A program made the position numbers and the translations under genes. The notes beneath the pieces are model-generated. The model was not told where the DNA came from, ran no database searches, and worked only from the letters and a program-made list of their open reading frames with translations. A stretch of 64,000 nt of DNA. It comes from Brachybacterium huguangmaarense. GTDB lineage: Bacteria > Actinomycetota > Actinomycetes > Actinomycetales > Dermabacteraceae. Of this stretch, positions 1 through 64,000 are shown piece by piece; the stretch's first letter is position 1; each line of letters begins with the position of its first letter. The stretch covers positions 1,488,001-1,552,000 of the forward strand of contig NZ_CP107020.1 in NCBI RefSeq assembly GCF_025725725.1, given 5' to 3'.

Positions 1-159
1 GGGCGTCGAGGCGGCCAGGGCGCGCAGATCGACCTTGGCCTTGGTGCGGCCGTAGGGGATGAGCGCCTCGGCGGGGATGCCCGCCCGCGCGGCGATGGTC
101 TCGATGGGCTCGAGCGTCGCGGCCTGCGCGATCGCGAGGTCCGGGTTCTCCGATGACAT
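1..159 (-). CDS. fhs: formate--tetrahydrofolate ligase, N-terminal part (runs off the left edge)
   Basis: The first 53 codons are present; the rest lies outside the window. The enzyme makes 10-formyl-THF from formate, THF and ATP in cytosolic one-carbon metabolism. The visible start (MSSENPDLAIAQAATLEP..., then PYGRTKAKVDL) matches the family pattern of an acidic start, an IAQ-A-LxPI segment and a YGxxKAKV segment. An upstream in-frame ATG at 168 would add three residues, but the AGGAG motif lies too close to it, so I chose the ATG at 159. The identification rests on this short N-terminus only. Confidence 0.8.
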   Translation of the reverse strand, partial: MSSENPDLAIAQAATLEPIETIAARAGIPAEALIPYGRTKAKVDLRALAASTP

Positions 160-296
160 CCTCGTCATGCTCCTGGGGTTCGCGGTGGGGGAGGGCGACC
201 GCGGATCGCGCGGCACGCCGGGGTCCAGCCTAGGCGCGCCGGATGCGACGAGGGAGCGGATCGGCGCCGGTCGGCCGGCCGATCACGCCCGCCTGC

Positions 297-833
297 TCAT
301 CCGAGGCCGAGCGTGCCCGGCGTGCACGGCTCGGCGTCCACGTGCGCGTGCAGGACGGCGATGCCGCTCTGGTCGTCGATGCGCAGCGTCGCGCCGTGCG
401 CGTCCGTGGCCTCGACGTAGGCGCGCGCGCCCGAGCGCTCGGGGGGTCCGAACTCCCCGCAGCCGGCGTCGTCCGCGGCGGGCTGGGCGGCCTCGGTCAC
501 CCGGCCCCAGCCCTCCTCGCCGCGCACGCCGTCGAGCGGGCTCGCGGCATCCCAGGTGCCGGCCGAATAGGTGCAGCCGTCGTCCTCGGCGCGCACCGCG
601 CGCGAGCTCTCCTGATGCTCCCACGGGCCGCCCAGGTCTCCGAGCGACGCCGCCACCGCCGCGCCGACCTCGTCGTAGTGGGCCACGGCCCGGTCCGCAG
701 GCATCGGCTCCACGCCTCCGCACGCGACGAGCGCGAGGGGTGCGATCGCGAGCGCCAGCAGAGGGTGCGGGCGAGCGTGCCGGGGCGCACGCACCAGGAG
801 CCTCCTCGGTCGTCGATGGGCAGTCCTCCCCAT
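297..833 (-). CDS. putative lipoprotein, function unknown
   Basis: A 178-residue protein with an Arg-rich n-region, a hydrophobic segment and a lipobox (LVAC at about residues 35-38), so probably exported and lipid-anchored. The mature part has regularly spaced Cys, Trp and Gly residues (DDGCTYSAGTW, DDAGCGEFGPPE) and a C-terminal PCTPGTLGLG, which resembles small actinobacterial lipoproteins of unknown role. It stands alone between fhs and the remnant genes starting at 917. No function is assigned. Confidence 0.6.
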   Translation of the reverse strand: MGRTAHRRPRRLLVRAPRHARPHPLLALAIAPLALVACGGVEPMPADRAVAHYDEVGAAVAASLGDLGGPWEHQESSRAVRAEDDGCTYSAGTWDAASPLDGVRGEEGWGRVTEAAQPAADDAGCGEFGPPERSGARAYVEATDAHGATLRIDDQSGIAVLHAHVDAEPCTPGTLGLG

Positions 834-916
834 CGTAGGCGCGCTGGTTCCGGCATACCCTGGCCGGACGCACCCGCGGACGCGGCGGGGCCCGGACCGC
901 GGAGGAGGTCGGGATC

Positions 917-1144
917 ATGGCGTTCCTGGGAGCCGACGTCCAGGCGCTCCTCGCGTGCGCACGACGGATGGACCAGCACGGGTCCCGCCTCCGCGAGATC
1001 GCCGACGAGCTCGCGGCGCGCGTGGGCGCCGCCACCTGGATCGGCGCCGACGCCGAGAGCTTCCGCGAGCGCGTCGACGCGCAGGCCCGTACCGGTCTCG
1101 ACGACGCCGCGGTGCGCCTGTCGGGCCGCGGTGCGCCTGTCGGG
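917..1144 (+). pseudogene. WXG100-like (ESX-type) protein, truncated at its 3' end
   Basis: Starts at ATG 917 after a GA-rich stretch (gaggaggtcgggatc). The first 70 residues look like a small helical ESX/WXG100 family protein: two amphipathic helices joined by a turn containing WIG (residues about 41-43). Around residue 68 the frame runs into a 19-bp tandem duplication (1108-1144), after which the reading frame loses its character and unrelated Abi-like sequence begins in another frame. I read this as a gene whose 3' end has been replaced. The family call rests on shape and the W-x-G turn, so it is tentative. Confidence 0.45.
1108..1144. repeat. 19-bp tandem duplication at a gene junction
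   Basis: CGCGGTGCGCCTGTCGGG occurs at 1108-1125 and again at 1127-1144 with one base between. It lies exactly where the WXG100-like frame ends and the Abi-like fragment begins, so it probably marks the break that joined the two remnants. Confidence 0.8.
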
Positions 1145-1487
1145 AGGGGCCCACGATCTGGCCCGCCACGCGCGAACAGGGTTCGCCTACCGAGTGAGGG
1201 CACTGGTCTACCTCCGCAACCGCTGCGCTCACCACAGCCGCCTGTGGCACCACTCGGTGATCGATGCGGGACCGACGCCGAACAATGTGCGGGCGAAGGC
1301 GAAGCGTCTCGCAGGCCAGTTCGAACCGCGCTCGGTTCTCGACGTCGTCGCCTCCCTCAGCGATGTCCTGGTGCGCGGCAACGCGACGCCACCGATCCTG
1401 CAAGCCTTCGCGGACCAGTACCGAGGGCACGAAGAATTCTGGAACGGCCTCGTCCGACCGGTCTCTCCCCGCGATCATCACGAATGA
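1145..1487 (+). pseudogene. C-terminal fragment of an Abi_2-like (abortive infection family) protein
   Basis: Read in the frame ending at 1487, this segment contains YRVRALVYLRNRCAHHSRLW. That is very like the signature of Abi_2/AbiD-AbiF phage-defence proteins, in which a conserved RN-x-CAHH-x-R-W motif forms the HEPN-type active site. Only the last 110 or so residues remain and there is no start codon or N-terminal domain, so it is a relic. It sits with a WXG100-like stub, an integrase relic and tRNA-Phe, which suggests a decayed defence island. Confidence 0.65.
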
Positions 1488-1527
1488 CACGGTCCCGGCC
1501 GGGTGAGTCGCGCGGGTCGGAGCAAAG

Positions 1528-1959
1528 GTGAACCGCCGGGGGCGCTCGAACCTCAGCGGCATGTTCGCGCTGGCCGTGGGCGGCGGCGCGTCCCCTCGCA
1601 GTCCGGTTCGCGACGTCGAGTGCACCGCCACACCGAAGGGCAGGAAGGGGGCGTCGGCGTTCTCTCCGTCCGAGCTGCCGGATCTCATGAAGAAGCTCCG
1701 TGCCGCGCCCTCACTCATCGACCAGGACACGGTCGAGCTGTTCGAATTCATGCTCGCCTCGGCCAGAAAGGCCGGCGAGGCGTGTGCACTCGGCGTGCCC
1801 CCGGTGGGCTTCGATGCCGGCATGGCCGACGCCGAGGCGACCGATGTGCGGGTGAAAGGGCGTGGAGTCGTCCGCACGCCGATGCCTAGACCCATGCGCC
1901 CGGGCGGAACACTCCGCTGCCCGCCGCTACTCTCGAGATGCTCCGCTGACGGCACGTGA
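1528..1959 (+). pseudogene. tyrosine recombinase (integrase) remnant
   Basis: The open frame contains SPVRDVE, then SPSELPDLMKKLRAAP, then a degenerate SARKAGEACAL. This order matches the junction and start of the catalytic domain in actinobacterial phage integrases (NPVRDVE, an xELxxLLxxLR helix, then the GxRxGEALAL box with the first catalytic Arg). The rest of the catalytic domain, including the HxxR and Tyr boxes, is missing and the flanks do not align, so it cannot be active. It ends about 100 bp from tRNA-Phe, a usual integration site. Confidence 0.6.
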
Positions 1960-2023
1960 GGAGTGGACGACCACACCGCATGGAAGTGCCCGCCAGCGCG
2001 AGAACCCGATCTCGGGCATGAAA

Positions 2024-2057
2024 GAACCCCCGCGATGTAGAAGCTACGCGGGGGTTC
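2024..2057 (-). terminator. intrinsic terminator downstream of tRNA-Phe
   Basis: An 11-bp GC-rich stem (GAACCCCCGCG with its complement at 2047-2057) and a 12-nt loop. It lies 2 bp past the 3' end of tRNA-Phe and is followed on that strand by a short T run. Confidence 0.75.
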
Positions 2058-2059
2058 AG

Positions 2060-2132
2060 TGGCTCCGACCGGCGTCGATCCGGTGACCTTTCGATTTTCA
2101 GTCGAACGCTCTACCAACTGAGCTACAGAGCC
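2060..2132 (-). tRNA. tRNA-Phe (GAA)
   Basis: A full cloverleaf can be folded on the minus strand: 7-bp acceptor stem GGCTCTG/CGGAGCC, D-loop AGTTGGTAGA, anticodon loop CTGAAAA (anticodon GAA) and T-loop TTCGATC-like. No CCA is encoded. Integrase and Abi relics lie immediately downstream. Confidence 0.95.
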
Positions 2133-2282
2133 GAGGTCGCACGCGGGCGACCGGGGTTCAGCGTAGCAGGGCGATCGTGCACGTACCAATCGGGATCGGC
2201 CACTGAGAGCGAGGCCACGCCGAGGTTCGGGGCCGCGTCGCCCGGTCCGAACGGCGGGATCGGATCATCGCTCGGCGGCATG

Positions 2283-2318
2283 CGAGAGGCCCCGGAGCGT
2301 GTGCTCCGGGGCCTCTCG
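2283..2318 (-). terminator. strong hairpin downstream of tRNA-Asp
   Basis: A perfect 16-bp inverted repeat with a 4-nt loop (GTGT), 6 bp past the tRNA-Asp 3' end. There is no T tract, as is common for actinobacterial terminators. Confidence 0.7.
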
Positions 2319-2324
2319 TGGCGG

Positions 2325-2398
2325 CGACCCTGACCGGGCTTGAACCGGCGACCTCCGCCGTGACAGGGCGGCACTCTAACCAACTGAGCTACAGGGCC
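2325..2398 (-). tRNA. tRNA-Asp (GTC)
   Basis: Minus-strand cloverleaf with acceptor GGCCCTG/CAGGGTC, discriminator G, D-arm GCTCAGTTGGTTAGAGT and anticodon loop CTGTCAC (GTC). The CCA is not encoded. It is co-oriented with tRNA-Phe but separated from it by its own terminator. Confidence 0.95.
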
Positions 2399-2526
2399 TC
2401 ATGCGTGTCATCTGCGCTCCCGCGCTTCCGACCTCGACAACTCTACCGGACGTTCGACGGCGTCAGGACCAGTTCGGCTGTGAGTCACCTCGCAGCGATC
2501 GGGTACCCGGGGGCATACTGGCCGGC

Positions 2527-2913
2527 GTGGTTGCCAGCGCCCCCATGAACCCGTCCGCACCCTCGGCTCCGCCGGCCGGGCCGACACGGTCCGCGTCCAA
2601 CCCGGCGGGGATCGTCTCGCTCATCGGCGGGATCCTCGTCGTCCTGCTCTCGATCCTGTCCCAGGGCGTGAACCTGCTGGTTCCGCTCGTCTCCTACCGC
2701 TACGACATGAACCCGGCCCACCTGGTGCTGCTGACGGCGGTCCCCATCGTCCTCGTCGCCCTCGTGACGGTGGTCGTGGGCATCATCGGGATCGTCCAAC
2801 GGGATCGCCCCCGCGGCGCTGCGATCGCGGGCACGGCCATCGGCGCCGCGCATCTGGCGGTCATCGTCGGCGGCTGGACCCTGAACCTGATCCTCAGCGC
2901 CATCCTGCGCTGA
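2527..2913 (+). CDS. small membrane protein (DUF4190-like)
   Basis: About 128 residues: a Pro/Ser/Ala-rich cytoplasmic N-terminus, then hydrophobic segments (IVSLIGGILVVLLSIL, LTAVPIVLVALVTVVVGIIG, GAAHLAVIVGGWTLNLIL). Actinobacterial DUF4190-type proteins have this layout; their function is unknown. I favour GTG 2527 because a CATACT -10 element ends about 7 bp upstream, which suggests a leaderless mRNA. The ATG at 2545 is an in-frame alternative with no good ribosome binding site. Confidence 0.6.
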   Translation: MVASAPMNPSAPSAPPAGPTRSASNPAGIVSLIGGILVVLLSILSQGVNLLVPLVSYRYDMNPAHLVLLTAVPIVLVALVTVVVGIIGIVQRDRPRGAAIAGTAIGAAHLAVIVGGWTLNLILSAILR

Positions 2914-2970
2914 TGCGCTCGACGCCTTCGATTCCGCCGGACATGGCGACCTCGGCGCGGATGCTGCTGG

Positions 2971-3043
<73 letters not shown>

Positions 3044-3237
3044 CCGATCGGCCGGTGACCACGGTCCGCGGAATCCGCGGCGTGCACCTCGTGCCGAGCG
3101 CACCGAGCATAGCGGCCGCGCGCCCCAGCGGGCCACCGAATCAGGGACGATGCGGCACAGGCGACACCCTGACGGCCTCGGGCCGCCCCCGCGTGCCGCC
3201 GCCCCGTTCATTCAGGGGCGCCTGTCACGATGGCCCC

Positions 3238-3591
3238 ATGATCTCGATGAGCCCCGACGACTTCGGCGAGGCGGTCGACGACGCCCTGGACTCGCTGCCC
3301 GACGAGGTCGCCCGCGCGATCGCCGAGGCCAACGTCGTGATCCTGGTCGAGGAGGAGCCGCCGCCGGGGCCCGAGCTGCTGGGCCTGTACGTCGGGATCC
3401 CGCTCGATCGCCGCAGCGTGTTCGACGGCTACGCCGAACCTGACCGCATCCTCATCTTCCGCGGGCCGCTGCAGCGACACTCGGTCTCCCGCGGCCACCT
3501 CGTCGAGCAGATCCGGGTCACGGTGCTGCACGAGCTCGGTCACCTGTTCGGCATGAGCGAGGCCCGCCTGCACGAGCTCGGCTGGGGCTGA
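3238..3591 (+). CDS. metallopeptidase family protein (minimal zincin)
   Basis: 117 residues. The C-terminus carries HELGHLFGMSEARLHELG, the extended zinc signature of the small zincin family found next to tRNA and housekeeping genes in actinobacteria. The two His of HExxH and the downstream Glu/His would bind zinc and the Glu would be catalytic. The N-terminal half is acidic (DDALDSLPDEVARAIAEANV). No signal peptide is seen, so it is probably cytoplasmic. ATG 3238 follows a CACGAT -10-like element by 7 bp, which again suggests a leaderless mRNA. Substrates of this family are not established. Confidence 0.8.
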   Translation: MISMSPDDFGEAVDDALDSLPDEVARAIAEANVVILVEEEPPPGPELLGLYVGIPLDRRSVFDGYAEPDRILIFRGPLQRHSVSRGHLVEQIRVTVLHELGHLFGMSEARLHELGWG

Positions 3592-3646
3592 GACCCGGCC
3601 TGCTCGGCGGGCCGGTCCGAGTCGGCCGTCGGCGTCGGGACACCGC

Positions 3647-4333
3647 TCAGGCGGGCGGCTGGTCGATCGCGGTGAGCCCCGCCTCGTGGGCGATGATCGC
3701 GATCTGCACCCGGTTGGTGCAGTCGAGCTTGGAGAAGATCTTCGAGACGTGCGCCTTGACGGTCGCCTCCGACATGAACAGCCGCGCCCCGATCTGCGCG
3801 TTGGACAGGCCCGCGCCCACCGCCCCGAGCACCTCGGTCTCGCGCTCGGTGAGGGTGTCGAGGCCCGCGTGCGGCTCGGGAGCCGAGCCCGGGTTGGCCT
3901 GCGAGAAGTGCGAGAGCATGCGCCGGGTGACGGTGGGGGCGAGCATCGCGTCGCCGCGCGCCACGACGTGCACCGCCTGGATCAGCTCGGTGGGCGGCGT
4001 GTCCTTGAGCAGGAAGCCGCTCGCGCCGGCCTCGAGGGCCGTGAACACGTACTCGTCCATGTCGAACGTCGTGAGCATGATGATCGCCGGATGGTCAGCG
4101 AGCGCCGTCACGGCCTTCGTCGCCGCGATCCCGTCCATCGTCGGCATCCGCACGTCCATGAGCAGCACGTCGGGCCGATGGCGGTGCACGAGCTCGACGG
4201 CGCCGCTGCCGTCGCCGGCCTCGCCGACCACCTCGATCCCGGGGTCGGCCCCCAGGATCATCGAGAGCCCCGCCCGCACGAGCGCGTCGTCGTCGACCAG
4301 ACCCACCCGGGTCAGACCTGTGCGGTCGGCCAC
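3647..4333 (-). CDS. NarL/FixJ-family response regulator
   Basis: 228 residues. The receiver domain (about 8-125) has the acidic pocket DDD at 14-16, phospho-acceptor Asp60 in LLMDVRMP, Thr88/Thr89 and Lys110 in FLLKDT. A LuxR-type HTH follows at about 160-218 (LTERETEVLGAVGAGLSNAQIG ... TVKAHVSKIFSKL). Its start overlaps the end of the histidine kinase gene by 22 bp, so the two are translated as a coupled pair. Targets cannot be told from the sequence. Confidence 0.93.
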   Translation of the reverse strand: MADRTGLTRVGLVDDDALVRAGLSMILGADPGIEVVGEAGDGSGAVELVHRHRPDVLLMDVRMPTMDGIAATKAVTALADHPAIIMLTTFDMDEYVFTALEAGASGFLLKDTPPTELIQAVHVVARGDAMLAPTVTRRMLSHFSQANPGSAPEPHAGLDTLTERETEVLGAVGAGLSNAQIGARLFMSEATVKAHVSKIFSKLDCTNRVQIAIIAHEAGLTAIDQPPA

Positions 4334-5439
4334 GGGATCACCGCCTTCACTGCGAATCGTCCGTCCTCGGTGGGACCCGATGTGATCGACCCGCCCGCGT
4401 GCAGGACGCGGGTCTCGATCCCCGACAGTCCCATCCGGGCTCCCGGCAGATCCGTCTCGAATCCCTGAGGAAGCACGTTACTCACCTCGACCACCAGGTC
4501 GCCGCCCGGCTCGCCGATGAGGGCCACGCGAGCTCGCGTGTGCCGGGCGTGCTTGTGGATGTTGGTGAGCGACTCCTGCACGACCCGGTACATGGTGCGC
4601 GCGAGCGCGTCGGGCACCGGGTCGTCGACGAAGTCGAAGAGGTCCACGGCCACGCCCGCGTCCTTCGAGGACTCCACGAGGCGCCGCACGTCCTCCCACG
4701 TCGGCTGGGGCGCGAGCGGCGCGCCGTCATCGGCCCCGCGCAGCACCCCGAGCACCTGACGCAGCTCCGAGAGCGCCTCGGTCGCCGTGGTCCGGATCAG
4801 GCCGGCCGACTCGGCGACCTTGTCGCGGTCGAGGTTGGGGTTGACCTCGAGAGCCCCGGCCTGCAGAGCCACGAGCGAGATCTTGTGGGCCACGATGTCG
4901 TGCATCTCCCGGGCGATACGGGTGCGCTCCGCACGCCGCGCCTGCTCCTCGGCGATCGCCTGGCGGCGCTCGGCCTCGTCGGCCCGCTCCTGCAGGCCGA
5001 TCAGCAGCAGGCGGCGCGCCCGGTCGTACATGCCCAGCACCATCGTCACGCCGACGACCAGGGCGCTCACGAGGGCCCACAGCAGCATCGGCGCGGGCCG
5101 GGTCTGGAAGATCGGCACCATCGCGGACATCGTCGCGAGCAGCCCCACCAGGAACGTCGGTGCCCGGCGCGGGGAGCGCACCGCGTAGCTGAACGTCGCG
5201 CCCAGCAGCACCACGAGCGACCACGCGAAGCCGTTGACCACCAGGAGGAGAGGCAGCAGCCAGCGCCACCAGCGGTGACGCCCCAGCAGCGCGAGGCCGG
5301 CGACCAGGGCCACGACGGCCCGCACGAGCCCGGCCGCGTCGGTCGCCACGATCAGCGCGGGCACCATCTCGGCGAGCACGAGGACGACCACCAGGGCGTC
5401 GCGCCATCTGGCGCTCCGGTTCCCCCGCGGCGCTTCCAC
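4312..5439 (-). CDS. membrane sensor histidine kinase (NarL-system partner, HisKA_3)
   Basis: 375 residues from GTG 5439. Residues 13-135 form several membrane helices. The dimerisation segment has EMHDIVAHKI with phospho-acceptor His180, typical of HisKA_3 kinases that pair with LuxR-type regulators. The ATPase domain has the N-box-like VVQESLTNIHKHA and the G-box GARMGLSGIETRV. The frame is open far upstream, but GTG 5439 follows a TACAGT -10 element by about 6 bp, which fits a leaderless mRNA and gives the usual family length. No separate sensing domain is visible, so the signal may be read in or at the membrane. Confidence 0.88.
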   Translation of the reverse strand: MEAPRGNRSARWRDALVVVLVLAEMVPALIVATDAAGLVRAVVALVAGLALLGRHRWWRWLLPLLLVVNGFAWSLVVLLGATFSYAVRSPRRAPTFLVGLLATMSAMVPIFQTRPAPMLLWALVSALVVGVTMVLGMYDRARRLLLIGLQERADEAERRQAIAEEQARRAERTRIAREMHDIVAHKISLVALQAGALEVNPNLDRDKVAESAGLIRTTATEALSELRQVLGVLRGADDGAPLAPQPTWEDVRRLVESSKDAGVAVDLFDFVDDPVPDALARTMYRVVQESLTNIHKHARHTRARVALIGEPGGDLVVEVSNVLPQGFETDLPGARMGLSGIETRVLHAGGSITSGPTEDGRFAVKAVIPWPTAQV

Positions 5440-5593
5440 GCGCTCACTGTAACGACTCCGGACCCGGCGTCCGCAGGACCCGGGGAACAGCGAAGGGGCC
5501 AGAGGGCCGCGCCGCTCCTGAGCACTCGCGTGACGCACCCCGCCCCTAGGATGGGCGCGTCCGACCCCGGGACATCCCCACGAAGGAGCTGCC

Positions 5594-7228
5594 ATGGACA
5601 CGCGACGCCCCGCCCGACTGGTGACGGCCCTGGCCGCGCTCACCCTGGCCCTGACGGGCTGCAGCATCCTCCCCTTCGGCGGGACCGCGACCTCCCCGAG
5701 CTCCGACTCCTCGGCCTCCGACGGCGGCTCGGGCTCGGGCGGCGATGCCGGCGACGGCAAGCTGCCCGAGATCGGCACCTCGGCGGCGGCCGACCTCGAC
5801 GGCGACCCCGCGACCGACGAGAAGTACAGCTCGTACTACTCCCAGCAGATCGACTGGCAGCCGTGCGAGGACTACACCGGCGCCCGCTGCGGCTCGATCA
5901 CCGTGCCCAAGGCCTGGAACGACCCGTCGAAGGGCGACATCACCCTGCAGATGATCGACGTGCCCGCGACGGGGCAGAAGAAGGGGTCGCTGCTGATGAA
6001 CCCGGGCGGACCCGGCGGCGGCGGCGTCGAGTTCGTGGGCGACTCGGGCACCTCCATCGTGAGCGAGTCCGTGCGCGAGAACTACGACCTGATCGGCTTC
6101 GACCCGCGCGGCGTGGGCACCTCCGACCCGATCAGGTGCCTCGACGACGCCGACACCGACGAGTACCTCGCCGACACCTACGACATGCTCACGCCCGACG
6201 GCCTGTCCCGCGGCAAGGAGTGGATGCAGCGCATCGCCGACGCGTGCGAGCAGAACTCCGGGGACCTGCTGGGCTACATGGACACCGAGTCCGCCGCGCG
6301 CGACATGGACGTGATGCGCTCGGCCGTCGGCTCCGAGAAGCTCGACTACCTCGGCTTCAGCTACGGCACGTACCTGGGCGCCACCTACGCCGACCTCTAC
6401 CCGAGCCGCACCGGCAAGTTCATCCTCGACGGCGCGATCGACCCGACCCTCACGGGTGACGAGATGGTCGCCGGCCAGGCCAAGGGCTTCGAGGACGCCG
6501 TGCACGCCTTCGCCCAGTGGTGCATCGACCAGGGCTCGGACACGTGTCCCCTCAAGGGGACCGTCGACGAGGGCGTCCAGCAGATCCGCGACTTCTTCGC
6601 CGCGACCGACGAGACGCCCGTCGCGACCAACGACTCCGCCCGCCCGCTGACCGGCGCCCTCGCCCGCTCGGGCGTGCTCGTGGGCATGTACAACGACCAG
6701 AACTGGAGCTACGTCGCCCAGGGCCTGCAGGGCGCGATGAACGGCAACGGCTCGCTGCTGCTGTACCTCGCCGACCTGTCGAGCGAGCGCGGCGACGACG
6801 GCCACTACACCGGCAACGGGACCTACTCGATCACCGCCGTGAACTGCCTGGACCACCCGGCCGTCGAGGACGAGACCTGGATGCAGGAGCAGGCGGAGTC
6901 GCTCGCCGAGACCTCCCCGACGTTCGGCGGCTCGATGGGCTTCACCGGCATGGCCTGCGGGCTGTGGCCCGAGGGCCCCGTGCGCAAGCCGGCCGAGATC
7001 CACGCCAAGGGCAGCGACCTGATCGTCGTCATCGGCACCACCGGCGACCCCGCCACCCCGTACCCGTGGGCGCAGGCGCTCGCCAAGCAGCTCGACAACT
7101 CCACGCTCATCACGTGGGAGGGCGAGGGCCACACCGCCTACGGCCGTTCCGGCGGCTGCGTCGAGGACGCCGTCGACCAGTACATCCTGGACGGCACCGC
7201 GCCCGAGAAGGATCTCGTCTGCTCGTGA
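5594..7228 (+). CDS. secreted alpha/beta-hydrolase lipoprotein (tripeptidyl aminopeptidase/SlpD-SlpE family)
   Basis: 544 residues. The signal peptide ends in a lipobox (LALTGC, Cys22) and a Ser/Gly/Asp-rich linker follows. The hydrolase fold has the oxyanion segment MNPGGPGGGGVE, the nucleophile elbow GFSYGTYLG, and a C-terminal TAP-like domain with IGTTGDPATPYPWA (acid) and GEGHTAYG (His). These exported serine peptidases remove short N-terminal peptides from proteins outside the cell. ATG 5594 is preceded by GAAGGAG at good spacing. Flanking genes run separately, so it is probably monocistronic. Confidence 0.88.
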   Translation: MDTRRPARLVTALAALTLALTGCSILPFGGTATSPSSDSSASDGGSGSGGDAGDGKLPEIGTSAAADLDGDPATDEKYSSYYSQQIDWQPCEDYTGARCGSITVPKAWNDPSKGDITLQMIDVPATGQKKGSLLMNPGGPGGGGVEFVGDSGTSIVSESVRENYDLIGFDPRGVGTSDPIRCLDDADTDEYLADTYDMLTPDGLSRGKEWMQRIADACEQNSGDLLGYMDTESAARDMDVMRSAVGSEKLDYLGFSYGTYLGATYADLYPSRTGKFILDGAIDPTLTGDEMVAGQAKGFEDAVHAFAQWCIDQGSDTCPLKGTVDEGVQQIRDFFAATDETPVATNDSARPLTGALARSGVLVGMYNDQNWSYVAQGLQGAMNGNGSLLLYLADLSSERGDDGHYTGNGTYSITAVNCLDHPAVEDETWMQEQAESLAETSPTFGGSMGFTGMACGLWPEGPVRKPAEIHAKGSDLIVVIGTTGDPATPYPWAQALAKQLDNSTLITWEGEGHTAYGRSGGCVEDAVDQYILDGTAPEKDLVCS

Positions 7229-7357
7229 GAGCGGGCGAGGTCCGGGGGGAGCGAGTTCATGGTGGAGCCAGGGGTGACGAGCCCCTCACGCCCCCGCTTT
7301 GCGCCGCAGCCTCGGGTTCTCGTAGAGTGATCCGGTCCGCGCCACGTGCGAGGGCGT

Positions 7358-7430
7358 GCCGCCTTAGCTCAGTCGGCAGAGCGATTCACTCGTAATGAAT
7401 AGGTCTGGGGTTCGATTCCCCAAGGCGGCT
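7358..7430 (+). tRNA. tRNA-Thr (CGT)
   Basis: Plus-strand cloverleaf: acceptor GCCGCCT/AGGCGGC, D-arm GCTCAGTCGGCAGAGC, anticodon loop CTCGTAA (CGT) and T-arm GGGGTTCGATTCCCC. A TAGAGT -10-like element lies about 27 bp upstream. Confidence 0.95.
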
Positions 7431-7439
7431 CCGACTCCA

Positions 7440-7475
7440 CGAAGCCCCGCCGGTCCGATGACCGGCGGGGCTTCG
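7440..7475 (+). terminator. terminator of tRNA-Thr
   Basis: A 15-bp GC-rich stem (CGAAGCCCCGCCGGT at 7440-7454 with 7461-7475) and a 6-nt loop, starting 9 bp after the tRNA. Confidence 0.75.
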
Positions 7476-7538
7476 TGCATGCGGGAAGCACGGCGGGGAC
7501 GATGGGGCCCGCGTGTGGGGAGCCTGCGCGCCGGTGGC

Positions 7539-7689
7539 CCGTGCGTTGGTGGTCTCCCTGTCGGTGGCCGGCCCCGTCGCGGATCGAGATCGCCTTTTCG
7601 GGCGGAATTCTCGCCGAATTCCACCCGAAAAGGCGATCTCGATGGCGCGGTGCCGGACCGACAGACAGGGAGCGCCGGAGAGCGCACGG
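7539..7689. repeat. 151-bp imperfect palindrome with 27-bp near-perfect inner arms
   Basis: The inner arms are 7583-7609 and 7617-7643, paired over 27 bp with one mismatch around a 7-nt loop. Outside them the symmetry continues with gaps: CTCCCTGTC against GACAGACAGGGAG, GGCCGGC against GCCGGACC, and the ends CCGTGCG (7539-7545) against CGCACGG (7683-7689). There is no credible gene here. It could be a MITE/REP-like element or encode a long structured RNA. Confidence 0.65.
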
Positions 7690-7771
7690 ACGCCGCCCGG
7701 ATCGGCGGTCCCGAGCGGCGGGCATCCCCAGTCCGGTGGCGACGTCCGGGCGGCGCGTTAGCGTGAGGGCC

Positions 7772-8662
7772 GTGAACGCCACGCCGCCTTCGGGCTCGGG
7801 AGGACTCCTCGCCGAGCACTGCCTCGCCCTCCTGCGGGCACGTGAGGGAGCCGCGTACGTCCTGGAGCGGCGGCTCGCGGGAGGTCGACAGGGTGGTGCC
7901 TGGCTCGTCCGCGACGCGGAGAAGCGTCCCGCCGTCCTGAAGGCCACGGTGGACCCCGGCCTGCTCGCACGCCGACGAGAGACGTCCGCGCTCGTCCGCG
8001 CACTCGTCGCCCGCGGCTATCCGACGCCCGCCTGGATCCACGACGGCGTCTCCGAGGACGGGGTGGCCTATGTCGTCTCGGAGTACGTCGAGGGCAGCAC
8101 CCCTGCCTGGGCCGAAGTCGACGTGCGGCAGCTCCTCGATGCGATCGAGCTGCAGAAGAGGGTCGCCGCTCCGTCCGCCCAGACCTGGAGCGACTATGCC
8201 CAGCACGTCGCCTCGGACCACTCGCCGACGATGCGCGGCCTCGAGGGGAGAGGGGCCGCCGTCGAGCGGCTGCTCGACAGGGCGAGTTGCGGGCTGCGGT
8301 CTCTCGGCGAGATCGACCTGCCGCGATCCGACGCCGTGCACGGGGATCTCGAACTCGGGAACACGATCAGCGTCGCTGACCGCGTCGTCGTCGTGGACAT
8401 CGACGCGTGCGGACCCGGCACCCGTGCCCTCGACCATGCATGGCTCTACCGGGACGCGGCCCGGCACGGTGCCGCGGACTCCGTCTGCTCCCAGATCCGC
8501 GCGGCCGGGTCGGCTGTCGCCGGGGAGGCCGTCTTCCGCTTCTGCCTCGTCGTCGCGTGCCTCGAGCTCGTCGCCTTCGTGGCCGCACACGGCACGGCCG
8601 CATCCCTGTCCGTCGAGGCCGACCACGCCCGGCGATGCCTGGAGCGCGCGGCTCGGCGGTGA
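7772..8662 (+). CDS. aminoglycoside-phosphotransferase/choline-kinase-like protein
   Basis: 296 residues. The kinase-like fold is recognised by AWLVRD ... AVLKA (nucleotide-loop Lys), VSEYVEG (hinge), AVHGDLELGN (catalytic HGD..N) and VVVDIDACGPG (metal-binding Asp). This family phosphorylates antibiotics or small metabolites; the pocket does not reveal the substrate, and a metabolic or orphan role is as likely as resistance. GTG 7772 lies 7 bp after a TAGCGT -10 element (7759-7764), so it is probably leaderless. GTG 7763 is in frame but overlaps that element. Confidence 0.75.
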   Translation: MNATPPSGSGGLLAEHCLALLRAREGAAYVLERRLAGGRQGGAWLVRDAEKRPAVLKATVDPGLLARRRETSALVRALVARGYPTPAWIHDGVSEDGVAYVVSEYVEGSTPAWAEVDVRQLLDAIELQKRVAAPSAQTWSDYAQHVASDHSPTMRGLEGRGAAVERLLDRASCGLRSLGEIDLPRSDAVHGDLELGNTISVADRVVVVDIDACGPGTRALDHAWLYRDAARHGAADSVCSQIRAAGSAVAGEAVFRFCLVVACLELVAFVAAHGTAASLSVEADHARRCLERAARR

Positions 8663-8718
8663 GCGTCCCGAGCGCGCCGGTCCCGCAGGGCGTGCGACCG
8701 CACGGTCGGACCCGGTCG

Positions 8719-8752
8719 TTTTCTTGACCCAGTCCAGAATGCGCCGTACGGT
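8719..8752 (+). promoter_or_regulatory. furA promoter with FurA-type redox operator
   Basis: TTGACC (8724-8729), a 17-bp spacer and TACGGT (8747-8752) form a near-ideal promoter 8 bp before the furA start. The segment TTCTTGACCCAGTCCAGAAT matches the AT-containing operator that overlaps the -35 of furA-katG promoters in mycobacteria and streptomycetes, so FurA autorepression relieved by peroxide is likely. Confidence 0.7.
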
Positions 8753-8759
8753 GGAGGGC

Positions 8760-9242
8760 ATGATGACACCACGTCAGGACACGGCATCGGCGGAGACCAC
8801 TCCGTTCGAGGCCGACCTGCGTGCCGCGGGTCTGCGGGTGACCGCCCCGCGACTGGCCACGCTCGCCGTCATCGCCGAGCGCCAGCACTCCGACGCCGAC
8901 GCGATCGCGACCGCCGTGCGCGACCGGCTGGGCACCGTGTCCAAGCAGGCCGTGTACGACGTGCTCAACGCGCTCACCGCCGCGGGCCTGGTGCGGCGGA
9001 TCTCCCTCGACGAACGGCGCGCCCGCTTCGAGGTGCACCGCCACGACAACCACCACCACCTGATCTGCCGCTCGTGCGGCCGGATCGAGGACGTGCCGTG
9101 CGTGGTCGGCGTGGCCCCGTGCCTGAGCCTGCCGGACGACCGCGGCTTCACCGTCGAGGAGGCCGACGTCGTCTACCGCGGCCTGTGCGCCGAGTGCAGC
9201 GCCGCGGCCGCCGCGCGAGCAGGAGACCCCGCGGCGTCCTGA
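8760..9242 (+). CDS. furA: Fur-family peroxide-responsive repressor (FurA/PerR-like)
   Basis: 160 residues. The winged-helix domain (about 15-85) has the recognition stretch [20 protein letters not shown]. The dimerisation domain has the [16 protein letters not shown] metal region (His-rich 94-100, Cys103/Cys106) and a second CAEC pair at 143-146, which makes a structural zinc site likely. The gene sits 119 bp before the catalase gene in the same direction. That layout matches the furA-catalase pairs of actinobacteria, where FurA represses both and is inactivated by peroxide. A Met-Met start begins at 8760; 8763 is equally possible. Confidence 0.9.
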
Positions 9243-9361
9243 CAGCGCCTCGCGCGGATCGTTCCGCCGCTCGGGTGCCGGGCTCCCGGCCCGCCGCCCG
9301 CCCCATGACCGTCCACCCGTCCACCCACGAGTTCCGCTCATCGCCCCGAGGAGGAATCAGC

Positions 9362-10927
9362 ATGACCCAGAAGCAGGACCACGAGTACCCGGGCTTCGAC
9401 CCGGCCAAGCCCTCGACCACCGAGTCCGGCGCCCGCCGCGAGTCCGACGCCAACTCCCTGTCCGTCGGCCCCGACGGACCGCTGATGCTGCACGACGTCG
9501 CCCTCGTCGAGAAGCTCGCCCGCTTCGACCGCGAGCGCGTCCCGGAGCGCAGCCCCCACGCCAAGGGCTCGGGCGCGTTCGGCGAGTTCGAGGTCACCCA
9601 CGACGTCAGCCAGTACACCAGGGCGAAGTTCCTGCAGCCCGGCGCCACCACGCCGATGCTCGCGCGCTTCTCCACGGTCGCCGGCGAGCTCGGCTCGCCC
9701 GACACCTGGCGCGACGTCCGCGGCTTCGCGCTGAAGTTCTACACCGAGGACGGGAACTTCGACATGGTCGGCAACAATACGCCGGTCTTCTTCGTCCGCG
9801 ACCCCATGAAGTTCCCCGACTTCATCCACTCCCAGAAGCGCATGCCCGACTCCGGCCTGCGCAGCAACAACATGCAGTGGGACTTCTGGAGCCTCTCCCC
9901 GGAGAGTGCCCACCAGGTGGCCTACCTCATGGGCGACCGCGGCCTGCCCAAGTCCTGGCGCCACATGAACGGCTACTCCTCCCACACCTACCTGTGGGTC
10001 AACGAGGCGGGGGAGAGGTTCTGGGTCCAGTACCACTTCCACACCGACCAGGGCGTCGAGAACCTCACCAACGAGGAGGCCGGCAAGCTCGCGGGCGAGG
10101 ACGCCGACTACCACCGCCGCGACCTGTTCGACGCGATCGAGCGGGGCGACTTCCCGTCCTGGACCCTGAGCGTGCAGATCATGCCGTACGAGGACGCCAA
10201 GACCTACCGGTTCAACCCCTTCGACCTCACCAAGACGTGGTCGCACAAGGACTACCCGCTGCACGAGGTCGGGCGCTTCACCCTCAACCAGAACCCGTCC
10301 AACCACTTCGCGCAGATCGAGCAGGCCGCCTTCAGCCCGTCCAACACGGTGCCGGGCACGGGCGTCTCGCCCGACAAGATGCTGCTGGGCCGCGTGTTCT
10401 CCTACCCGGACGCGCACCGCAACCGCATCGGCGTGAACTTCAACCAGCTGCCGGTCAACGCGCCGCTGACGCCCACCAACTCCTACGACAAGGAGGGGCA
10501 GATGCAGTTCCACCACACGGGCAACGCGCCCGTGTACGCCCCCAACTCGTACGGGCGCGCCTACCAGGACGCCCAGGGGCCGGTGGACAACGGCTGGGAG
10601 GCCGACGGCGCGCTCGTCCGCGCCGCGTACACCCTGCACGCCGAGGACGACGACTTCGGCCAGGCGCACACGCTCGTGCGCGACGTGTACTCCGACGAGG
10701 AGCGCGAGCGGCTCGTCGAGACCGTCGCCGGGACGCTGATCCCCGACGTCGAGGAGCCGGTCCTCTCGAACGTCTTCGCCTACTGGCGTCACATCGACCA
10801 GGAGGTCGGCGACCGCATCGAGGCCGCGTACCACGCCGCGAAGGGCGATCAGGTGCCCGGCGGCGACCCCAAGGACGGCCAGCCCGACGCCGTGCTCGGC
10901 GAGGCCCGCACGAACGCCGGCAGCTGA
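9362..10927 (+). CDS. katA: monofunctional haem catalase
   Basis: 521 residues, the usual length for a small-subunit catalase. It degrades hydrogen peroxide in the cytosol. Visible features are the distal His66 in [10 protein letters not shown], Asn138/139 in [10 protein letters not shown], and the proximal Tyr348 in [18 protein letters not shown]-site-like residues follow the small-subunit clade. GAGGAATCAGC precedes ATG 9362. Cotranscription with, or repression by, furA just upstream is likely. A strong terminator follows at 10976. Confidence 0.96.
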
Positions 10928-10975
10928 CGAGCCGCCGACCGGTCGCCCGCGGCGGCCGGATCCGGACGTGACCGC

Positions 10976-11013
10976 GGCGGTGCCCCGGGAGCCTGTGCTC
11001 CCGGGGCACCGCC
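10976..11013 (+). terminator. terminator of katA
   Basis: A perfect 17-bp stem (GGCGGTGCCCCGGGAGC and its complement) with a CTGT loop, 48 bp after the katA stop. It could also serve the convergent ROK gene. Confidence 0.8.
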
Positions 11014-11231
11014 GTGTCCAGCCGGGCGCGGGCGACGGGCCGACGGGGGCGAGAGCCTGCTGGCAGACCGCCATCGCGCCCGCACGGTCCGCAGCGGGAC
11101 ACGAACCCGAGTCGACGCCCTGTCGGGCGGAGCATCCCGTCGCGCAAGGGACTCCAGCGGAGTCAGGCGCCTGCCGTCTCTGCCGGGTCGGGCGTCCTGC
11201 CCTGTCTCAGCGGGCGCGCAGCCCGCGACGC

Positions 11232-12353
11232 TCAGCGGGCGCGCAGCGCGCGACGGCGTTCGCGCGCGGCCTGCACCCGGCGGCGCGCGGGGGCGTCCGC
11301 GGAGCGCCGCGGCGCCGTGCGGGCGAGGTCCGCGGCGCCGATGAACCCCGCGTCGTTGCCGAGGGCGGCCACCTCGATGCGCGGCGAGGGCCGGTAGCCG
11401 CGCCCCGTCAGCGAATGCGCGAAGGTGCGGCGGGCGGGCTCCATGAGCAGCTCCCCGGCCGCGCTCACACCGCCGCCGACCACGAGCATGCCGGGGTCCA
11501 GGGCGGCCGCGAGGTTCGCGAGCCCCATCCCGAGCCACTCGCCGGTCTCCCGCAGGAGCCCCTCGGCGGCCGGGTCGCCCTCGTCCGCGCAGCGCGAGAC
11601 GACACGGCCGCTGAGCTGGTCGGCCCGGCCGTCGACCGCGTCGAGCAGCCCGCCGGCCAGGGGAGTGCCGCTCGAGGCGAGCTCCCGCGCGCTGCGGGCG
11701 AGCGCCGAGCCGCCCGCGTACTGCTCCCAGCAGCCGCGGTCGCCGCACTCGCAGCGGCGCCCTTCGGGCACGAGGGTCATGTGCCCGAACTCGCCGGCCA
11801 CGCCGTGCCGACCGCGCTCGAGCAGGCCGTGGGTGACGATGCCGCCGCCGATGCCGGTGCCGAGGGTCACGAGGACCACCGAGTCCTCGCCCTGGGCGGC
11901 GCCGAAGCGGTACTCCGCCCAGGCCGCCGCGTTCGCGTCGTTCTCGACCACGACCCGCATCCGCAGGCGCTCGACGAGACGGGCGCGCAGCGGCTCGCGG
12001 CGCCACGCGAGGTGCGGGGCGAACAGCACGGTCGAGCGGTTCTCGTCGATGAAGCCGGCGGCGCCGATGCCGACGGCCCGCACGTGGTGGCGTCCGCGCA
12101 GCTCGCCGACGATGTCGGCGATCGCGTCCTCCGTGGCCTCGGGGGAGTGGGTCGGGGTGGCGCGGTCGAGCCGCTCGACCACCTGGCCGTACACGTCGAC
12201 CACGCCCGCCTTGACGCGCGTGCCGCCGATGTCGATGCCGATCGCGAGACCTCGCATGAAGGTCGGACGGCGGTCGGAGCGGGGGCGCAGGAGCTCCCCG
12301 CGCACGGGGACGGCGGCGGCACGAGGGCCGCGGGCAGGGTACTCGTAGGTCAT
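11232..12353 (-). CDS. ROK-family sugar kinase, probably glucokinase
   Basis: 373 residues from ATG 12353. The ATP-binding motif DIGGTRVK starts at residue 41, the catalytic ENDANAA at 137-143, and the ROK zinc motif EFGHM ... CECGDRGCWEQ has His191 and Cys201/203/208. The layout fits polyphosphate/ATP glucokinases of actinobacteria rather than NagC-type repressors, since there is no HTH. The 36 residues before the fold are unusual. ATG 12257 would remove most of them but lacks a ribosome site, whereas 12353 lies 15 bp after the Usp stop as expected in an operon. Substrate specificity is inferred. Confidence 0.8.
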   Translation of the reverse strand: MTYEYPARGPRAAAVPVRGELLRPRSDRRPTFMRGLAIGIDIGGTRVKAGVVDVYGQVVERLDRATPTHSPEATEDAIADIVGELRGRHHVRAVGIGAAGFIDENRSTVLFAPHLAWRREPLRARLVERLRMRVVVENDANAAAWAEYRFGAAQGEDSVVLVTLGTGIGGGIVTHGLLERGRHGVAGEFGHMTLVPEGRRCECGDRGCWEQYAGGSALARSARELASSGTPLAGGLLDAVDGRADQLSGRVVSRCADEGDPAAEGLLRETGEWLGMGLANLAAALDPGMLVVGGGVSAAGELLMEPARRTFAHSLTGRGYRPSPRIEVAALGNDAGFIGAADLARTAPRRSADAPARRRVQAARERRRALRAR

Positions 12354-12367
12354 CGGGACGCAGGACC

Positions 12368-12751
12368 TCAGACCACGAGCACGTCGCACGCGGCGTCGAC
12401 GAGCAGCTTCTGGGCCGTGAAGCCGAGGAACTGCCGGGTGTGCTCGCGCTCGCGGCGGATGCCGATGACGAGGAGGTCGGCACGCTCGGTCTCGGCGATG
12501 TCGAGCAGGACACCGGCGATGCCGAGCTCGGCGCGCACCTGGCGCACGTCGACCCGCACGGGCGCGCTGCGCAGGCGCTCCTGGGCCATCTCGAGCTGCT
12601 CGGGGCTCGCGTGCCGCGGGTCGTCCTCGTCGCCGTCACGGACCACGTTGACCACGATCAGCGGCCCTCCGCGACGACGGGCCTCGTCGAGCGACGCGTC
12701 GAGCGCGGCGAAGCCGACGGGGGTGGGGATGAAGCCGACCACCACGGTCAT
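12368..12751 (-). CDS. universal stress protein (UspA family)
   Basis: 127 residues, a single Usp domain. It starts with the conserved VVVGFIPTPVGFAALDASLDEA and ends with the helix and strand LGFTAQKLLVDAACDVLVV. The ATP-binding variant motif G-2x-G-9x-G(S/T) is not intact (IGIRREREHTRQFLGFTA), so nucleotide binding is doubtful. It lies upstream of, and very close to, the ROK kinase gene, probably as one transcript. Confidence 0.85.
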   Translation of the reverse strand: MTVVVGFIPTPVGFAALDASLDEARRRGGPLIVVNVVRDGDEDDPRHASPEQLEMAQERLRSAPVRVDVRQVRAELGIAGVLLDIAETERADLLVIGIRREREHTRQFLGFTAQKLLVDAACDVLVV

Positions 12752-12842
12752 GCGGGACCTCCTGACATAGGCGCCGCCATCGTACGCGCGCGCCCCGGGG
12801 AGCGCAGGACCGCCGGGACCAGCGTCACGGGCACCCGGCGGC

Positions 12843-13523
12843 TCAGTCGCGTGCCGAGGCCGGCGGGGTGTTGAGGGAGTCGGCCCGCTCCTGCCCGCTG
12901 AGCGCCGCGATCGCGTCCATGATCCGGCGGGTCATCTCGCGACGGCGCACGCCGTCGGACAGCGACGGGTCGATGTCGGAGAAGTCGACGGGCGCGCCGA
13001 AGGCGATCGACACCGGGACCCGCCGGGGAAGGCGCCTGCCGGGCGCGAAGATCTTCTCGGTCCCGCGCAGCCCGACCGGGATCACAGGGGCCCCGGACTG
13101 CTGGGCGAGCCACGCCGCACCGGTCCGTCCCTTGTACAGGCGCCCGTCGCGCGAGCGCGTGCCCTCGGGATAGATGCCGAAGCCGTCGCCGTCGCGCAGC
13201 ACCTGGAGGGCCACGTCGAGGGAGCCCTTGGCGCTGCGCAGCGTGCCGCGCTCGACCGGGACCGTGCCGATGACCGTGAAGAACCGGCGCATGACCCAGC
13301 CGACCGGCCCCTTCTTCTGCCACAGGTCGGCGCGCGCGATGAACCGCACCTGACGGGGCGCGACGACGGGGATCGCGAAGGAGTCGACGAGGGCGAGGTG
13401 GTTGGAGGCCACGAGGAACGGGCCCGTCTCCGGCAGGTTCTCGAGCCCCGAGACGCGGGGCCTCCAGAGGGCCATGACCAGGGGGGCGACCGCGCGGCGG
13501 GCGGTCGTGTAGAACGTGGGCAA
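12843..13523 (-). CDS. 1-acyl-sn-glycerol-3-phosphate acyltransferase (PlsC family)
   Basis: 226 residues from TTG 13523, which has an ideal AAGGAG at 7-bp spacing; the frame stays open far upstream without coding character. The acyltransferase motifs are NHLALVD (HX4D, His42-Asp47), the substrate motif VERGTLRSAKG and the third block YPEGTRS (118-124). It probably transfers an acyl chain to lysophosphatidic acid at the inner face of the membrane. The N-terminus carries only a short hydrophobic stretch, so membrane association is likely peripheral. Confidence 0.88.
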   Translation of the reverse strand: MPTFYTTARRAVAPLVMALWRPRVSGLENLPETGPFLVASNHLALVDSFAIPVVAPRQVRFIARADLWQKKGPVGWVMRRFFTVIGTVPVERGTLRSAKGSLDVALQVLRDGDGFGIYPEGTRSRDGRLYKGRTGAAWLAQQSGAPVIPVGLRGTEKIFAPGRRLPRRVPVSIAFGAPVDFSDIDPSLSDGVRRREMTRRIMDAIAALSGQERADSLNTPPASARD

Positions 13524-13652
13524 CGCGGGGCTCCTTCGGGGTGAGCTCGGGCGAACGGGGCACGGACCCGGCGTTCCCGAGGGCCGTTCGTCGGCCCGCT
13601 CACGATAGCCTGCCGACTGCGAGAACCCGCAGACGACGGAGGTGATGGCCGG

Positions 13653-15746
13653 GTGGACGCGATCGACGCCCTGGGGATGCAGGCCTCCTGGATCTCCGCG
13701 ACCGACGACGCCCGGCCGGGCGCCTGGCTGCTGCGCCGCGACGTGGACCTGGGCACCGCCCTGACCGATCGCGACAGCGGCGCCGACCTCGAGCTGCTCT
13801 CGGCCAGCATGGTCGCCGCCTCGACGGGGGACGTCGAGGTCTACGTCGACGGCCACCGCGTCGGCGCGGTCCGGTTCCTCGGCCCCGCGAGCGCCGGGAC
13901 CGTCGTCGCCGACGTGACCGACCGCGTGCTCGGATCGGGGCGTCGGACCGAGAACCTCGCCCTCGGGCTGCGCCACGTCGAGGACCGCCCGGTCGGTGCG
14001 GGCAGGGCCCCGGGCTCGGTGCTCGCCGGGCTCGTGCTCACCGCCCGCCCCGTCGGCGCCCGGGCGGGATCCGAGCGCACGATCGTGGTCGGCACGGACA
14101 CCTCGTGGCTCGCGACCCCCGCCGGCATCACGTTCGAGGCACGTGCGGACCCGGCCCGCCGCCTGCGCGAGGTCCACGAGGGCGCCGACGCGGAGACCGC
14201 GGCGGACGACGCCGACCCCCTGGGCTGGACCCGCTTCGGCGTCATGCACACCGACGCCCGCCGTCGGTGGCGGCCCGCCGTGGACCGTGGGCGGCATCCC
14301 TCGCTCGTCCACCCGCCGCTCGTGCAGGCCCCCGAGCTGGTCGAGGAGGAGGTCGTGCCCGTGCTGGGCCGCGTGCTCGCCCCGGGCGGCGTGCAGTGCC
14401 TGGACCTCGGCCAGACCGCGCGCTGCCGTCCCGTGCTCGCCCTGCCCGAGGGCGCCCGCCGCCCCATCACGGTGTGGAGCGGCCCGGTGCCCGGCACGCC
14501 GCCCCGCGGCGGCGACATCAGCCTCGAGACCTTCGGGCGCGCCGCCGTGCTCGACGCCCATGGGACGACCTCGGGCCGCTGGCTGCACGTGCACGGCGCC
14601 CCCGACCTCGAGATCGAGGGCATCGCCCTGCCCGTGCGCGCGGGCATCCTGCCCCGGCCGTTCGGGATCGACCTGTCCGACGAGCGCGTGGCCCAGTTCC
14701 TCGGCGACGGGATCGCCTCCCTGCGCGCGCGCAGCCAGGAGCGGTACCTCGGCGAGGACGGCGTGCCCGTGCTCGCCGAGATCGTGCGCACCGCGCGCTG
14801 CGCCCTCTGGCTCGGCGGGGACACGTGGCGCTCCGCCCGCGCCCTCGAGGCGTACCTGGGCACCGCCCACGAGACCGACGACGGCACGGTCGTGGACGTG
14901 ATCGCCCCCGACGGGCCGCGCGCCGACCTCGACGAGCACACCTACGCCCTGCCCGGCTGGGTCGCCGACCACGCCGCCCTGGCGCCGGCCCCGCGGCGCG
15001 CGGGCGCCGTCATCGGCGGGATCGCCGCCCGGCTGCTGCGCCGCATCGAGCACGGCCCCTCGCCCGCCGCGCGCATGAGCACGCTCGCCGCGGCCCTCGA
15101 CGCCCTCGACGCCTTCACGCGCCTCGCGCGGCGCGCCGGTGCGCCCGACCAGGAGCTGCGGCGCTACGTGCGGGCCGCCGAGGACCTGCGCCGCAGCGGC
15201 CGCGCCGCCCTGCGCGCCACCCGCCAGACCGGCGGCAGCGCGACCTATCTCGCGGCGCGGGGCGATGCCGCCTCGACCCCGACGGCGACCGCGCTCGCCG
15301 TCCTGAGCGGCCTCGTCGAGGCGAGCGAGCTCGCGGTCACGTGCGCGGCCCTGCGGCCCGTCCTCGACGACGTCCAGGCGCTCGACGCGACCGGCTCCGT
15401 GCGCGGCGCCCTCCTGCGGTCGGGCAGCGGGCGCCAGGTCCTCGACGCCCACCGCGACGGCGACGACGTGCCGCCGCTCGTGCTGTCCGAGCTCGTGTCC
15501 GCCGTCAGCGGCCTCACGATCGACGGCGACCGGCTGCACGTGCGCACCCCGGCGCTGCCCCTCGTCGGGCTCGATCTCGACGTGCCGCACGCCCGCGGCA
15601 CCGTGCGCATCCGCTGGGACGGCGCCGCCGGCACGATCGACGCGCCGCCCGGCACCCACGTGCTCGTCCACCCGGACGGGGCCTCAAGCCCCGTGTGGTA
15701 CAACAGCGGCAGCACGGCGGTTCAGCGCCCGGACCCGACCCGCTGA
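13653..15746 (+). CDS. large hypothetical protein, weakly like alpha-L-rhamnosidase N-terminal domains
   Basis: 697 residues from GTG 13653 (GGAGG 9 bp upstream). No catalytic family is certain. The first 110 residues (QASWISATDDARPGAWLLRRDVDLG, then a beta-rich DVEVYVDGHRVG and DVTDRVLGSGRRTENLALG) look like the lectin-like N-domain of GH78 alpha-L-rhamnosidases. The middle has a helical part (about 450-620), and the end is beta-rich (VPHARGTVRIRWDGAAG ... PPGTHVLVHPDG), like a trimmed C-terminal beta-sandwich. No signal peptide is seen and canonical GH78 acid residues cannot be placed. It lies just before a Gfo/Idh oxidoreductase in the same direction, so a sugar-related role is possible. 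Confidence 0.5.
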   Translation: MDAIDALGMQASWISATDDARPGAWLLRRDVDLGTALTDRDSGADLELLSASMVAASTGDVEVYVDGHRVGAVRFLGPASAGTVVADVTDRVLGSGRRTENLALGLRHVEDRPVGAGRAPGSVLAGLVLTARPVGARAGSERTIVVGTDTSWLATPAGITFEARADPARRLREVHEGADAETAADDADPLGWTRFGVMHTDARRRWRPAVDRGRHPSLVHPPLVQAPELVEEEVVPVLGRVLAPGGVQCLDLGQTARCRPVLALPEGARRPITVWSGPVPGTPPRGGDISLETFGRAAVLDAHGTTSGRWLHVHGAPDLEIEGIALPVRAGILPRPFGIDLSDERVAQFLGDGIASLRARSQERYLGEDGVPVLAEIVRTARCALWLGGDTWRSARALEAYLGTAHETDDGTVVDVIAPDGPRADLDEHTYALPGWVADHAALAPAPRRAGAVIGGIAARLLRRIEHGPSPAARMSTLAAALDALDAFTRLARRAGAPDQELRRYVRAAEDLRRSGRAALRATRQTGGSATYLAARGDAASTPTATALAVLSGLVEASELAVTCAALRPVLDDVQALDATGSVRGALLRSGSGRQVLDAHRDGDDVPPLVLSELVSAVSGLTIDGDRLHVRTPALPLVGLDLDVPHARGTVRIRWDGAAGTIDAPPGTHVLVHPDGASSPVWYNSGSTAVQRPDPTR

Positions 15747-15795
15747 GGTCCCGCGAACCCGCCGCACCCCCACCGATCCTCGAGGAGCACCCCGT

Positions 15796-17469
15796 ATGCC
15801 CAGCCCGCTGAACATCGCCGTCGTGGGCGTCGGCACCATGGCCCAGGCCGTGCACCTGCCCCTGATCCGGCGACGCTGGGACCGCTTCGCGCTCACGGGC
15901 ATCGTGGAGATCTCGCCGCGCCGCCGCAAGGAGGCCTCCGAGGTGTGGGGCGTGCCCGAGGAGCGCCGCTACGAGTCCGTGGCCGATCTGGTCACCGCCA
16001 TCCGCGCCAAGGAGATCGAGGTGGACGCGGTCGTCGTCGCGAGCGACGGCCTGCACGTCGACGACGTCCTGGCCGTGATCCGCCGAGGCGTCCCCGTGCT
16101 CGTCGAGCCGCCGCTCGGCTTCTCCGCCGAGGAGATCGCCCAGGTCGCCGACTTCGAGCGCATGACCGGGCGCCACCTCGTGATGATGGCCTACCCGCAG
16201 CAGTACGACGAGGCGATCGCGACGCTCGCCGAGCGCCTGCCGCGCCGCGACATCCGCCTGCTCGAGCACGAGGTGCGCATGCCCTCGGCCCAGCCCCTGT
16301 TCGGGCGCGCGCACGTGACCGTCTCGGCGTACGACCTGCCGAGCGACGCCCGCACCCAGCGCCGCGAGGCCCTCCAGGGCGCCGTCGAGACCGGCACCGG
16401 GACCGGTGCGACCCAGCGCGACCGCGACCTGTACGTCAAGGGTCTGCTCACGGGCGTGGCCCACCAGCTCGCCGCGCTCGAGCGCGCGTACGGGCCCCTC
16501 GAGACCATCGAGGCGGTCCGCCAGTGGCCCCACGGCGTGATCCCGGGCTCCGTCGAGCTCCTGGGCCGGTTCGAGGGCTCGGTGCCCGTCCGGATCGTGT
16601 GGCACTACCTGCCGTTCTTCCCCGAGTACCACGAGGAGCTCACGATCCTCTCCGCGCGCCGTCGCCTGCGGATCAGCCTTCCGGCGCCCTCGTACGCCGA
16701 CGGGCGCTCGACGCTGTCCGTGCGCGAGCGCGACTCCGGCGCCGTGCAGGAGAAGACGGTCGAGGCCGCCGTCGGCGCGGCCGAGTCGATGTGGGAGGCG
16801 TTCCACGCCTTCGTGGTCTCCGGAGAGGCTCCCGCGGCGGGCTCGGCCGACGAGCTGCGCCGCGTGACGCAGCTGCGCGACGTGCTCGAGCAGATCGTCC
16901 AGGGCGACGGCCGCACGCTCGAGCCGGAGGCTGAGCCGGAGCCGGAGCCGGAGGCTGAGCCGGAGGCTGAGGTCAAGGTCGACGGGGCGACGGACGAGTC
17001 TGCTGGTGATGCCGATCTGACGGATGACGGCGGGCCCGCGATCGTGCTCGTGCCCGAGGACGGCTCCGCGACGCCCTCCGGGACGTCCGCCGCCGACGGC
17101 GAGACCGAGACGGTGAGCGCGTCCGGCGCCGGCACTGTGACCGAGGGCGAGGGCGATCCCGTCGCGGCATCGCCCGCTCCGGCCGCCGTCGACGAGACCG
17201 CTGCCGCCCCCGCGTCGCCCGATGCGCCGAATCCGGTCGCTGAGCCTGCGGCTGCCCTCGTGTCGCCCGACGCCCCGGAACCGGTCGCTGAGCCAGCTGC
17301 TGTCTCCACGCGGACGGACGCGCCGGATCCGGTCGCTGAGCGTGCGCCCGTGGAGTCGCCCGATCCCGCGGACGCGATCGCCGAGACCGATGCCTGGGAG
17401 GCCTCGGCCGTGCGCAGCGAGGATGCCGAGCCCGGCGCCGGGCGCGCGGAGCACGACCCCCGCTCCTGA
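15796..17469 (+). CDS. Gfo/Idh/MocA oxidoreductase with a long disordered acidic tail
   Basis: 557 residues. The N-terminal Rossmann domain begins NIAVVGVGTMAQAVH; the typical lysine of the EKP motif is replaced (VEPPLGFSAEE), which raises doubt about dehydrogenase activity. A C-terminal alpha/beta domain follows to about residue 375. The last 180 residues are a low-complexity tail: first Glu-Pro repeats (EAEPEPEPEAEPEAE), then an Ala/Pro-rich series with four diverged copies of a DAPxPVAEPA unit. Such tails are not part of the family and suggest a tether or binding region. The gene follows the 13653 gene by 49 bp. Confidence 0.75.
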   Translation: MPSPLNIAVVGVGTMAQAVHLPLIRRRWDRFALTGIVEISPRRRKEASEVWGVPEERRYESVADLVTAIRAKEIEVDAVVVASDGLHVDDVLAVIRRGVPVLVEPPLGFSAEEIAQVADFERMTGRHLVMMAYPQQYDEAIATLAERLPRRDIRLLEHEVRMPSAQPLFGRAHVTVSAYDLPSDARTQRREALQGAVETGTGTGATQRDRDLYVKGLLTGVAHQLAALERAYGPLETIEAVRQWPHGVIPGSVELLGRFEGSVPVRIVWHYLPFFPEYHEELTILSARRRLRISLPAPSYADGRSTLSVRERDSGAVQEKTVEAAVGAAESMWEAFHAFVVSGEAPAAGSADELRRVTQLRDVLEQIVQGDGRTLEPEAEPEPEPEAEPEAEVKVDGATDESAGDADLTDDGGPAIVLVPEDGSATPSGTSAADGETETVSASGAGTVTEGEGDPVAASPAPAAVDETAAAPASPDAPNPVAEPAAALVSPDAPEPVAEPAAVSTRTDAPDPVAERAPVESPDPADAIAETDAWEASAVRSEDAEPGAGRAEHDPRS

Positions 17470-17599
17470 GGCCAGCGTGCCGGGGCCGTCCCGGCATCTC
17501 GCGGCGCACCTGCCCCGGTGGGGACCGTGCGCTCGCCGTCACGGTCCGTCAGCGGACTCTGACGGAGGCTCGCGCCCGGTCGCCCGCGATCGCCGACGC

Positions 17600-17760
17600 C
17601 CGACGCAGATCTCCGCGGCCTCCGGCACCCCGCGACCGGCGACACTCCGCGATCCCCTGCGCCCCACGACCGGCGACACCCCCGTGGACCACAACACCCC
17701 GCGACCTCCGGTACCCCGCGGCCCACGACACCCCGCGACCGGCGGCACCCCCGCGATCTC
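17600..17760. repeat. degenerate short repeats, non-coding
   Basis: Several imperfect copies of a CCCCGCGACCGGCGACAC-like unit follow each other between the oxidoreductase gene and the palindrome at 17765. Frames across them on either strand read as meaningless Gly/Arg/Pro repeats, so I see no gene between 17470 and 18374. Confidence 0.5.
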
Positions 17761-17764
17761 CGAC

Positions 17765-17832
17765 ACAGACCTGTCTGAGAGAGCCGCAGCCCTTCGATTC
17801 TCGAGGGCTGCGGCTCTCTGAGACAGGTTTGT
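17765..17832. repeat. 68-bp imperfect palindrome
   Basis: Two arms of about 32 bp (ACAGACCTGTCTGAGAGAGC... against its complement ending at 17832) pair with only a few mismatches around a short loop. It lies 295 bp after the nearest upstream gene, so it is not an ordinary terminator. A repeated extragenic element is possible. Confidence 0.65.
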
Positions 17833-17975
17833 GCAGGCACCACCCCCGCCACCCCGACACCCATTCCGCCACCCCGCGACACGCCGAGCGACACCCTCGT
17901 CCCGCCCTCTCTCGAAGCCCGATCCGAGCCCTCTCGACCACCCGTCATCCACCGCGCCGTGCGTCGCCGAGGGCC

Positions 17976-18073
17976 CTGTCCACACGGTTGTCCACCCGTC
18001 CCTCGCGCAACCACGCGGATCTTCGCCCGCCGTCCTCAGCCGTCCACACCCCGCCCACAAGCGTTGTGGACAA
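17976..18073. promoter_or_regulatory. cluster of DnaA-box-like sites upstream of nrdHIE
   Basis: CTGTCCACA (17976-17984, one mismatch to TTGTCCACA), TTGTCCACC (17988-17996, one mismatch), CCGTCCACA (18040-18048, two mismatches) and a perfect TGTGGACAA on the other strand (18065-18073). They end about 17 bp before the first NrdR box. DnaA control of nrd genes is known in other bacteria; here it is inferred. Confidence 0.45.
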
Positions 18074-18089
18074 CACTCGTGTAATTCAG

Positions 18090-18134
18090 TACATCTAGTG
18101 GTGCGCCCGAGGGTCTGCCACTAGGTGTAGTGTT
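18090..18134 (+). promoter_or_regulatory. tandem NrdR boxes
   Basis: TACATCTAGTGGTG (18090-18103) and CCACTAGGTGTAGTGTT (18118-18134) match the NrdR consensus. The second contains a perfect CACTA/TAGTG inverted repeat. The shared TAGTG motifs are 32 bp apart, about three helical turns, as is usual for paired NrdR boxes. TAGTGT (18129-18134) can act as a -10 element. The leader from here to nrdH is about 240 bp with no gene. Confidence 0.8.
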
Positions 18135-18374
18135 GATCAGGTCGAGGCGCACGGAACTCCTACGGGGTCGCTGTGGTGTCACTCTGGGTCGCTGCGGTGT
18201 CGTCGACGGTGTTCCTGATGGCGCACCGACGGAGCTCCGGACGGCCCGCCGGCCCCGATCCCACCTGGGAGAGGACCGGCTCGCCGCCCCTTCCGGCCCT
18301 CGTCCCCCTGACCAGCAAGAGCAGATCCGGCGCGCAGCCCGCCCCGGTTCCCCGCGTGAAAGGCAGTCCCCTCC

Positions 18375-18632
18375 ATGGACATCACCGTGTACTCGAAGCC
18401 CCTGTGCGTCCAGTGCGACGCCACCAAGCGCGCCCTGAACAAGGCCGGTCTCGCGTACTCCGTCGTCGATGTCACCGAGGACGCCGCGGCCCTCGCCACG
18501 ATCAAGGGCATGGGCTACCTGCAGGCCCCCGTCGTCATCACGGGCGACGACCACTGGTCGGGCTTCCGTCCCGACAAGATCAAGGCGCTCGCGGGTGCCG
18601 GTGCGGCCGTGCGCCGCAGCGCCGCCGTCTGA
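18375..18632 (+). CDS. nrdH: NrdH glutaredoxin-like redoxin
   Basis: 85 residues with the redox motif CVQC (residues 11-14) in [21 protein letters not shown] and the C-terminal WSGFRPDKI helix that distinguishes NrdH redoxins. It reduces the class Ib ribonucleotide reductase NrdE using thioredoxin reductase. It is the first gene of nrdHIE, downstream of paired NrdR boxes. Confidence 0.96.
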
Positions 18633-18736
18633 GACGCCCCGCCGCGGGCCTCCCGCCCCGTGCCCCGTCGTGGGCCGGAGCCGGGGGCCCGTCGTCCTCA
18701 TGCGGAACCGACACGACGATCCAGGAGGAATCGGCA

Positions 18737-19135
18737 GTGGGCACGCTCGTCTACTTCTCCTCCGTGTCGGGCAACACGCAGCGGTTCATCGAGAAGGTGG
18801 GCGTCCCGGCCCACCGGATCCCGCTGCTGCCCAAGGAGGAGCCCCTCGTCATGGACGAGGACTTCGTCCTCGTGGTCCCCACCTACGGCGGCGGGAACGG
18901 CCGCGGGGCGGTCCCCAAGCAGGTCATCAGGTTCCTCAACGACGAACGCAACCGCGCACACATCCGCGGCGTGATCAGCGGGGGGAACACCAATTTCGGG
19001 GCGGCGTACTGCATCGCGGGGGAGATCATCTCCTCCAAGTGCCACGTCCCCCACATGTACAGGTTCGAACTGCTCGGCACGCCGCGAGACGTGCAGACGG
19101 TCAGAGAAGGATTGGAAGAGTTTTGGCGACACTGA
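18737..19135 (+). CDS. nrdI: NrdI flavodoxin-like protein
   Basis: 132 residues from GTG 18737, which has AGGAGGAA at 6-bp spacing. The FMN-binding loop is [11 protein letters not shown] (about 6-16), followed by [11 protein letters not shown] and [10 protein letters not shown] near the flavin ring. NrdI supplies the oxidant that assembles the dimanganese-tyrosyl cofactor of NrdF. Its 3' end overlaps the proposed nrdE start by 13 bp. Confidence 0.95.
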
Positions 19136-21273
19136 CGGAGATGCCCTCGCACGAGCACGCCAAGGCGATGGACTACCACGCCCTGAACGCGATGCTGAAC
19201 CTGTACGGGTCGGACGGCAGGATCCAGTTCGACAAGGACCATCTCGCCGCCCGCGAGTACTTCCTCCAGCACGTCAACCCCAACACGGTCTTCTTCCACT
19301 CGCTCGCCGAGAAGCTCGAGTACCTGGTCGAGAACGGCTACTACGAGGCCGAGGTGCTCGAGCAGTACTCGCACGAGTTCGTGAAGTCGCTCTCGGAGCA
19401 GGCCTACGCCAAGAAGTTCCGCTTCCCCACCTTCCTGGGCGCCTTCAAGTACTACACGTCGTACACGCTCAAGACGTTCGACGGGAAGCGCTACCTCGAG
19501 CGCTTCGAGGACCGTGTCGTGATGGTGGCCCTGACCCTCGGCCGCGGCGACGAGCAGATGGCCCGCGCCCTCGTCGACGAGATCCTCGACGGCCGCTTCC
19601 AGCCGGCGACGCCGACGTTCCTCAACGCGGGCAAGGCCCAGCGCGGCGAGCTCGTCTCGTGCTTCCTGCTGCGCATCGAGGACAACATGGAGTCCATCGG
19701 GCGCTCCATCAACTCCGCGCTGCAGCTGTCCAAGCGAGGCGGCGGCGTCGCCCTGCTGCTGAGCAACCTGCGCGAGTACGGCGCCCCGATCAAGCAGATC
19801 GAGAACCAGTCCAGCGGCGTCATCCCCGTCATGAAGCTGCTCGAGGACTCCTTCAGCTACGCCAACCAGCTCGGCGCGCGCCAGGGTGCCGGCGCCGTGT
19901 ACCTGCACGCGCACCACCCGGACATCCTGCGCTTCCTCGACACCAAGCGCGAGAACGCCGACGAGAAGATCCGCATCAAGACCCTCTCGCTCGGCGTCGT
20001 GATCCCGGACATCACCTTCGAGCTCGCGCGGAACAACGAGCCGATGTACCTGTTCTCCCCGTACGACGTGGAGCGCGTGTACGGCAAGCCGTTCGCCGAC
20101 ATCGACGTGACCGAGAAGTACCGCGAGATGGTCGACGACCCGCGGATCGCCAAGAAGAAGATCAAGGCGCGCGAGTTCTTCCAGGTGCTCGCCGAGATCC
20201 AGTTCGAGTCGGGCTACCCGTACATCATGTTCGAGGACACGGTGAACCGGGCCAACCCGATCCCCGGCAAGGTCACCCACTCCAACCTGTGCTCGGAGAT
20301 CCTGCAGATCGCGACGCCGTCGGAGATGAACGTCGACCTCTCCTACGAGGAGATGGGCCGGGACATCTCGTGCAACCTGGGCTCGCTCAACATCGCGCTC
20401 GCGATGGACAGCCCGGACTTCTCGCGCACCATCGAGACGGCGATCCGCGCGCTGACCAGCGTCTCGGACACCTCCGACATCGAGTCGGTGCCCACGATCG
20501 CCAACGGCAACGCCAAGTCCCATGCGATCGGCCTGGGGCAGATGAACCTGCACGGCTACCTCGCCCGCGAGCGGATCTTCTATGGCTCGGACGAGGGCCT
20601 GGACTTCACGAACATGTACTTCTACGCGGTCGTGTACCAGTGCATCCGGGCGTCCATGCAGATCGCCAAGGAGCGCGGCGAGACGTTCGCGGACTTCGAG
20701 AACTCGGCCTACGGCACGGGCGAGTACTTCGACAAGTACGTCGACCAGGTGTGGGAGCCGCGCACGGAGCGCGTGCGCGAGCTGTTCGCGAACTCCTCGG
20801 TGCACCTTCCCACCCAGGAGGACTGGCGCGTGCTGCGCGACCAGGTCGCGCAGCACGGCATGTACAACGCCTACCTCCAGGCCGTGCCGCCGACGGGCTC
20901 GATCTCCTACATCAACAATTCGACGAGCTCGATCCACCCGATCGTCTCCAAGATCGAGATCCGCAAGGAGGGCAAGATCGGGCGCGTCTACTACCCGGCG
21001 CCCTTCATGGACAACGACAACCTGGAGTACTACCAGGACGCGTACGAGATCGGGTACGAGAAGATCATCGACACCTACGCCGAGGCCACCAAGCACGTGG
21101 ACCAGGGCCTGTCGCTGACGCTGTTCTTCCCGGACACGGCCACTACGCGCGACGTCAACAAGGCGCAGATCTACGCGTGGCGCAAGGGCATCAAGACGCT
21201 CTACTACATCCGCCTGCGTCAGATGGCGATCGAGGGCACCGAGGTCGAGGGCTGCGTCAGCTGCATGCTGTGA
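19123..21273 (+). CDS. nrdE: class Ib ribonucleoside-diphosphate reductase, alpha subunit
   Basis: 716 residues. Reduces ribonucleoside diphosphates to deoxy forms. Visible: [10 protein letters not shown] ... ELVSCF (redox Cys180), SNLCSEIL (radical Cys and partner) and the C-terminal shuttle EGCVSCML (Cys711/Cys714). The NrdE type lacks an N-terminal ATP cone, consistent with class Ib. TTG 19123 overlaps nrdI and is preceded by GGAAGAG; ATG 19141 is the alternative and would remove six residues. The partner nrdF is not next to it but 12.6 kb downstream. Confidence 0.96.
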
Positions 21274-21287
21274 GTCCTCGCTGAACC

Positions 21288-21328
21288 GCCGACGGGCGGG
21301 CACCCGGCCAGGGTGCCCGCCCGTCGGC
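21288..21328 (+). terminator. terminator of nrdHIE
   Basis: An 18-bp perfect stem (GCCGACGGGCGGGCACCC and complement) with a GGCCA loop, 14 bp after the nrdE stop. It also separates nrdE from the convergent oxidoreductase. Confidence 0.85.
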
Positions 21329-21358
21329 GTACGGCAGGGGCGTGGTCGTGAACGCCGC

Positions 21359-22273
21359 TCAGCGTCCCTCGACGAACCGCTTGGCGACGGCGAGGTCGTC
21401 GTCGCCCAGGCCGGCGGCGACGAGCTCGTCGTACATCGCGTGCAGGCGGGGGAGCAGGGCCGCTGCGGTGTGTGTGGCGTCGGCGACCTCGCGTGCGAAG
21501 CCGAGGTCCTTGAGCATGTAGGCCGCGATGCCGCCCGGGGCGACGTCGTCGGTCTCGAGGCGCCCGCGCTTGTCGCTGAGCAGCGTCGAGCCGGCGTAGC
21601 CGCCCTCGATCGCGTCGAACAGGTCCGCGGGGGCGATCCCGGAGCGCTCGGCCAGCACCGTGGCGTCGGCGATCGCCATCATCGTGGCGCCGACGATCAT
21701 CTGGTTGCACGCCTTGGTCACCTCGCCGGCGCCGAGCGGCCCGAGGTGGCGCACCCGTCCGCACGGGGCGAGCAGCGCGGCGGCGAGCGCGACGTCGTCG
21801 GCCTCGCCCCCGGCCATGATCGACAGCGTCCCGGCCCGTGCGCCCGTGTCGCCCCCGGAGACGGGGCAGTCGACCACGCGGACGCGTCCCGCACTCGCGG
21901 CGTCGAGGCGCTCGGCCAGGGCGCGCACGGCGACGGGGGACGAGGTCGAGCCGATCATGAGCAGCAGGCGCTCGGCGCCCGCGAGCAGTCCGTCGGGTCC
22001 CTCGGGCAGCGGCTCGAGCTGGGGCAGGTCCGGCAGCATGACGAGCACGGCGTCGCACGCCGCGGCGAGCTCGCGCGGGGTCTCGGCCCAGCGGGCGCCC
22101 GCGTCGACGATCTCCTGCTTGCGCGTGCGCGAATGGACCGTGAGCCCGCCCCGGGCGCGCAGCAGATGCTCGGCCATGGGCAGGCCCATCGAGCCGAGCC
22201 CGATCACGCCCACGCGCGCGGTCGTGGCGTCGGACGGGGGAGCGGCGGGCGAAGAAGCGTCGTCGGTTCTCAT
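21359..22273 (-). CDS. NAD(P)-dependent beta-hydroxyacid dehydrogenase (tartronate-semialdehyde reductase/HIBADH family)
   Basis: 304 residues. The Rossmann motif is VGVIGLGSMGLPMAEHL (about 21-37), the substrate motif VDCPVSGGDTGARAGTLSIM (about 134-153) and the catalytic Lys is in GEVTKACNQMI. The family oxidises or reduces 3-hydroxyacids such as 3-hydroxyisobutyrate, glycerate or 6-phosphogluconate. It is divergent from a D-2-hydroxyacid dehydrogenase and the IclR-controlled idonate block, and shares the operator region at 22311. It therefore probably acts on a sugar-acid intermediate. Confidence 0.85.
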   Translation of the reverse strand: MRTDDASSPAAPPSDATTARVGVIGLGSMGLPMAEHLLRARGGLTVHSRTRKQEIVDAGARWAETPRELAAACDAVLVMLPDLPQLEPLPEGPDGLLAGAERLLLMIGSTSSPVAVRALAERLDAASAGRVRVVDCPVSGGDTGARAGTLSIMAGGEADDVALAAALLAPCGRVRHLGPLGAGEVTKACNQMIVGATMMAIADATVLAERSGIAPADLFDAIEGGYAGSTLLSDKRGRLETDDVAPGGIAAYMLKDLGFAREVADATHTAAALLPRLHAMYDELVAAGLGDDDLAVAKRFVEGR

Positions 22274-22310
22274 GGCGCGACCCTATCGCCGGGCAATGGG
22301 TCGAACAATG

Positions 22311-22324
22311 TTCAACAGAGTGAA
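22311..22324. promoter_or_regulatory. candidate IclR operator in the divergent promoter region
   Basis: TTCAACAGAGTGAA, an inverted repeat with TTCA/TGAA ends, 37 bp upstream of the minus-strand gene start and 69 bp before the plus-strand gene. The same AACAGAGTG core (other strand), together with a CAATGGGT motif, recurs before the MHS transporter at 24352-24375, with the IclR gene between the two sites. Confidence 0.55.
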
Positions 22325-22392
22325 TGTCGCGTAGCATGGGTGCTCCCGTTGCCGATCGCCGCCGCGCCGCGGCCACGAGCGAAGGAGCTTCC

Positions 22393-23451
22393 ATGGCCCA
22401 TCCCGCCGTCCGCCCCCGCGTCGTCATCGCCGTCGACCTCCCCGAGCACCTCTGCCGCCGGATCGCCGAGGCCGAGCCGCGCGCCGAGGTCGTCCGGGAC
22501 TCCGCCCTCGTGCACCCGCGCCGCTTCCCGGCCGACTGGCCCGGGGACCCCGCCCATGAGCGCTCGTCCGACGAGCAGCGTGCCTACGACGAACTCGTCG
22601 ACTCCGCCGACGTCCTGTTCTCGCTGCCCGACGTCGACCCCGCGGCCCTGGCCCGCACGGTGCGCGCCAACCCGCGTCTGCGCTGGGTGATGACGATGGC
22701 CGCCGGCGGGGGCGCCCAGCTGCGCAGCGCCGGCCTGTCGCCCGAGGAGCTCGAGCGCGTGGTCGTCACCACGAGCGCGGGCGCGCACGGCTCGCCGCTC
22801 GCGGAATTCGCCCTCTTCGGCGTGCTCGCGGGCGCCAAGGACCTCCCGCGGCTCGAGCGCCAGAAGCGCGACCACGACTGGACCGAGCGCTGGCAGATGC
22901 GTCACCTCGACGCGATGACCGTGCTCGTCGTCGGCCTCGGCGGCATCGGTGCCGCGTGCGCGAGCCGCTTCCACGCCCTCGGGGCGCACGTGCTCGGCAC
23001 CACGCGCTCGGGCCGGCCCGTCGAGGGCGTCGACGAGCTGGTCCCGATCGACGACCTCGCCGCGGCGGCGGCGCGCGCCGACGCCCTCGTGGTCACCCTG
23101 CCCGGCACCGACGCCACGACCGGCCTGATCGGCGCCGACGTGCTCGAGCGCGTGCGCCCCGGCACGATCCTCGTCAACGTCGGCCGCGGCAGCGTGGTCG
23201 ACGAGGACGCCCTGCTCGCCGCCCTCGACGACGGCCGCATCGGCTTCGCCGCCCTCGACGTGTTCGCGACCGAGCCGCTGCCCGCCTCGAGCCCCCTGTG
23301 GGACCACCCCGCCGTGCTCATCAGCCCCCACACCGCGGCGCTCGACGACCGCGAGGAGACACGGATCGTCGACCAGTTCATCGAGAACCTGCACCGCTTC
23401 TGCGACGGGCTCGAGCTGCGCAACGTCGTCGACACCGTCGAGTTCTACTGA
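22393..23451 (+). CDS. D-isomer-specific 2-hydroxyacid dehydrogenase
   Basis: 352 residues. The NAD-binding motif GLGGIGAACASRFHALGAHV (about 179-198) is preceded by TSAGAHGSPLAEFAL. The catalytic triad lies in NVGRGSVVDE (Arg), DVFATEPLP (Glu) and SPHTAA (His). The family reduces 2-keto acids; glyoxylate/hydroxypyruvate or 2-ketogluconate are plausible substrates here given the neighbouring sugar-acid genes. ATG 22393 has GAAGGAG at 6-bp spacing. Confidence 0.88.
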   Translation: MAHPAVRPRVVIAVDLPEHLCRRIAEAEPRAEVVRDSALVHPRRFPADWPGDPAHERSSDEQRAYDELVDSADVLFSLPDVDPAALARTVRANPRLRWVMTMAAGGGAQLRSAGLSPEELERVVVTTSAGAHGSPLAEFALFGVLAGAKDLPRLERQKRDHDWTERWQMRHLDAMTVLVVGLGGIGAACASRFHALGAHVLGTTRSGRPVEGVDELVPIDDLAAAAARADALVVTLPGTDATTGLIGADVLERVRPGTILVNVGRGSVVDEDALLAALDDGRIGFAALDVFATEPLPASSPLWDHPAVLISPHTAALDDREETRIVDQFIENLHRFCDGLELRNVVDTVEFY

Positions 23452-23506
23452 CCGGGCGCGGCGTCGCCCCGTCCGTCCTCGGGCGACGATCCCCGATACT
23501 GGGCGC

Positions 23507-24316
23507 ATGAGCACCGGCCCCACCCGACCTGGCGTCGAGACCCCATCGGCCAAGGATCCCGCCCCCGCCGTCACCCGCGCCCTGCGCATCCTGGGCCTGC
23601 TCGAGGAGGCTGCTGGACAGCCCCTGTCGCTCTCGGACCTCGCCCGCGCGCTCGGGGCGGCCAAGTCCTCGACGTCCAACATCTGCGCGGTGCTCGAGGA
23701 CGGCGGCATGATCCGCCGCACCGAGGGCGGATACCGCCTGGGCGTGCGCACCGCGGAGCTCGGCGGCTCCTTCACCGCCGGCTTCAACCAGGTGCGCGAG
23801 TTCTTCACGGTCGTCGAGGCGATCCCGTCCCTGCGCCGCGAGGTCGTGCAGGTCGCGATGAGGGACGGCGCCGACGCCCTGTACCTCGCGCGTCACGAGG
23901 GGCGCCAGCACCGTCTGGGCACCCCGCTCGGCTCCCGCCTGCCGCTCGTGTACTCCGCGACGGGGGTCGCGATGCTCACCGTGCTCGCGCCGGAGGAGCT
24001 CGACGCGCTGCTCGCCGCGGAGCGCTTCGTCCCGAGCACCGAGCGCAGCGCGCGCGACGCCGCGAGCGTGCGGGCCAAGGTCGCCGAGGCGCATGCGCGC
24101 GGCTACGCGATCGACCGGGGCGAGTCCTTCCCGGGCATCGTCGGGGTGGCGGCGCCGCTCGCGCCGTGGCGCCCCTCGGACCCGCAGCTCGCGATCGGGG
24201 TGGCCCTCCCCGAGGACGAGGCGGACGAGGAGGCCGTCGCAGCGCTCGGCGAGGCCGTGCTCGAGGCCGTCCGCCGCCTCACCAACCCCTTCGAACGGGC
24301 CCTGCGCCGGAGCTGA
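23507..24316 (+). CDS. IclR-family transcriptional regulator
   Basis: 269 residues. The winged helix (about 20-80) has AVTRALRILGLLEEA and LSDLARALGAAKSSTSNICAVLEDGG. The effector domain (about 95-265) has DALYLARHEGR, LPLVYSATGVAML and YAIDRGESFPGIVGVAAPL, the usual ligand-pocket segments. GATACT lies 8 bp before ATG 23507, so the mRNA is probably leaderless. It is flanked by sugar-acid catabolic genes, and two related operator candidates (22311, 24362) suggest it controls them. Confidence 0.9.
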   Translation: MSTGPTRPGVETPSAKDPAPAVTRALRILGLLEEAAGQPLSLSDLARALGAAKSSTSNICAVLEDGGMIRRTEGGYRLGVRTAELGGSFTAGFNQVREFFTVVEAIPSLRREVVQVAMRDGADALYLARHEGRQHRLGTPLGSRLPLVYSATGVAMLTVLAPEELDALLAAERFVPSTERSARDAASVRAKVAEAHARGYAIDRGESFPGIVGVAAPLAPWRPSDPQLAIGVALPEDEADEEAVAALGEAVLEAVRRLTNPFERALRRS

Positions 24317-24361
24317 CGCCGCAGGTCGGAGGATCGTGCTCCGATGAGTCTGTTCAATGGG

Positions 24362-24391
24362 TTGCACTCTGTTCAGCGGACGGTACATACT
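24362..24391 (+). promoter_or_regulatory. promoter of the transporter-idnO-idnD operon with overlapping IclR operator
   Basis: TTGCAC (24362-24367) and CATACT (24386-24391), 18 bp apart, form a promoter. TTGCACTCTGTTCA (24362-24375) overlaps the -35 and is the reverse of the AACAGAGTG core found at 22311, so repressor binding would block transcription. Confidence 0.6.
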
Positions 24392-24447
24392 CAGGAGCCG
24401 GACCAGTCCTGCGGGACGCCCCTCCGAGATGCATCAAGGGAGATGCC

Positions 24448-25878
24448 ATGAGCGAGCAGAGCCACCCGACGCCCCCATCGCCCGTCGCCGCCGATCACGA
24501 TCCTGACTACGCGGCCAACCTGCGCCGCGCGACGCTGTCCTCGAGCGTGGGCAGCGCGCTCGAGTACTTCGACTTCGCGATGTACGGGCTCATGACGGCC
24601 CTCGTCTTCAACAAGCTGTTCTTCGACCAGTCCAACCCCGGCATCGCGCTCATCGCGGCCTTCGGGATCTACGGGGTGGGCTTCGCGGCACGCCCCTTCG
24701 GCGGCCTCTTCTTCGGCACCATCGGCGACCGCATCGGGCGCCGCTGGGTGCTGATCGCGACCATCATCCTGATGGGCGGCTCCTCGACCCTGATCGGCGT
24801 GCTGCCCACCTACGAGAGCGTCGGCGCGCTGGCTCCCGTCCTGCTCGTGCTCCTGCGGCTCCTGCAGGGGTTCGGCGCGGGCGCCGAGCAGGCCGGGGCG
24901 ACCGTGCTCATGGCCGAGTACGCGCCCGTCCGCCGTCGCGGCTTCTTCTCCGCGCTGCCCTTCATCGGCATCCAGGCCGGCACCCTGCTCGCCGCCTTCG
25001 CGTTCTTCCTGCTCAACCTCCTGCCCGAGGAGCAGTTCATGGCCTGGGGCTGGCGCCTGCCCTTCCTCAGCTCGATCCTGCTGATCCTGATCGCCCTGTG
25101 GATCCGGGCCCGGCTGCGCGAGACCCCGACCTTCGTGGTCCTCGAGAAGCACGAGCAGGTGGCCCACCATCCGATCCGCGAGATCTTCACGACGGGCCGC
25201 GCGGGCGTCGTCGTCGGCATCGGCCTGCGCATGGCTGAGAACGGCGGCTCCTACCTCTTCCAGTCGGTCGCCCTTGCCTTCGTGACCTCGACCGCGATCG
25301 GCCTCGACCGCGGCATCGTGACCTGGGGCGTGAGCCTCGGCAGCCTCATCGGCATCTTCTCCGTGCCGTTCACGGGCGCCCTGTCCGACCGCTTCGGCCG
25401 CGTGCCCGTCTACCGCGCGGGCGCGGTGTTCATGCTCGTGTTCAGCTTCCCCGCCTGGTACCTGCTGACGGTCGGCAGCCACGCCGTCGCGATCGCCGTC
25501 ATCGCGATCGGCATCGGCGTGGCCGTCAACACCATGCTCGGCCCCCAGTGCGCGCTGCTGCCGGAGATGTTCGGCAACCGCCACCGGTACCTCGGGGTCG
25601 CGATGTCCCGCGAGATCTCCGCGGTGCTCGCCGGCGGGCTCGCCGGCGTCATCGGCGCCTCGCTCCTGGACTGGACCGACTACAACTGGGTGGTGATGGG
25701 CCTGTACATGGCCACCCTCGCCGCGATCACCACGAGCGCGACCTTCCTGGTCCCCGAGACGCGTGCTCGCGACCTGCTGCGGCGGGAGGATGCTGTTCGT
25801 CTGTCCACCACCGAGAAGGACACGGCGTACGCCGACGCCGAGCCCTCGCCGACCCTCGCCGCACAGAAAGAGGCCTGA
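24448..25878 (+). CDS. MFS transporter of the metabolite:H+ symporter (MHS) type
   Basis: 476 residues, 12 predicted membrane helices. The MHS hallmark is in the first loop region (SVGSALEYFDFAMYG ... FGGLFFGTIGDRIGRRWVL), with GDRIGRR between helices 2 and 3 and the repeated ALSDRFGRVPVY between helices 8 and 9. Family members carry citrate, shikimate, alpha-ketoglutarate or betaines. As first gene of an operon with two idonate-pathway dehydrogenases (next start 3 bp away), it most likely imports a sugar acid such as L-idonate or a ketogluconate. Confidence 0.88.
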   Translation: MSEQSHPTPPSPVAADHDPDYAANLRRATLSSSVGSALEYFDFAMYGLMTALVFNKLFFDQSNPGIALIAAFGIYGVGFAARPFGGLFFGTIGDRIGRRWVLIATIILMGGSSTLIGVLPTYESVGALAPVLLVLLRLLQGFGAGAEQAGATVLMAEYAPVRRRGFFSALPFIGIQAGTLLAAFAFFLLNLLPEEQFMAWGWRLPFLSSILLILIALWIRARLRETPTFVVLEKHEQVAHHPIREIFTTGRAGVVVGIGLRMAENGGSYLFQSVALAFVTSTAIGLDRGIVTWGVSLGSLIGIFSVPFTGALSDRFGRVPVYRAGAVFMLVFSFPAWYLLTVGSHAVAIAVIAIGIGVAVNTMLGPQCALLPEMFGNRHRYLGVAMSREISAVLAGGLAGVIGASLLDWTDYNWVVMGLYMATLAAITTSATFLVPETRARDLLRREDAVRLSTTEKDTAYADAEPSPTLAAQKEA

Positions 25879-25881
25879 TCC

Positions 25882-26652
25882 ATGACCGACCTGTTCGACC
25901 TCACCGGGCGCACCGCCCTCGTCACCGGCTCCAGCCGCGGCATCGGTCGTGCGCTCGTGACCGGGCTCGCCGAGGCCGGAGCCACCGTCGTCGTGCACGG
26001 TCGCGACGCGAGCCGCGCCGAGGCGGTCGCCCGTGAGCTCGGCGAGCGCACGGGCCGCACCGCCCACGCCGCGACCTTCGACGTCGCCGACGCGACCGCC
26101 GTCGACGCGGGCTTCACCGAGATCGAGGAGCGCCTCGGCGGCACGGTCGACATCCTCGTCAACAACGCCGGGATCCAGCGCCGCGCCCCCATCGCCGACT
26201 TCTCCGACGCCGACTGGCAGGACCTGCTCACGACCAACCTGACGGGGCCCTTCCACTGCGCCCGCCGTGCCGCGCGCGGCATGATCGCGCGCGGCAGCGG
26301 CAAGATCATCCAGATCGGCTCCGTCCAGTCCCAGCTCGCGCGCCCCTCGATCGCGCCGTACAGCGCCACCAAGGGCGGCATCGCGATGTTCACCAAGGGG
26401 CTCGCGGCCGACTTGTCCGGCCACGGGATCCAGGTCAACACCCTGGCCCCCGGCTACTTCGCGACCGAGCTCACGGCCGCCCTCGTCGAGGACGAGGAGT
26501 TCTCCGCGTGGGTCGCGGGCCGCACCCCCGCCGGCCGCTGGGGCGCCGTCGAGGACCTCGTCGGCCCGCTCGTCTTCCTCGCCGCCGACGCGAGCCGCTT
26601 CGTGACCGGCCAGACCCTGTTCGTCGACGGCGGCATGACCGCCGTCGTCTGA
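25882..26652 (+). CDS. idnO: short-chain dehydrogenase, probably gluconate 5-dehydrogenase
   Basis: 256 residues. The cofactor motif is TGSSRGIG (residues 15-22), the structural motif NNAG (94-97) and the catalytic Ser147, Tyr160 and Lys164 (YSATK). The start MTDLFDLTGRTALVTGSSRGIG and the QRRAPIADF and YFATELTAALVEDEEF segments closely fit gluconate 5-dehydrogenases, which interconvert 5-keto-D-gluconate and D-gluconate. It lies between the MHS transporter and the idonate dehydrogenase in one operon. Confidence 0.85.
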   Translation: MTDLFDLTGRTALVTGSSRGIGRALVTGLAEAGATVVVHGRDASRAEAVARELGERTGRTAHAATFDVADATAVDAGFTEIEERLGGTVDILVNNAGIQRRAPIADFSDADWQDLLTTNLTGPFHCARRAARGMIARGSGKIIQIGSVQSQLARPSIAPYSATKGGIAMFTKGLAADLSGHGIQVNTLAPGYFATELTAALVEDEEFSAWVAGRTPAGRWGAVEDLVGPLVFLAADASRFVTGQTLFVDGGMTAVV

Positions 26653-26704
26653 GCCCGCCGACCCCCGCGCCCTCGCACCCGACCCCCTGACGGAGGCACC
26701 CGAC

Positions 26705-27751
26705 ATGACAGAGCGTCCCGACCAGTCCAACCTCGCGGTCGTCGCCCACGCCCGCGACGACCTGCGCGTCGAGGCCGTGCCCGAGCCGGCACCCGCCGCC
26801 GACGAGGCCGTGATCGCGATCGCCTACGGCGGCATCTGCGGCTCGGACCTGCACTACTGGCTCCACGGCGCCGCCGGGCAGTCCATCCTCCGCGAGCCCA
26901 TGGTCCTCGGCCACGAGGTGGTCGGCACCGTGCTGGCCGCCGCGGCCGACGGCACGGGGCCGGCAGCGGGCACGCCGGTGGCCGTGCACCCCGCGACCGT
27001 CGTCGACGACGGCGTCACCCCGTGGCCCCGCGACCGCGCGAACCTGTCGCCGAGGGGCACCTACCTCGGATCGGCCGCGCGCCTCCCGCACACCCAGGGC
27101 GCCTTCGCCCGCCGCGTGGCGCTGCCCGCGCGCATGCTCCGCCCGCTGCCTGCGGGCCTCGACCTGCGCACCGCCGCCGCCGTCGAGCCGGCCTCCGTGG
27201 CCTGGCACGGCGTGGAGCGGGCTGGGGACGTGCGCGGCGCGCGGGCCCTCGTGGTCGGAGGCGGCCCCATCGGCCTGTTCGCCGTCGCGGTGCTCGCCCA
27301 CCACGGCGCCGCCGAGATCGCCGTGAGCGACCTCGCGGCCGAGCCGCTCGAGCGGGCGCGCCGGCTGGGCGCGCACACGGTGTTCGACGCGCGGGACGCC
27401 GAGGGCATCGCCGCCTATGCGGCCGATGTCGTGATCGAGGCCTCGGGCTCCGTGCCCGGTCTCGCGAGCGCGCTGAGCGGGGCGATCCGCGGCGGCCGGG
27501 TGGTCATGCTGGGGCTGCAGCGGGCCGGTGAGATTCCCGTCGAGATCGCGACCGCCATCACGCGCGAGCTCACGCTGAGCGGCTCCTTCCGCTTCGACAC
27601 CGAGATCGACGACGTGATCGCGGCGCTCGCCGACGGCTCGCTCGCGGTCGAGCCCGTGCTCACCGACGACTACGACGTCGCGGACGCCCTCGAGGCGTTC
27701 GCGCGGGCCTCGGATGCCGCCGCGAGCTCCAAGGTGCTGCTGCGCTTCTGA
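26705..27751 (+). CDS. idnD: zinc-type alcohol dehydrogenase, probably L-idonate 5-dehydrogenase
   Basis: 348 residues. The catalytic zinc ligands are Cys45 in GGICGSDLHYW and His70-Glu71 in VLGHEVVG. The Rossmann loop is VVGGGPIGLFAV and the end resembles IdnD (ELTLSGSFRFDTEIDDVI). It would oxidise L-idonate to 5-ketogluconate, feeding idnO. Odd feature: the four cysteines of the structural zinc lobe found in most relatives are absent, with VDDGVTPWPRDRANLSPRG in their place. It starts 52 bp after idnO, with GGAGGC upstream. Confidence 0.85.
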   Translation: MTERPDQSNLAVVAHARDDLRVEAVPEPAPAADEAVIAIAYGGICGSDLHYWLHGAAGQSILREPMVLGHEVVGTVLAAAADGTGPAAGTPVAVHPATVVDDGVTPWPRDRANLSPRGTYLGSAARLPHTQGAFARRVALPARMLRPLPAGLDLRTAAAVEPASVAWHGVERAGDVRGARALVVGGGPIGLFAVAVLAHHGAAEIAVSDLAAEPLERARRLGAHTVFDARDAEGIAAYAADVVIEASGSVPGLASALSGAIRGGRVVMLGLQRAGEIPVEIATAITRELTLSGSFRFDTEIDDVIAALADGSLAVEPVLTDDYDVADALEAFARASDAAASSKVLLRF

Positions 27752-27758
27752 GGCGCGG

Positions 27759-28805
27759 TCAGCGGCGCGCGGAGTCGGGGTTCTCGCGCGCCTTGACGAG
27801 CACGCTCGCGCCCGCCCAGAACGCCCCGTAGAGCACGCCCGCGATCGGCCAGATGATCCAGCTGACGTCCCACGCGTCGCCGATGAAGCTCCAGGCGAGG
27901 AAGATCGCGACCATGAGCGGCCAGTAGATCGCGAGGATCACCCCGAGGACGGGGTAGGAGCGCGTGATGGTCTCGTAGTCGTCGCCGTGATCGGCCGTGA
28001 GCAGGGATTCGGCGACGTGGTCGGCCCAGCCGGCGCGCAGCATCAGATGCACGCCGATCGAGACCATGATGAGCGTCAGGCACACCCCGAAGACGGCGTT
28101 GGGGCTGTCGTCGCTGCTGAGCACGCCGAGCACGATGGTCGGCACGGCGCACAGGATGAACAGGCCGATCGCGACGCCGCGCTGCACCGACGTGCGTGCG
28201 CTCTCGCGACGCTGGAGCTCTGTGACCCAGCGCTCGGCCTGGGCCGTCACGGTCACGCCTCCGTCGGTGAGGTCGTGGCCGTGCTCGAGGGCGTGCACGC
28301 GCGCCTCGCGCCGGGTGACGAGCACGACGCCGAGCGCGACGAGCACGAGCAGCGCCGTGAGCCCGACGGCCACCGCGACGTTCTGCGCGGTCGCTCCGCC
28401 GCGGGAGGTGATCCCCAGCAGGAGCAGGAGCGGCACGGGGCAGACGATGAACGTCGAGACCGCGAGCGCGTGGAGCGGCTGGGCCCGCCGGATCACCGCG
28501 GCGTACGCCTCGACGTCCTCGAGCCCGAGGCGCGGGCGCGGGTCGGGCTCGAGGGGCTCGGCGGAGGCGGCGCGGGCCTGGGCGGTCACCTCGCGCTCGA
28601 TCCCCAGCACGGGCGCGACCTCGTCGAGGCTCCCGAACTCCGCGATCACGCGGCCGAGCGCCTGGGCCTCGGTGAGCCCTTCGGCCTGCAGGTCCGCGAG
28701 CTTGTCCTCCATCATCGCGTGCAGCTCCTCGCGGGCCGACCGCAGGCGCGGGGAGTCGGGGTAGGGGGCGAACAGGGTGTCGAGATAGGAGTCGATGACG
28801 GTCAT
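27759..28805 (-). CDS. membrane protein with N-terminal HAAS/DUF1700-like domain, PadR partner
   Basis: 348 residues. An N-terminal helical domain (about 1-80; YLDTLFAPYPDSPRLRSAREELHAMMEDKLADL, then ALGRVIAEFGSLDEVAPVLG) matches the HAAS/DUF1700 fold that occurs with PadR regulators. Six hydrophobic segments follow from about residue 110. Such proteins are thought to act with the PadR repressor in membrane-stress signalling, but the role is not proven. The start codon overlaps the stop of the PadR gene by 4 bp, so the two are translationally coupled. Confidence 0.75.
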   Translation of the reverse strand: MTVIDSYLDTLFAPYPDSPRLRSAREELHAMMEDKLADLQAEGLTEAQALGRVIAEFGSLDEVAPVLGIEREVTAQARAASAEPLEPDPRPRLGLEDVEAYAAVIRRAQPLHALAVSTFIVCPVPLLLLLGITSRGGATAQNVAVAVGLTALLVLVALGVVLVTRREARVHALEHGHDLTDGGVTVTAQAERWVTELQRRESARTSVQRGVAIGLFILCAVPTIVLGVLSSDDSPNAVFGVCLTLIMVSIGVHLMLRAGWADHVAESLLTADHGDDYETITRSYPVLGVILAIYWPLMVAIFLAWSFIGDAWDVSWIIWPIAGVLYGAFWAGASVLVKARENPDSARR

Positions 28806-29137
28806 GACGGCTCGCGTCCTTTCGCGAAGTGGTCGACGAGGTCCCGCGTGGCCCGCCACTCCTCGCGGAGCGCGGCCAGCTGCTCCGCCCCGGACGGCGT
28901 GACGCGGTAGTAGGTGCGCGGCCGGCCCGTGTCCGAGGTGGCGTCGTACGAGCTCAGCAGCCCCTGGGACTCGAGGCGCTTGAGCGCGGTGTAGAGGGTG
29001 GTCTGCTTGATGGGGTACTGCCCGGCCGAGCTGTCGGTGATCGTGCGCGAGAGCTCGTAGGCGTAGGAGTCGCGGGTCACGAGGATCGCCAGGACGATTA
29101 GGTCGATGTGCCCGCGGATGGCGTCGGCACCGATCAT
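28802..29137 (-). CDS. PadR-family transcriptional regulator
   Basis: 111 residues from ATG 29137, which has GGGAGG at 7-bp spacing; GTG 29143 is in frame but sits on the ribosome site. The winged helix is typical: LIVLAILVTRDSYAYELSRTI, then YPIKQTTLYTALKRLESQGLLSSY and TGRPRTYYRVTPSG. PadR proteins repress their own operon. Two TACTACG units in the promoter (29174-29194, minus strand) are candidate -10/operator elements. Confidence 0.9.
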   Translation of the reverse strand: MIGADAIRGHIDLIVLAILVTRDSYAYELSRTITDSSAGQYPIKQTTLYTALKRLESQGLLSSYDATSDTGRPRTYYRVTPSGAEQLAALREEWRATRDLVDHFAKGREPS

Positions 29138-29290
29138 GTGCACCCCTCCCGGCCGTCGTGCTTTCGTTCACCGTAGTACGGCAGACGTAGTATGGCAAGC
29201 GTCTGTCGAGAGGGTGTCCGGATTCGGGCGGATCGTCCCGCGTGCGAGCATCGCGCCCGGGACATTGGTCCCGATCTCCGGCGCCGGCGA

Positions 29291-29303
29291 CCACAACATG
29301 TGG
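29291..29303. promoter_or_regulatory. candidate NrdR box upstream of nrdD
   Basis: CCACAACATGTGG is a perfect 5-bp inverted repeat with a 3-bp centre, 106 bp upstream of nrdD. It resembles NrdR boxes. A weaker partner-like motif (GATGTGTTG) lies 35 bp on. This is the weakest regulatory call in the nrd set. Confidence 0.35.
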
Positions 29304-29408
29304 GGGTATCGGCGTGTTGCGAGTGGCAGATGATGTGTTGTCGACCGTCGAGCCTAGGGTCGAAGACGGCCGCCCACGACGGGCGGGCCACGGACGTCAA
29401 GGAGAACC

Positions 29409-31313
29409 ATGCCCAGCTCAGCGTCGACCCCGATCGTGCCGATCCCGGCCGCATCGGACCGCGATCCCGTCGCTCCCCACCCCACCCTCGTGGACCCCGT
29501 CGCCTCCGTGACGGAGTACCTCGCACGCGCCGACTGGCGCGTCAACGCGAACGCGAACCAGGGGTACTCGGTGGGCGGCCTCGTGCTCAACAGCGCCGGC
29601 AAGATGATCGCGAACTACTGGCTCGACGAGGTGTTCGACCCCGAGGCCGGGCGCGCCCATCGCGAGGGCGACCTGCACATCCACGACCTCGACATGCTCA
29701 CCGGGTACTGCGCCGGCTGGTCCCTGCGCCGCCTGCTCGAGGAGGGCTTCGACGGCGTGCCCGGGGCGATCGCCGCCGGTCCCGCCCGGCACTTCTCCTC
29801 GGCCTGCGGGCAGATCGTCAACTTCCTGGGCACGCTCCAGAACGAGTGGGCGGGCGCCCAGGCCTTCAGCTCGTTCGACACCTACATGGCACCGTTCGTG
29901 CGCCGGGACCGCCTCGGCTACGAGCAGGTGCGCCAGCAGATGCAGGAGCTGATCTACAACCTCAACGTGCCGAGCCGATGGGGCAGCCAGTGCCCGTTCA
30001 CCAACCTCACCTTCGACTGGACCTGCCCGGCCGACCTCGCCGAGCAGGTGCCGCTCGTCGGCGGCGAGCTGTGCGACGTCACGTACGGCGAGCTGCAGGA
30101 GGAGATGGACCTCATCAACCGGGCGTACATCGACGTCATGACCGAGGGGGACGCCGACGGGCGCGTGTTCACGTTCCCGATCCCCACCTACAACATCACG
30201 CACGACTTCGACTGGTGGTCCCCGAACGCCGAGCGCCTGTTCGCGATGACCGCCAAGTACGGCCTGCCCTACTTCCAGAACTTCCTGAACTCCGACCTCG
30301 ACCCCGGCATGATCCGCTCGATGTGCTGCCGCCTGCAGCTCGACCTGCGCGAGCTGCTCAAGCGCGGCAACGGCCTGTTCGGCTCGGCCGAGCTCACCGG
30401 CTCCGTCGGCGTGGTCACGGTCAACATGGCGCGGCTCGGCCATCGCTTCGCCGGCGACGAGGACGCCCTGCTGGCCGAGCTGGACCGGCTGCTCGAGCTC
30501 GGCCGCGACACCCTCGAGCGACGCCGCACGCGCGTGCAGGAGCTCATCGACGGGGGCCTGTACCCCTACACGCGGCGCTACCTGGGCACCCTCGAGAACC
30601 ACTTCTCGACCCTCGGCGTCAACGGCATGAACGAGATGGTCCGCAACCTCAGCGGCGACCGCCACAGCCTGCTGGACACGTGGGGCCAGGAGCTGTGCGC
30701 CCGGATCCTCGACCACGTGCGCGAGCGCATGGTCGAGTTTCAGGAGCAGACCGGCCACCTGTTCAACCTCGAGGCGACGCCCGCGGAGGGCGCCACCTAC
30801 CGCTTCGCCAAGGAGGACCGGGCACGCTTCCCCGGCATCCTCCAGGCCGGCACCCCCTCGCATCCGTACTACACGAACTCCTCCCAGATCCCGGTCGGCG
30901 CGACCGAGGACCCCTTCGAGGCGCTCGAGCTGCAGGACCGGCTGCAGACGAAGTACACGGGCGGCACCGTGCTCCACCTGTACATGAACGAGCAGATGAG
31001 CTCGGCCGCGGCGGCGCGGGAGCTCGTGCGGCGCTCCCTCACGCGCTTCCGCCTGCCCTACCTGACGGTCACGCCCACGTTCTCGATCTGCCCCGCCCAC
31101 GGCTACCTGGCGGGGGAGCACCCGGCGTGCCCGACGTGCGGCGAGGACTGCGAGGTGTGGACGCGGGTGATGGGCTACCACCGCCCCGTCTCGTCCTTCA
31201 ACATCGGCAAGCAGGGCGAGTACGCCGAGCGGCGCTTCTTCACCGAGGGGGCGGCGGCGCTCGGCACGCCGCTCGCCTCGGCCCCGGCTCCCGTCAAGGG
31301 GGCGACGGTGTGA
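29409..31313 (+). CDS. nrdD: anaerobic (class III) ribonucleoside-triphosphate reductase
   Basis: 634 residues. The glycyl-radical site is RVMGYHRP (Gly589), 45 residues from the C-terminus. Just before it is a metal site with Cys561, His564, Cys574, Cys577 and Cys581 (CPAHGYL ... CPTCGEDC). The barrel contains the family stretches GDLHIHDLDMLTGYCAGW, PSRWGSQCPFTN and GVNGMNEM. Oddly, there is no N-terminal ATP-cone domain; the catalytic part begins by about residue 33. AAGGAGAACC precedes the ATG. It is followed, with overlap, by its activase nrdG. Confidence 0.95.
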   Translation: MPSSASTPIVPIPAASDRDPVAPHPTLVDPVASVTEYLARADWRVNANANQGYSVGGLVLNSAGKMIANYWLDEVFDPEAGRAHREGDLHIHDLDMLTGYCAGWSLRRLLEEGFDGVPGAIAAGPARHFSSACGQIVNFLGTLQNEWAGAQAFSSFDTYMAPFVRRDRLGYEQVRQQMQELIYNLNVPSRWGSQCPFTNLTFDWTCPADLAEQVPLVGGELCDVTYGELQEEMDLINRAYIDVMTEGDADGRVFTFPIPTYNITHDFDWWSPNAERLFAMTAKYGLPYFQNFLNSDLDPGMIRSMCCRLQLDLRELLKRGNGLFGSAELTGSVGVVTVNMARLGHRFAGDEDALLAELDRLLELGRDTLERRRTRVQELIDGGLYPYTRRYLGTLENHFSTLGVNGMNEMVRNLSGDRHSLLDTWGQELCARILDHVRERMVEFQEQTGHLFNLEATPAEGATYRFAKEDRARFPGILQAGTPSHPYYTNSSQIPVGATEDPFEALELQDRLQTKYTGGTVLHLYMNEQMSSAAAARELVRRSLTRFRLPYLTVTPTFSICPAHGYLAGEHPACPTCGEDCEVWTRVMGYHRPVSSFNIGKQGEYAERRFFTEGAAALGTPLASAPAPVKGATV

Positions 31314-32092
31314 CCACGAGCGCCGTGAGGTCCCCGGCCCCCGCGGTGCGGGCCGGGGACCTCGCGATCGCGGGTCTCGTGTCGCTGTCGACCGTGGACT
31401 GGCCCGGCCGCCTCGTCGCGACCGTGTTCTGCCAGGGATGCCCGTGGCGGTGCGCCTACTGCCACAACCAGGCGATCCTCGACCCACAGGCCCCGGGCGT
31501 CGTGCCCTGGGCGCAGGTCGCCGATCTGCTGGCACGGCGGCGCGGCCTGCTCGACGGGATCGTGTTCAGCGGGGGAGAGGCCACGTCGCAGCACGCCCTC
31601 GTGCCCGCGGCACGATCGGTGCGGGAGGCGGGCTTCGCCGTGGGTCTGCACACGGGCGGGGCGTTCCCCGCGCGGCTGCGTGCCCTGCTGGGCGTCGACC
31701 CCGCCGGACGCCGGGTCGACGAGGCCCTCGTCGACTGGGTGGGCTTCGACGTCAAGGCGTCCCCGCGGAGCTACGACGCGACCGTGGGGCGGCGCCACGC
31801 CTGGGCGAGCGCCGGCCGGTCCCTGCTCCTGGTGCTCGCCTCGGGCGTGGACCACGAGCTGCGCATGACCGTCACGCCGGACCTCGCCGATCAGGTGCCC
31901 GACGTGGTCCGCACCGTCGCCGACGCCGGCGGCCGCGCCCTCGTGCTCCAGCGTGCGCGCGCGGACGGGGCGCCGGCGCCTTTCGCCGCCCGGATCGCGG
32001 CACAGGCGGACTGGGAGGGCGCCTTCGCCCGGGCCGTCGACGTCGCACGCGAGACGGCGAGCAGGCGCGGCGTCGAGCTCGCGGTGCGGTGA
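31310..32092 (+). CDS. nrdG: class III RNR activating enzyme (radical SAM)
   Basis: 260 residues from GTG 31310, overlapping the nrdD stop (GTGA). The radical-SAM motif is CPWRCAYC (Cys-x3-Cys-x2-Cys) in VFCQGCPWRCAYCHNQAIL. LSTVDWPGRLVATVFCQGC and VFSGGEAT complete the SAM and cluster pocket. It generates the glycyl radical on NrdD using SAM and a reduced 4Fe-4S cluster. The C-terminal part (about 150-260) is longer than in E. coli NrdG and resembles the single-peptide type used by the PFL-activase-like NrdG branch. Confidence 0.92.
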   Translation: MTTSAVRSPAPAVRAGDLAIAGLVSLSTVDWPGRLVATVFCQGCPWRCAYCHNQAILDPQAPGVVPWAQVADLLARRRGLLDGIVFSGGEATSQHALVPAARSVREAGFAVGLHTGGAFPARLRALLGVDPAGRRVDEALVDWVGFDVKASPRSYDATVGRRHAWASAGRSLLLVLASGVDHELRMTVTPDLADQVPDVVRTVADAGGRALVLQRARADGAPAPFAARIAAQADWEGAFARAVDVARETASRRGVELAVR

Positions 32093-32212
32093 GAGGCCGA
32101 GCCCGTCCGGGGGGCGTGCCGCTTCTCCCACGGACGGCTCCGACCTGGCACGATGTAGGTTTCCCGGGGCTCCGCATCGTCGAGGGGTCCCCTTTCCCGA
32201 AGGAACTCCCCT

Positions 32213-33622
32213 ATGGAAGATCTCGTCCTGAACTGGGACCTGGGCACCGGTGGGCTGCTCATCCTCGCGGTCGCCGCCGTGGCCGTCCTCCTGATCCTCA
32301 TCATGGCCTTCAAGGTCCACGCGTTCCTCGCGCTGACCGTCACGAGCATCGGCACCGCCCTCGTGGCGGGCATCCCGACCAGCCGCATCGTCGAGGCCCT
32401 CGGCTTCGGCTTCAACCCGACGCTCGGCAGCGTCATGCTGCTCGTCGCGCTCGGCGCGATGCTGGGGCGCATGATCGAGGCCTCGGGCGGCGCACACATC
32501 CTCGCCGACCGCATGATCGAGATCTTCGGGGAGCAGCGGGCCTGGCTGGCCCTCTCGGTCGCGAGCCTGCTCATGGGCTTCCCGATCTTCTTCGACGCGG
32601 GCCTGGTCGTCATGATGCCGATCATCTACGCCGTCGCGCGTCGCGTGGGCGGCTCGTTCCTGTCGATCGCCCTGCCGAGCGCGCTCGCCTTCAGCGTCAT
32701 GCACATCTTCTCGCCGCCCCACCCGGGCCCGGTCGCGGCCGCGGCGACGATCGGTGCCGACGTCGGCGAGGTGCTCATCGTCGGCCTGGTGTTCGCGCTC
32801 ATCGTCTTCGCGTGCGTCGCGCCGATCGCCGCGAAGGTCATGGGCCCGCGTCTCGACCTGCCCGTGCCCGAGATCCTCGGCGACGAGCGCGAGAAGACCG
32901 GCTTCGAGTCGCGCCCCAAGGTCTCCACGATCATCCTGCTCCTGCTGCTGCCGCTCGTGCTGATCCTGCTCAACACGGGGCTCAACGCGGTCTCGACCAC
33001 GCGCCCGGACGCCGAGGCCTTCCTCGGCTCGCCGTCGGTCGCGACCCTGCGCATGCTCGGGGAGACCCCGATCGCCCTGCTGATCACGGTGTTCGTGTCG
33101 ATGTTCGTGCTCGGCTGGGGTGCGGGCAAGCCCGGCACCCTGATCGAGAAGATCGAGGACTCGGCGCTCGGCCCGATCTGCTCGGTCGTGCTCGTCACCG
33201 GCGCCGGCGGCATGTTCGGCGGTGTCCTGCGGGCCACCGGCATCGGCGACGCGGTCGCGAGCTCGCTCAACAGCATCGGCCTGCCCGTGATCGTCGCGGC
33301 CTTCCTCATCGCCCAGATCGTGCGCCTGGCCCAGGGCTCGGCCACGGTCGCGCTGACCACCGCCGCCTCCCTCATGGCGGCGGTCATCGCCGCGGGCGAC
33401 TTCACGTCGTTCCAGGTGGTCGCGATCGCGATGGCCATGTCTGCGGGCTCAGTCGGCTTCTCCCATGTCAACGACTCCGGGTTCTGGCTCGTCAGCCGGT
33501 TCTTCGGGATGACGATGAAGCAGACGCTCGCCACCTGGACCGTGATCCAGGGCCTCATGGCGATCATCGGCTTCGCCCTCTCGCTCATCCTGTACGGGAT
33601 CGCGAGCGCGGCCGGCTTCTGA
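32213..33622 (+). CDS. gntP: GntP-family gluconate permease
   Basis: 469 residues, about 12-14 hydrophobic segments. Family motifs are GFGFNPTLGSVMLLVALGAMLGRMIEASGG in the first third, FPIFFDAGLVVMMP (a GntP signature), HIFSPPHPGPVAAA, and GSATVALTTAASLM ... HVNDSGFWLVSRFFGM near the end. It imports D-gluconate with protons. Together with idnO and idnD it completes an L-idonate to gluconate route, though nrdDG separate it from that operon. GAAGGAACTCCCCT precedes the ATG. Confidence 0.93.
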   Translation: MEDLVLNWDLGTGGLLILAVAAVAVLLILIMAFKVHAFLALTVTSIGTALVAGIPTSRIVEALGFGFNPTLGSVMLLVALGAMLGRMIEASGGAHILADRMIEIFGEQRAWLALSVASLLMGFPIFFDAGLVVMMPIIYAVARRVGGSFLSIALPSALAFSVMHIFSPPHPGPVAAAATIGADVGEVLIVGLVFALIVFACVAPIAAKVMGPRLDLPVPEILGDEREKTGFESRPKVSTIILLLLLPLVLILLNTGLNAVSTTRPDAEAFLGSPSVATLRMLGETPIALLITVFVSMFVLGWGAGKPGTLIEKIEDSALGPICSVVLVTGAGGMFGGVLRATGIGDAVASSLNSIGLPVIVAAFLIAQIVRLAQGSATVALTTAASLMAAVIAAGDFTSFQVVAIAMAMSAGSVGFSHVNDSGFWLVSRFFGMTMKQTLATWTVIQGLMAIIGFALSLILYGIASAAGF

Positions 33623-33671
33623 CCGGCGGCGAGTCTCCGGGGCTGCCCCGGATCTCCGTTATCGGCCCTCG

Positions 33672-33704
33672 CGCCCCGGTCCCGCCTCGTGCGGGACCGG
33701 GGCG
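33672..33704 (+). terminator. terminator of gntP
   Basis: A 14-bp perfect stem (CGCCCCGGTCCCGC and complement) with a CTCGT loop, 50 bp after the gntP stop. Confidence 0.75.
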
Positions 33705-33767
33705 TCCCGCTGTGACGGGCGCCCCGTCGCGCACCCCGAACCGGCCCGAGCCGAGCGCCTAGACTGA

Positions 33768-34841
<1,074 letters not shown>

Positions 34842-34857
34842 CGTCTGCGATCTGCGC

Positions 34858-34883
34858 GCTGCCCGACGGGGACGTCGGGCAGC
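34858..34883 (+). terminator. terminator of nrdF
   Basis: A 10-bp perfect stem (GCTGCCCGAC and complement) with a 6-nt loop, 16 bp after the nrdF stop. Confidence 0.7.
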
Positions 34884-34932
34884 CGTGGACGCTCCGTGAC
34901 CGCAGTATGAGCACCATGGAAGGAACCACCTC

Positions 34933-35907
34933 GTGACGACGCAGACCGACCCCGCCGGCGACCGACTCCGGATCGGCGGCTCCGCCCTGTACGCCAGCCC
35001 CATCGTCCTGGGCGGGAACGTGTTCGGCTGGACCGCTGACCGGGACACGTCCTTCGAGGTCCTCGACGCCTTCGTCGCGGGCGGCGGGCAGCACCTCGAC
35101 ACGGCCGACGGCTACTCCCACTGGATCCCCGGTCACAGCGGCGGGGAGTCCGAGACGATCATCGGGGAGTGGCTCGCGTCCCGCCGGGGCGTCCGCGACC
35201 GGGTGGTCCTCGCGACGAAGGTCTCGACGCACCCGCAGTACCCCGGCCTGTCGGCAGACACCGTCCGCGCCGCGGCCGACGCCTCCCGGGGGCGTCTCCA
35301 GAGCGACGTCATCGATCTGTACTACGCCCACTTCGACGACCCGGACACCCCGCTCGAGGAGACCGTGGAGGTCTTCTCCGACCTCGTCGACGCGGGCACG
35401 ATCCGTGCGATCGGGCTCTCGAACTACACCGCGGACCGGGTCGAGGAGTGGTTCCGGATCGCCCGCGCCGGCGGCTGGCACCTGCCCGTCGCCCTGCAGC
35501 CGCACTACAACCTCATGGAGCGCGACGTCGAGACCAACGGGCTGCTCGACGTCGCGGTGCGGGAGGGTCTGTCGGTCTTCCCGTACTACTCCCTAGCCAG
35601 CGGGTTCCTCGCCGGCAAGTACCGCACTTCCGCTGACGCCTCCGCGGAGGGCGCGAGCCCTCGGGCGGCAGGGGTCGGCGGATACGTCGAGCGCGGACAG
35701 GGCGTGCTGGCCGCCCTGGATCGAGTCGCCGCCGCCCACGACGTACCGGTCGCGACGGTGGCGCTCGCATGGCTGCGCCAGCAGCCTGCCGTCACCGCGC
35801 CGATCGCGAGCGCCCGCACCCCCGAGCAGCTTCCCGCGCTGCTGGCCTCGATGACCGTCGAGCTCGGCGACGACGAGCTGACCGATCTCGGCGCCGCCGC
35901 GGAGTAG
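34933..35907 (+). CDS. aldo/keto reductase
   Basis: 324 residues. The catalytic tetrad of the TIM barrel is visible: LDTADGYSHWIPGHSGGESE (Asp, Tyr), LATKVS (Lys) and LYYAHFDDPDTPLEET (His). The C-terminal NADPH motif is VTAPIASARTPEQL. It resembles YhdN/YajO-type reductases with unknown natural substrates. GTG 34933 follows AAGGAACCACC. A CAGTAT -10-like element at 34903 suggests its own promoter. Confidence 0.9.
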   Translation: MTTQTDPAGDRLRIGGSALYASPIVLGGNVFGWTADRDTSFEVLDAFVAGGGQHLDTADGYSHWIPGHSGGESETIIGEWLASRRGVRDRVVLATKVSTHPQYPGLSADTVRAAADASRGRLQSDVIDLYYAHFDDPDTPLEETVEVFSDLVDAGTIRAIGLSNYTADRVEEWFRIARAGGWHLPVALQPHYNLMERDVETNGLLDVAVREGLSVFPYYSLASGFLAGKYRTSADASAEGASPRAAGVGGYVERGQGVLAALDRVAAAHDVPVATVALAWLRQQPAVTAPIASARTPEQLPALLASMTVELGDDELTDLGAAAE

Positions 35908-35995
35908 CCTGAGCGCCGGCGGGCAGAGTCGGTCTGACCCGCCTGCGACGGCCCGTCGGGCTCGTCCCTCACCCATGGTCGGAGGCCTGATCGTC

Positions 35996-36163
35996 ATGTT
36001 CTCGAAGAAGGGTGACGCCGCGGTGCTCGCCAAGATCGGCGAGGAGATCAACCCGGCCTACGAGGAGGGCGCGCACATGCACCCGGTGGTCTGGAACATC
36101 ACCTCCCTCGGCCCGCAGACCGAGGCCACCATCGCCGACCTCGTGAGGGCCGCCGTCTCCTGA
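35996..36163 (+). CDS. small hypothetical protein
   Basis: A 55-residue frame (MFSKKGDAAVLAKIGEEINPAYEEG... ending ATIADLVRAAVS) with GGAGG 10 bp upstream of ATG 35996. The third-position GC is high, as in real genes here, and the sequence is neither repetitive nor antisense to a known gene. I recognise no family. It may be a short actinobacterial protein or a chance frame. Confidence 0.3.
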   Translation: MFSKKGDAAVLAKIGEEINPAYEEGAHMHPVVWNITSLGPQTEATIADLVRAAVS

Positions 36164-36372
36164 CGTCGGCGGCCGTGGTGCGCCAGGGCGCGGGACCCGT
36201 CCGACGAGCCCGGGCCGAACCGTCTGGTCGGTCCCCGGATAACGCTCTGACCAGCAAAGACACTGCGGTCGGAGCCTCCCGGAAGGCGCCCGTGAGACGT
36301 GCCGTGGTACACCTGGATGGCGATGGATCGTTCTCGATCCCCTTCCCCCACCACATTCAGGAGTGATCACAC

Positions 36373-36663
36373 ATGGGCTTCATCGGAGCTCTCATCTCGT
36401 GGCTCATCATCGGCGCCATCATCGGCCTCATCGCCCGCGCCATCATGCCCGGCAAGCAGGCCATGGGCATCGGCATGACGATCGTGCTCGGCGTGGTCGG
36501 CGCCGTCGTCGGCGGCTTCATCGGCGGTCTCTTCGGATCCAAGGGCGTCAGCGGCGTCTTCTCCGATCCGTGGAGCATCTGGACGATCGTGCTGTCCGTC
36601 ATCGGCGCTCTGATCGTCATGTTCATCTACGGTCTGGCCACGCGCGGCTCCAACCGCGCCTGA
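36373..36663 (+). CDS. GlsB/YeaQ/YmgE-family stress-response membrane protein
   Basis: 96 residues. MGFIGALISWLIIGAIIGLIARAIMPGKQ and the Gly-rich GIGMTIVLGVVGAVVGGFIGGLFG are diagnostic of this family of three-helix inner-membrane proteins, which are often induced by envelope or osmotic stress. An AGGAGTGATCACAC leader precedes ATG 36373. Confidence 0.9.
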   Translation: MGFIGALISWLIIGAIIGLIARAIMPGKQAMGIGMTIVLGVVGAVVGGFIGGLFGSKGVSGVFSDPWSIWTIVLSVIGALIVMFIYGLATRGSNRA

Positions 36664-36700
36664 GGCCGCGAGCGGTCCAGCACCGCTCCGAGACCTCGTC

Positions 36701-36734
36701 CGACGCCGTCCTCCCCTCGGGGAGGGCGGCGTCG
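36701..36734 (+). terminator. terminator after the YeaQ-type gene
   Basis: A 15-bp stem with one wobble (CGACGCCGTCCTCCC against GGGAGGGCGGCGTCG) and a 4-nt loop. Confidence 0.65.
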
Positions 36735-36830
36735 TGCTGTCTGCGAGGTGACGACCGGCGACTGTCCGCGCGGGACCGTCGTCGGGAAAAGCATGCCGGC
36801 CGGCACGGGGCGGCACCGTATCGTTGCGCC

Positions 36831-38135
36831 ATGCTCGCCTACCTCCATGCTGCCCGCGACGATGTCCGCGCGGCGCTCGAGGGCGCAGAGGGCATGTCCC
36901 TCGGGCCGATGTCGGCGACCGGATGGACGGCGGCGTGGGTCCCGGAGGCCGAGGCCGTCCAGCTCTTCGATCGCGCCATCCTGGTCGACATCGACGCAGG
37001 GGACGAGCAGGTGAGCCTCGAGGTCCGGCACGAGGGCCGCAGGGAGATATGGGAGTGGGAGGTGGCCGAGGAGGAGCCCTCGGACGCTTCAGCCCCCGAG
37101 AGCCAGGCGTGGGCCCGCAGCGCCGCGTCGAGGGTGAGCCAGGTGCTCGGGGCCTCGGAGAGCGAGACGCCTCTGACGGCCGTGATCGCCCGGCAGCCCT
37201 CGGCCGATGAGCTCGTCGACGAGCTGTCGGCGATCGGCGGCCTGCCCGTCGCCACGACGACGCCCGTGCGCGCGCTCGTGGTCGCGCGCGTCGCGCCGAA
37301 GGGACTGCGGCTCGCGGGTGCTCTTGCCGCGGCCGGCCTGGGACCGGTGGCGCTCGCGGATCTCGGTGCCGGGTGGGCCGCCCTGCAGCTCGAGGACGCC
37401 CCGGAGCACAGCGACCTGCTCGCCGGCTTCGTCGGCGAGAGGCTGCTGGGGCGCGGTGCCCGTGGGTGGGGGAAGCGGGTGCTCGTGCTGTGGCGCGACG
37501 CCATAGGAGCGGCGGGGTTCCGCGTCTACCGTGGCTCGTCCATGGTCGACGACGGCGAGTGGGGCACGGGGTGGGAGCATCCCGACGCCGACCACTGGTC
37601 GGTCCGTGATGCCGCCGCCGACCGGCTGCGCGTCCTCGCCCCACGGGGCGCGGCGGATGTCGCGAGGCTGCGGTCCCTGCTCCGCTCGACCACGTGGGAG
37701 GGTGATCCCCTCGCAGAGCTCCTGGCGGCGCTCGGCATGCCCGAGAGCACGCTCGCGATGCTGGACGGCGAAGTGGGCGCACCGCCGGCGCAGCGACTTG
37801 AGCCTGCTGGGCGTCGCGAGATCCTGCGCGGCGTGCTGACGGGCGCGGGCTGGCCGCCCCTCGCGCCACGGTGGGCGCTGCTGGTGTACATGTGCGTCGC
37901 CGTGTTCGCGGCGATCGTGCTCGCTGTGCTCGCCGCCCTGTCGATCGCCGTCATCATCACCGACGGCGGGATCCTCGACGAGCCGTCCTCCGACTCCGAG
38001 CCGTGGATCGTCCTGGGGGTTTGCCTGGTCGGCATCGGGTTGAACGGCCTCGCCGCCATGGGCGCCGCGCGGCAGGCGCGCCACGCCGCGGCCGAGGACC
38101 TCCCGGCGGACAGCGACCACGACGGGCCACGCTGA
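36831..38135 (+). CDS. hypothetical protein with two C-terminal membrane helices
   Basis: 434 residues, family not recognised. The first 330 residues are soluble and mixed alpha/beta. Then come two hydrophobic helices (WALLVYMCVAVFAAIVLAVLAALSIAVII and SEPWIVLGVCLVGIGLNGLAAMGAA) and a charged tail. TATCGT lies 6 bp before ATG 36831, suggesting a leaderless mRNA. The stop is 14 bp from that of the convergent YigZ gene. Confidence 0.6.
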   Translation: MLAYLHAARDDVRAALEGAEGMSLGPMSATGWTAAWVPEAEAVQLFDRAILVDIDAGDEQVSLEVRHEGRREIWEWEVAEEEPSDASAPESQAWARSAASRVSQVLGASESETPLTAVIARQPSADELVDELSAIGGLPVATTTPVRALVVARVAPKGLRLAGALAAAGLGPVALADLGAGWAALQLEDAPEHSDLLAGFVGERLLGRGARGWGKRVLVLWRDAIGAAGFRVYRGSSMVDDGEWGTGWEHPDADHWSVRDAAADRLRVLAPRGAADVARLRSLLRSTTWEGDPLAELLAALGMPESTLAMLDGEVGAPPAQRLEPAGRREILRGVLTGAGWPPLAPRWALLVYMCVAVFAAIVLAVLAALSIAVIITDGGILDEPSSDSEPWIVLGVCLVGIGLNGLAAMGAARQARHAAAEDLPADSDHDGPR

Positions 38136-38148
38136 GATCGTCCGCCGC

Positions 38149-38796
38149 TCAGAGCGGAAGGTCGAGAACGCGCTCGCCCCGGAGGGCGGGGGAGAGACGG
38201 CCGCCGGACCACGCGGCCACGTCGGCCCGCAGGGCGTCGACCAGGTCGGGGCCGACGAGCACGGTCAGGCGGACTCCGGTCGAGCCGTACTCCGCCGGCT
38301 CGACCTGTCCGCCGTGGGCCGCGACGAACAGCCGCACCGCGTTCTCGGCCGCACCGGCCTGGGCATGCGGGACCTCGAGCGTGACGACCGCGACCGCGGT
38401 GCGGCGGAGCAGGGTGGCCGAGGCGAGGGCTGTGCTCACCGCGCCCCCGTAGGCGCGGGCCAGGCCGCCGGTGCCGAGCTTGATGCCGCCGAAGTGGCGC
38501 GTGACCACGGCGATCACGTTCGTGACATGAGCGCCCTGGAGGACCTGCAGGATCGGCATGCCGGCCGTCCCGGAGGGCTCGCCGTCGTCGTTGCTGCGCG
38601 TGACGGGGGAGGGCTCGGCGTCGATGATCATCGCGCTGCAGTGGTGGCGGGCACCCGGTGAGGCGATGCGCGCCGCGTGGATCACGGCGTCGGCGTCCTC
38701 GACCGTCGCCGCAGGGGCGAGGCGGGCCAGGAAACGCGACTTCTTCTCGACGAGCTCGGCCTCGGCGGGGGCGGCGAGGGTGAGGACGTCGGGCAT
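38149..38796 (-). CDS. YigZ family protein (UPF0029/IMPACT)
   Basis: 215 residues. The N-terminal IMPACT domain has VEKKSRFLARLAP, GARHHCSAMIID, NDDGEPSGTAGMPILQVL and VTRHFGGIKLGTGGLARAYG, all diagnostic. A DUF1949-like C-terminal domain follows from about residue 140. Relatives bind ribosomes or nucleic acids and affect translation under stress; the bacterial role is unclear. Confidence 0.92.
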   Translation of the reverse strand: MPDVLTLAAPAEAELVEKKSRFLARLAPAATVEDADAVIHAARIASPGARHHCSAMIIDAEPSPVTRSNDDGEPSGTAGMPILQVLQGAHVTNVIAVVTRHFGGIKLGTGGLARAYGGAVSTALASATLLRRTAVAVVTLEVPHAQAGAAENAVRLFVAAHGGQVEPAEYGSTGVRLTVLVGPDLVDALRADVAAWSGGRLSPALRGERVLDLPL

Positions 38797-38872
38797 GGGC
38801 GCAGTCTACGAAGCGTTAAGGTGTGTCGTGCGTCTCACGGACGCCCGCCGTCGAATCCCAGGGGGAGACATC

Positions 38873-39430
38873 ATGACCACACCGAACGCCGTCGCACGCC
38901 CCGGGGCCGGAATGCGCAAGTGGGGCAAGATCCTGGCCATCGTCGGCGCGATCATGCTGGTGGTCTGCGTGGTCGTCGGCGTGATCCTCGCCGTCACGGG
39001 CATCGGCCGGGCGGCCGGCACCGCGGACAAGGGCACCACCTTCACGGGCAGCACGTCCGTCACGCTCGAGGCCGGCCAGAAGGTGCAGCTGTACGCCCCC
39101 GATGATGCGGCGACTCCGATGTGCGAGGTGACGCCGGCCGACAAGGTGGGCGATGCGCCCGTGCAGAGCAGCGAGGTCACGAGCGGTGGCGTGACCTGGG
39201 AATCCTTCGACGGATTCAGCGCCACCGAGGCCAGCTCCTACCAGATCACCTGTGACGGCACGACCCAGGTGCTCGCCGCGCCGCCCGTCAGCATCGGCGG
39301 CATCTTCGCGGGCGTAGGAGGGATTCTGCTGGGCGTGCTCGGCGGAGGCCTGGGGCTGGTCATGCTGATCGTCGGGCTCGTGCTGTTCTTCATCGGCCGC
39401 GGCAAGGCGAAGCAGGCGGGGGTGGCCTGA
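38873..39430 (+). CDS. membrane-anchored hypothetical protein
   Basis: 185 residues. A cytoplasmic N-terminus, one helix (ILAIVGAIMLVVCVVVGVILAVTGIG), then about 90 residues of extracytoplasmic beta-rich sequence with two Cys (PMCEVTP, YQITCDG) that could pair, then a Gly-rich double helix (IGGIFAGVGGILLGVLGGGLGLVMLIVGLVLFFIG). The layout is seen in uncharacterised actinobacterial proteins. GGGGGAGACATC precedes ATG 38873. Confidence 0.65.
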   Translation: MTTPNAVARPGAGMRKWGKILAIVGAIMLVVCVVVGVILAVTGIGRAAGTADKGTTFTGSTSVTLEAGQKVQLYAPDDAATPMCEVTPADKVGDAPVQSSEVTSGGVTWESFDGFSATEASSYQITCDGTTQVLAAPPVSIGGIFAGVGGILLGVLGGGLGLVMLIVGLVLFFIGRGKAKQAGVA

Positions 39431-39508
39431 GCGGCACCCGCATCGCCTGCTGCGGCGGCGTGCCGAGGCGCGCCCGGCCGGTAGACTGGGCCGGCCCGCG
39501 AGGGCACG

Positions 39509-39581
39509 GGGCCTCTAGCTCAGTCGGTAGAGCATCGGACTTTTAATCCGCGGGTCGTGGGTTCGATCCCCACGGGGCCCA
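39509..39581 (+). tRNA. tRNA-Lys (TTT), chromosomal attachment site of the module array
   Basis: Cloverleaf with acceptor GGGCCTC/GGGGCCC, D-arm GCTCAGTCGGTAGAGC, anticodon loop CTTTTAA (TTT) and T-arm GTGGGTTCGATCCCCAC. The segment around 39550|39551 (CCG|CGG) recurs at 42950 and 47317, where it is the centre of two palindromes. All DNA from here to the right edge is accessory in character. Confidence 0.95.
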
Positions 39582-39631
39582 CCCTGGTCAGGCCGGAGAA
39601 GCTTCCTCTAGGGGAAGGTCTCGAAAACGGC

Positions 39632-39685
39632 GTTGACAGCAGCTTTGACAGCAACGCGGCTGTGCGGGTGGGGCTGACAGCAACG
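39632..39685 (+). repeat. TGACAGCAACG repeats at the left end of module A
   Basis: Three copies: TTGACAGCAGC (degenerate), TTTGACAGCAACG and CTGACAGCAACG. The same series, followed by CGGCTGTG, occurs at the left end of module C (47400-47461). They look like arm-type binding sites for an integrase. Confidence 0.7.
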
Positions 39686-39755
39686 TGCGGTGTGCTCCTC
39701 GACGGATCGGGCAGTTCCTGCGGTGCGGAGACCAAGCTACTGAGATGCTTCAGAG

Positions 39756-40889
39756 GTGAACTCTCTAGCTCAGCGCCGGCACGTCGCTGCCGGTCTGCTC
39801 GATGACTACACCTCAGCCCGTGGCATGTATGCGTTTCGGACGTACGACGCTCGGCCAGCGAACGACAGAGGTCGGCTGCGTCCTGAGGACATCCTTGCTG
39901 CGAACCTGCTGAGTCTGCGTCTGAGTGCAAGCGACGTGATCCCACTCTTCGCCAAGGGTGAGGGCGCTCCCCAGGAGTTGCTCGAGTCGATGAACGCGGC
40001 GCTCAGCAGTCTTCGCGAGGCGCGGGCCTTCGAGGAGTATGAGAGCACTAACAAGCTCGATCTGGCGCTGACGTCTCTGAAGAGGGCGAACGAGGCGGCA
40101 CGGAAGGTCGACGGGTGGACCAGCGTCACGGTGTCCAAGGTCCTCCATCGGCATGTTCCCCGCGTGGTGCCCATCATCGATTCCCGTGTACGGCGCTTCT
40201 ACGGGGTCAACAAGCAGCAGGATGGCAAGCTCTACCATCAGCTCTGGGAGGACGTCCGCGTCAACGCGGGATGGCTCTCCGAACTCGCTGGTAAGTACAG
40301 AACTTCTGACGGGCGCAAACTATCAATTCTGCGCGTGGCAGATATCCTCATCTGGATGCGAAGCGTCGACCCTGACGCTCCTACTGTCGACGAGCTCACG
40401 CCGGAGACCTGGGATAGTGCAGGGCTGAAGGCGAGTGGCTGGGAGGGGTCCCTTCCCCTAGCGACGCTCGATGCATCCGCTGTCCCGCGTATGCCGGGAG
40501 TTTATGTAGTCCTGAGGGAGAGCGGTGTGGCGCCTGAATTGCTGGCGGAGAGGCCGCATGCGACTGCTCGGCAGGCGAGTAGTTACTCGGAGTCTGACCT
40601 GCGCTTACGATGGGTCTCGGGTGCCCAAGTGTTGTATATCGGGAAAGCGGGGACCAGTCTTCGAAATCGCTTGCGCCAGTACCGCAAGTTCGGGGAAGGA
40701 ACCGGAATCAACCATGCGGGCGGAAGGTCGATCTGGCAGCTTTCAGATGCCGACAACTTGACCGTCGCGTGGCACACGCTCCCCGCGAACTATGACGGAC
40801 TCAATGCTAGCGCCGCCGAGTTAGGATTGATCCGTGCCTTCCGGGAAGCTCACAGCGAGCTAAGGCCTTTCGCAAATTTGGTCCTGTAG
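39756..40889 (+). CDS. DUF6308-like domain fused to a GIY-YIG-like nuclease domain
   Basis: 377 residues from GTG 39756. The N-terminal 230 residues contain VSKVLHRHVPRVVPIIDSRV and ADILIWM, which resemble DUF6308, a family of unknown function. Residues 245-360 look like a GIY-YIG endonuclease: MPGVYVVLRE (GVY 248-250), QVLYIGKAGTSLRNRLRQY (YIG with Arg303/Arg306) and a Glu near 355. GIY-YIG domains cut DNA by a one-metal mechanism. GC is clearly lower than in the core genome. As the only original cargo of module A it could be a defence or competition gene; that is inference. Confidence 0.6.
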   Translation: MNSLAQRRHVAAGLLDDYTSARGMYAFRTYDARPANDRGRLRPEDILAANLLSLRLSASDVIPLFAKGEGAPQELLESMNAALSSLREARAFEEYESTNKLDLALTSLKRANEAARKVDGWTSVTVSKVLHRHVPRVVPIIDSRVRRFYGVNKQQDGKLYHQLWEDVRVNAGWLSELAGKYRTSDGRKLSILRVADILIWMRSVDPDAPTVDELTPETWDSAGLKASGWEGSLPLATLDASAVPRMPGVYVVLRESGVAPELLAERPHATARQASSYSESDLRLRWVSGAQVLYIGKAGTSLRNRLRQYRKFGEGTGINHAGGRSIWQLSDADNLTVAWHTLPANYDGLNASAAELGLIRAFREAHSELRPFANLVL

Positions 40890-41208
40890 CATCTCGCCGG
40901 CGTCGAGAGGCTCATGCGGACGTTCGGATCAATGTGCGCTGGTATTTATCGTGATAGGCCGGTCTGACAAGCGGTCAAGAGTGGCGGCTTTTTGGTAGCT
41001 CCTGTAGGCAATCGACGTGCCCGCCAGGTCGCCCTACTGTGTGGTCATAGAATGGCCGATAGCAGCAGTCCGATACTTGATCACTTCAACAAAGTGCCAG
41101 CGGTGCCTCATCTCCATTCGGCCCGAGTCACGGCGGCTTCCCCGTAAGGCGGGATGTCGTAACGAGCGATGGGCTCACGCGTTCTGGAGGTCCTCTGCCA
41201 GGTTTACC
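40890..41208. other. gene-free stretch between the GIY-YIG gene and ISL3
   Basis: About 320 bp of reduced GC. I see no credible frame, tRNA or strong hairpin. Confidence 0.5.
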
Positions 41209-42658
41209 GGCTCTTAAGAGTTGAGTGTGGGCGCGCCGGTTGGGTCGGGTAGCTGGGGGTAAGCGTCGAGGTCCCCGATGATGAGCGGACTTCTACCCCC
41301 GCTGATCTCAAGGGCCTCGACGATGCCCAACCATAGTTGTGTATGCCCTGACGCGCTCGATCGCTGCGACCGATGCGATGTTCTCCTCGACTTCCCAAGC
41401 CGCCACCTGGTCGCGGTGACGCAGGCTCCAACGGGCCTGGTGCTCGAGGTGGAGTCCTGTGATCCGGTCACGGGCTGCCCTGGCTGCGGAGTCATTGCGA
41501 CTGGTCACGGCCGTGTGATGGTCGAGATGATCGATGCGCCCTGGGCCGGCAGGCCGGTGCGGATCCGGTGGCGCAAGCGCCGCTGGATCTGCCTCGAGGA
41601 CGTCTGCGCGGTGGTCTCGTTCATCGAGCAGGACTCCCAGGTCTGCGCTCCGCGGGGGCTGCTGAGCACGCGCGCGATCCGGTGGGCGATCGGCCAGCTC
41701 CGGGCCGAGGGAGCGACGATCCAGGGTCTGGCCCGGCAGCTCGGCACCACCTGGAACACGCTCTGGTCCCAGGTCCAGCCCGTCCTGGCCCAGGCCGCAG
41801 GCGATCCGTCCAGGTTCGAGGGCGTGCAGGTCCTGGGCGTCGACGAGCACATCTGGCACCACCGTGACCCGCGCAGGCGCGGCCCGAAGGAGCTCGCCGG
41901 CATGGTCGACCTGGCCCGTGGTCCCTACCCCACCGCGAGGCTGTTGGATCTCGTCCCCGGCCGATCCGGCAGCGCCTACCGAGACTGGCTGGACGAGCGG
42001 GGCGAGGAGTTCCGCAAGCGGGTCGAGATCGCAACGCTGGACCCGTTCCAGGGCTACAAGAACGCGATCGATGACCAGCTCGAGGACGCGACCTGCGTGC
42101 TGGACGCCTTCCACATCGTCAAGCTCGCCGGCGCTGCGGTCGATGACGTTCGCCACCGAGGCCGCAAGGGCGACCCTCGGCCACCGAGGCCGTAAGGGCG
42201 ACCCTTTCTACGGGATCCGCCACCTCCTCCGCGCGGGGTGCGAACGCCTCACGTCTTGCCAACAGAACCGGCTGGCCAGCGCGTTCGCGCCCTACCCCGA
42301 TCATGTCGCGGTCGAGGTCGCCTACCAGTGCGCCCAAGACGTCCGCGAAGTGTTCCACCAGCCCACCCTTCCCCGGGGCCGACGCCTCGCCGAGCAGCTG
42401 ATCGAGAAGCTGCCGTCCTGCCTGATCCCGGAGATCGCCAGGCTCGGGAAGACTCTGCGCCGCTGGCGGACAGCGTTCCTGGCCTACTTCGACACCGACG
42501 GCGCGAGCAACGGCGGAACCGCCGAGGCCATCAACGGAATCATCGAGCTCGGGCGCCGCATCGCCCGCGGGTTCCGGAACTTCGAGCACTACCGCCTCCG
42601 CATGCTCCTGATCACCGGCGGCCTCGACGCCTCACCCCACACTCAACTCTGAAGAGCC
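41209..42658 (+). mobile_element. ISL3-family insertion sequence, copy 1
   Basis: About 1,450 bp with 23-bp terminal inverted repeats (GGCTCTTAAGAGTTGAGTGT.. at 41209 and GGCTCTTCAGAGTTGAGTGT.. read inward from 42658), one mismatch. The 8 bp on each side differ (GGTTTACC against CCATGTCG), so no target duplication remains. That suggests a later deletion or recombination at one end. Confidence 0.85.
41323..42652 (+). pseudogene. ISL3 transposase, frameshifted
   Basis: Starts MPNHSCVCPDAL with an N-terminal zinc-binding region (CDRCDVLLDFP, GCPGCGVIATGHGR). The DDE-type core has VLGVDEHIWHH, ARLLDLVPGRS, ATLDPFQGYKNAI and DAFHIVKLAG. The frame breaks near 42168-42171: one extra G (AAGGGCG where AAGGCG would keep DDVRHRGRK-ATLGHRG in frame). 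A near-copy of the following 25 bp lies just downstream. The C-terminal half continues in the next frame (LGHRGRKGDPFYGIRHLLRAG ... NGGTAEAINGIIELGRR) to 42652. Unless the G is a sequencing error this copy is inactive. Confidence 0.8.
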
Positions 42659-42833
42659 CCATGTCGGTGTCTTTATGTATCCATGTTTCCGGCGACGCGT
42701 GTCAGAGGTCTGAGCGTGTGGAAGCTGCGTGCGGCGGAGTGCACCTAGCGTTGCCAGCTCCTTCATGGCGTCACGTTAGAGTCTCGCGCCTGAGGTTTAG
42801 GGCGATTGATGTAACGGTTGGGTTGCGCCGACC

Positions 42834-42933
42834 CTGACAGCAACGCTGACAGCAACGCGATGGCGTCCAGTGGTCTCTGCGTAGTGGCGCGGGTGTGCTG
42901 ACCTGCTTGAACCTGCTGGACAACCTGTGCGTT
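42834..42933 (+). repeat. right-end sequence of module A
   Basis: CTGACAGCAACGCTGACAGC begins a stretch that is similar to 63602-63691 (right end of module C) and, inverted, to 42968-43066 (right end of module B). Shared landmarks are the two 11-bp repeats, CGATGGYGTCC and GCTGACCTG. Confidence 0.7.
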
Positions 42934-42967
42934 GGCGGACTTTTAATCCGCGGATTAAAAGTCCGCC
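42934..42967. repeat. 34-bp perfect palindrome: left half-site of tRNA-Lys facing itself
   Basis: The arm GGCGGACTTTTAATCCG (42934-42950) is followed directly by its exact complement (42951-42967). The arm equals the anticodon-arm side of tRNA-Lys up to CCG|CGG. A normal site would continue into the T-arm half, which is instead found at 47287-47348. Confidence 0.9.
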
Positions 42968-43066
42968 AGAGCATCGGCCGCAGAGCGTGTACAAGCAGGT
43001 CAGAGGGCTGGTACTGCTACCCGAAGCGCGACGGACACCATCGCGTTGCTGTCAGCGTTGCTGTCA
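42968..43066 (-). repeat. right-end sequence of module B (inverted)
   Basis: On the minus strand this reads as two TGACAGCAACG copies, CGATGGTGTCCGTC, then CTGACCTGCTTG and GATGCTCTGGCGG leading into the half-site. It is the counterpart of 42834-42933. Confidence 0.7.
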
Positions 43067-43148
43067 AGAGGTGTTCGAGACGAGTCGGCATCTGTTCCTT
43101 GGGGATGGTGTCTCCAGAAGCCCTAGTCACACGTGCTCTCGGCTTTCC

Positions 43149-43580
43149 TCAACCTTGGACTGGAATGTCGAGTGGCTCGCGGGACAGCAAGCTGCCGATG
43201 AGCTCCTCGATGCGGGTGCGGATCTCATCGCGCACCGGGCGGACTTCCGCGACGCCCTTGCCAGCTGGGTCCTCGAGCTTCCAGTCCTCGTACCGCTTGC
43301 CGGGGTAGTAAGGGCAGGCGTCGCCGCATCCCATGGTGATGACCACGTCGGAGGCCTGGACGGATTCGGGAGTGAGGATCATCGGGGTCTGGTGGGAGAT
43401 GTCGATGCCGACCTCCGCCATGGCCTCCACCGCTGCGGGGTTGATCGAGTCGGCGGGCGCTGACCCGGCGGAGTGGACCTCGATGCGGTCTCCGGCGAGC
43501 TCCCGCAGCCACCCGGCTGCCATCTGGGATCGACCGGCGTTGCGGACACAGACGAACAAGACGCTGGGGCGAACGGTCAG
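43149..43580 (-). CDS. arsC: arsenate reductase, low-molecular-weight phosphatase type
   Basis: About 143 residues. The phosphatase loop is CVRNAGRSQMA (Cys-x5-Arg), and DPAGKGVAEVRPVRDEI carries the general-acid region. It reduces arsenate to arsenite for export by Acr3. Start choice is hard: TTG 43559 lacks a ribosome site and would remove the first beta strand. CTG 43580 has GGAG at 6 bp and restores the PSVLFVC strand, so I used it although CTG starts are rare. The gene lies 33 bp after arsR on the same strand, divergent from acr3. Confidence 0.85.
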   Translation of the reverse strand: MTVRPSVLFVCVRNAGRSQMAAGWLRELAGDRIEVHSAGSAPADSINPAAVEAMAEVGIDISHQTPMILTPESVQASDVVITMGCGDACPYYPGKRYEDWKLEDPAGKGVAEVRPVRDEIRTRIEELIGSLLSREPLDIPVQG

Positions 43581-43613
43581 GGGAGTCTCCAGACAGGGGC
43601 GAGAGGGAGGGGT

Positions 43614-43979
43614 TCAGGCGATGTCGAGGAACGCACGGAGCTCGGCGAAGGCTGACGGGACGACGGAGTAGTGGGCCCAGCGGCCCTTCTGCTCGCGCGT
43701 GAGCAGGCCGGCGTCGACGAGCTTCTTCATGTGGTGGCTCACGGTGGGCTGACTGATGCCGAGCGGCTCGGTGAGATCGCATGCGCAGACCGACTCGCAG
43801 CCCTGGGCGGCGACGTGGGACAGGAGCCGGAGGCGCGTGGGGTCGGACAGCGCCTTCAGTAGAGAGGCGATCCGCTCGGCGTCGACAGTGTCGACAGGGC
43901 CTGCGGACAGCGTGCAGCACTCGCCAGAGCCGGTCCTCGCCGCGAATCCGGTGGCTGTGGCGTCGGTCGTCGTGGTCAT
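43614..43979 (-). CDS. arsR: ArsR/SmtB-family arsenite-responsive repressor
   Basis: 121 residues. The winged helix is LLKALSDPTRLRLLSHV ... GISQPTVSHHMKKLVDAGLLTREQKGRWAHYSV. Likely As(III) ligands are Cys61, Cys65 and Cys67 (GCESVCACDL) at the alpha3 site, as in classical ArsR, with an extra Cys21-Cys22 pair in the N-terminus. It would repress the divergent ars promoters through the operator at 43991. Confidence 0.93.
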   Translation of the reverse strand: MTTTTDATATGFAARTGSGECCTLSAGPVDTVDAERIASLLKALSDPTRLRLLSHVAAQGCESVCACDLTEPLGISQPTVSHHMKKLVDAGLLTREQKGRWAHYSVVPSAFAELRAFLDIA

Positions 43980-43990
43980 GCCCTCACCTT

Positions 43991-44010
43991 ACATTGACAG
44001 TTATCGATGT
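43991..44010. promoter_or_regulatory. ArsR operator in the divergent ars promoter
   Basis: ACATTGACAGTTATCGATGT, an imperfect inverted repeat (ACATYGAYA arms), 12 bp from the arsR start and 51 bp from the acr3 start. The size and position fit an ArsR box controlling both directions. Confidence 0.65.
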
Positions 44011-44060
44011 GGACCATAGCGTACTCACCGATAACCGTCGACGGAAGGTGCCGAGGCCTG

Positions 44061-45152
44061 ATGAGTACGACCGCCAAGGATGTGGAGCAGCCGCGCGTGA
44101 TGAAGGAGATGTCCTTTCTCGACCGCTGGCTCCCGGTATGGATTCTGGCCGCCATGGCCGTGGGGCTCCTGCTGGGGCGGTTCGTTCCCGGCCTGAACAC
44201 CGCGCTGGAGGCGGTGAAGATCGGGTCCGTGTCCCTGCCCATCGCGTTCGGGCTGCTGGTGATGATGTACCCGGTCTTGGCGAAGGTCCGCTACGACGAG
44301 ACCCGGCGAATCGGAGCTGACCGACGCCTGTTGGTGACTTCGTTGGTGCTGAACTGGATCGTCGGGCCGGCCCTCATGTTCGGCCTCGCGTGGATCTTCC
44401 TTGCCGACCTGCCGGAGTACCGGACCGGCCTGATCATCGTCGGTCTCGCGCGCTGCATCGCGATGGTGCTCATCTGGAACGACCTCGCCTGCGGTGACCG
44501 CGAAGCTGCCGCCGTGCTGGTCGCGATCAACTCCGTCTTCCAGGTGATCGCCTTCGGTGCCCTGGGCTGGTTCTACCTCCAGGCGCTGCCGTCGTGGCTG
44601 GGACTGCCGACCACGTCGGCCGAGTTCTCGATCGGCGCGATCGTCCTCAGCGTGCTGATCTTCCTCGGGATCCCTCTGGTCGCCGGGTTCCTGACCCGCA
44701 TCCTCGGGGAGCGGGCGAAGGGCAGGACCTGGTACGAGGAGCGGTTCCTCCCGAAGATCGGCCCGTGGGCGCTGTACGGGCTACTGTTCACCATCGTGCT
44801 GCTGTTCGCCCTCCAGGGCGACGCGATCCTCTCCGCCCCGGGCGACGTGGCCCGCATCGCCCTGCCGCTGCTGGTCTACTTCGTGGTCATGTTCCTGGGG
44901 TCCTTCCTGCTCGGACGGGCGATCGGCCTGAATTACGCGAAGTCCACGACCGTCGCGTTCACCGCCTCGGGCAACAACTTCGAGCTCGCCATCGCCGTCG
45001 CCATCGGCACCTTCGGCGTCACTTCCGGCCAGGCCCTCGCCGGTGTCGTCGGCCCCCTGATCGAGGTCCCGGTCCTCGTTGCCCTCGTCTACGTCGCTCT
45101 CGCGATGGGCCGCCGGCTCTTCCCCGGCGACGTGACCGTTCCCACCCGATGA
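44061..45152 (+). CDS. acr3: arsenite efflux permease Acr3
   Basis: 363 residues, ten membrane helices. Signature stretches are FLDRWLPVWILAAMAVGLLLGR, GLARCIAMVLIWNDLACGD (with the essential Cys in helix 4) and TVAFTASGNNFELAIAVAIG. Exports As(OH)3 using the proton gradient. ATG 44061 follows AAGGTGCCGAGGCCTG. The stop overlaps a potential upstream start of the next gene (ATGA), so the rest of the operon is probably coupled. Confidence 0.95.
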   Translation: MSTTAKDVEQPRVMKEMSFLDRWLPVWILAAMAVGLLLGRFVPGLNTALEAVKIGSVSLPIAFGLLVMMYPVLAKVRYDETRRIGADRRLLVTSLVLNWIVGPALMFGLAWIFLADLPEYRTGLIIVGLARCIAMVLIWNDLACGDREAAAVLVAINSVFQVIAFGALGWFYLQALPSWLGLPTTSAEFSIGAIVLSVLIFLGIPLVAGFLTRILGERAKGRTWYEERFLPKIGPWALYGLLFTIVLLFALQGDAILSAPGDVARIALPLLVYFVVMFLGSFLLGRAIGLNYAKSTTVAFTASGNNFELAIAVAIGTFGVTSGQALAGVVGPLIEVPVLVALVYVALAMGRRLFPGDVTVPTR

Positions 45153-45175
45153 ACCAGCAGAGAGTTCGAGTCACC

Positions 45176-45604
45176 ATGGCCGCGAAACGCCCCGCAGTCC
45201 TGTTCGTGTGCGTGAAGAACGGCGGCAAGTCCCAGATGGCGGCCGCCCTTATGTGCCATCACGCCGGAGATGCCGTCGAGGTGCACTCCGCCGGCACCCG
45301 CCCCGGCGCCACCATCAATGCCCAGTCCGCTGAGGCGATCGCCGAGGTCGGCGCGGACATGTCCTCTGCCGTCCCGCAGCCGGTGACCCCCGAGCTGCTG
45401 CGCAGCGTCGATCACGTGATCGTCATCGGCGGCGAAGCCGTCATTGAACCCGTCGAGGGAATGACCGCGCCGGTCACCACCTGGCACACCGATGAGCCCT
45501 CCCAGCGGGGCATCGAGGGGATGGAGCGCATGCGCCTGGTGCGAGACGATATCGACACCCGCGTCCGCGCACTCATGAACGACCTCACCCCTACCGCGAA
45601 CTGA
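45176..45604 (+). CDS. second arsenate reductase/low-molecular-weight phosphatase family protein
   Basis: 142 residues. The loop CVKNGGKSQMA has Cys-x5-Lys in place of Cys-x5-Arg, as in a branch of actinobacterial ArsC proteins that use mycothiol (Cgr/ArsC2-like). VTTWHTDEPSQRGIEGMERMRLVRDDI forms the acid region. It probably reduces arsenate or acts on a mycothiol-arsenate adduct. ATG 45149 overlaps the acr3 stop and would add nine residues; ATG 45176 has a GAG at 5 bp. It differs clearly from the arsC at 43149. Confidence 0.85.
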   Translation: MAAKRPAVLFVCVKNGGKSQMAAALMCHHAGDAVEVHSAGTRPGATINAQSAEAIAEVGADMSSAVPQPVTPELLRSVDHVIVIGGEAVIEPVEGMTAPVTTWHTDEPSQRGIEGMERMRLVRDDIDTRVRALMNDLTPTAN

Positions 45605-45630
45605 GCGCACCCGCAGCAGGTAGACCCATC

Positions 45631-46950
45631 ATGCTGACCACCGCAACGAGCTCGCATCCCGTCGTCGTCATCGGGGCTGGCCCCATCGGCCTGGCCGCTG
45701 CCGCCCACCTCTCCGATCGCGGCCTGCCGTTCCTCGTCCTCGAGGCGGGACCAGCAGCAGGAGCAGCGATCGCCGGGTGGGGGCACACCCGGCTCTTCTC
45801 CCCGTGGCAGTACAACCTCGATGCCGCCGCGCGGCGTCTCCTCGAGGCCGCCTGCTGGACCGCTCCCGACGCTGACGCCCTGCCGACCGGTCACGAGCTG
45901 CGCGAGCAGTACCTCGAGCCCCTCGCCCAGCTTCCGCAGCTCGCCGAGTCGATCCGCTACGACGCACGCGTCACTGCTGCCTTCCGAGCCGGCATGGACA
46001 GGACGCGTACCGCACACCGAGAGGAGACCCCCTTCCTCATCCGCATCGAGAACGCTGACGGACACAGCGAAGACGTCCTAGCCTCCGCCGTCATCGATGC
46101 CTCCGGCACCTGGTCCACCCCTAACCCGCTGGGCCAGGCCGGTCTCCTCGCCCCCGGTGAACGACAGGCCTTCTCTGCGGGCCACATCACGCCGCCGCTG
46201 CCCGATGTGCTGGGCCGTGATCGCGATCGCGTCGCCGGCAAGCGCGTCATGGTCACCGGCGCTGGCCACTCGGCGGCGAATACCCTGCTGGACCTCGCGG
46301 AACTGGATTCGACCACCGCGATCACCTGGGCCGTCCGCACCGCGGACCTCACCCGCGTTTACGGCGGCGGGGAGCAGGACGACCTCGCGGCCCGAGGAGC
46401 GCTCGGCTCTCGGTTGCGCCAGCTGGTCGACTCCGGCCGAATCGAAGTCCTCACCTCGTTCACCATCACCCGCTTCTCCGGCGAGGACGCACTGACCGTT
46501 CATGCTGCGACCCCGGACGGAGAGCGCGAGGTCACGGTGGACGTGCTGGTGCCTGCGACCGGGTTCCGTCCTGATCTGGGGATGCTCTCCGAGCTCAGGC
46601 TGAACCTGGACCCGGCGGTCGAGGCCCCCGCACAGCTGGGACCGCTCATCGACCCCGAGTTCCACTCCTGCGGCTCTGTCGGGCCTCACGGGGAAAGAGT
46701 CCTCGCCCACCCCGAGAAGAACTTCAACATCGTCGGCATGAAGAGCTACGGACGCACCCCCACCTTCCTCATGGTCACCGGCTATGAGCAGGTCCGCTCC
46801 ATCGCAGCGTCTCTCGCCGGCGACCGCGACGCAGCAGACGCGGTCCACCTCGAACTGCCCGAGACCGGCGTGTGCACCACCGACCTCGGCGGCAGTTGCG
46901 ATGCGCCCACGAAGGCCACCGACGTCTGCGGAGCGTCCGCACCCAGCTAG
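45631..46950 (+). CDS. FAD-dependent NAD(P)H oxidoreductase of the ars operon (ArsO/flavin-monooxygenase-like)
   Basis: 439 residues. The first dinucleotide motif is VVIGAGPIGLAAAAHL (residues 12-27); a second is VMVTGAGHSAANTLLDLA (about 206-223). ATGFRPDLGML and MKSYGRTPTFLMVTGYEQVRSI complete a pattern seen in flavin monooxygenases often found in actinobacterial ars operons. The last 30 residues have three Cys (GVCTTDLGGSCDAPTKATDVCG) that could bind As(III) or act in redox. Its substrate is unknown; organoarsenical or thiol chemistry is possible. Confidence 0.8.
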   Translation: MLTTATSSHPVVVIGAGPIGLAAAAHLSDRGLPFLVLEAGPAAGAAIAGWGHTRLFSPWQYNLDAAARRLLEAACWTAPDADALPTGHELREQYLEPLAQLPQLAESIRYDARVTAAFRAGMDRTRTAHREETPFLIRIENADGHSEDVLASAVIDASGTWSTPNPLGQAGLLAPGERQAFSAGHITPPLPDVLGRDRDRVAGKRVMVTGAGHSAANTLLDLAELDSTTAITWAVRTADLTRVYGGGEQDDLAARGALGSRLRQLVDSGRIEVLTSFTITRFSGEDALTVHAATPDGEREVTVDVLVPATGFRPDLGMLSELRLNLDPAVEAPAQLGPLIDPEFHSCGSVGPHGERVLAHPEKNFNIVGMKSYGRTPTFLMVTGYEQVRSIAASLAGDRDAADAVHLELPETGVCTTDLGGSCDAPTKATDVCGASAPS

Positions 46951-47286
46951 GAATCGTGCTGCACCGGACCACAACCCAGCGCGATTGCTTGCGGTCTGCA
47001 AAAACCCAACAGGTAACCAGATTCCGAGCGCGGGCTCAAACTTCGCCGTAGAGCAACTGACCGATGCCCCACAGAGAAAATTCGATCCCGAAGATTGCCG
47101 TGGGGTGGAATCAGCCCCGACCCCGGACTGCCGTTCCCGCGAGACTCTCATCGCGGATATCTCTCTCGTCCCGCGAACGCGGCCGGCAGGCGTGCTCCCC
47201 CGTCAAGCGAGCTGGAATCGCTACCACGTTGCTGTCAAACCACTCCGCAGGACACGATGGTGTCGCCGAAAATGAGCTCTGACCAG
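46951..47286 (-). repeat. non-coding left end of module B (inverted)
   Basis: 336 bp without a credible gene. On the minus strand it reads CTGGTCAG at the half-site edge and then GTTTGACAGCAACG (47225-47240), the module left-end layout seen at 39590-39685 and 47349-47461. Confidence 0.55.
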
Positions 47287-47348
47287 TGGGCCCGGAGGGG
47301 ATCGAACCCTCGACCCGCGGGTCGAGGGTTCGATCCCCTCCGGGCCCA
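47287..47348. repeat. 62-bp perfect palindrome: right half-site of tRNA-Lys facing itself
   Basis: The right arm is the T-arm and acceptor end of a tRNA-Lys (CGGGTCGAGGGTTCGATCCC... to GGGCCCA, 47318-47348), and the left arm (47287-47317) is its exact complement. The centre is CCCG|CGGG. Compared with chromosomal tRNA-Lys the T-stem carries a compensated pair change (GAGGG/CCCTC for GTGGG/CCCAC), so the half-site came from another tRNA-Lys gene. Confidence 0.9.
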
Positions 47349-47399
47349 CCCTGGTCAGGACTATGTTCGTGGTTGCGGGCCTCGCCCCAAAATGGGCAA

Positions 47400-47461
47400 T
47401 GACAGCAACGCTGACAGCAACGCGGCTGTGTGTGCTGTGCGGGACGAGGGGTGACAGCAAC
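47400..47461 (+). repeat. TGACAGCAACG repeats at the left end of module C
   Basis: Three copies (47400, 47411 and 47451 region), followed after the second by CGGCTGTG as in module A. Confidence 0.7.
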
Positions 47462-47588
47462 CGATCCTTCGCCACTCCGCGAGCGCCGTCGGGACAGATT
47501 CAGAATGCCTCGGCCACAGTGCTCCACGTCCTGGTGGAGGGCGGGCGAGCATTCCGAACATCAGCTCCTAAGTCACGGAGGTATGTGC

Positions 47589-47903
47589 ATGAGTGCCGCC
47601 GAACGGCCCAGAGTTGTCTGCCTCTGCGGTTCGCTGCGCTTCCAGAGCCTGTTCGAGTCGGAGCGGCGTCGTCTTACTGCGCTCGGGATGATCGTGCTCG
47701 CCCCCGAGGCGATCGATGAAGACCTGACACCAGCCCGACGTGAGGCTCTGGGGGAGCTGCATCTACGCCGTATCGACGTGTCGGACGAGGTGCGAGTGGT
47801 GAGCGAAAGCGGATACCTCGGATCGGCAACGCGGCGTGAAATTGCGTACGCGAGAAAGAGGTGCAAGAGCATCAGCTCAATGGATCCGATCCTCGACCTC
47901 TAA
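47589..47903 (+). CDS. nucleoside 2-deoxyribosyltransferase-like protein
   Basis: 104 residues from ATG 47589 (GGAGG at 7 bp; ATG 47583 is less well placed). VVCLCGSLRFQSLFESERRRLTALGMIVLAP and LHLRRIDVSDEVRVVSESGYLGSATRREIAYARK match the small nucleoside-deoxyribosyltransferase-like family common on actinobacterial phages and islands. Such enzymes exchange bases on deoxynucleosides or hydrolyse nucleotides. Its role on this module is unknown; anti-phage or nucleotide-signal functions are possible. Confidence 0.75.
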   Translation: MSAAERPRVVCLCGSLRFQSLFESERRRLTALGMIVLAPEAIDEDLTPARREALGELHLRRIDVSDEVRVVSESGYLGSATRREIAYARKRCKSISSMDPILDL

Positions 47904-48055
47904 AGCCATCGGGGCATCCCCCTTTCGTCATCGCGCGAGTTGCGGGATTAATGGCCGGTTCCGATTCTCGGTGTCGTCTCGACGCTCATGGTGGGCCTTG
48001 ATCGTGGAGTACTGCGTTGACGACGATCATGAGAGGTTCCGTTCTGTGAGCGGGA

Positions 48056-50188
48056 TCAGCGTCGGTCGCGCAGGGCCGCGACAGTTGCTTCCGGGTGCAG
48101 GTCGAGGCGTCGCAGGAGCTGGGCGTTCATCGCGACGACGACGGTGGACAGGGACATGAGGATCGCGCCGACGGACATGGGCAGCACGAATCCGATAGGG
48201 GCGAGAATTCCGGCGGCGAGCGGCACGGAGATAAGGTTGTAGCCGGCTGCCCACCAGAGGTTCTGCTTCATCTTCCGGTAGGCGGCGCGGGAGAGCTCGA
48301 TCACTGAGAGCACCGAGCGAGGATCGGAGCTGGCAAGCACCACACCGGCCGAGGCGATCGCGACGTCGGTGCCGGCCCCGATGGCGATGCCGACATCGGC
48401 CTGGGCGAGGGCGGGGGCGTCGTTGACGCCGTCGCCGATCATCGCGACCTTCTTGCCCTCCTTCTGGAGCTGGGCGACCTTCGAGGACTTGTCCTCGGGA
48501 CGTACCCCGGCGAAGATACGGTCGATGCCGAGCTCACGGCCGACGCTGTTCGCGACCGCCTCGGCGTCGCCGGTGATCATGACGACCTCGACCCCCAGGC
48601 TGTGCAGGGCATCGATGGCTTCGCGAGATTCGGGGCGCACTTCGTCGTGGAGCTTGAGACCGCCGATCACCTCGCCGTCCCGGAGGACGTGGAGGATGAT
48701 CGCGCCCTCCTGGCGCCAGGCCTCAGCGTCTTCGATCTCGCGTGCTCCGGTTTCCTCGAGCAGGCGGGGGCCGCCTACGCGGATCTCGTCTCCATCTACT
48801 TGGGCGCTCACTCCCAAGGCAGGGGTAGAGCTGATGTCGGAGCCCGTCGGGATCCGGACTCCCTCGGCCTGCGCCTTGGCGATGATGGCGCGGGCGAGCG
48901 GATGCTCGCTCTCGGCTTCGGCGGCAGCTGCCAGGGCCAGCACGTCGGTCTCCTCCGCGCCGCGGGTGATGATCTCAGCGAGGACGGGCTCGCCCTTGGT
49001 GAGAGTGCCGGTCTTGTCGAACAGGACGGCGTCGACGGTGCGCATCGCCTCCAGCGCCAGGCGGTCCTTCACTAGGACGCCGCCGCGGGCAGCCCGCTCT
49101 GTCGCGATCGAGACCACCAGCGGGATCGCGAGCCCCAGGGCGTGGGGGCAGGCGATGACCAGGACGGTCACCGTGCGGACCACTGCCTCATCGGGCATTC
49201 CGAGCAGTGACCAGGCGATTGCCGTGATCACGGCAGCGCCGAGAGCGAACCAGAACAGCCAGGCCGATGCCTTGTCTGCGATGCGCTGTGCCCTGGAGGT
49301 GGAGTTCTGCGCCTCGGTCACCAGGCGCTGGATGCCGGCGAGGGCGGTGTCGTCACCGGTGGCGGTGACCTCAATGCGCAGGCTGGAATCCGTGGCGACG
49401 GTCCCCGCCACGACGGAGTCTCCGGTGGAGCGCGTCACGGGACGGGACTCGCCGGTGACCATGGACTCGTCCACGTCGGCGCGGCCTTCGCGGATCGTGC
49501 CGTCGGCCGGGACGCTCGCCCCCGGGCGCACCAGGACCAGATCCCCGTGTTGCAGCTCAGTCGGTGAGACATTCACGATCTCGTCACCGTCGATGCGTTC
49601 TGCCATGTCGGGAAGCAGTGCGGCCAGGGAGTCGAGCGCGGAGGTCGTCTGGGCGAGGGATCGCATCTCGACCCAGTGCCCCAGCAGCATGATGACGATC
49701 AGCAGGGCGAGCTCCCACCAGAATTCCAGCTGGTGGTCGAGGAGGCCAAGGGTGGCTCCCCAGGAGGCGATGAACGCAACCGTGATCGCGAGCCCGATCA
49801 GGAGCATCATTCCGGGTTGACGGGAGCGGATCTCGGAGACTGCGCCGGTGAGGAACGGGCGGCCGCCCCAGATGTACATGACGGTGCCGAGGAGCGGGGC
49901 GATCCACATCGCGCCGGGAAGATCGGGAACGCTGTAGCCGAGCAGCATCGCGAACATCGGCGAGAATGCGACAACTGGGACCGCGATGATCAGGTTGATC
50001 CAGAACAACCGCCGGAACTGCCCGACGTGGTCTCCATGACCGGAATGGCCACCATGTCCTGAGTGACCCTCGTGGCCTGAGTGGTCCTCATGGTCGCCGT
50101 GAGATCCATCGTCGCTATTCGCGTCGGATGCGTCGCGCTCAGCAATGCCGGTGCCGGGAGATGTGTGGGAGGGATGAGGGTGCTGCAT
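48056..50188 (-). CDS. copB: copper-exporting P1B-type ATPase, CopB class
   Basis: 710 residues. The N-terminus is rich in His ([21 protein letters not shown]) instead of CxxC metal domains. Motifs are TGES (245-248), CPH (347-349, the CopB-type metal site), DKTGT (391-395), HPLARAI, and [10 protein letters not shown]. It pumps Cu(I) or Cu(II) out of the cytosol. The frame is open upstream to 50356, but the CsoR-like operator at 50249 lies inside that extension, and ATG 50188 has GGAG at 8 bp, so I start there. Confidence 0.93.
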
Positions 50189-50248
50189 GTCGGGTTCTCC
50201 GTGGGCGTGACGGTGTGTGGGGTTGCCAGCGTTCATACGCCTGACCAT

Positions 50249-50265
50249 ATACCCCTGGGGGGTAT
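50249..50265 (-). promoter_or_regulatory. CsoR-type copper operator upstream of copB
   Basis: ATACCCCTGGGGGGTAT, a near-perfect match to the CsoR consensus (TACCCC...GGGGTA), about 60 bp upstream of the chosen copB start. No csoR gene lies in the window, so a chromosomal CsoR would have to act. Confidence 0.75.
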
Positions 50266-50458
50266 GTGTCGAGGGGTTGGAGTCCGCTGTGAGCATCGGC
50301 GTGATCCAGGTGCGGAGGTGTGGCACTCGAGATATCACGTCGGCGCCAGAGTCCAAGCCGCTGACTCCGACCTGCTGGCCCGCTCACCCTTGAGCGAGGC
50401 CCAGGAGAGCGACACCAATGTCAGCCTTCTTCGGCGCCGGGGGCCGGAACGCACGGCG

Positions 50459-51961
50459 TCAGGATGCGTAATCGATCCCTGTCATCATGCCGGCTTCCTG
50501 GTGGTAAGCGTTGTGGCAGTGTGCCGCCCATCGACCCGGATTGTCCGCATCGAAGTCGAGGGCGACCGATTCCATGGGTGCCAGCAGCACGGTGTCCTTG
50601 CGGAGACCGGAGGGCAGGGCGAAGGTGTGGCCGTGGATGTGCAGGGGATGGGTCATCATCGTCTGGTTGGACGCGATGATCCGCACCCGCTGTCCTTCGC
50701 GGATGCCGAGCGGAGTGTTCTGCCCGTAGGGTCTTCCGTTGATTGCCCAGCGGTAGGGCTGCATCGAGCCTTGGAACGCAAGCTCCAGTTCGGTGTCGAC
50801 GGCGCGGTCCTCGAGCCGCGCGGTCTCGGCCGGTTCCAGGGTGGACCCGATGAGAACCTCCCCGTCGAGCTCTCTGACCTGGACGTTCGGAGCGGGAACG
50901 GAACCGGAGCCGGTCCTCAGCACCGCGAGCCCCTGGCCGCCGCTGGTCTTCCCGACAGGACGGGCCACCAGAGGGAACATGCCGTCCTTCACGGTGACCA
51001 CCACGTCGTACCGTTCACCCATGCCGAGATAGAGCGCCTTGGCGGTGACGGGTTCGACGGCGAATCCGTCCGAGTGGGTGACGGAGAGGTCGTGGTCGCC
51101 GAGCGCGAGGGCGAAGATGGTGTCGGCGGAGGCGTTGATCAGGCGGACGCGCAGGCGCTGGCCAGGCTTCGCCTCGAAGATCTCCGGCGCTTCGGGAACC
51201 TGGCCGTTGACGAGGAAGTGGGGGTAGGCCACGTCACCCGCGTCGCCCCAGGGCTCGCCCCCCATCGGCATGCCGCCGTGGTCCATGCTGCCGGGTCCGT
51301 CGTCGCCCATGGGCATGTCGCCGTGGTCCATGCCGCCGGCATCTGAGGGCCCGGCGCCGGTGAGCGCGGCCAGGACCTCGTCTGGGGTCTGCCCGGTGCC
51401 ATCGATCCAGTCATCGAGGGTCACGATCCATTCCGCGTCGTAGTCACCGGGTTCATCGGGATCATCGATGATCAGTGGTGCGTAGAGCCCGCGGTCGAGC
51501 TGCAAGCCGACATGGGAGTGGAGGAAGTAGGTGCCGGGGTCGGGGGCGACGAACTCGTAGGTGAAAGAGGCTTCCGGCTCGACGGCGTCCTGCGTCATCC
51601 CCGGCACCCCGTCGGCTGCGTTGTGCAGTCGGATGCCGTGCCAGTGGATCGTGGAGGTCTCGGGAAGGCGGTTCTCGAGCGTGATGTGCAGCAGGTCGCC
51701 GGCCGTGGCTCGGATCAGCGGCCCGGGGAGGCTCTCGCCGTATGCCCAGGTCGAGACCGTTTTCCCTCCGAGGTCCACCGTCGTCGGTGCCGCGGTGAGG
51801 GTCTGGGTGACGACGTTCTGACCGGCTTTCGGCGTAAGGGCAGGAAGCGGTGCGAAGGTCCCCGCCTCAGTCGGGGTGGTGCGGTTACCGCATGCCGCGA
51901 GTGTCAGCGCTGCCGCGCCGAGGCCTCCGGTGAACACGGTGCGGCGGGAAAAGGTCTTCAC
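50459..51961 (-). CDS. multicopper oxidase (cuproxidase/laccase-like), Tat-exported
   Basis: 500 residues from GTG 51961 (AAGGA at 8 bp). A twin-arginine motif (SRRTVFTGG) is followed by a lipobox (LAAC, Cys24), so the protein is exported folded and possibly lipid-anchored. Copper motifs are HWHGIRLHN, YFLHSHVGLQ, HPLHIHGHTF and HCHNAYHQEAGMM. A Met/Asp/His-rich insert (GGMDHGDMPMGDDGPGSMD) resembles the CueO methionine-rich copper loop. It probably oxidises Cu(I) to less toxic Cu(II) outside the membrane. The SHOCT gene upstream may be cotranscribed. Confidence 0.93.
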   Translation of the reverse strand: MKTFSRRTVFTGGLGAAALTLAACGNRTTPTEAGTFAPLPALTPKAGQNVVTQTLTAAPTTVDLGGKTVSTWAYGESLPGPLIRATAGDLLHITLENRLPETSTIHWHGIRLHNAADGVPGMTQDAVEPEASFTYEFVAPDPGTYFLHSHVGLQLDRGLYAPLIIDDPDEPGDYDAEWIVTLDDWIDGTGQTPDEVLAALTGAGPSDAGGMDHGDMPMGDDGPGSMDHGGMPMGGEPWGDAGDVAYPHFLVNGQVPEAPEIFEAKPGQRLRVRLINASADTIFALALGDHDLSVTHSDGFAVEPVTAKALYLGMGERYDVVVTVKDGMFPLVARPVGKTSGGQGLAVLRTGSGSVPAPNVQVRELDGEVLIGSTLEPAETARLEDRAVDTELELAFQGSMQPYRWAINGRPYGQNTPLGIREGQRVRIIASNQTMMTHPLHIHGHTFALPSGLRKDTVLLAPMESVALDFDADNPGRWAAHCHNAYHQEAGMMTGIDYAS

Positions 51962-51993
51962 AGGTGTAGTCCTTCTGGAGTGAGGGGGTGGTG

Positions 51994-52230
51994 TCATGGC
52001 CGAAATGCGTTCAAGACCAGTCGTTGCCGTTGCTCGAACTCGTCGGCCGTGATCTCTCCTCGAGCCAGGCGCAGGGAGAGTTCCCCGATCGCCTCGTTCT
52101 CGTCCCGAGCGCGTCGGGGGCGCCCGGGCAGCACGGTGCGTGCCAGCAGCAGTGCCGAGGCCCAGAGGAGAACGAGGAGACCGGCGACCATCGCCCACAT
52201 CAGCCACGACATCGCATCGGTCGGCATCAT
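51994..52230 (-). CDS. small membrane protein with SHOCT domain
   Basis: 78 residues from a Met-Met start at 52230 (GGGAG at 8 bp). One helix (MSWLMWAMVAGLLVLLWASALLLAR), then a SHOCT motif (ENEAIGELSLRLARGEITADEFEQRQRLVL). SHOCT proteins often sit in copper islands of actinobacteria and are thought to aid oligomerisation. It lies 33 bp upstream of the oxidase and is divergent from the response regulator. Confidence 0.85.
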   Translation of the reverse strand: MMPTDAMSWLMWAMVAGLLVLLWASALLLARTVLPGRPRRARDENEAIGELSLRLARGEITADEFEQRQRLVLNAFRP

Positions 52231-52391
52231 CGAGGGTCTCCCTTGGTCGAGTACGTACGCGGCACGGTCCACATCAGATTCCCCCGGGGCGGGCGAAGTT
52301 CTCGTCGAGAGTTCCTCAAGATCTGGTCCAGATAGTCCGTCTGCGCCTCCGTAGACGCGCGGTGTCCAGGAACGGAGACCAGACTGGAGCC

Positions 52392-53105
52392 ATGAGGAGC
52401 GAAGCGGATCGAGCAGCGGCGATGGTTCTCGTCGTCGAGGACGAGGTCGCGCTGTCGGACGTGGTCCAGGCGTATCTCGCGAAGGCCGGCTACGCGACTG
52501 CGAGCGCGCGGAGCGGTCCGGAGGCGGTGGAGGCAGCCCGCACTCTGTCACCGGACGTGATCGTCCTCGATCTCGGCCTGCCCGGGCTCGACGGTCTGGA
52601 GGTGATGCGCAGGATCCGCGCCTTCTCCGACTGCTACGTGCTGATCACGACGGCACGGTCAGAGGAGGTGGACCGCCTGGTGGGGCTGTCGGTGGGGGCG
52701 GATGACTACCTCACCAAGCCGTTCAGCGTGCGTGAGCTCGTCGCTCGGGTCCAGGCCGTATTGCGCAGGCCCCGCGCCGATTCCGGGACGGCGTCTTCGG
52801 ACACAGTGCGCACTTTTGGAGAGCTCGAGATCGACACAGCTGCCCAGGAGGTGCGGCTCGCCAGCCGGCCACTTCCGCTGACCCCCACCGAGAGGGGACT
52901 CTTGATGACCCTGGCGCTCAGTCCTGGCCAGGCCTTCAGTCGCAGACAGCTGATGGAGGCCGTCTGGGGCGACAGCTGGATCGGAGACGACCATCTCGTC
53001 GATGTGCACATCGCCAACCTCCGACGAAAACTCGACGAGACGGCTGAATCTGCACGGTTCGTCACCACGGTGCGCGGTATCGGATACCGGATGGGGAAGG
53101 GATGA
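52392..53105 (+). CDS. OmpR-family response regulator (CopR/CusR-like)
   Basis: 237 residues. Receiver (about 11-122) with Glu/Asp pocket VVEDE, phospho-acceptor in VIVLDLGLPGLDG, Thr in LITTARSEE and Lys in DYLTKPF. The winged-helix domain (about 140-235) ends with the expected VDVHIANLRRKLDE ... VTTVRGIGYRM. It lies 4 bp before its kinase gene. Position inside a copper set suggests copper sensing. A directly repeated TCAAGGTC at 56985 is a candidate target. Confidence 0.92.
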   Translation: MRSEADRAAAMVLVVEDEVALSDVVQAYLAKAGYATASARSGPEAVEAARTLSPDVIVLDLGLPGLDGLEVMRRIRAFSDCYVLITTARSEEVDRLVGLSVGADDYLTKPFSVRELVARVQAVLRRPRADSGTASSDTVRTFGELEIDTAAQEVRLASRPLPLTPTERGLLMTLALSPGQAFSRRQLMEAVWGDSWIGDDHLVDVHIANLRRKLDETAESARFVTTVRGIGYRMGKG

Positions 53106-53109
53106 GCTC

Positions 53110-54249
53110 GTGACCGCACCGAATACATCTGTGCGAACGGTTCGCCCTAGCACCAGCTTGGCCTCGCGCCTGATGATCGGCCAGCTCATCGTGCTGCTCG
53201 CCGGCGCGCTCACCATCACGGTGCTGACGGTGATCATCGGGCCCGCCGTCTTCCACTACCACCTGCTCCAGACCGATCTCCCGGTGGGCAGCGACGAGCT
53301 CGTCCACATCGAACGCGCCTACCGTGACGCGCTCGCACTTGCCCTCGGGGTCGGACTGGTGGTCTCCCTCCTGGCCGCCGGCCTGGTCACCTGGAACCTG
53401 GCACGACGACTCCGCCAGACGCTTCACGGCCTCACCTCGGCTGTCGATGAACTGTCCCGCGGCCACTACTCCACGCGCGTGCCCTCCGTCGGAGCCGGGA
53501 CCGAACTCGACTCCCTGGCCGCCACGCTCAACGACATGGCAGCGCGCCTGGACGCCGTCGAGGAGACCCGACGCCAACTGCTCTCCGACCTCGCCCATGA
53601 GCTGCGCACCCCCATCGCCACCCTCTCGGCACATCACGAGGCCATGGCCGATGGCGTCATCGAGCCGGAGGCAGCCATGCCCATCCTCGCCAGCCAGACC
53701 ATGCGACTTTCGCGGCTGGCTGACGACATCAGTGAAGTGTCACGGGCCGAGGAGGGCCAGCTCCCGGTACAGCTGCACCCCCTCACCGTCGACGACCTGC
53801 TGGAGTCGATACTCCCGGCATGGGATGAACGGTTCGAGACAGCGGGCGTGGCACTACGACGAGAAACGGCCCTGCCCCACTCCGTGACGATCCACGCGGA
53901 CCCGGACCGCCTCGCCCAAGTCCTCGGAAACCTGCTGAGCAACGCTCTACGGCACACTTCCCCCGGAGGCACCGTCACGGTCTCGGCAGCCACCCACGGC
54001 AGCACGGTGGAGATCACGGTAGCGGACGACGGCGAAGGCTTCACCAATGAGGACCGGTCACGCCTGTTCGAACGGTTCTTCCGCGCCGACAGCTCACGCA
54101 CCCGTGACAACTCCGGCTCAGGCATCGGCCTGACGATCAGTCGAGCCCTGGTCGATGCGCACGGCGGGACCGTGGCCGCGGCCAGTGAGGGCCCTGGACG
54201 GGGCGCCACCTTCACCATACGGTTGCCGCGAGCGATCACTGATCGCTGA
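53110..54249 (+). CDS. membrane sensor histidine kinase (copper-system partner)
   Basis: 379 residues from GTG 53110. Two membrane helices (LMIGQLIVLLAGALTITVLTVIIG and LALALGVGLVVSLLAAGLVTW) flank a short loop of about 45 residues containing HYHLLQTDLPVGSDELVH, His-rich enough to bind metal. A HAMP domain, the H-box DLAHELRTPIATLSAHHEA, the N-box LLSNALRHTSPGG and the G-boxes DDGEGF and GSGIGLTIS follow. It phosphorylates the adjacent regulator. Confidence 0.9.
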   Translation: MTAPNTSVRTVRPSTSLASRLMIGQLIVLLAGALTITVLTVIIGPAVFHYHLLQTDLPVGSDELVHIERAYRDALALALGVGLVVSLLAAGLVTWNLARRLRQTLHGLTSAVDELSRGHYSTRVPSVGAGTELDSLAATLNDMAARLDAVEETRRQLLSDLAHELRTPIATLSAHHEAMADGVIEPEAAMPILASQTMRLSRLADDISEVSRAEEGQLPVQLHPLTVDDLLESILPAWDERFETAGVALRRETALPHSVTIHADPDRLAQVLGNLLSNALRHTSPGGTVTVSAATHGSTVEITVADDGEGFTNEDRSRLFERFFRADSSRTRDNSGSGIGLTISRALVDAHGGTVAAASEGPGRGATFTIRLPRAITDR

Positions 54250-54276
54250 GCCGGCCGCGTACGGCGGGCTCAGCTC

Positions 54277-55044
54277 TCAGACGATCGTGGTGAAGGTGCC
54301 GATCCGCACCTGCAGCAATGCCATCCACTGCTCCCACACGCCGGTGACCAGCAGGAGTCCGATGGCGATGAGCACGGAGCCACCGACGATCTGGAGCGTC
54401 CGGCGATGCCGGGACAACGCTCGGGAGATGCCCAGGGCACGCCGAAACACGAGAGCGAAGAGGATGAACGGGATGCCGAGCCCGATCGCATAGCCGAAAG
54501 CCAGGAGAGCGCCGCGACTGGCGGAGGCCTCCCCGAGGCTGAGCGCCGCGACTGCGGCGAACGTCGGCCCGATGCACGGGGTCCACGAGAAGCCGAACGT
54601 GATCCCGAGCAACGGGGCACCGGCGAGTCCGGCATCGGGGCGCTTCCGGATCCGTTTCTCACCGGAGAGGCGGGGGAAGATTCCCACAAACACCAGGCCC
54701 ATGAGGATCACCAGCACCCCGGAGATCCGATTGATCGCTGTTGTGTACTGAATCATCAATGACCCGAGTGCACCGACGAAGCCGCCGATGACCAGGAACA
54801 CCGTAGTGAAGCCCGCGACGAACAGCACCGCTCCGGTGACCAGGCGCCATGGCCGTTCCCCAGGATCGCCGGTACGGCACGGCCCGGCGTTCTGTCCTGT
54901 GAGCCCGGTGATGTATCCGAGGTAGCCGGGGACCACAGGAAGCACGCACGGAGACAGAAACGCGACCAGACCAGCCACGATCGACAGCAGCAGGGCTGCG
55001 GCCAGGGGTCCGCTCAGCACGGTGGTGGCGAACAGTTCACCCAT
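54277..55044 (-). CDS. ccdA: cytochrome c biogenesis/thiol transport protein CcdA
   Basis: 255 residues, six membrane helices. Redox Cys are in LSPCVLPVVPGYLGYITG and FSWTPCIGPTFAAV. CcdA passes electrons from cytoplasmic thioredoxin to external thiol proteins. Its ATG overlaps the TGA of the TlpA-like gene, the usual coupled pair. Here the pair continues the cueP operon, so it may keep CueP or other copper proteins reduced. Confidence 0.92.
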   Translation of the reverse strand: MGELFATTVLSGPLAAALLLSIVAGLVAFLSPCVLPVVPGYLGYITGLTGQNAGPCRTGDPGERPWRLVTGAVLFVAGFTTVFLVIGGFVGALGSLMIQYTTAINRISGVLVILMGLVFVGIFPRLSGEKRIRKRPDAGLAGAPLLGITFGFSWTPCIGPTFAAVAALSLGEASASRGALLAFGYAIGLGIPFILFALVFRRALGISRALSRHRRTLQIVGGSVLIAIGLLLVTGVWEQWMALLQVRIGTFTTIV

Positions 55045-55702
55045 CAGGCGGCCTCCGCCAGCACGGTATCCAGGAGGCTCTCGAGGGTGCTCTGGTTGGC
55101 CGCGCCCGTGATCCGGGCGGCTACTCGTCCTTCAGCATCCAGGATCAAAGTCGTGGGGACGGCGTTGGGCGAGACGCTGCCGTCCATGGAAGAGATGACG
55201 ACTCCGTCGGGATCGGGGATCGAGGGGTAGGTGATGCCGAAGGTCGTTTCGAACGCGGCGGCCGGCCCCGCTTGGTCGCGGGTGTTCACGCCCATGAATG
55301 CCACTCCCGGGCGTTGTATTCGCTATGCACGGCCTTCAGCGCGGGGGCTTCGAGCCGGCATGGTGGACACGAGGCGTACCAGATGTTGAGCACCAAGGGT
55401 GCGCCGCGCAGCGCCGTGGAGACGAAGTCGTCGCCGTCGTAGGTGGTTCCCTGGATCGCCAGAGGATCGGCGCGTCCCTCTGGGGGGATCTCGACGACGA
55501 CGCCATCGCCGGAGACGTACCCGGCGTTCGCCTCACTCGCCACATCTGAGGAATTGCTGCACGCCGCAAGGACGGGGGCGAGGACGAGCAGGCTCCCGCC
55601 CAGTCGGAGCGTGGTCCGCCGACTCAGGCCTGGTGTGACGCTCCGCCCAGCTGGGCCGACCACCGAGTGCCAGAAGGCGGACCGGGTGTTTCGCCTGCTC
55701 AC
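55044..55702 (-). pseudogene. TlpA/ResA-like thioredoxin lipoprotein, frameshifted
   Basis: The 5' part (from GTG 55702) has a signal peptide with lipobox LAAC (Cys48) and the thioredoxin-fold active site NIWYASCPPCRLEAP (Cys112/Cys115). The frame then reads ...SEYNAREWHSWA and stops. The next frame continues VAFMGVNTRDQAGPAAAFETTFGITYPSIPDPDG, the expected rest of TlpA, to 55044. Restoring one G near 55305-55308 (CCCGGG) joins the halves. If real, the C-terminal third of the fold is lost. The start overlaps the cueP stop by 4 bp. Confidence 0.8.
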
Positions 55703-56352
55703 GTCAGTTGGAGACTGGTCAGACAGGTCAGATCATCCTCCGCCTGGGTCGAGATGGACGCGGTCCCTGTGTAGTCTTCGAGGGTGCACGTGAGCTCCGC
55801 GGTGATCCCGCGCGGCAGCCAAAGACCGAGGAACCCGTTGTCATGCGTGGTGCGAGGGCCCTCCGCAAGGACGTCGCCCGAGCCGCTGTCGACCACGCTC
55901 ACAGTGAGCTCGCGGCTGCGCAGTTCCCCGCGGCAGGTGGTCAGGCTGTGGAAGGCGCACTCGTGGGTGGTCTCCACGAACGGGGCCACCGACAAGTAGA
56001 ACTGGTCCTCGGGAAGGGGCAGCTCGGCCTCTCGCCCTGCATCGTCTTGGAGCTGAAGAGACGTCGCGGTGACGCTGGCGATCAGGTCCTGCGGTCGTTC
56101 AGCCACCGGGAGCGCTTCGAGCCTGTCGATGATCTCGTGCGCGTCCGCGTCGGCGAAGCCATGTTCCTGGAGCAACTCCTGATCACTCGTGACGGATGCG
56201 GGCTCGGACCCGCCGGTCCCGCAACCGGCGACCACGAGCGGGAACAAGCCAGCACCGATCAAGACCGATCGCCGGGGCAGCCGCACAGTGCGACGACGCG
56301 GCCCATCCCCGGAGGAGGCGAATGCACTTCGAGGGCTCGACGGGGTGGTCAT
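55699..56352 (-). CDS. cueP: CueP-family copper-binding lipoprotein
   Basis: 217 residues. The signal ends at lipobox VAGC (Cys44). Diagnostic blocks follow: QDLIASVTATSLQL, LPEDQFYLSVAPFVETTHEC, FHSLTTCRGEL, NGFLGLWLPRG and LTCLTSLQL. Likely copper ligands are His130, Cys132, His135 and Cys140. In Salmonella CueP holds periplasmic copper and supplies SodCII; here it would sit outside the membrane. It is coupled to both neighbours (TGATG upstream, GTGA downstream). Confidence 0.88.
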   Translation of the reverse strand: MTTPSSPRSAFASSGDGPRRRTVRLPRRSVLIGAGLFPLVVAGCGTGGSEPASVTSDQELLQEHGFADADAHEIIDRLEALPVAERPQDLIASVTATSLQLQDDAGREAELPLPEDQFYLSVAPFVETTHECAFHSLTTCRGELRSRELTVSVVDSGSGDVLAEGPRTTHDNGFLGLWLPRGITAELTCTLEDYTGTASISTQAEDDLTCLTSLQLT

Positions 56353-56936
56353 CACGCAGGCTCGATCTCGCTCTCGACGACCCACTTGTGGTTCGTCATC
56401 ATCATCCCGTCGGCCTCGTAGTCGACCATGTACACAGTCTCCTCGGTGGCACTGTCGATGGTGGCTTCAGCACCCTCCATACCCGCCATGTGATCAGCGG
56501 TGATGACCACCTCGGTGCCCTCTGCCAGCGGTGCCTTGCCCGGGTTCTCGAGCTCCTCGTGGACGACCCACTTGTGGTCAGTGACCGGCTCGCCGCCGTC
56601 GGTCGGGGTGAAGCTGACCGAGTAGGTCGTGGTGTCGAAGGCACCGGAGATCGTCGCTGTCGCTCCCTCCATGTCCTCCATGTGGTCCGCCGTGAGCGTC
56701 ACCTCTGTGCCGACTGGGAACTCGGGATCCTCCGCAGGCACCATCCCCTCAGGCGCAGGGCCGCCATCCATCGGGTGCTCCATGCCCCCGTGGCCACCAC
56801 CATCGGACGCCTCCGATGCTTCGGACCCACCGGACGTCTGACCGTCGTCAGACCCGTTGTCGGTGCATCCGGCAAACACAATCGCACCGGTGAAGACGAC
56901 GGCCGCGAGACGGCCGAAAGAGCGACGAGAACGCAT
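56352..56936 (-). CDS. YdhK-family (DUF1541) lipoprotein
   Basis: 194 residues. Lipobox FAGC, then an acidic Gly/Ser/His-rich linker and two tandem repeats of the YdhK unit (GTEVTLTADHMEDMEGATATISGA ... DHKWVVHEE, and GTEVVITADHMAGMEGAEATIDSA ... NHKWVVESE). The Met/His residues (DHMxxMEGA) suggest metal contact. It is the first gene of the ydhK-cueP-tlpA-ccdA operon. Confidence 0.9.
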   Translation of the reverse strand: MRSRRSFGRLAAVVFTGAIVFAGCTDNGSDDGQTSGGSEASEASDGGGHGGMEHPMDGGPAPEGMVPAEDPEFPVGTEVTLTADHMEDMEGATATISGAFDTTTYSVSFTPTDGGEPVTDHKWVVHEELENPGKAPLAEGTEVVITADHMAGMEGAEATIDSATEETVYMVDYEADGMMMTNHKWVVESEIEPA

Positions 56937-56984
56937 TATTACTCCTAGTCAGAGGACATTTTGCGCCAGCCTACGACCCTCAGA

Positions 56985-57003
56985 TCAAGGTCTCTTCAAG
57001 GTC
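56985..57003. promoter_or_regulatory. direct repeat, candidate OmpR-type regulator site
   Basis: TCAAGGTC at 56985-56992 and 56996-57003, an 11-bp period as expected for tandem OmpR/PhoB-family binding, 49 bp upstream of ydhK and in the divergent region with the Cys-rich copper protein gene. The CopR-like regulator at 52392 is the obvious candidate. Confidence 0.5.
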
Positions 57004-57156
57004 AGGTTTGGACTTCTTGAGCACAGCGCTGACCAGTCGGCCCGCACTGCCTGCGAACGAACGGTCTGCTCGCTTCCGTCATTGGTGACGCCCCGGCTAC
57101 CGTCGTCAGAGCGGGCCGGTATCCGCGGTCTGTTCGGAACGAGAAGGAGCACGACC

Positions 57157-57564
57157 ATGAACCATCACGTCGCCTCAATGCTTCAGACCTACCCGAAGGG
57201 CCTCGGCACCATCGACCAGCAGAAGCTCGCCGCATGCATCGAGGCCTGCTTCGAGTGCGCCCAGACCTGCACCGCCTGCGCGGACGCCTGCTTGGCCGAG
57301 GAAATGGTGGCGGAGTTGACCCAGTGCGTCCGACGGAACCAGGACTGCGCCGACGTCTGCGAGACGACCGGCCGGGTCCTCTCCCGTCAGACGGGTAAGA
57401 ACGTCGCCCTCCGTGCACTGCTCGAGGCGTGTCAGGCGGCGTGCCAGTCCTGCGCCGAGGAGTGCGAGAAGCACGCCGAAATGCACGAACACTGCAAGAT
57501 CTGCGCCCAGGCTTGCCGTCGCTGCGAGCAGACCTGCACCGAGCTGCTGGCCTCGATCAGCTGA
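57157..57564 (+). CDS. Cys-rich four-helix-bundle copper-binding protein (DUF326/Csp-like)
   Basis: 135 residues with about 18 Cys placed every 3-4 residues along helices (ACIEACFECAQTCTACADAC, CVRRNQDCADVC, ACQAACQSCAEECEKH, CKICAQACRRCEQTC). This is the pattern of Csp3-type copper storage proteins, whose four-helix bundle is lined with thiolates binding many Cu(I) ions. No signal peptide is seen, so it is cytosolic. GAAGGAGCACGACC precedes the ATG. Confidence 0.9.
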   Translation: MNHHVASMLQTYPKGLGTIDQQKLAACIEACFECAQTCTACADACLAEEMVAELTQCVRRNQDCADVCETTGRVLSRQTGKNVALRALLEACQAACQSCAEECEKHAEMHEHCKICAQACRRCEQTCTELLASIS

Positions 57565-57586
57565 CGACGCTGCCTCTGCACGCAGA

Positions 57587-57615
57587 GGGAGCCCCGACCG
57601 GTGGTCGAGGCTCCC
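57587..57615. terminator. bidirectional terminator
   Basis: A 13-bp stem with one mismatch (GGGAGCCCCGACC against GGTCGAGGCTCCC) and a 3-nt loop, between the convergent Cys-rich protein and NlpC/P60 remnant genes. Confidence 0.7.
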
Positions 57616-57640
57616 GCTGCGCTGGCGTTGTGGCGTGCGG

Positions 57641-57965
57641 TCAGCGGAAGGTGAGGAAGGTCGGCGAACCCCAGATGGTCCGCTCGGTGACGGCACCCGG
57701 GGTGCGTCCCGCGTCGATGATCGTGTCGCCGCCGGCGTAGATGCCGAGGTGGCCGGGCCACACGACCAAGTCACCCGGCTGGGCCTCGGACTTCGAGATC
57801 GTGGTGCCGGCCGCAACCTGCTGCGACGAAGTACGGGGCAGGTCGATACCGGCCTGCTTGTATGCGTACGAGCTCAGGCCCGAGCAGTCGAAGCTGACAC
57901 CCGGCTTGGAGGAGCCCCACGAGTACGAGGCACCGATCTGGCTGCGCGCGGCGTCGACGATTGCC
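57641..57965 (-). pseudogene. NlpC/P60 cysteine peptidase domain, N-terminus removed by ISL3
   Basis: The remaining ~108 residues are a nearly complete NlpC/P60 domain: IVDAARSQIGASYSWGSS, FDCSGLSSYAYKQAG (catalytic Cys), PGDLVVWPGHLGIYAGG (His) and DTIIDAG. Such enzymes cut cell-wall peptides, often as part of a larger secreted or transfer-system hydrolase. The upstream part with signal or coiled-coil is replaced by the end of the ISL3 element at 57966. Confidence 0.8.
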
Positions 57966-58903
57966 GGCTCTTCACAGATAACGGTGTAGTTCGGTTCTGA
58001 ATCCTCCGGTGTCGAGTAGGGCGCGGATGACGTAGTGAGCGAGATTGCGGAAGCCAAGCGCGGTGCCACGGAGGTGCTCGAGTCGGCCATTGATCGCTTC
58101 GGTGGGGCCGTTGCTGGTGCCGGGGTGGTCGAAGTAGGCCAGCACGTCGAGGGCCCGTCGTTTCAGGGTTCGACCGAGGGTGATCAGCTCGGTGAGCTGC
58201 GTGGGCACTCCGTGGGTGAGGTCGTCGATCACGGCTTGTAGAGCCTTCTTCCCACTCGCGCGGTCGGCGTGGCGGTAGGCGGCGACGATGCGCTGGTAGA
58301 TGCCCCAGGTCGCTTCGACCTCGACGTGCTCGTCGCTGGCGAACACGGCTTTCAAGCGGGTGATCTGCTTGTCGGTGAGCAGGTCAGCGCCGGTATGCAA
58401 CACGCGCCGGATCCCGTAGAGCGGATCCCCAGATCGGCCCCGATGGGCGAGCGTGGCTTGTTGGACGCGCTGGCGGCACTGATCGATCTTCTCGCCGGCC
58501 AGGGCGACGACGTGGAAGGGGTCCATCACCGCGGTCGCCTCGGGCAGGTCTTCGGCGGTCGCGGTCTTGAAGCCGGAGAACCCGTCCATCGCGACGACCT
58601 CGACCCCGTCCCGGAACTGGGCGGTCTGGCCCTCGAGCCAGGTCTTGAACACTCTCTTCGAACGCCCCGGGACCATGTCCAGGAGCCTGGAGGAGCCGCT
58701 GCCGTCGCGGATCGGAGTCAGGTCGATGATGACGGTGACGTACTTGCTGCCCCGACGGGTGTGGGACCACACGTGCTCGTCCACTCCGACGACGCGCACC
58801 CCGTCGAGGCGGGTGGGATCGTTGATCAGCAGCTGCTGGCCGGTGGCCAGGATCGCATCGTTGGCGGTGTTCCAGGCGACTGCGAGCCCGGCGGCGATCC
58901 GGG

Positions 58904-60337
58904 GGGCCTGTCAAGTTGTCTGTGTAAGCGGGGTGGTCATAGGTAGGGGTTGATCCGGTCGGGGTAAGCGGCGGCGAGCTGGGCGAGGGCCTGCTTCCAG
59001 TTGGTGACGACCTGGCCCTCGACGAGTCGGCCCTGAGCCTTCCGCTCGCTGGCGGGCTTTCCGCGGTCTCTCGCGCGCTCGGCAGCACGCTTGTCTTCGA
59101 TGTTGCAGATCGCGAGCCAGAGCAGTTTCACCGCCGCCTCGGTCGAGGGGAAGTGGCCGCGGTTCTTGGTCACCTTCCGCAGCTGGAAGTTCAGCGATTC
59201 GATGCTGTTGGTCGTGTAGATGACCTTGCGCAACATCGGCGGGAACTGCAGGAACGGAATGAACCGCTCCCACGAGTTCGCCCAGGTCGTAGCAGCGGAG
59301 GGGTACTTCTTCCCGAGCTCGGAGGCCTCGAACTCTGCCAGTGCCTTCCGGGCGATCTCCTCGTTGGGGGCGGTGTAGATCGGCTTGAGCGCCTTGGCGA
59401 CCTTCTTGCGGTCGGAGTAGGCCACGAACCGCATCGCGGCCCGGATCAGGTGGACGACGCAGGTTTGGACCATCGAGTCCGGCCAGGTCGCCTCGATCGC
59501 CTCTGGCAGGCCCTTGAGGCCGTCGCAGCAGACGATCAGCACGTCCCGCACGCCCCGGTTGGCCAGGTCCGCGCAGACGTGGGCCCAAAACGCCGAGCCC
59601 TCGGTGTCCTGGACCCAGATCCCCAGCACGTGCTTGATCCCCTCGAGGTCCACGCCGACGGCGATATAGGCGGCACGGTTGATGACCTGGCTGTTCTCTC
59701 GGATCTTGATCCGGATCGCGTCGAGGTAGATCACCGGATAGAACTCCTCCAGCGGCCGTGACTGCCAGGCCAGGACCTCTTCGCTGACGGCGTCGGTGAT
59801 GTTGGAGATCGTCTCGTGCGACAGATCCGTGCCGAGCGTGGAGGCCAGATGGTGCTGGATGTCGCGGATCGTCATCCCGCCGGCATAGAGGCTGATGATC
59901 ATGTCATCAAGGCCTCCCAGCCGCCGCTGACCCTTGGGGACCAGGCGCGGCGTGAACGACCCACCCCGATCCCGGGGGACGTCGAGCTGGATCGGTCCAA
60001 CTTCGGATTCGACCTTCTTCGACGTGGTCCCGTTGCGGGAGTTGGAGTGCTTCGACGCCTCGCTCGAGCCCTTCTCATAGCCCAGATGGCTGGTCAGCTC
60101 GGCCTGCAGTCCGCGTTCGAGTGCTGCTTTGACCAGCGCGGGTACGAACCCTCCATCGCCGGTCAGTTCGACCTTCCCGGCATCGATCTGCTCGAAGAGG
60201 GCATCAAGCTGCCCAGAGGCCTTCAGCTGCTCGACCAGGTCCTGGCCCGATGGCTCGGCCTGCTTCTTCTCGTCCGTCATGGTCATGATTCTTACCGTTC
60301 CTCTCGGTACGGCTTACACAGACCATCTGACACGCCC
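58904..60337 (-). mobile_element. IS256-family element inserted in ISL3
   Basis: 1,434 bp with imperfect terminal repeats (GGGCCTGTCAAGTTGTCTGT and GGGCGTGTCAGATGGTCTGT read inward) and a perfect 8-bp target duplication GATCCGGG at 58896-58903 and 60338-60345. The intact duplication suggests a relatively recent insertion. Confidence 0.9.
58937..60286 (-). CDS. IS256-family (mutator) transposase
   Basis: 449 residues, intact. Mutator-type DDE core: YPVIYLDAIRIKIRENSQV (first Asp), VLIVCCDGLKGLPEAIEATWP (second Asp) and the region around WERFIPFLQFPPMLRKVIYTTNSIESLNFQLRK (Glu). The N-terminus has AALERGLQAELTSHLGYEKG and NSRNGTTSKKV. It probably remains able to move the element by cut-and-paste or circle intermediates. 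Confidence 0.93.
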   Translation of the reverse strand: MTMTDEKKQAEPSGQDLVEQLKASGQLDALFEQIDAGKVELTGDGGFVPALVKAALERGLQAELTSHLGYEKGSSEASKHSNSRNGTTSKKVESEVGPIQLDVPRDRGGSFTPRLVPKGQRRLGGLDDMIISLYAGGMTIRDIQHHLASTLGTDLSHETISNITDAVSEEVLAWQSRPLEEFYPVIYLDAIRIKIRENSQVINRAAYIAVGVDLEGIKHVLGIWVQDTEGSAFWAHVCADLANRGVRDVLIVCCDGLKGLPEAIEATWPDSMVQTCVVHLIRAAMRFVAYSDRKKVAKALKPIYTAPNEEIARKALAEFEASELGKKYPSAATTWANSWERFIPFLQFPPMLRKVIYTTNSIESLNFQLRKVTKNRGHFPSTEAAVKLLWLAICNIEDKRAAERARDRGKPASERKAQGRLVEGQVVTNWKQALAQLAAAYPDRINPYL

Positions 60338-60831
60338 GATCCGGGCGACGGACAAGCGATCGATGACCACGCCCTTGAGCGCCCACAGCGCGGCGTGCCG
60401 GGAGAGGACAGCGCGGGGCTCGGCCGCGGTCGAGGTGTCCTGACGCCACACGCGGCGGCAGTCCGGGCATCGGTAACGACGCACTCTGACCTGCAGCGTC
60501 GTGGGACGCCAACCCACCGGGACGTGGGCGAGACGCCGGACCACCGTGCCCCGGGAGACGCCTTGCTGGCCGCAACCGTGGCACCAGTTGTCCGGTTCAA
60601 GCACGCGACACTCCAACACCGATCGATGCGGCTCGATCAGCTGCCCCGTCACGGTCAGGCCCAGCCGGTCAACCTGGCTGAACGTATCGAGATCGGGCGC
60701 GGCGAAGGTAGCGTTGAGCACGTCGAGGTCTTCCAGATGGCGAGCGTAGGAACTTCCATCATCGGGAGACCTCGACGTCTATCCCGGCACCGCCGCGCCG
60801 CCAGCTCCTACACCCTCATCTGTGAAGAGCC

Positions 60832-61231
60832 AGTCTTCCACGACGGCATCCGCAGCGCGTGCGACGGCGGCAAGTCGGCCTTGGCGTAACGCGTCCACAG
60901 GCGACTCGTCGTCGAGCCACGGGTTGGCCCCCGTGAACCATGTGCGTGCGACTGCCTCGCCCTCGGCCTCAGAGACCGTGCACCAGGCGGAGTAGGCAGC
61001 GCGAAGACGTCGTTCGCTTGCTGGACCCGGGGCTGCTGATCCCGCTACCCACGCACGAGCATGCTGAGAACCTCTGGATCCGGCTAGGGCCGAAACCAGC
61101 GTGGGTCCAAGACGCGCGTTGAGCCTCCTGGTGCACTCGCGGAGCTCGATGCTCAGGCCGGAGGGCTCAAGAGTCGAACTCGGCTCCCCGCCATGTCTGG
61201 TGAACGTTTGACCTGCCTCAGAGGACCCCAC
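60832..61231 (-). pseudogene. Xre/MbcA/ParS-like antitoxin-type protein, C-terminus removed by ISL3
   Basis: GTG 61231 with an ideal AAGGAG at 7 bp. LRAAYSAWCTVSEAEGEAVARTWFTGANPWLDDESPVDALRQGRLAAVARAADAV resembles the helical HTH plus toxin-binding domain of Xre/MbcA/ParS antitoxins, whose partners are RES-domain NAD-cleaving toxins. The gene reads into the ISL3 end at residue 133 or so. No RES toxin gene is visible on either side, so the downstream partner may have been deleted with the C-terminus. Confidence 0.6.
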
Positions 61232-61723
61232 TGATGTGCTCCTTCCAGAGGACCTTGGTCAAGGAGGCTACCTCGAAGGCTTCCGGGCGCGCCGTCGGGC
61301 AGAAGCGAAGGCGCTTCATCTGGGCGGAGCGCCCCTCGCCGGCCGCCGCCAGGGGGTAGATATCGGACTTGCTGCCGTGAAGGTTCCCGACACACGAGCC
61401 CCGTCAGCTCCGTCCCACTACCATCAACCGCATAGCTGCACCATCGCAGTGGTGTCAGAAGCTGACCTCGGGAGTTCCTGCCGGACGTCAGGGCCCGAGG
61501 TCAGCGCCCGCAATTCCACTGGAGGTCTCGACGTCGAGTACTGGCGCGTGAGAACTTTCCCTACTCCTTCAAGGGGCGGCTCCGCCGCCCGCCGTGAGTG
61601 GCACATGATCGCTTCCGGTCCTCGCTTCGCTGCGGGCCTCAGCGCTCACCGTGCCACTCACTCCGCAAGCCGCACCTGAAATTCGCTTGGTAAAACTGTA
61701 ACTATTGACCCAAGGAAAGTCGA
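61232..61723. other. gene-poor stretch with an inverted repeat
   Basis: About 490 bp without a convincing gene. It contains a GGGCGGC/GCCGCCC hairpin near 61575 and an 11-bp inverted repeat (GTGAGTGGCAC at 61594-61604 and its complement at 61651-61661) enclosing 46 bp. A 34-codon minus-strand frame (MKRLRFCPTARPEAF...) overlaps the antitoxin start and is not convincing. Confidence 0.5.
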
Positions 61724-61894
61724 TTGGCCCAGCACAAACGCAATCTCCAGTTATCATTCGACTATGTAATCTGCGAGCGCTGCGATGAACAGCGGCTTCT
61801 CGCCCGCCCGTGCATCAACTGCGGGAGAGGGCCGGAGCCTGATGAATGTCAGCAGGATCTCTCGCGGAGAATCGATCTTGTGGACGACTTTTGA
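61724..61894 (+). CDS. 56-residue zinc-ribbon-like protein, in frame with the next gene
   Basis: TTG 61724 has AAGGA at 8 bp and gives MAQHKRNLQLSFDYVICERC..., with two CxxC knuckles (CERC and CINC) 14 residues apart, and a fifth Cys. This is a likely zinc ribbon. It ends with ...RIDLVDDF at a TGA (61892-61894). The reading frame then continues open, without another stop, into the gene at 61955. It may be the N-terminal domain of that protein cut off by a nonsense change, or a separate small protein. Confidence 0.45.
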   Translation: MAQHKRNLQLSFDYVICERCDEQRLLARPCINCGRGPEPDECQQDLSRRIDLVDDF

Positions 61895-61954
61895 GCGACC
61901 CGGAGCTCCCCGACTTCGCCATCCGGTGCCGATCTGAGCCAGCTCGAACGACAA

Positions 61955-63559
61955 GTGGACGAAACAACTCGAACAGTTGAGCGCGCGTTAGCTAAAGCGT
62001 CCCGAGAAGGCGAGGCGCCGGGAGCTCTTCTGGCCGCTTTCTATCAGCTCGACAGCCTTGTGCTTTCGTGGCAATCGCCGCAGCCTCGACCAAATAGAAA
62101 TCTAGGAAAGCTCATCGGTCGCGCACTCGGGCAGTTGCGGGCTGGGTACGAGAAGTTCCTTGATGCGATGTGTGCCCCAGACATGAACGAGGCACAAAGG
62201 TTCGAAGCTGAAGGCAACGCAGAGATTCGGTTGGGCGAACGCCATCTTGCGCAAATCGAGGAGTTGATCTGGGCGGACGAGGTTTCCAAAGACTCAGACC
62301 CCCTCCAGGTGGCTAACAGTGCCGGCCGGGCTATTCGCGACAGGCTAGGCAACCCGGCCACAATCGAGGAGCTGGAGCTGGAGCTTGAGCTCAGGCGTAT
62401 CGAGGGTGCGAGTTCGGTAAGTGGAGGATCAGGCATTGAGTATCAAATGATGCGCATTATGGCGCTCACGCAATTTGACTTTGATCGCTTCACCGGTATT
62501 CGGGACCGAGTTGCGGATGTGCTCGGGAAGTCCAGTGCCTTCTTGGAGCTGGGAAAGGGTGAGGCGTGGCGGCGTCAACATGCAAGGGCGCAGGCAAACC
62601 TTTCGGGCTCACTTGGTGCGGCAAATCTTGTCGTGAACTCTGAAGACTCGGGGGAGCTGGACATTGTCAACAGTGCGGTTCAATGTGTTGCAACTCTTCG
62701 AGATGGCGTATTACGACACGCAGTTGCAACTGTCGTGGCTCTCGACCCGGGCGAGTATGATTCGTTCGTAAGTAAGAGTGGCGGACATTCTCTCAAGGCT
62801 GCCGATAGGCGTTTTCCAGAGATCCCGATATCTGAGGGGCTCGAGTCGAGTTTTCGTAACGCCGGGGGGCATGGGGGAGTGGACGACCTGAACGGCGACG
62901 AGGTGACTATTCAGGGGAAAACATTCTCTTCTGAGCAGTTCACCGATGTGTATCTGGCTTACCTTGAAACTGTTCTTTCTGTTTGGGGCGGCTTGAATCT
63001 CGCGCTCGACCGGTTTGGGGGTGAGTTCAGGATGCTGGACTACATTTCACCCAGGGATGTGAAAACAGCGATCACTGCCGGGGTGGGAATCTTGGGCGTG
63101 GAGTGCGCCTCGATTGAGATGCGCGGAGATTGGCTCAGTTTGAAGGTCAAAAGTTCTGAACACGATTGGCTGCGAGTCGCGGCGTTCATTAGTGGAATTG
63201 AACTAGTGGAGGCGGAGTCGTTGCTAGTTGAGTTTCTGGACGGCGGAGACGTTCGTCATTTCACGGCTAGTCTGAGTGTGTTTAGGGAGGCGGACTATGG
63301 CGCGGCGGCCATGAGTGATGAAGAGAATGCACTTCTGGTTGCTGGAGTGCTTGCGGGGTGCGCACTGGACGGGGTCTCGCTATGGCATAGGCAAGATTGG
63401 TCTGCCGTCTTGTCGAAATTGACCTCGCGAGATGGTGTTGAGGATTATAAGGCTTGGATTGCTCGACTTAAGGCCTTCAGGCGTCTAGCGATCGAAGTTG
63501 GTGATGATAATGCTGCGGCGTCATGCCTGTCTGCAATTCGGAGTTTTCGGATGGCGTGA
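61955..63559 (+). CDS. low-GC hypothetical protein with a HEPN-like RX4H motif
   Basis: 534 residues from GTG 61955, which lacks a ribosome site. The frame continues upstream without a stop to the TGA at 61892, and then into a zinc-ribbon frame. The protein is mainly helical. At 297-306 it has LESSFRNAGGHGG, where Arg301-x4-His306 matches the catalytic RX4-6H pattern of HEPN RNases. The following EVTIQGKTFSSEQFTDVYLAYLETVLSVW resembles the helix after that motif in Abi-type proteins. GC is well below the genome average. A defence RNase is my best guess, not a family match. Confidence 0.5.
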   Translation: MDETTRTVERALAKASREGEAPGALLAAFYQLDSLVLSWQSPQPRPNRNLGKLIGRALGQLRAGYEKFLDAMCAPDMNEAQRFEAEGNAEIRLGERHLAQIEELIWADEVSKDSDPLQVANSAGRAIRDRLGNPATIEELELELELRRIEGASSVSGGSGIEYQMMRIMALTQFDFDRFTGIRDRVADVLGKSSAFLELGKGEAWRRQHARAQANLSGSLGAANLVVNSEDSGELDIVNSAVQCVATLRDGVLRHAVATVVALDPGEYDSFVSKSGGHSLKAADRRFPEIPISEGLESSFRNAGGHGGVDDLNGDEVTIQGKTFSSEQFTDVYLAYLETVLSVWGGLNLALDRFGGEFRMLDYISPRDVKTAITAGVGILGVECASIEMRGDWLSLKVKSSEHDWLRVAAFISGIELVEAESLLVEFLDGGDVRHFTASLSVFREADYGAAAMSDEENALLVAGVLAGCALDGVSLWHRQDWSAVLSKLTSRDGVEDYKAWIARLKAFRRLAIEVGDDNAAASCLSAIRSFRMA

Positions 63560-63601
63560 GTGTGGTTCGGGCGTAATTGCCATTGATGCGCCCCCAAATC
63601 C

Positions 63602-63691
63602 CTGACAGCAACGATGACAGCAACGCGATGGTGTCCGTCGGCCTCGAATCTGCTGTACGAGCTCGCTGACCTGGTAGAACCTGGTCGGCCA
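63602..63691 (+). repeat. right-end sequence of module C
   Basis: CTGACAGCAACGATGACAGC, then CGATGGTGTCCGTCGG and GCTGACCTGGTAGAACCTGG, similar to 42834-42933. The tRNA-Lys-like half-site expected next is not present because ISL3 begins at 63704. Confidence 0.65.
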
Positions 63692-63703
63692 CCCGGCGAT
63701 GTC

Positions 63704-64000
63704 GGCTCTTCACGAACGAGGGTGTAGTCGGTTGAGCGCGTCGGTGGCCGGGTAGGGGTCGAGGTCTCCCGGATGATGGAAGTTCTTCACGCTCGCCATC
63801 CCGAAAGACCTCGACGTGCTCCACCCTACTTTCGCGACCCCTGACCTGACCACGTTCTGCCGCCTCGACGAGCTCGGCCTCGTCGCCGTCGGCCAGCTGA
63901 TCGAGCCGGATCGGGCCACGATCGAATGCCGCGTCGTCGAGGACGACCCGTGGTGTCGGAAGTGCGGTGTCGAGGGCGTGCCGCGGGACACGGTCACGCG
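63704..64000 (+). mobile_element. ISL3-family element, copy 3 (runs off the right edge)
   Basis: The terminal repeat GGCTCTTCACGAACGAGGGT.. at 63704 is followed by the 5' part of a transposase gene. The repeat is closer to copy 2 than to copy 1. Confidence 0.75.
63816..64000 (+). CDS. ISL3 transposase, N-terminal part
   Basis: 61 codons from GTG 63816: LHPTFATPDLTTFCRLDELG ... ECRVVEDDPWCRKCGVEGVPRDTV, the N-terminal zinc-binding region of ISL3 transposases. It resembles the N-terminus of copy 2 (LNATFAAPDLDTFSQVDRLG) and is cut by the window edge. Confidence 0.8.
   Translation, partial: MLHPTFATPDLTTFCRLDELGLVAVGQLIEPDRATIECRVVEDDPWCRKCGVEGVPRDTVT

Follow-up and report, generated by a model that had tools for sequence, protein, structure and literature searches.

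A single TGA codon interrupts a gene for a zinc-ribbon, HEPN-like protein in Brachybacterium huguangmaarense, probably a recently inactivated mobile allele

In the window (the whole stretch of 64,000 nucleotides from Brachybacterium huguangmaarense that was analysed), a zinc-ribbon frame and a HEPN-like frame are separated by one in-frame TGA, and we consider it likely that they form an allele, inactivated recently, of a HEPN ribonuclease that is mobile, is encoded by a single gene and would probably act in abortive phage defence. Comparison with relatives in other genomes shows the ancestral product to have been one protein of ~608 residues, with an N-terminal zinc ribbon, a long middle predicted to be helical, an R-x4-H domain (residues 280-430) and a C-terminal part. 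The features of the gene were assigned as follows.

61712-61719, + strand: Shine-Dalgarno-like sequence AAGGAAAG, preceding TTG 61724; the same in both other Brachybacterium copies
61724-61894, + strand: N-terminal fragment, a zinc-ribbon open reading frame with TTG start, 56 codons and TGA end
61772-61822, + strand: zinc ribbon C-x2-C-x9-C-x2-C (residues 17-33)
61892-61894, + strand: premature in-frame TGA; CGA (Arg) in Brachybacterium sp. EE-P12 and B. epidermidis
61895-63559, + strand: rest of the broken frame, with the helical middle, the HEPN-like domain and the C-terminal part
62561-63019, + strand: HEPN-like domain, approximate limits, assigned from predicted helices, motif and conservation
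62702-62704, + strand: conserved acidic residue, Asp, here in a D-x3-R setting (Asp or Glu in 14 of 14 aligned rows)
62855-62872, + strand: R-N-x3-H motif (R 62855-62857, H 62870-62872), of which R and H are invariant

The frame opens at TTG 61724 behind a good ribosome site, runs through two CxxC motifs, stops at TGA 61892-61894 and is then open, with zero further stops, to TGA 63557-63559. The listed open reading frame of 534 residues, which begins at GTG 61955, is the 3' portion of the remainder, and a Shine-Dalgarno sequence was absent from the 25 bases preceding this GTG. The GC content of the gene is 55.9%, low against the 69.5% of the window and the 72% of its first 40 kb, and the R-x4-H at residues 301-306 of the 534-residue frame is encoded with CGT at its arginine and CAT at its histidine. 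The original prediction, made from the letters of the window, had claimed the start with its ribosome site, the stop and reopened frame, the poor start of the longer part, the low GC content and the motif, and each of these was borne out. The openness of the frame is by itself weak proof, because at the composition of the gene a frame would stay open by chance over 20 codons with a probability of 43% and over 56 codons with a probability of 9%; this was set aside, since the homologues settle the question. Note that another TTG, at 61891-61893, lies across the premature TGA in a different frame and begins a short frame (LSDPELPDFAIRC), of which there is no sign of use.

Homologues were searched in 148 genomes of relatives, 395 of the class, 396 of the order, 396 of the phylum and 222 of one family (the draws overlap), and plasmids were searched in addition to the genome draws. 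Besides two near-copies in Brachybacterium, twelve full-length homologues were obtained from other actinobacteria, with ~17-30% identity (L024-L031, the Cryobacterium plasmid copy L036, and L048-L050; L030 is the homologue of genome G108 first seen as L004, and L031 that of G196 first seen as L009). The homologues have ~610-680 residues, and each of the twelve is one open frame with the zinc ribbon first and R-x4-H ~365 residues further on. In the alignment of all 14 full-length rows (A6: the twelve homologues and the two near-copies), the invariant columns were M1, C17, C20, R24, C33, R49, R122, P123, R376, H381, E413, G430, G506 and A587. These rows support the earlier proposal of one ancestral zinc-ribbon and HEPN-like protein split by a nonsense change; homologues free of the ribbon, which had been named as evidence that would speak against it, numbered none among the 14.

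The distribution is patchy (10 of the 396 genomes of the order, with the window's own genome and partial matches included). In L032 (G737:C21), at 1205-2101, the homologue is cut after ~240 residues and its tail resembles an ISL3 transposase by eye, and in G672 (L033) the homologue is reduced to the zinc ribbon; such cut copies suggest that the gene may often be lost. The match in G1300 was marginal and covered 87 positions. The Brachybacterium protein had no match in the plasmid and phage collections, a single distant copy on a plasmid turned up with the G108 homologue (L004) as the query, and no relative was seen in the viral contigs scanned. Searches of Pfam, PADLOC, NCBIfam and PHROGs gave sub-threshold or scattered matches only, none of them significant; in PADLOC-DB 2.0.0 no member of alignment A2 had a match at E values up to 1, and the matches to Pfam zf-Tnp_2 and to NCBIfam were dismissed as chance. 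The protein family looks new, being without a Pfam, NCBIfam, PHROGs or PADLOC model. HEPN effectors and pairings of a zinc ribbon with HEPN are already known (PMC3710099), and the novelty lies within the HEPN kind.

The two CxxC knuckles of the ribbon are well kept: C17, C20 and C33 are present in 14 of 14 rows and C30 in 13, the ribbon of the remaining row being aligned with a gap. A sequence search of the PDB with the profile gave a weak match (E 0.022) to the zinc ribbons of the type of ribosomal protein bL32, the other match being a designed coiled coil. By analogy with such ribbons, that of the present family would bind zinc.

The defining mark of HEPN domains is an R-x4-6-H that terminates helix 3 and has a polar residue (mostly N, D or H) next to its arginine; an acid further upstream in helix 2 (E-x3-[KR]) is often present, and there are inserts that separate helices 2 and 3; in Csx1 a beta-hairpin stands directly past the motif (PMC3710099). 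In the present family R376 and H381 are invariant in all 14 rows, always with the x4 spacing, and H381, five residues past this invariant arginine, is the sole invariant histidine of the alignment. The residue after R376 is N, D or H in 13 of the 14 rows and K in one. Position 325, which is 51 residues upstream of R376 and within predicted helix 2, is D or E in every row, its [ED]-x3-[KR] setting being found in part of the family only. The structural model of residues 265-434, low in confidence (pLDDT 55), has helices at 278-297, 308-337 (containing the acid 325), 367-378 and 401-428, with an insert of two short helices between helices 2 and 3; R376 lies in the last turn-and-a-half of helix 3 (367-378), H381 in the loop after it, and a beta-hairpin between the motif and helix 401-428. 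At this pLDDT of 55, the modelled layout is consistent with that described for HEPN and Csx1 (PMC3710099). Fold searches with the model of the HEPN region by Foldseek and VIA-align gave no significant match, and the HEPN toxin 7ae6, at rank 14 with E 4.7, was discarded as meaningless. The AlphaFold model of the whole protein, computed without a real alignment (pLDDT 41), was unusable.

At the level of profiles, weak matches to the Pfam HEPN family Hypoth_Ymh (PF09509) were obtained for two members (E 0.037 and 0.15) and cover the R-x4-H; the best score was 14.3 bits against a curated cut-off of 25 bits, and the filing of the protein under this family was rejected. The hhalign comparison with Ymh set motif on motif with a score of 20.3 (20 column-shuffled controls reached at most 15.6; probability ~1-3%), and comparisons with the DUF4145 and Abi_C profiles, with only 6 and 4 sequences, gave no match. 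Since no profile or fold match was significant, the HEPN membership rests on the signature, and the support for a HEPN-like domain is good, not decisive. The invariant R-x4-H, with its polar residue and upstream acid, speaks for the earlier HEPN reading, and the model of low confidence agrees with it; a significant likeness of profile or fold to HEPN families was not obtained.

Several known systems resemble the family in part. With Ymh it shares R-[N]-x3-H at a helix end (predicted for the present family), by a local, motif-on-motif profile alignment; however, the overall similarity is non-significant, and the present family has a predicted beta-hairpin past the motif, a zinc ribbon and a long middle predicted to be helical. 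The Csx1/Csm6 effectors have in common with it R-x4-6-H and, as predicted for the present family, a beta-hairpin after the motif and a large insert between helices 2 and 3 (PMC3710099), whereas here no CARF was found by Pfam and no CRISPR proteins were seen among the neighbours examined. Zinc ribbons accompany HEPN in the DUF4145 fusions, Npun_R5629, Plim_2023 and the vertebrate Cxorf38 (PMC3710099), the same pairing, likened here by name only; the DUF4145 profile did not match this family. The HEPN effectors of abortive infection that consist of one protein (AbiJ, AbiU2 and AbiD/F, and DS-11 CBS-HEPN of PMC13092281) have the same one-gene layout in a mobile or defence-island setting and the same predicted HEPN nuclease beside a separate sensor region. 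No PADLOC model matches here, however, and the anti-phage action of the present family is putative.

In an intact Brachybacterium copy (L034), the gene lies ~2.3-6.5 kb from genes for FtsK/SpoIIIE, RepSA and a tyrosine integrase, and the gene order of L035 is, by sequence, as in L034. RepSA, FtsK/SpoIIIE and a tyrosine integrase form the core of actinomycete integrative and conjugative elements. The G108 homologue adjoins relaxase, TraG and DUF4913 genes, the Cryobacterium plasmid copy (L036) stands between TraM-recognition/DUF4913 genes and MobF, and directly upstream there is an integrase, by Pfam, in L066 (around L048) and an integrase-like sequence in L067. Defence genes, type II and IIG restriction-modification among them, are near other copies, in a small set chosen by eye and with no background rate to compare: L024 has an EcoRI-type methylase and a GmrSD/HNH nuclease gene in its vicinity, L025 is one gene away from an MmeI-type IIG restriction enzyme, and L036 adjoins a PDC-S02 nuclease (candidate defence); in L027 and L029 no defence gene was recognised nearby. 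From this gene context, the role of a phage-defence effector is plausible. The gene between the homologue and the restriction enzyme in L025 encodes a DUF4238 protein (7554-8579). By the homologue in L029 there are two big adjoining genes (4045-8867; 1043 and 561 residues) with no Pfam or PADLOC match, possibly undescribed genes of the island.

As proposed here by analogy with the HEPN families, the R-x4-H domain would dimerise and cut RNA without a metal, and the zinc ribbon and the helical middle would detect a signal of infection or serve to bind RNA or the ribosome. Phage infection would then lead to activation, to a stop of translation and to growth arrest (abortive infection), by which the population and the carrying element would be protected. 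We put forward, tentatively and as a possibility somewhat short of even, the wider proposal that the family comprises undescribed anti-phage effectors, each encoded by one gene on actinobacterial integrative and conjugative elements, and that their N-terminal bL32-like ribbon, on sensing a cue from phage or ribosome, licenses the HEPN ribonuclease, the window holding a natural loss-of-sensor allele. In this host group phage defences have been studied less than in E. coli; the present family is defined and uncatalogued, with a predicted catalytic pair, R376/H381, open to testing, and the broken allele together with the intact, near-identical copies of sister species makes a natural negative control for function.

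The HEPN ribonuclease could instead be an addiction toxin of the element (toxin-antitoxin or post-segregational killing) and not a phage-triggered effector, which we estimate to be unlikely, though it agrees with the riding of the gene on mobile elements, with an HTH-M78 gene that adjoins one copy (L028), and with the fact that many HEPN proteins serve as the toxin in two-gene modules (PMC3710099). The homologues examined showed no conserved partner gene at their side, and the family thus looks like a one-gene system. The proteins, at ~610-680 residues, are also far above typical HepT-type toxins, which are much smaller. The reading as a phage-triggered HEPN effector further competes with the case, quite improbable in our view, of a helical zinc-ribbon protein of the element that serves regulation, transfer or maintenance and in which R-x4-H is coincidental or structural. 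For such a protein speak the non-significant profile and fold matches and the adjoining transfer or integration genes of several homologues; however, these transfer-gene neighbours vary between loci, some copies lie outside transfer modules, and the only invariant histidine falls five residues past an invariant arginine, with the right next residue, upstream acid and predicted position.

The origin of the stop was judged from the near-copies of Brachybacterium sp. EE-P12 (L005) and B. epidermidis (L006), which are 98-99% identical in protein to the window gene. Both have CGA, a sense codon, in place of the TGA, share the TTG start and the ribosome site of the window gene, and encode 608 residues in one continuous frame. 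The simplest reading is that codon 57, right after the ribbon, was turned into TGA by a single C-to-T change in the lineage of the window. The change would be recent, since no other decay was seen downstream of the TGA. Relative to the near-copies, the window copy has gained or lost two codons in frame and carries a few substitutions. A comparison for relaxed selection counted, past the TGA, 3 nonsynonymous and 3 synonymous differences specific to the window, which are uninformative on selection. Because the two near-copies have CGA and one frame and the twelve further homologues have single frames, what the window holds is one gene in a recently broken allele rather than two genes, and programmed readthrough is improbable; among the fates that the original prediction had left side by side (broken, expressed as two parts, read through), the broken gene is the best supported. 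No start is apparent for the predicted catalytic remainder, and the strain's copy is therefore probably dead or almost dead; the good ribosome site of the ribbon peptide could still support its synthesis. As a mutation the stop is unremarkable, a recent loss of a costly mobile gene.

It seems very unlikely that an active enzyme is still made, whole by readthrough of the TGA or in two parts by a downstream restart. The ribbon frame retains its good ribosome site, the sequence after the TGA is intact without a second stop, and the two-codon difference in length is in frame; a very recent mutation, however, would leave the sequence equally intact, all other full-length homologues have one unbroken frame, and for a restart there are GTG 61955, which has no ribosome site, and the stop-overlapping TTG, which is in another frame. 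A sequencing or assembly error at the TGA, with the gene intact in the strain, is highly improbable: although the difference from the two near-identical copies is a single base, G000 is a near-complete assembly of 2 contigs (99.99% completeness), and further differences set the window copy apart from both relatives, so that it is truly diverged.

The broken allele lies in a fragment of element DNA bounded by insertion sequences.

60832-63695, + strand: 2.86-kb segment common to the integrative elements of two other Brachybacterium species (98.7-99.3%)
57972-60721, - strand: ISL3-type transposase gene, interrupted; left boundary of the fragment
58937-60286: Mutator (IS256-like) transposase inside the ISL3-type gene, an insertion within an insertion
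63816-64000, + strand: start of an intact ISL3-type transposase that runs beyond the window; right boundary of the fragment

On these sequence grounds, the window gene is a cargo remnant of a Brachybacterium integrative element, the frame of which was lost as well. Elsewhere in the window, 4.4 kb at 42948-47320 are 95% identical, in the opposite orientation, to L005 6816-11182; this is the DNA just past the gene in EE-P12, and its window counterpart is at least 13 kb from the gene. Just past the right end of the window (L023, C1:1546000-1562000), two direct copies of an ISL3-type element at 5701-6000 and 10527-10826, intact and with transposases of 435 residues, flank the gene of a cadmium-resistance transporter (Cad) and a resolvase, and together these are possibly a composite transposon.
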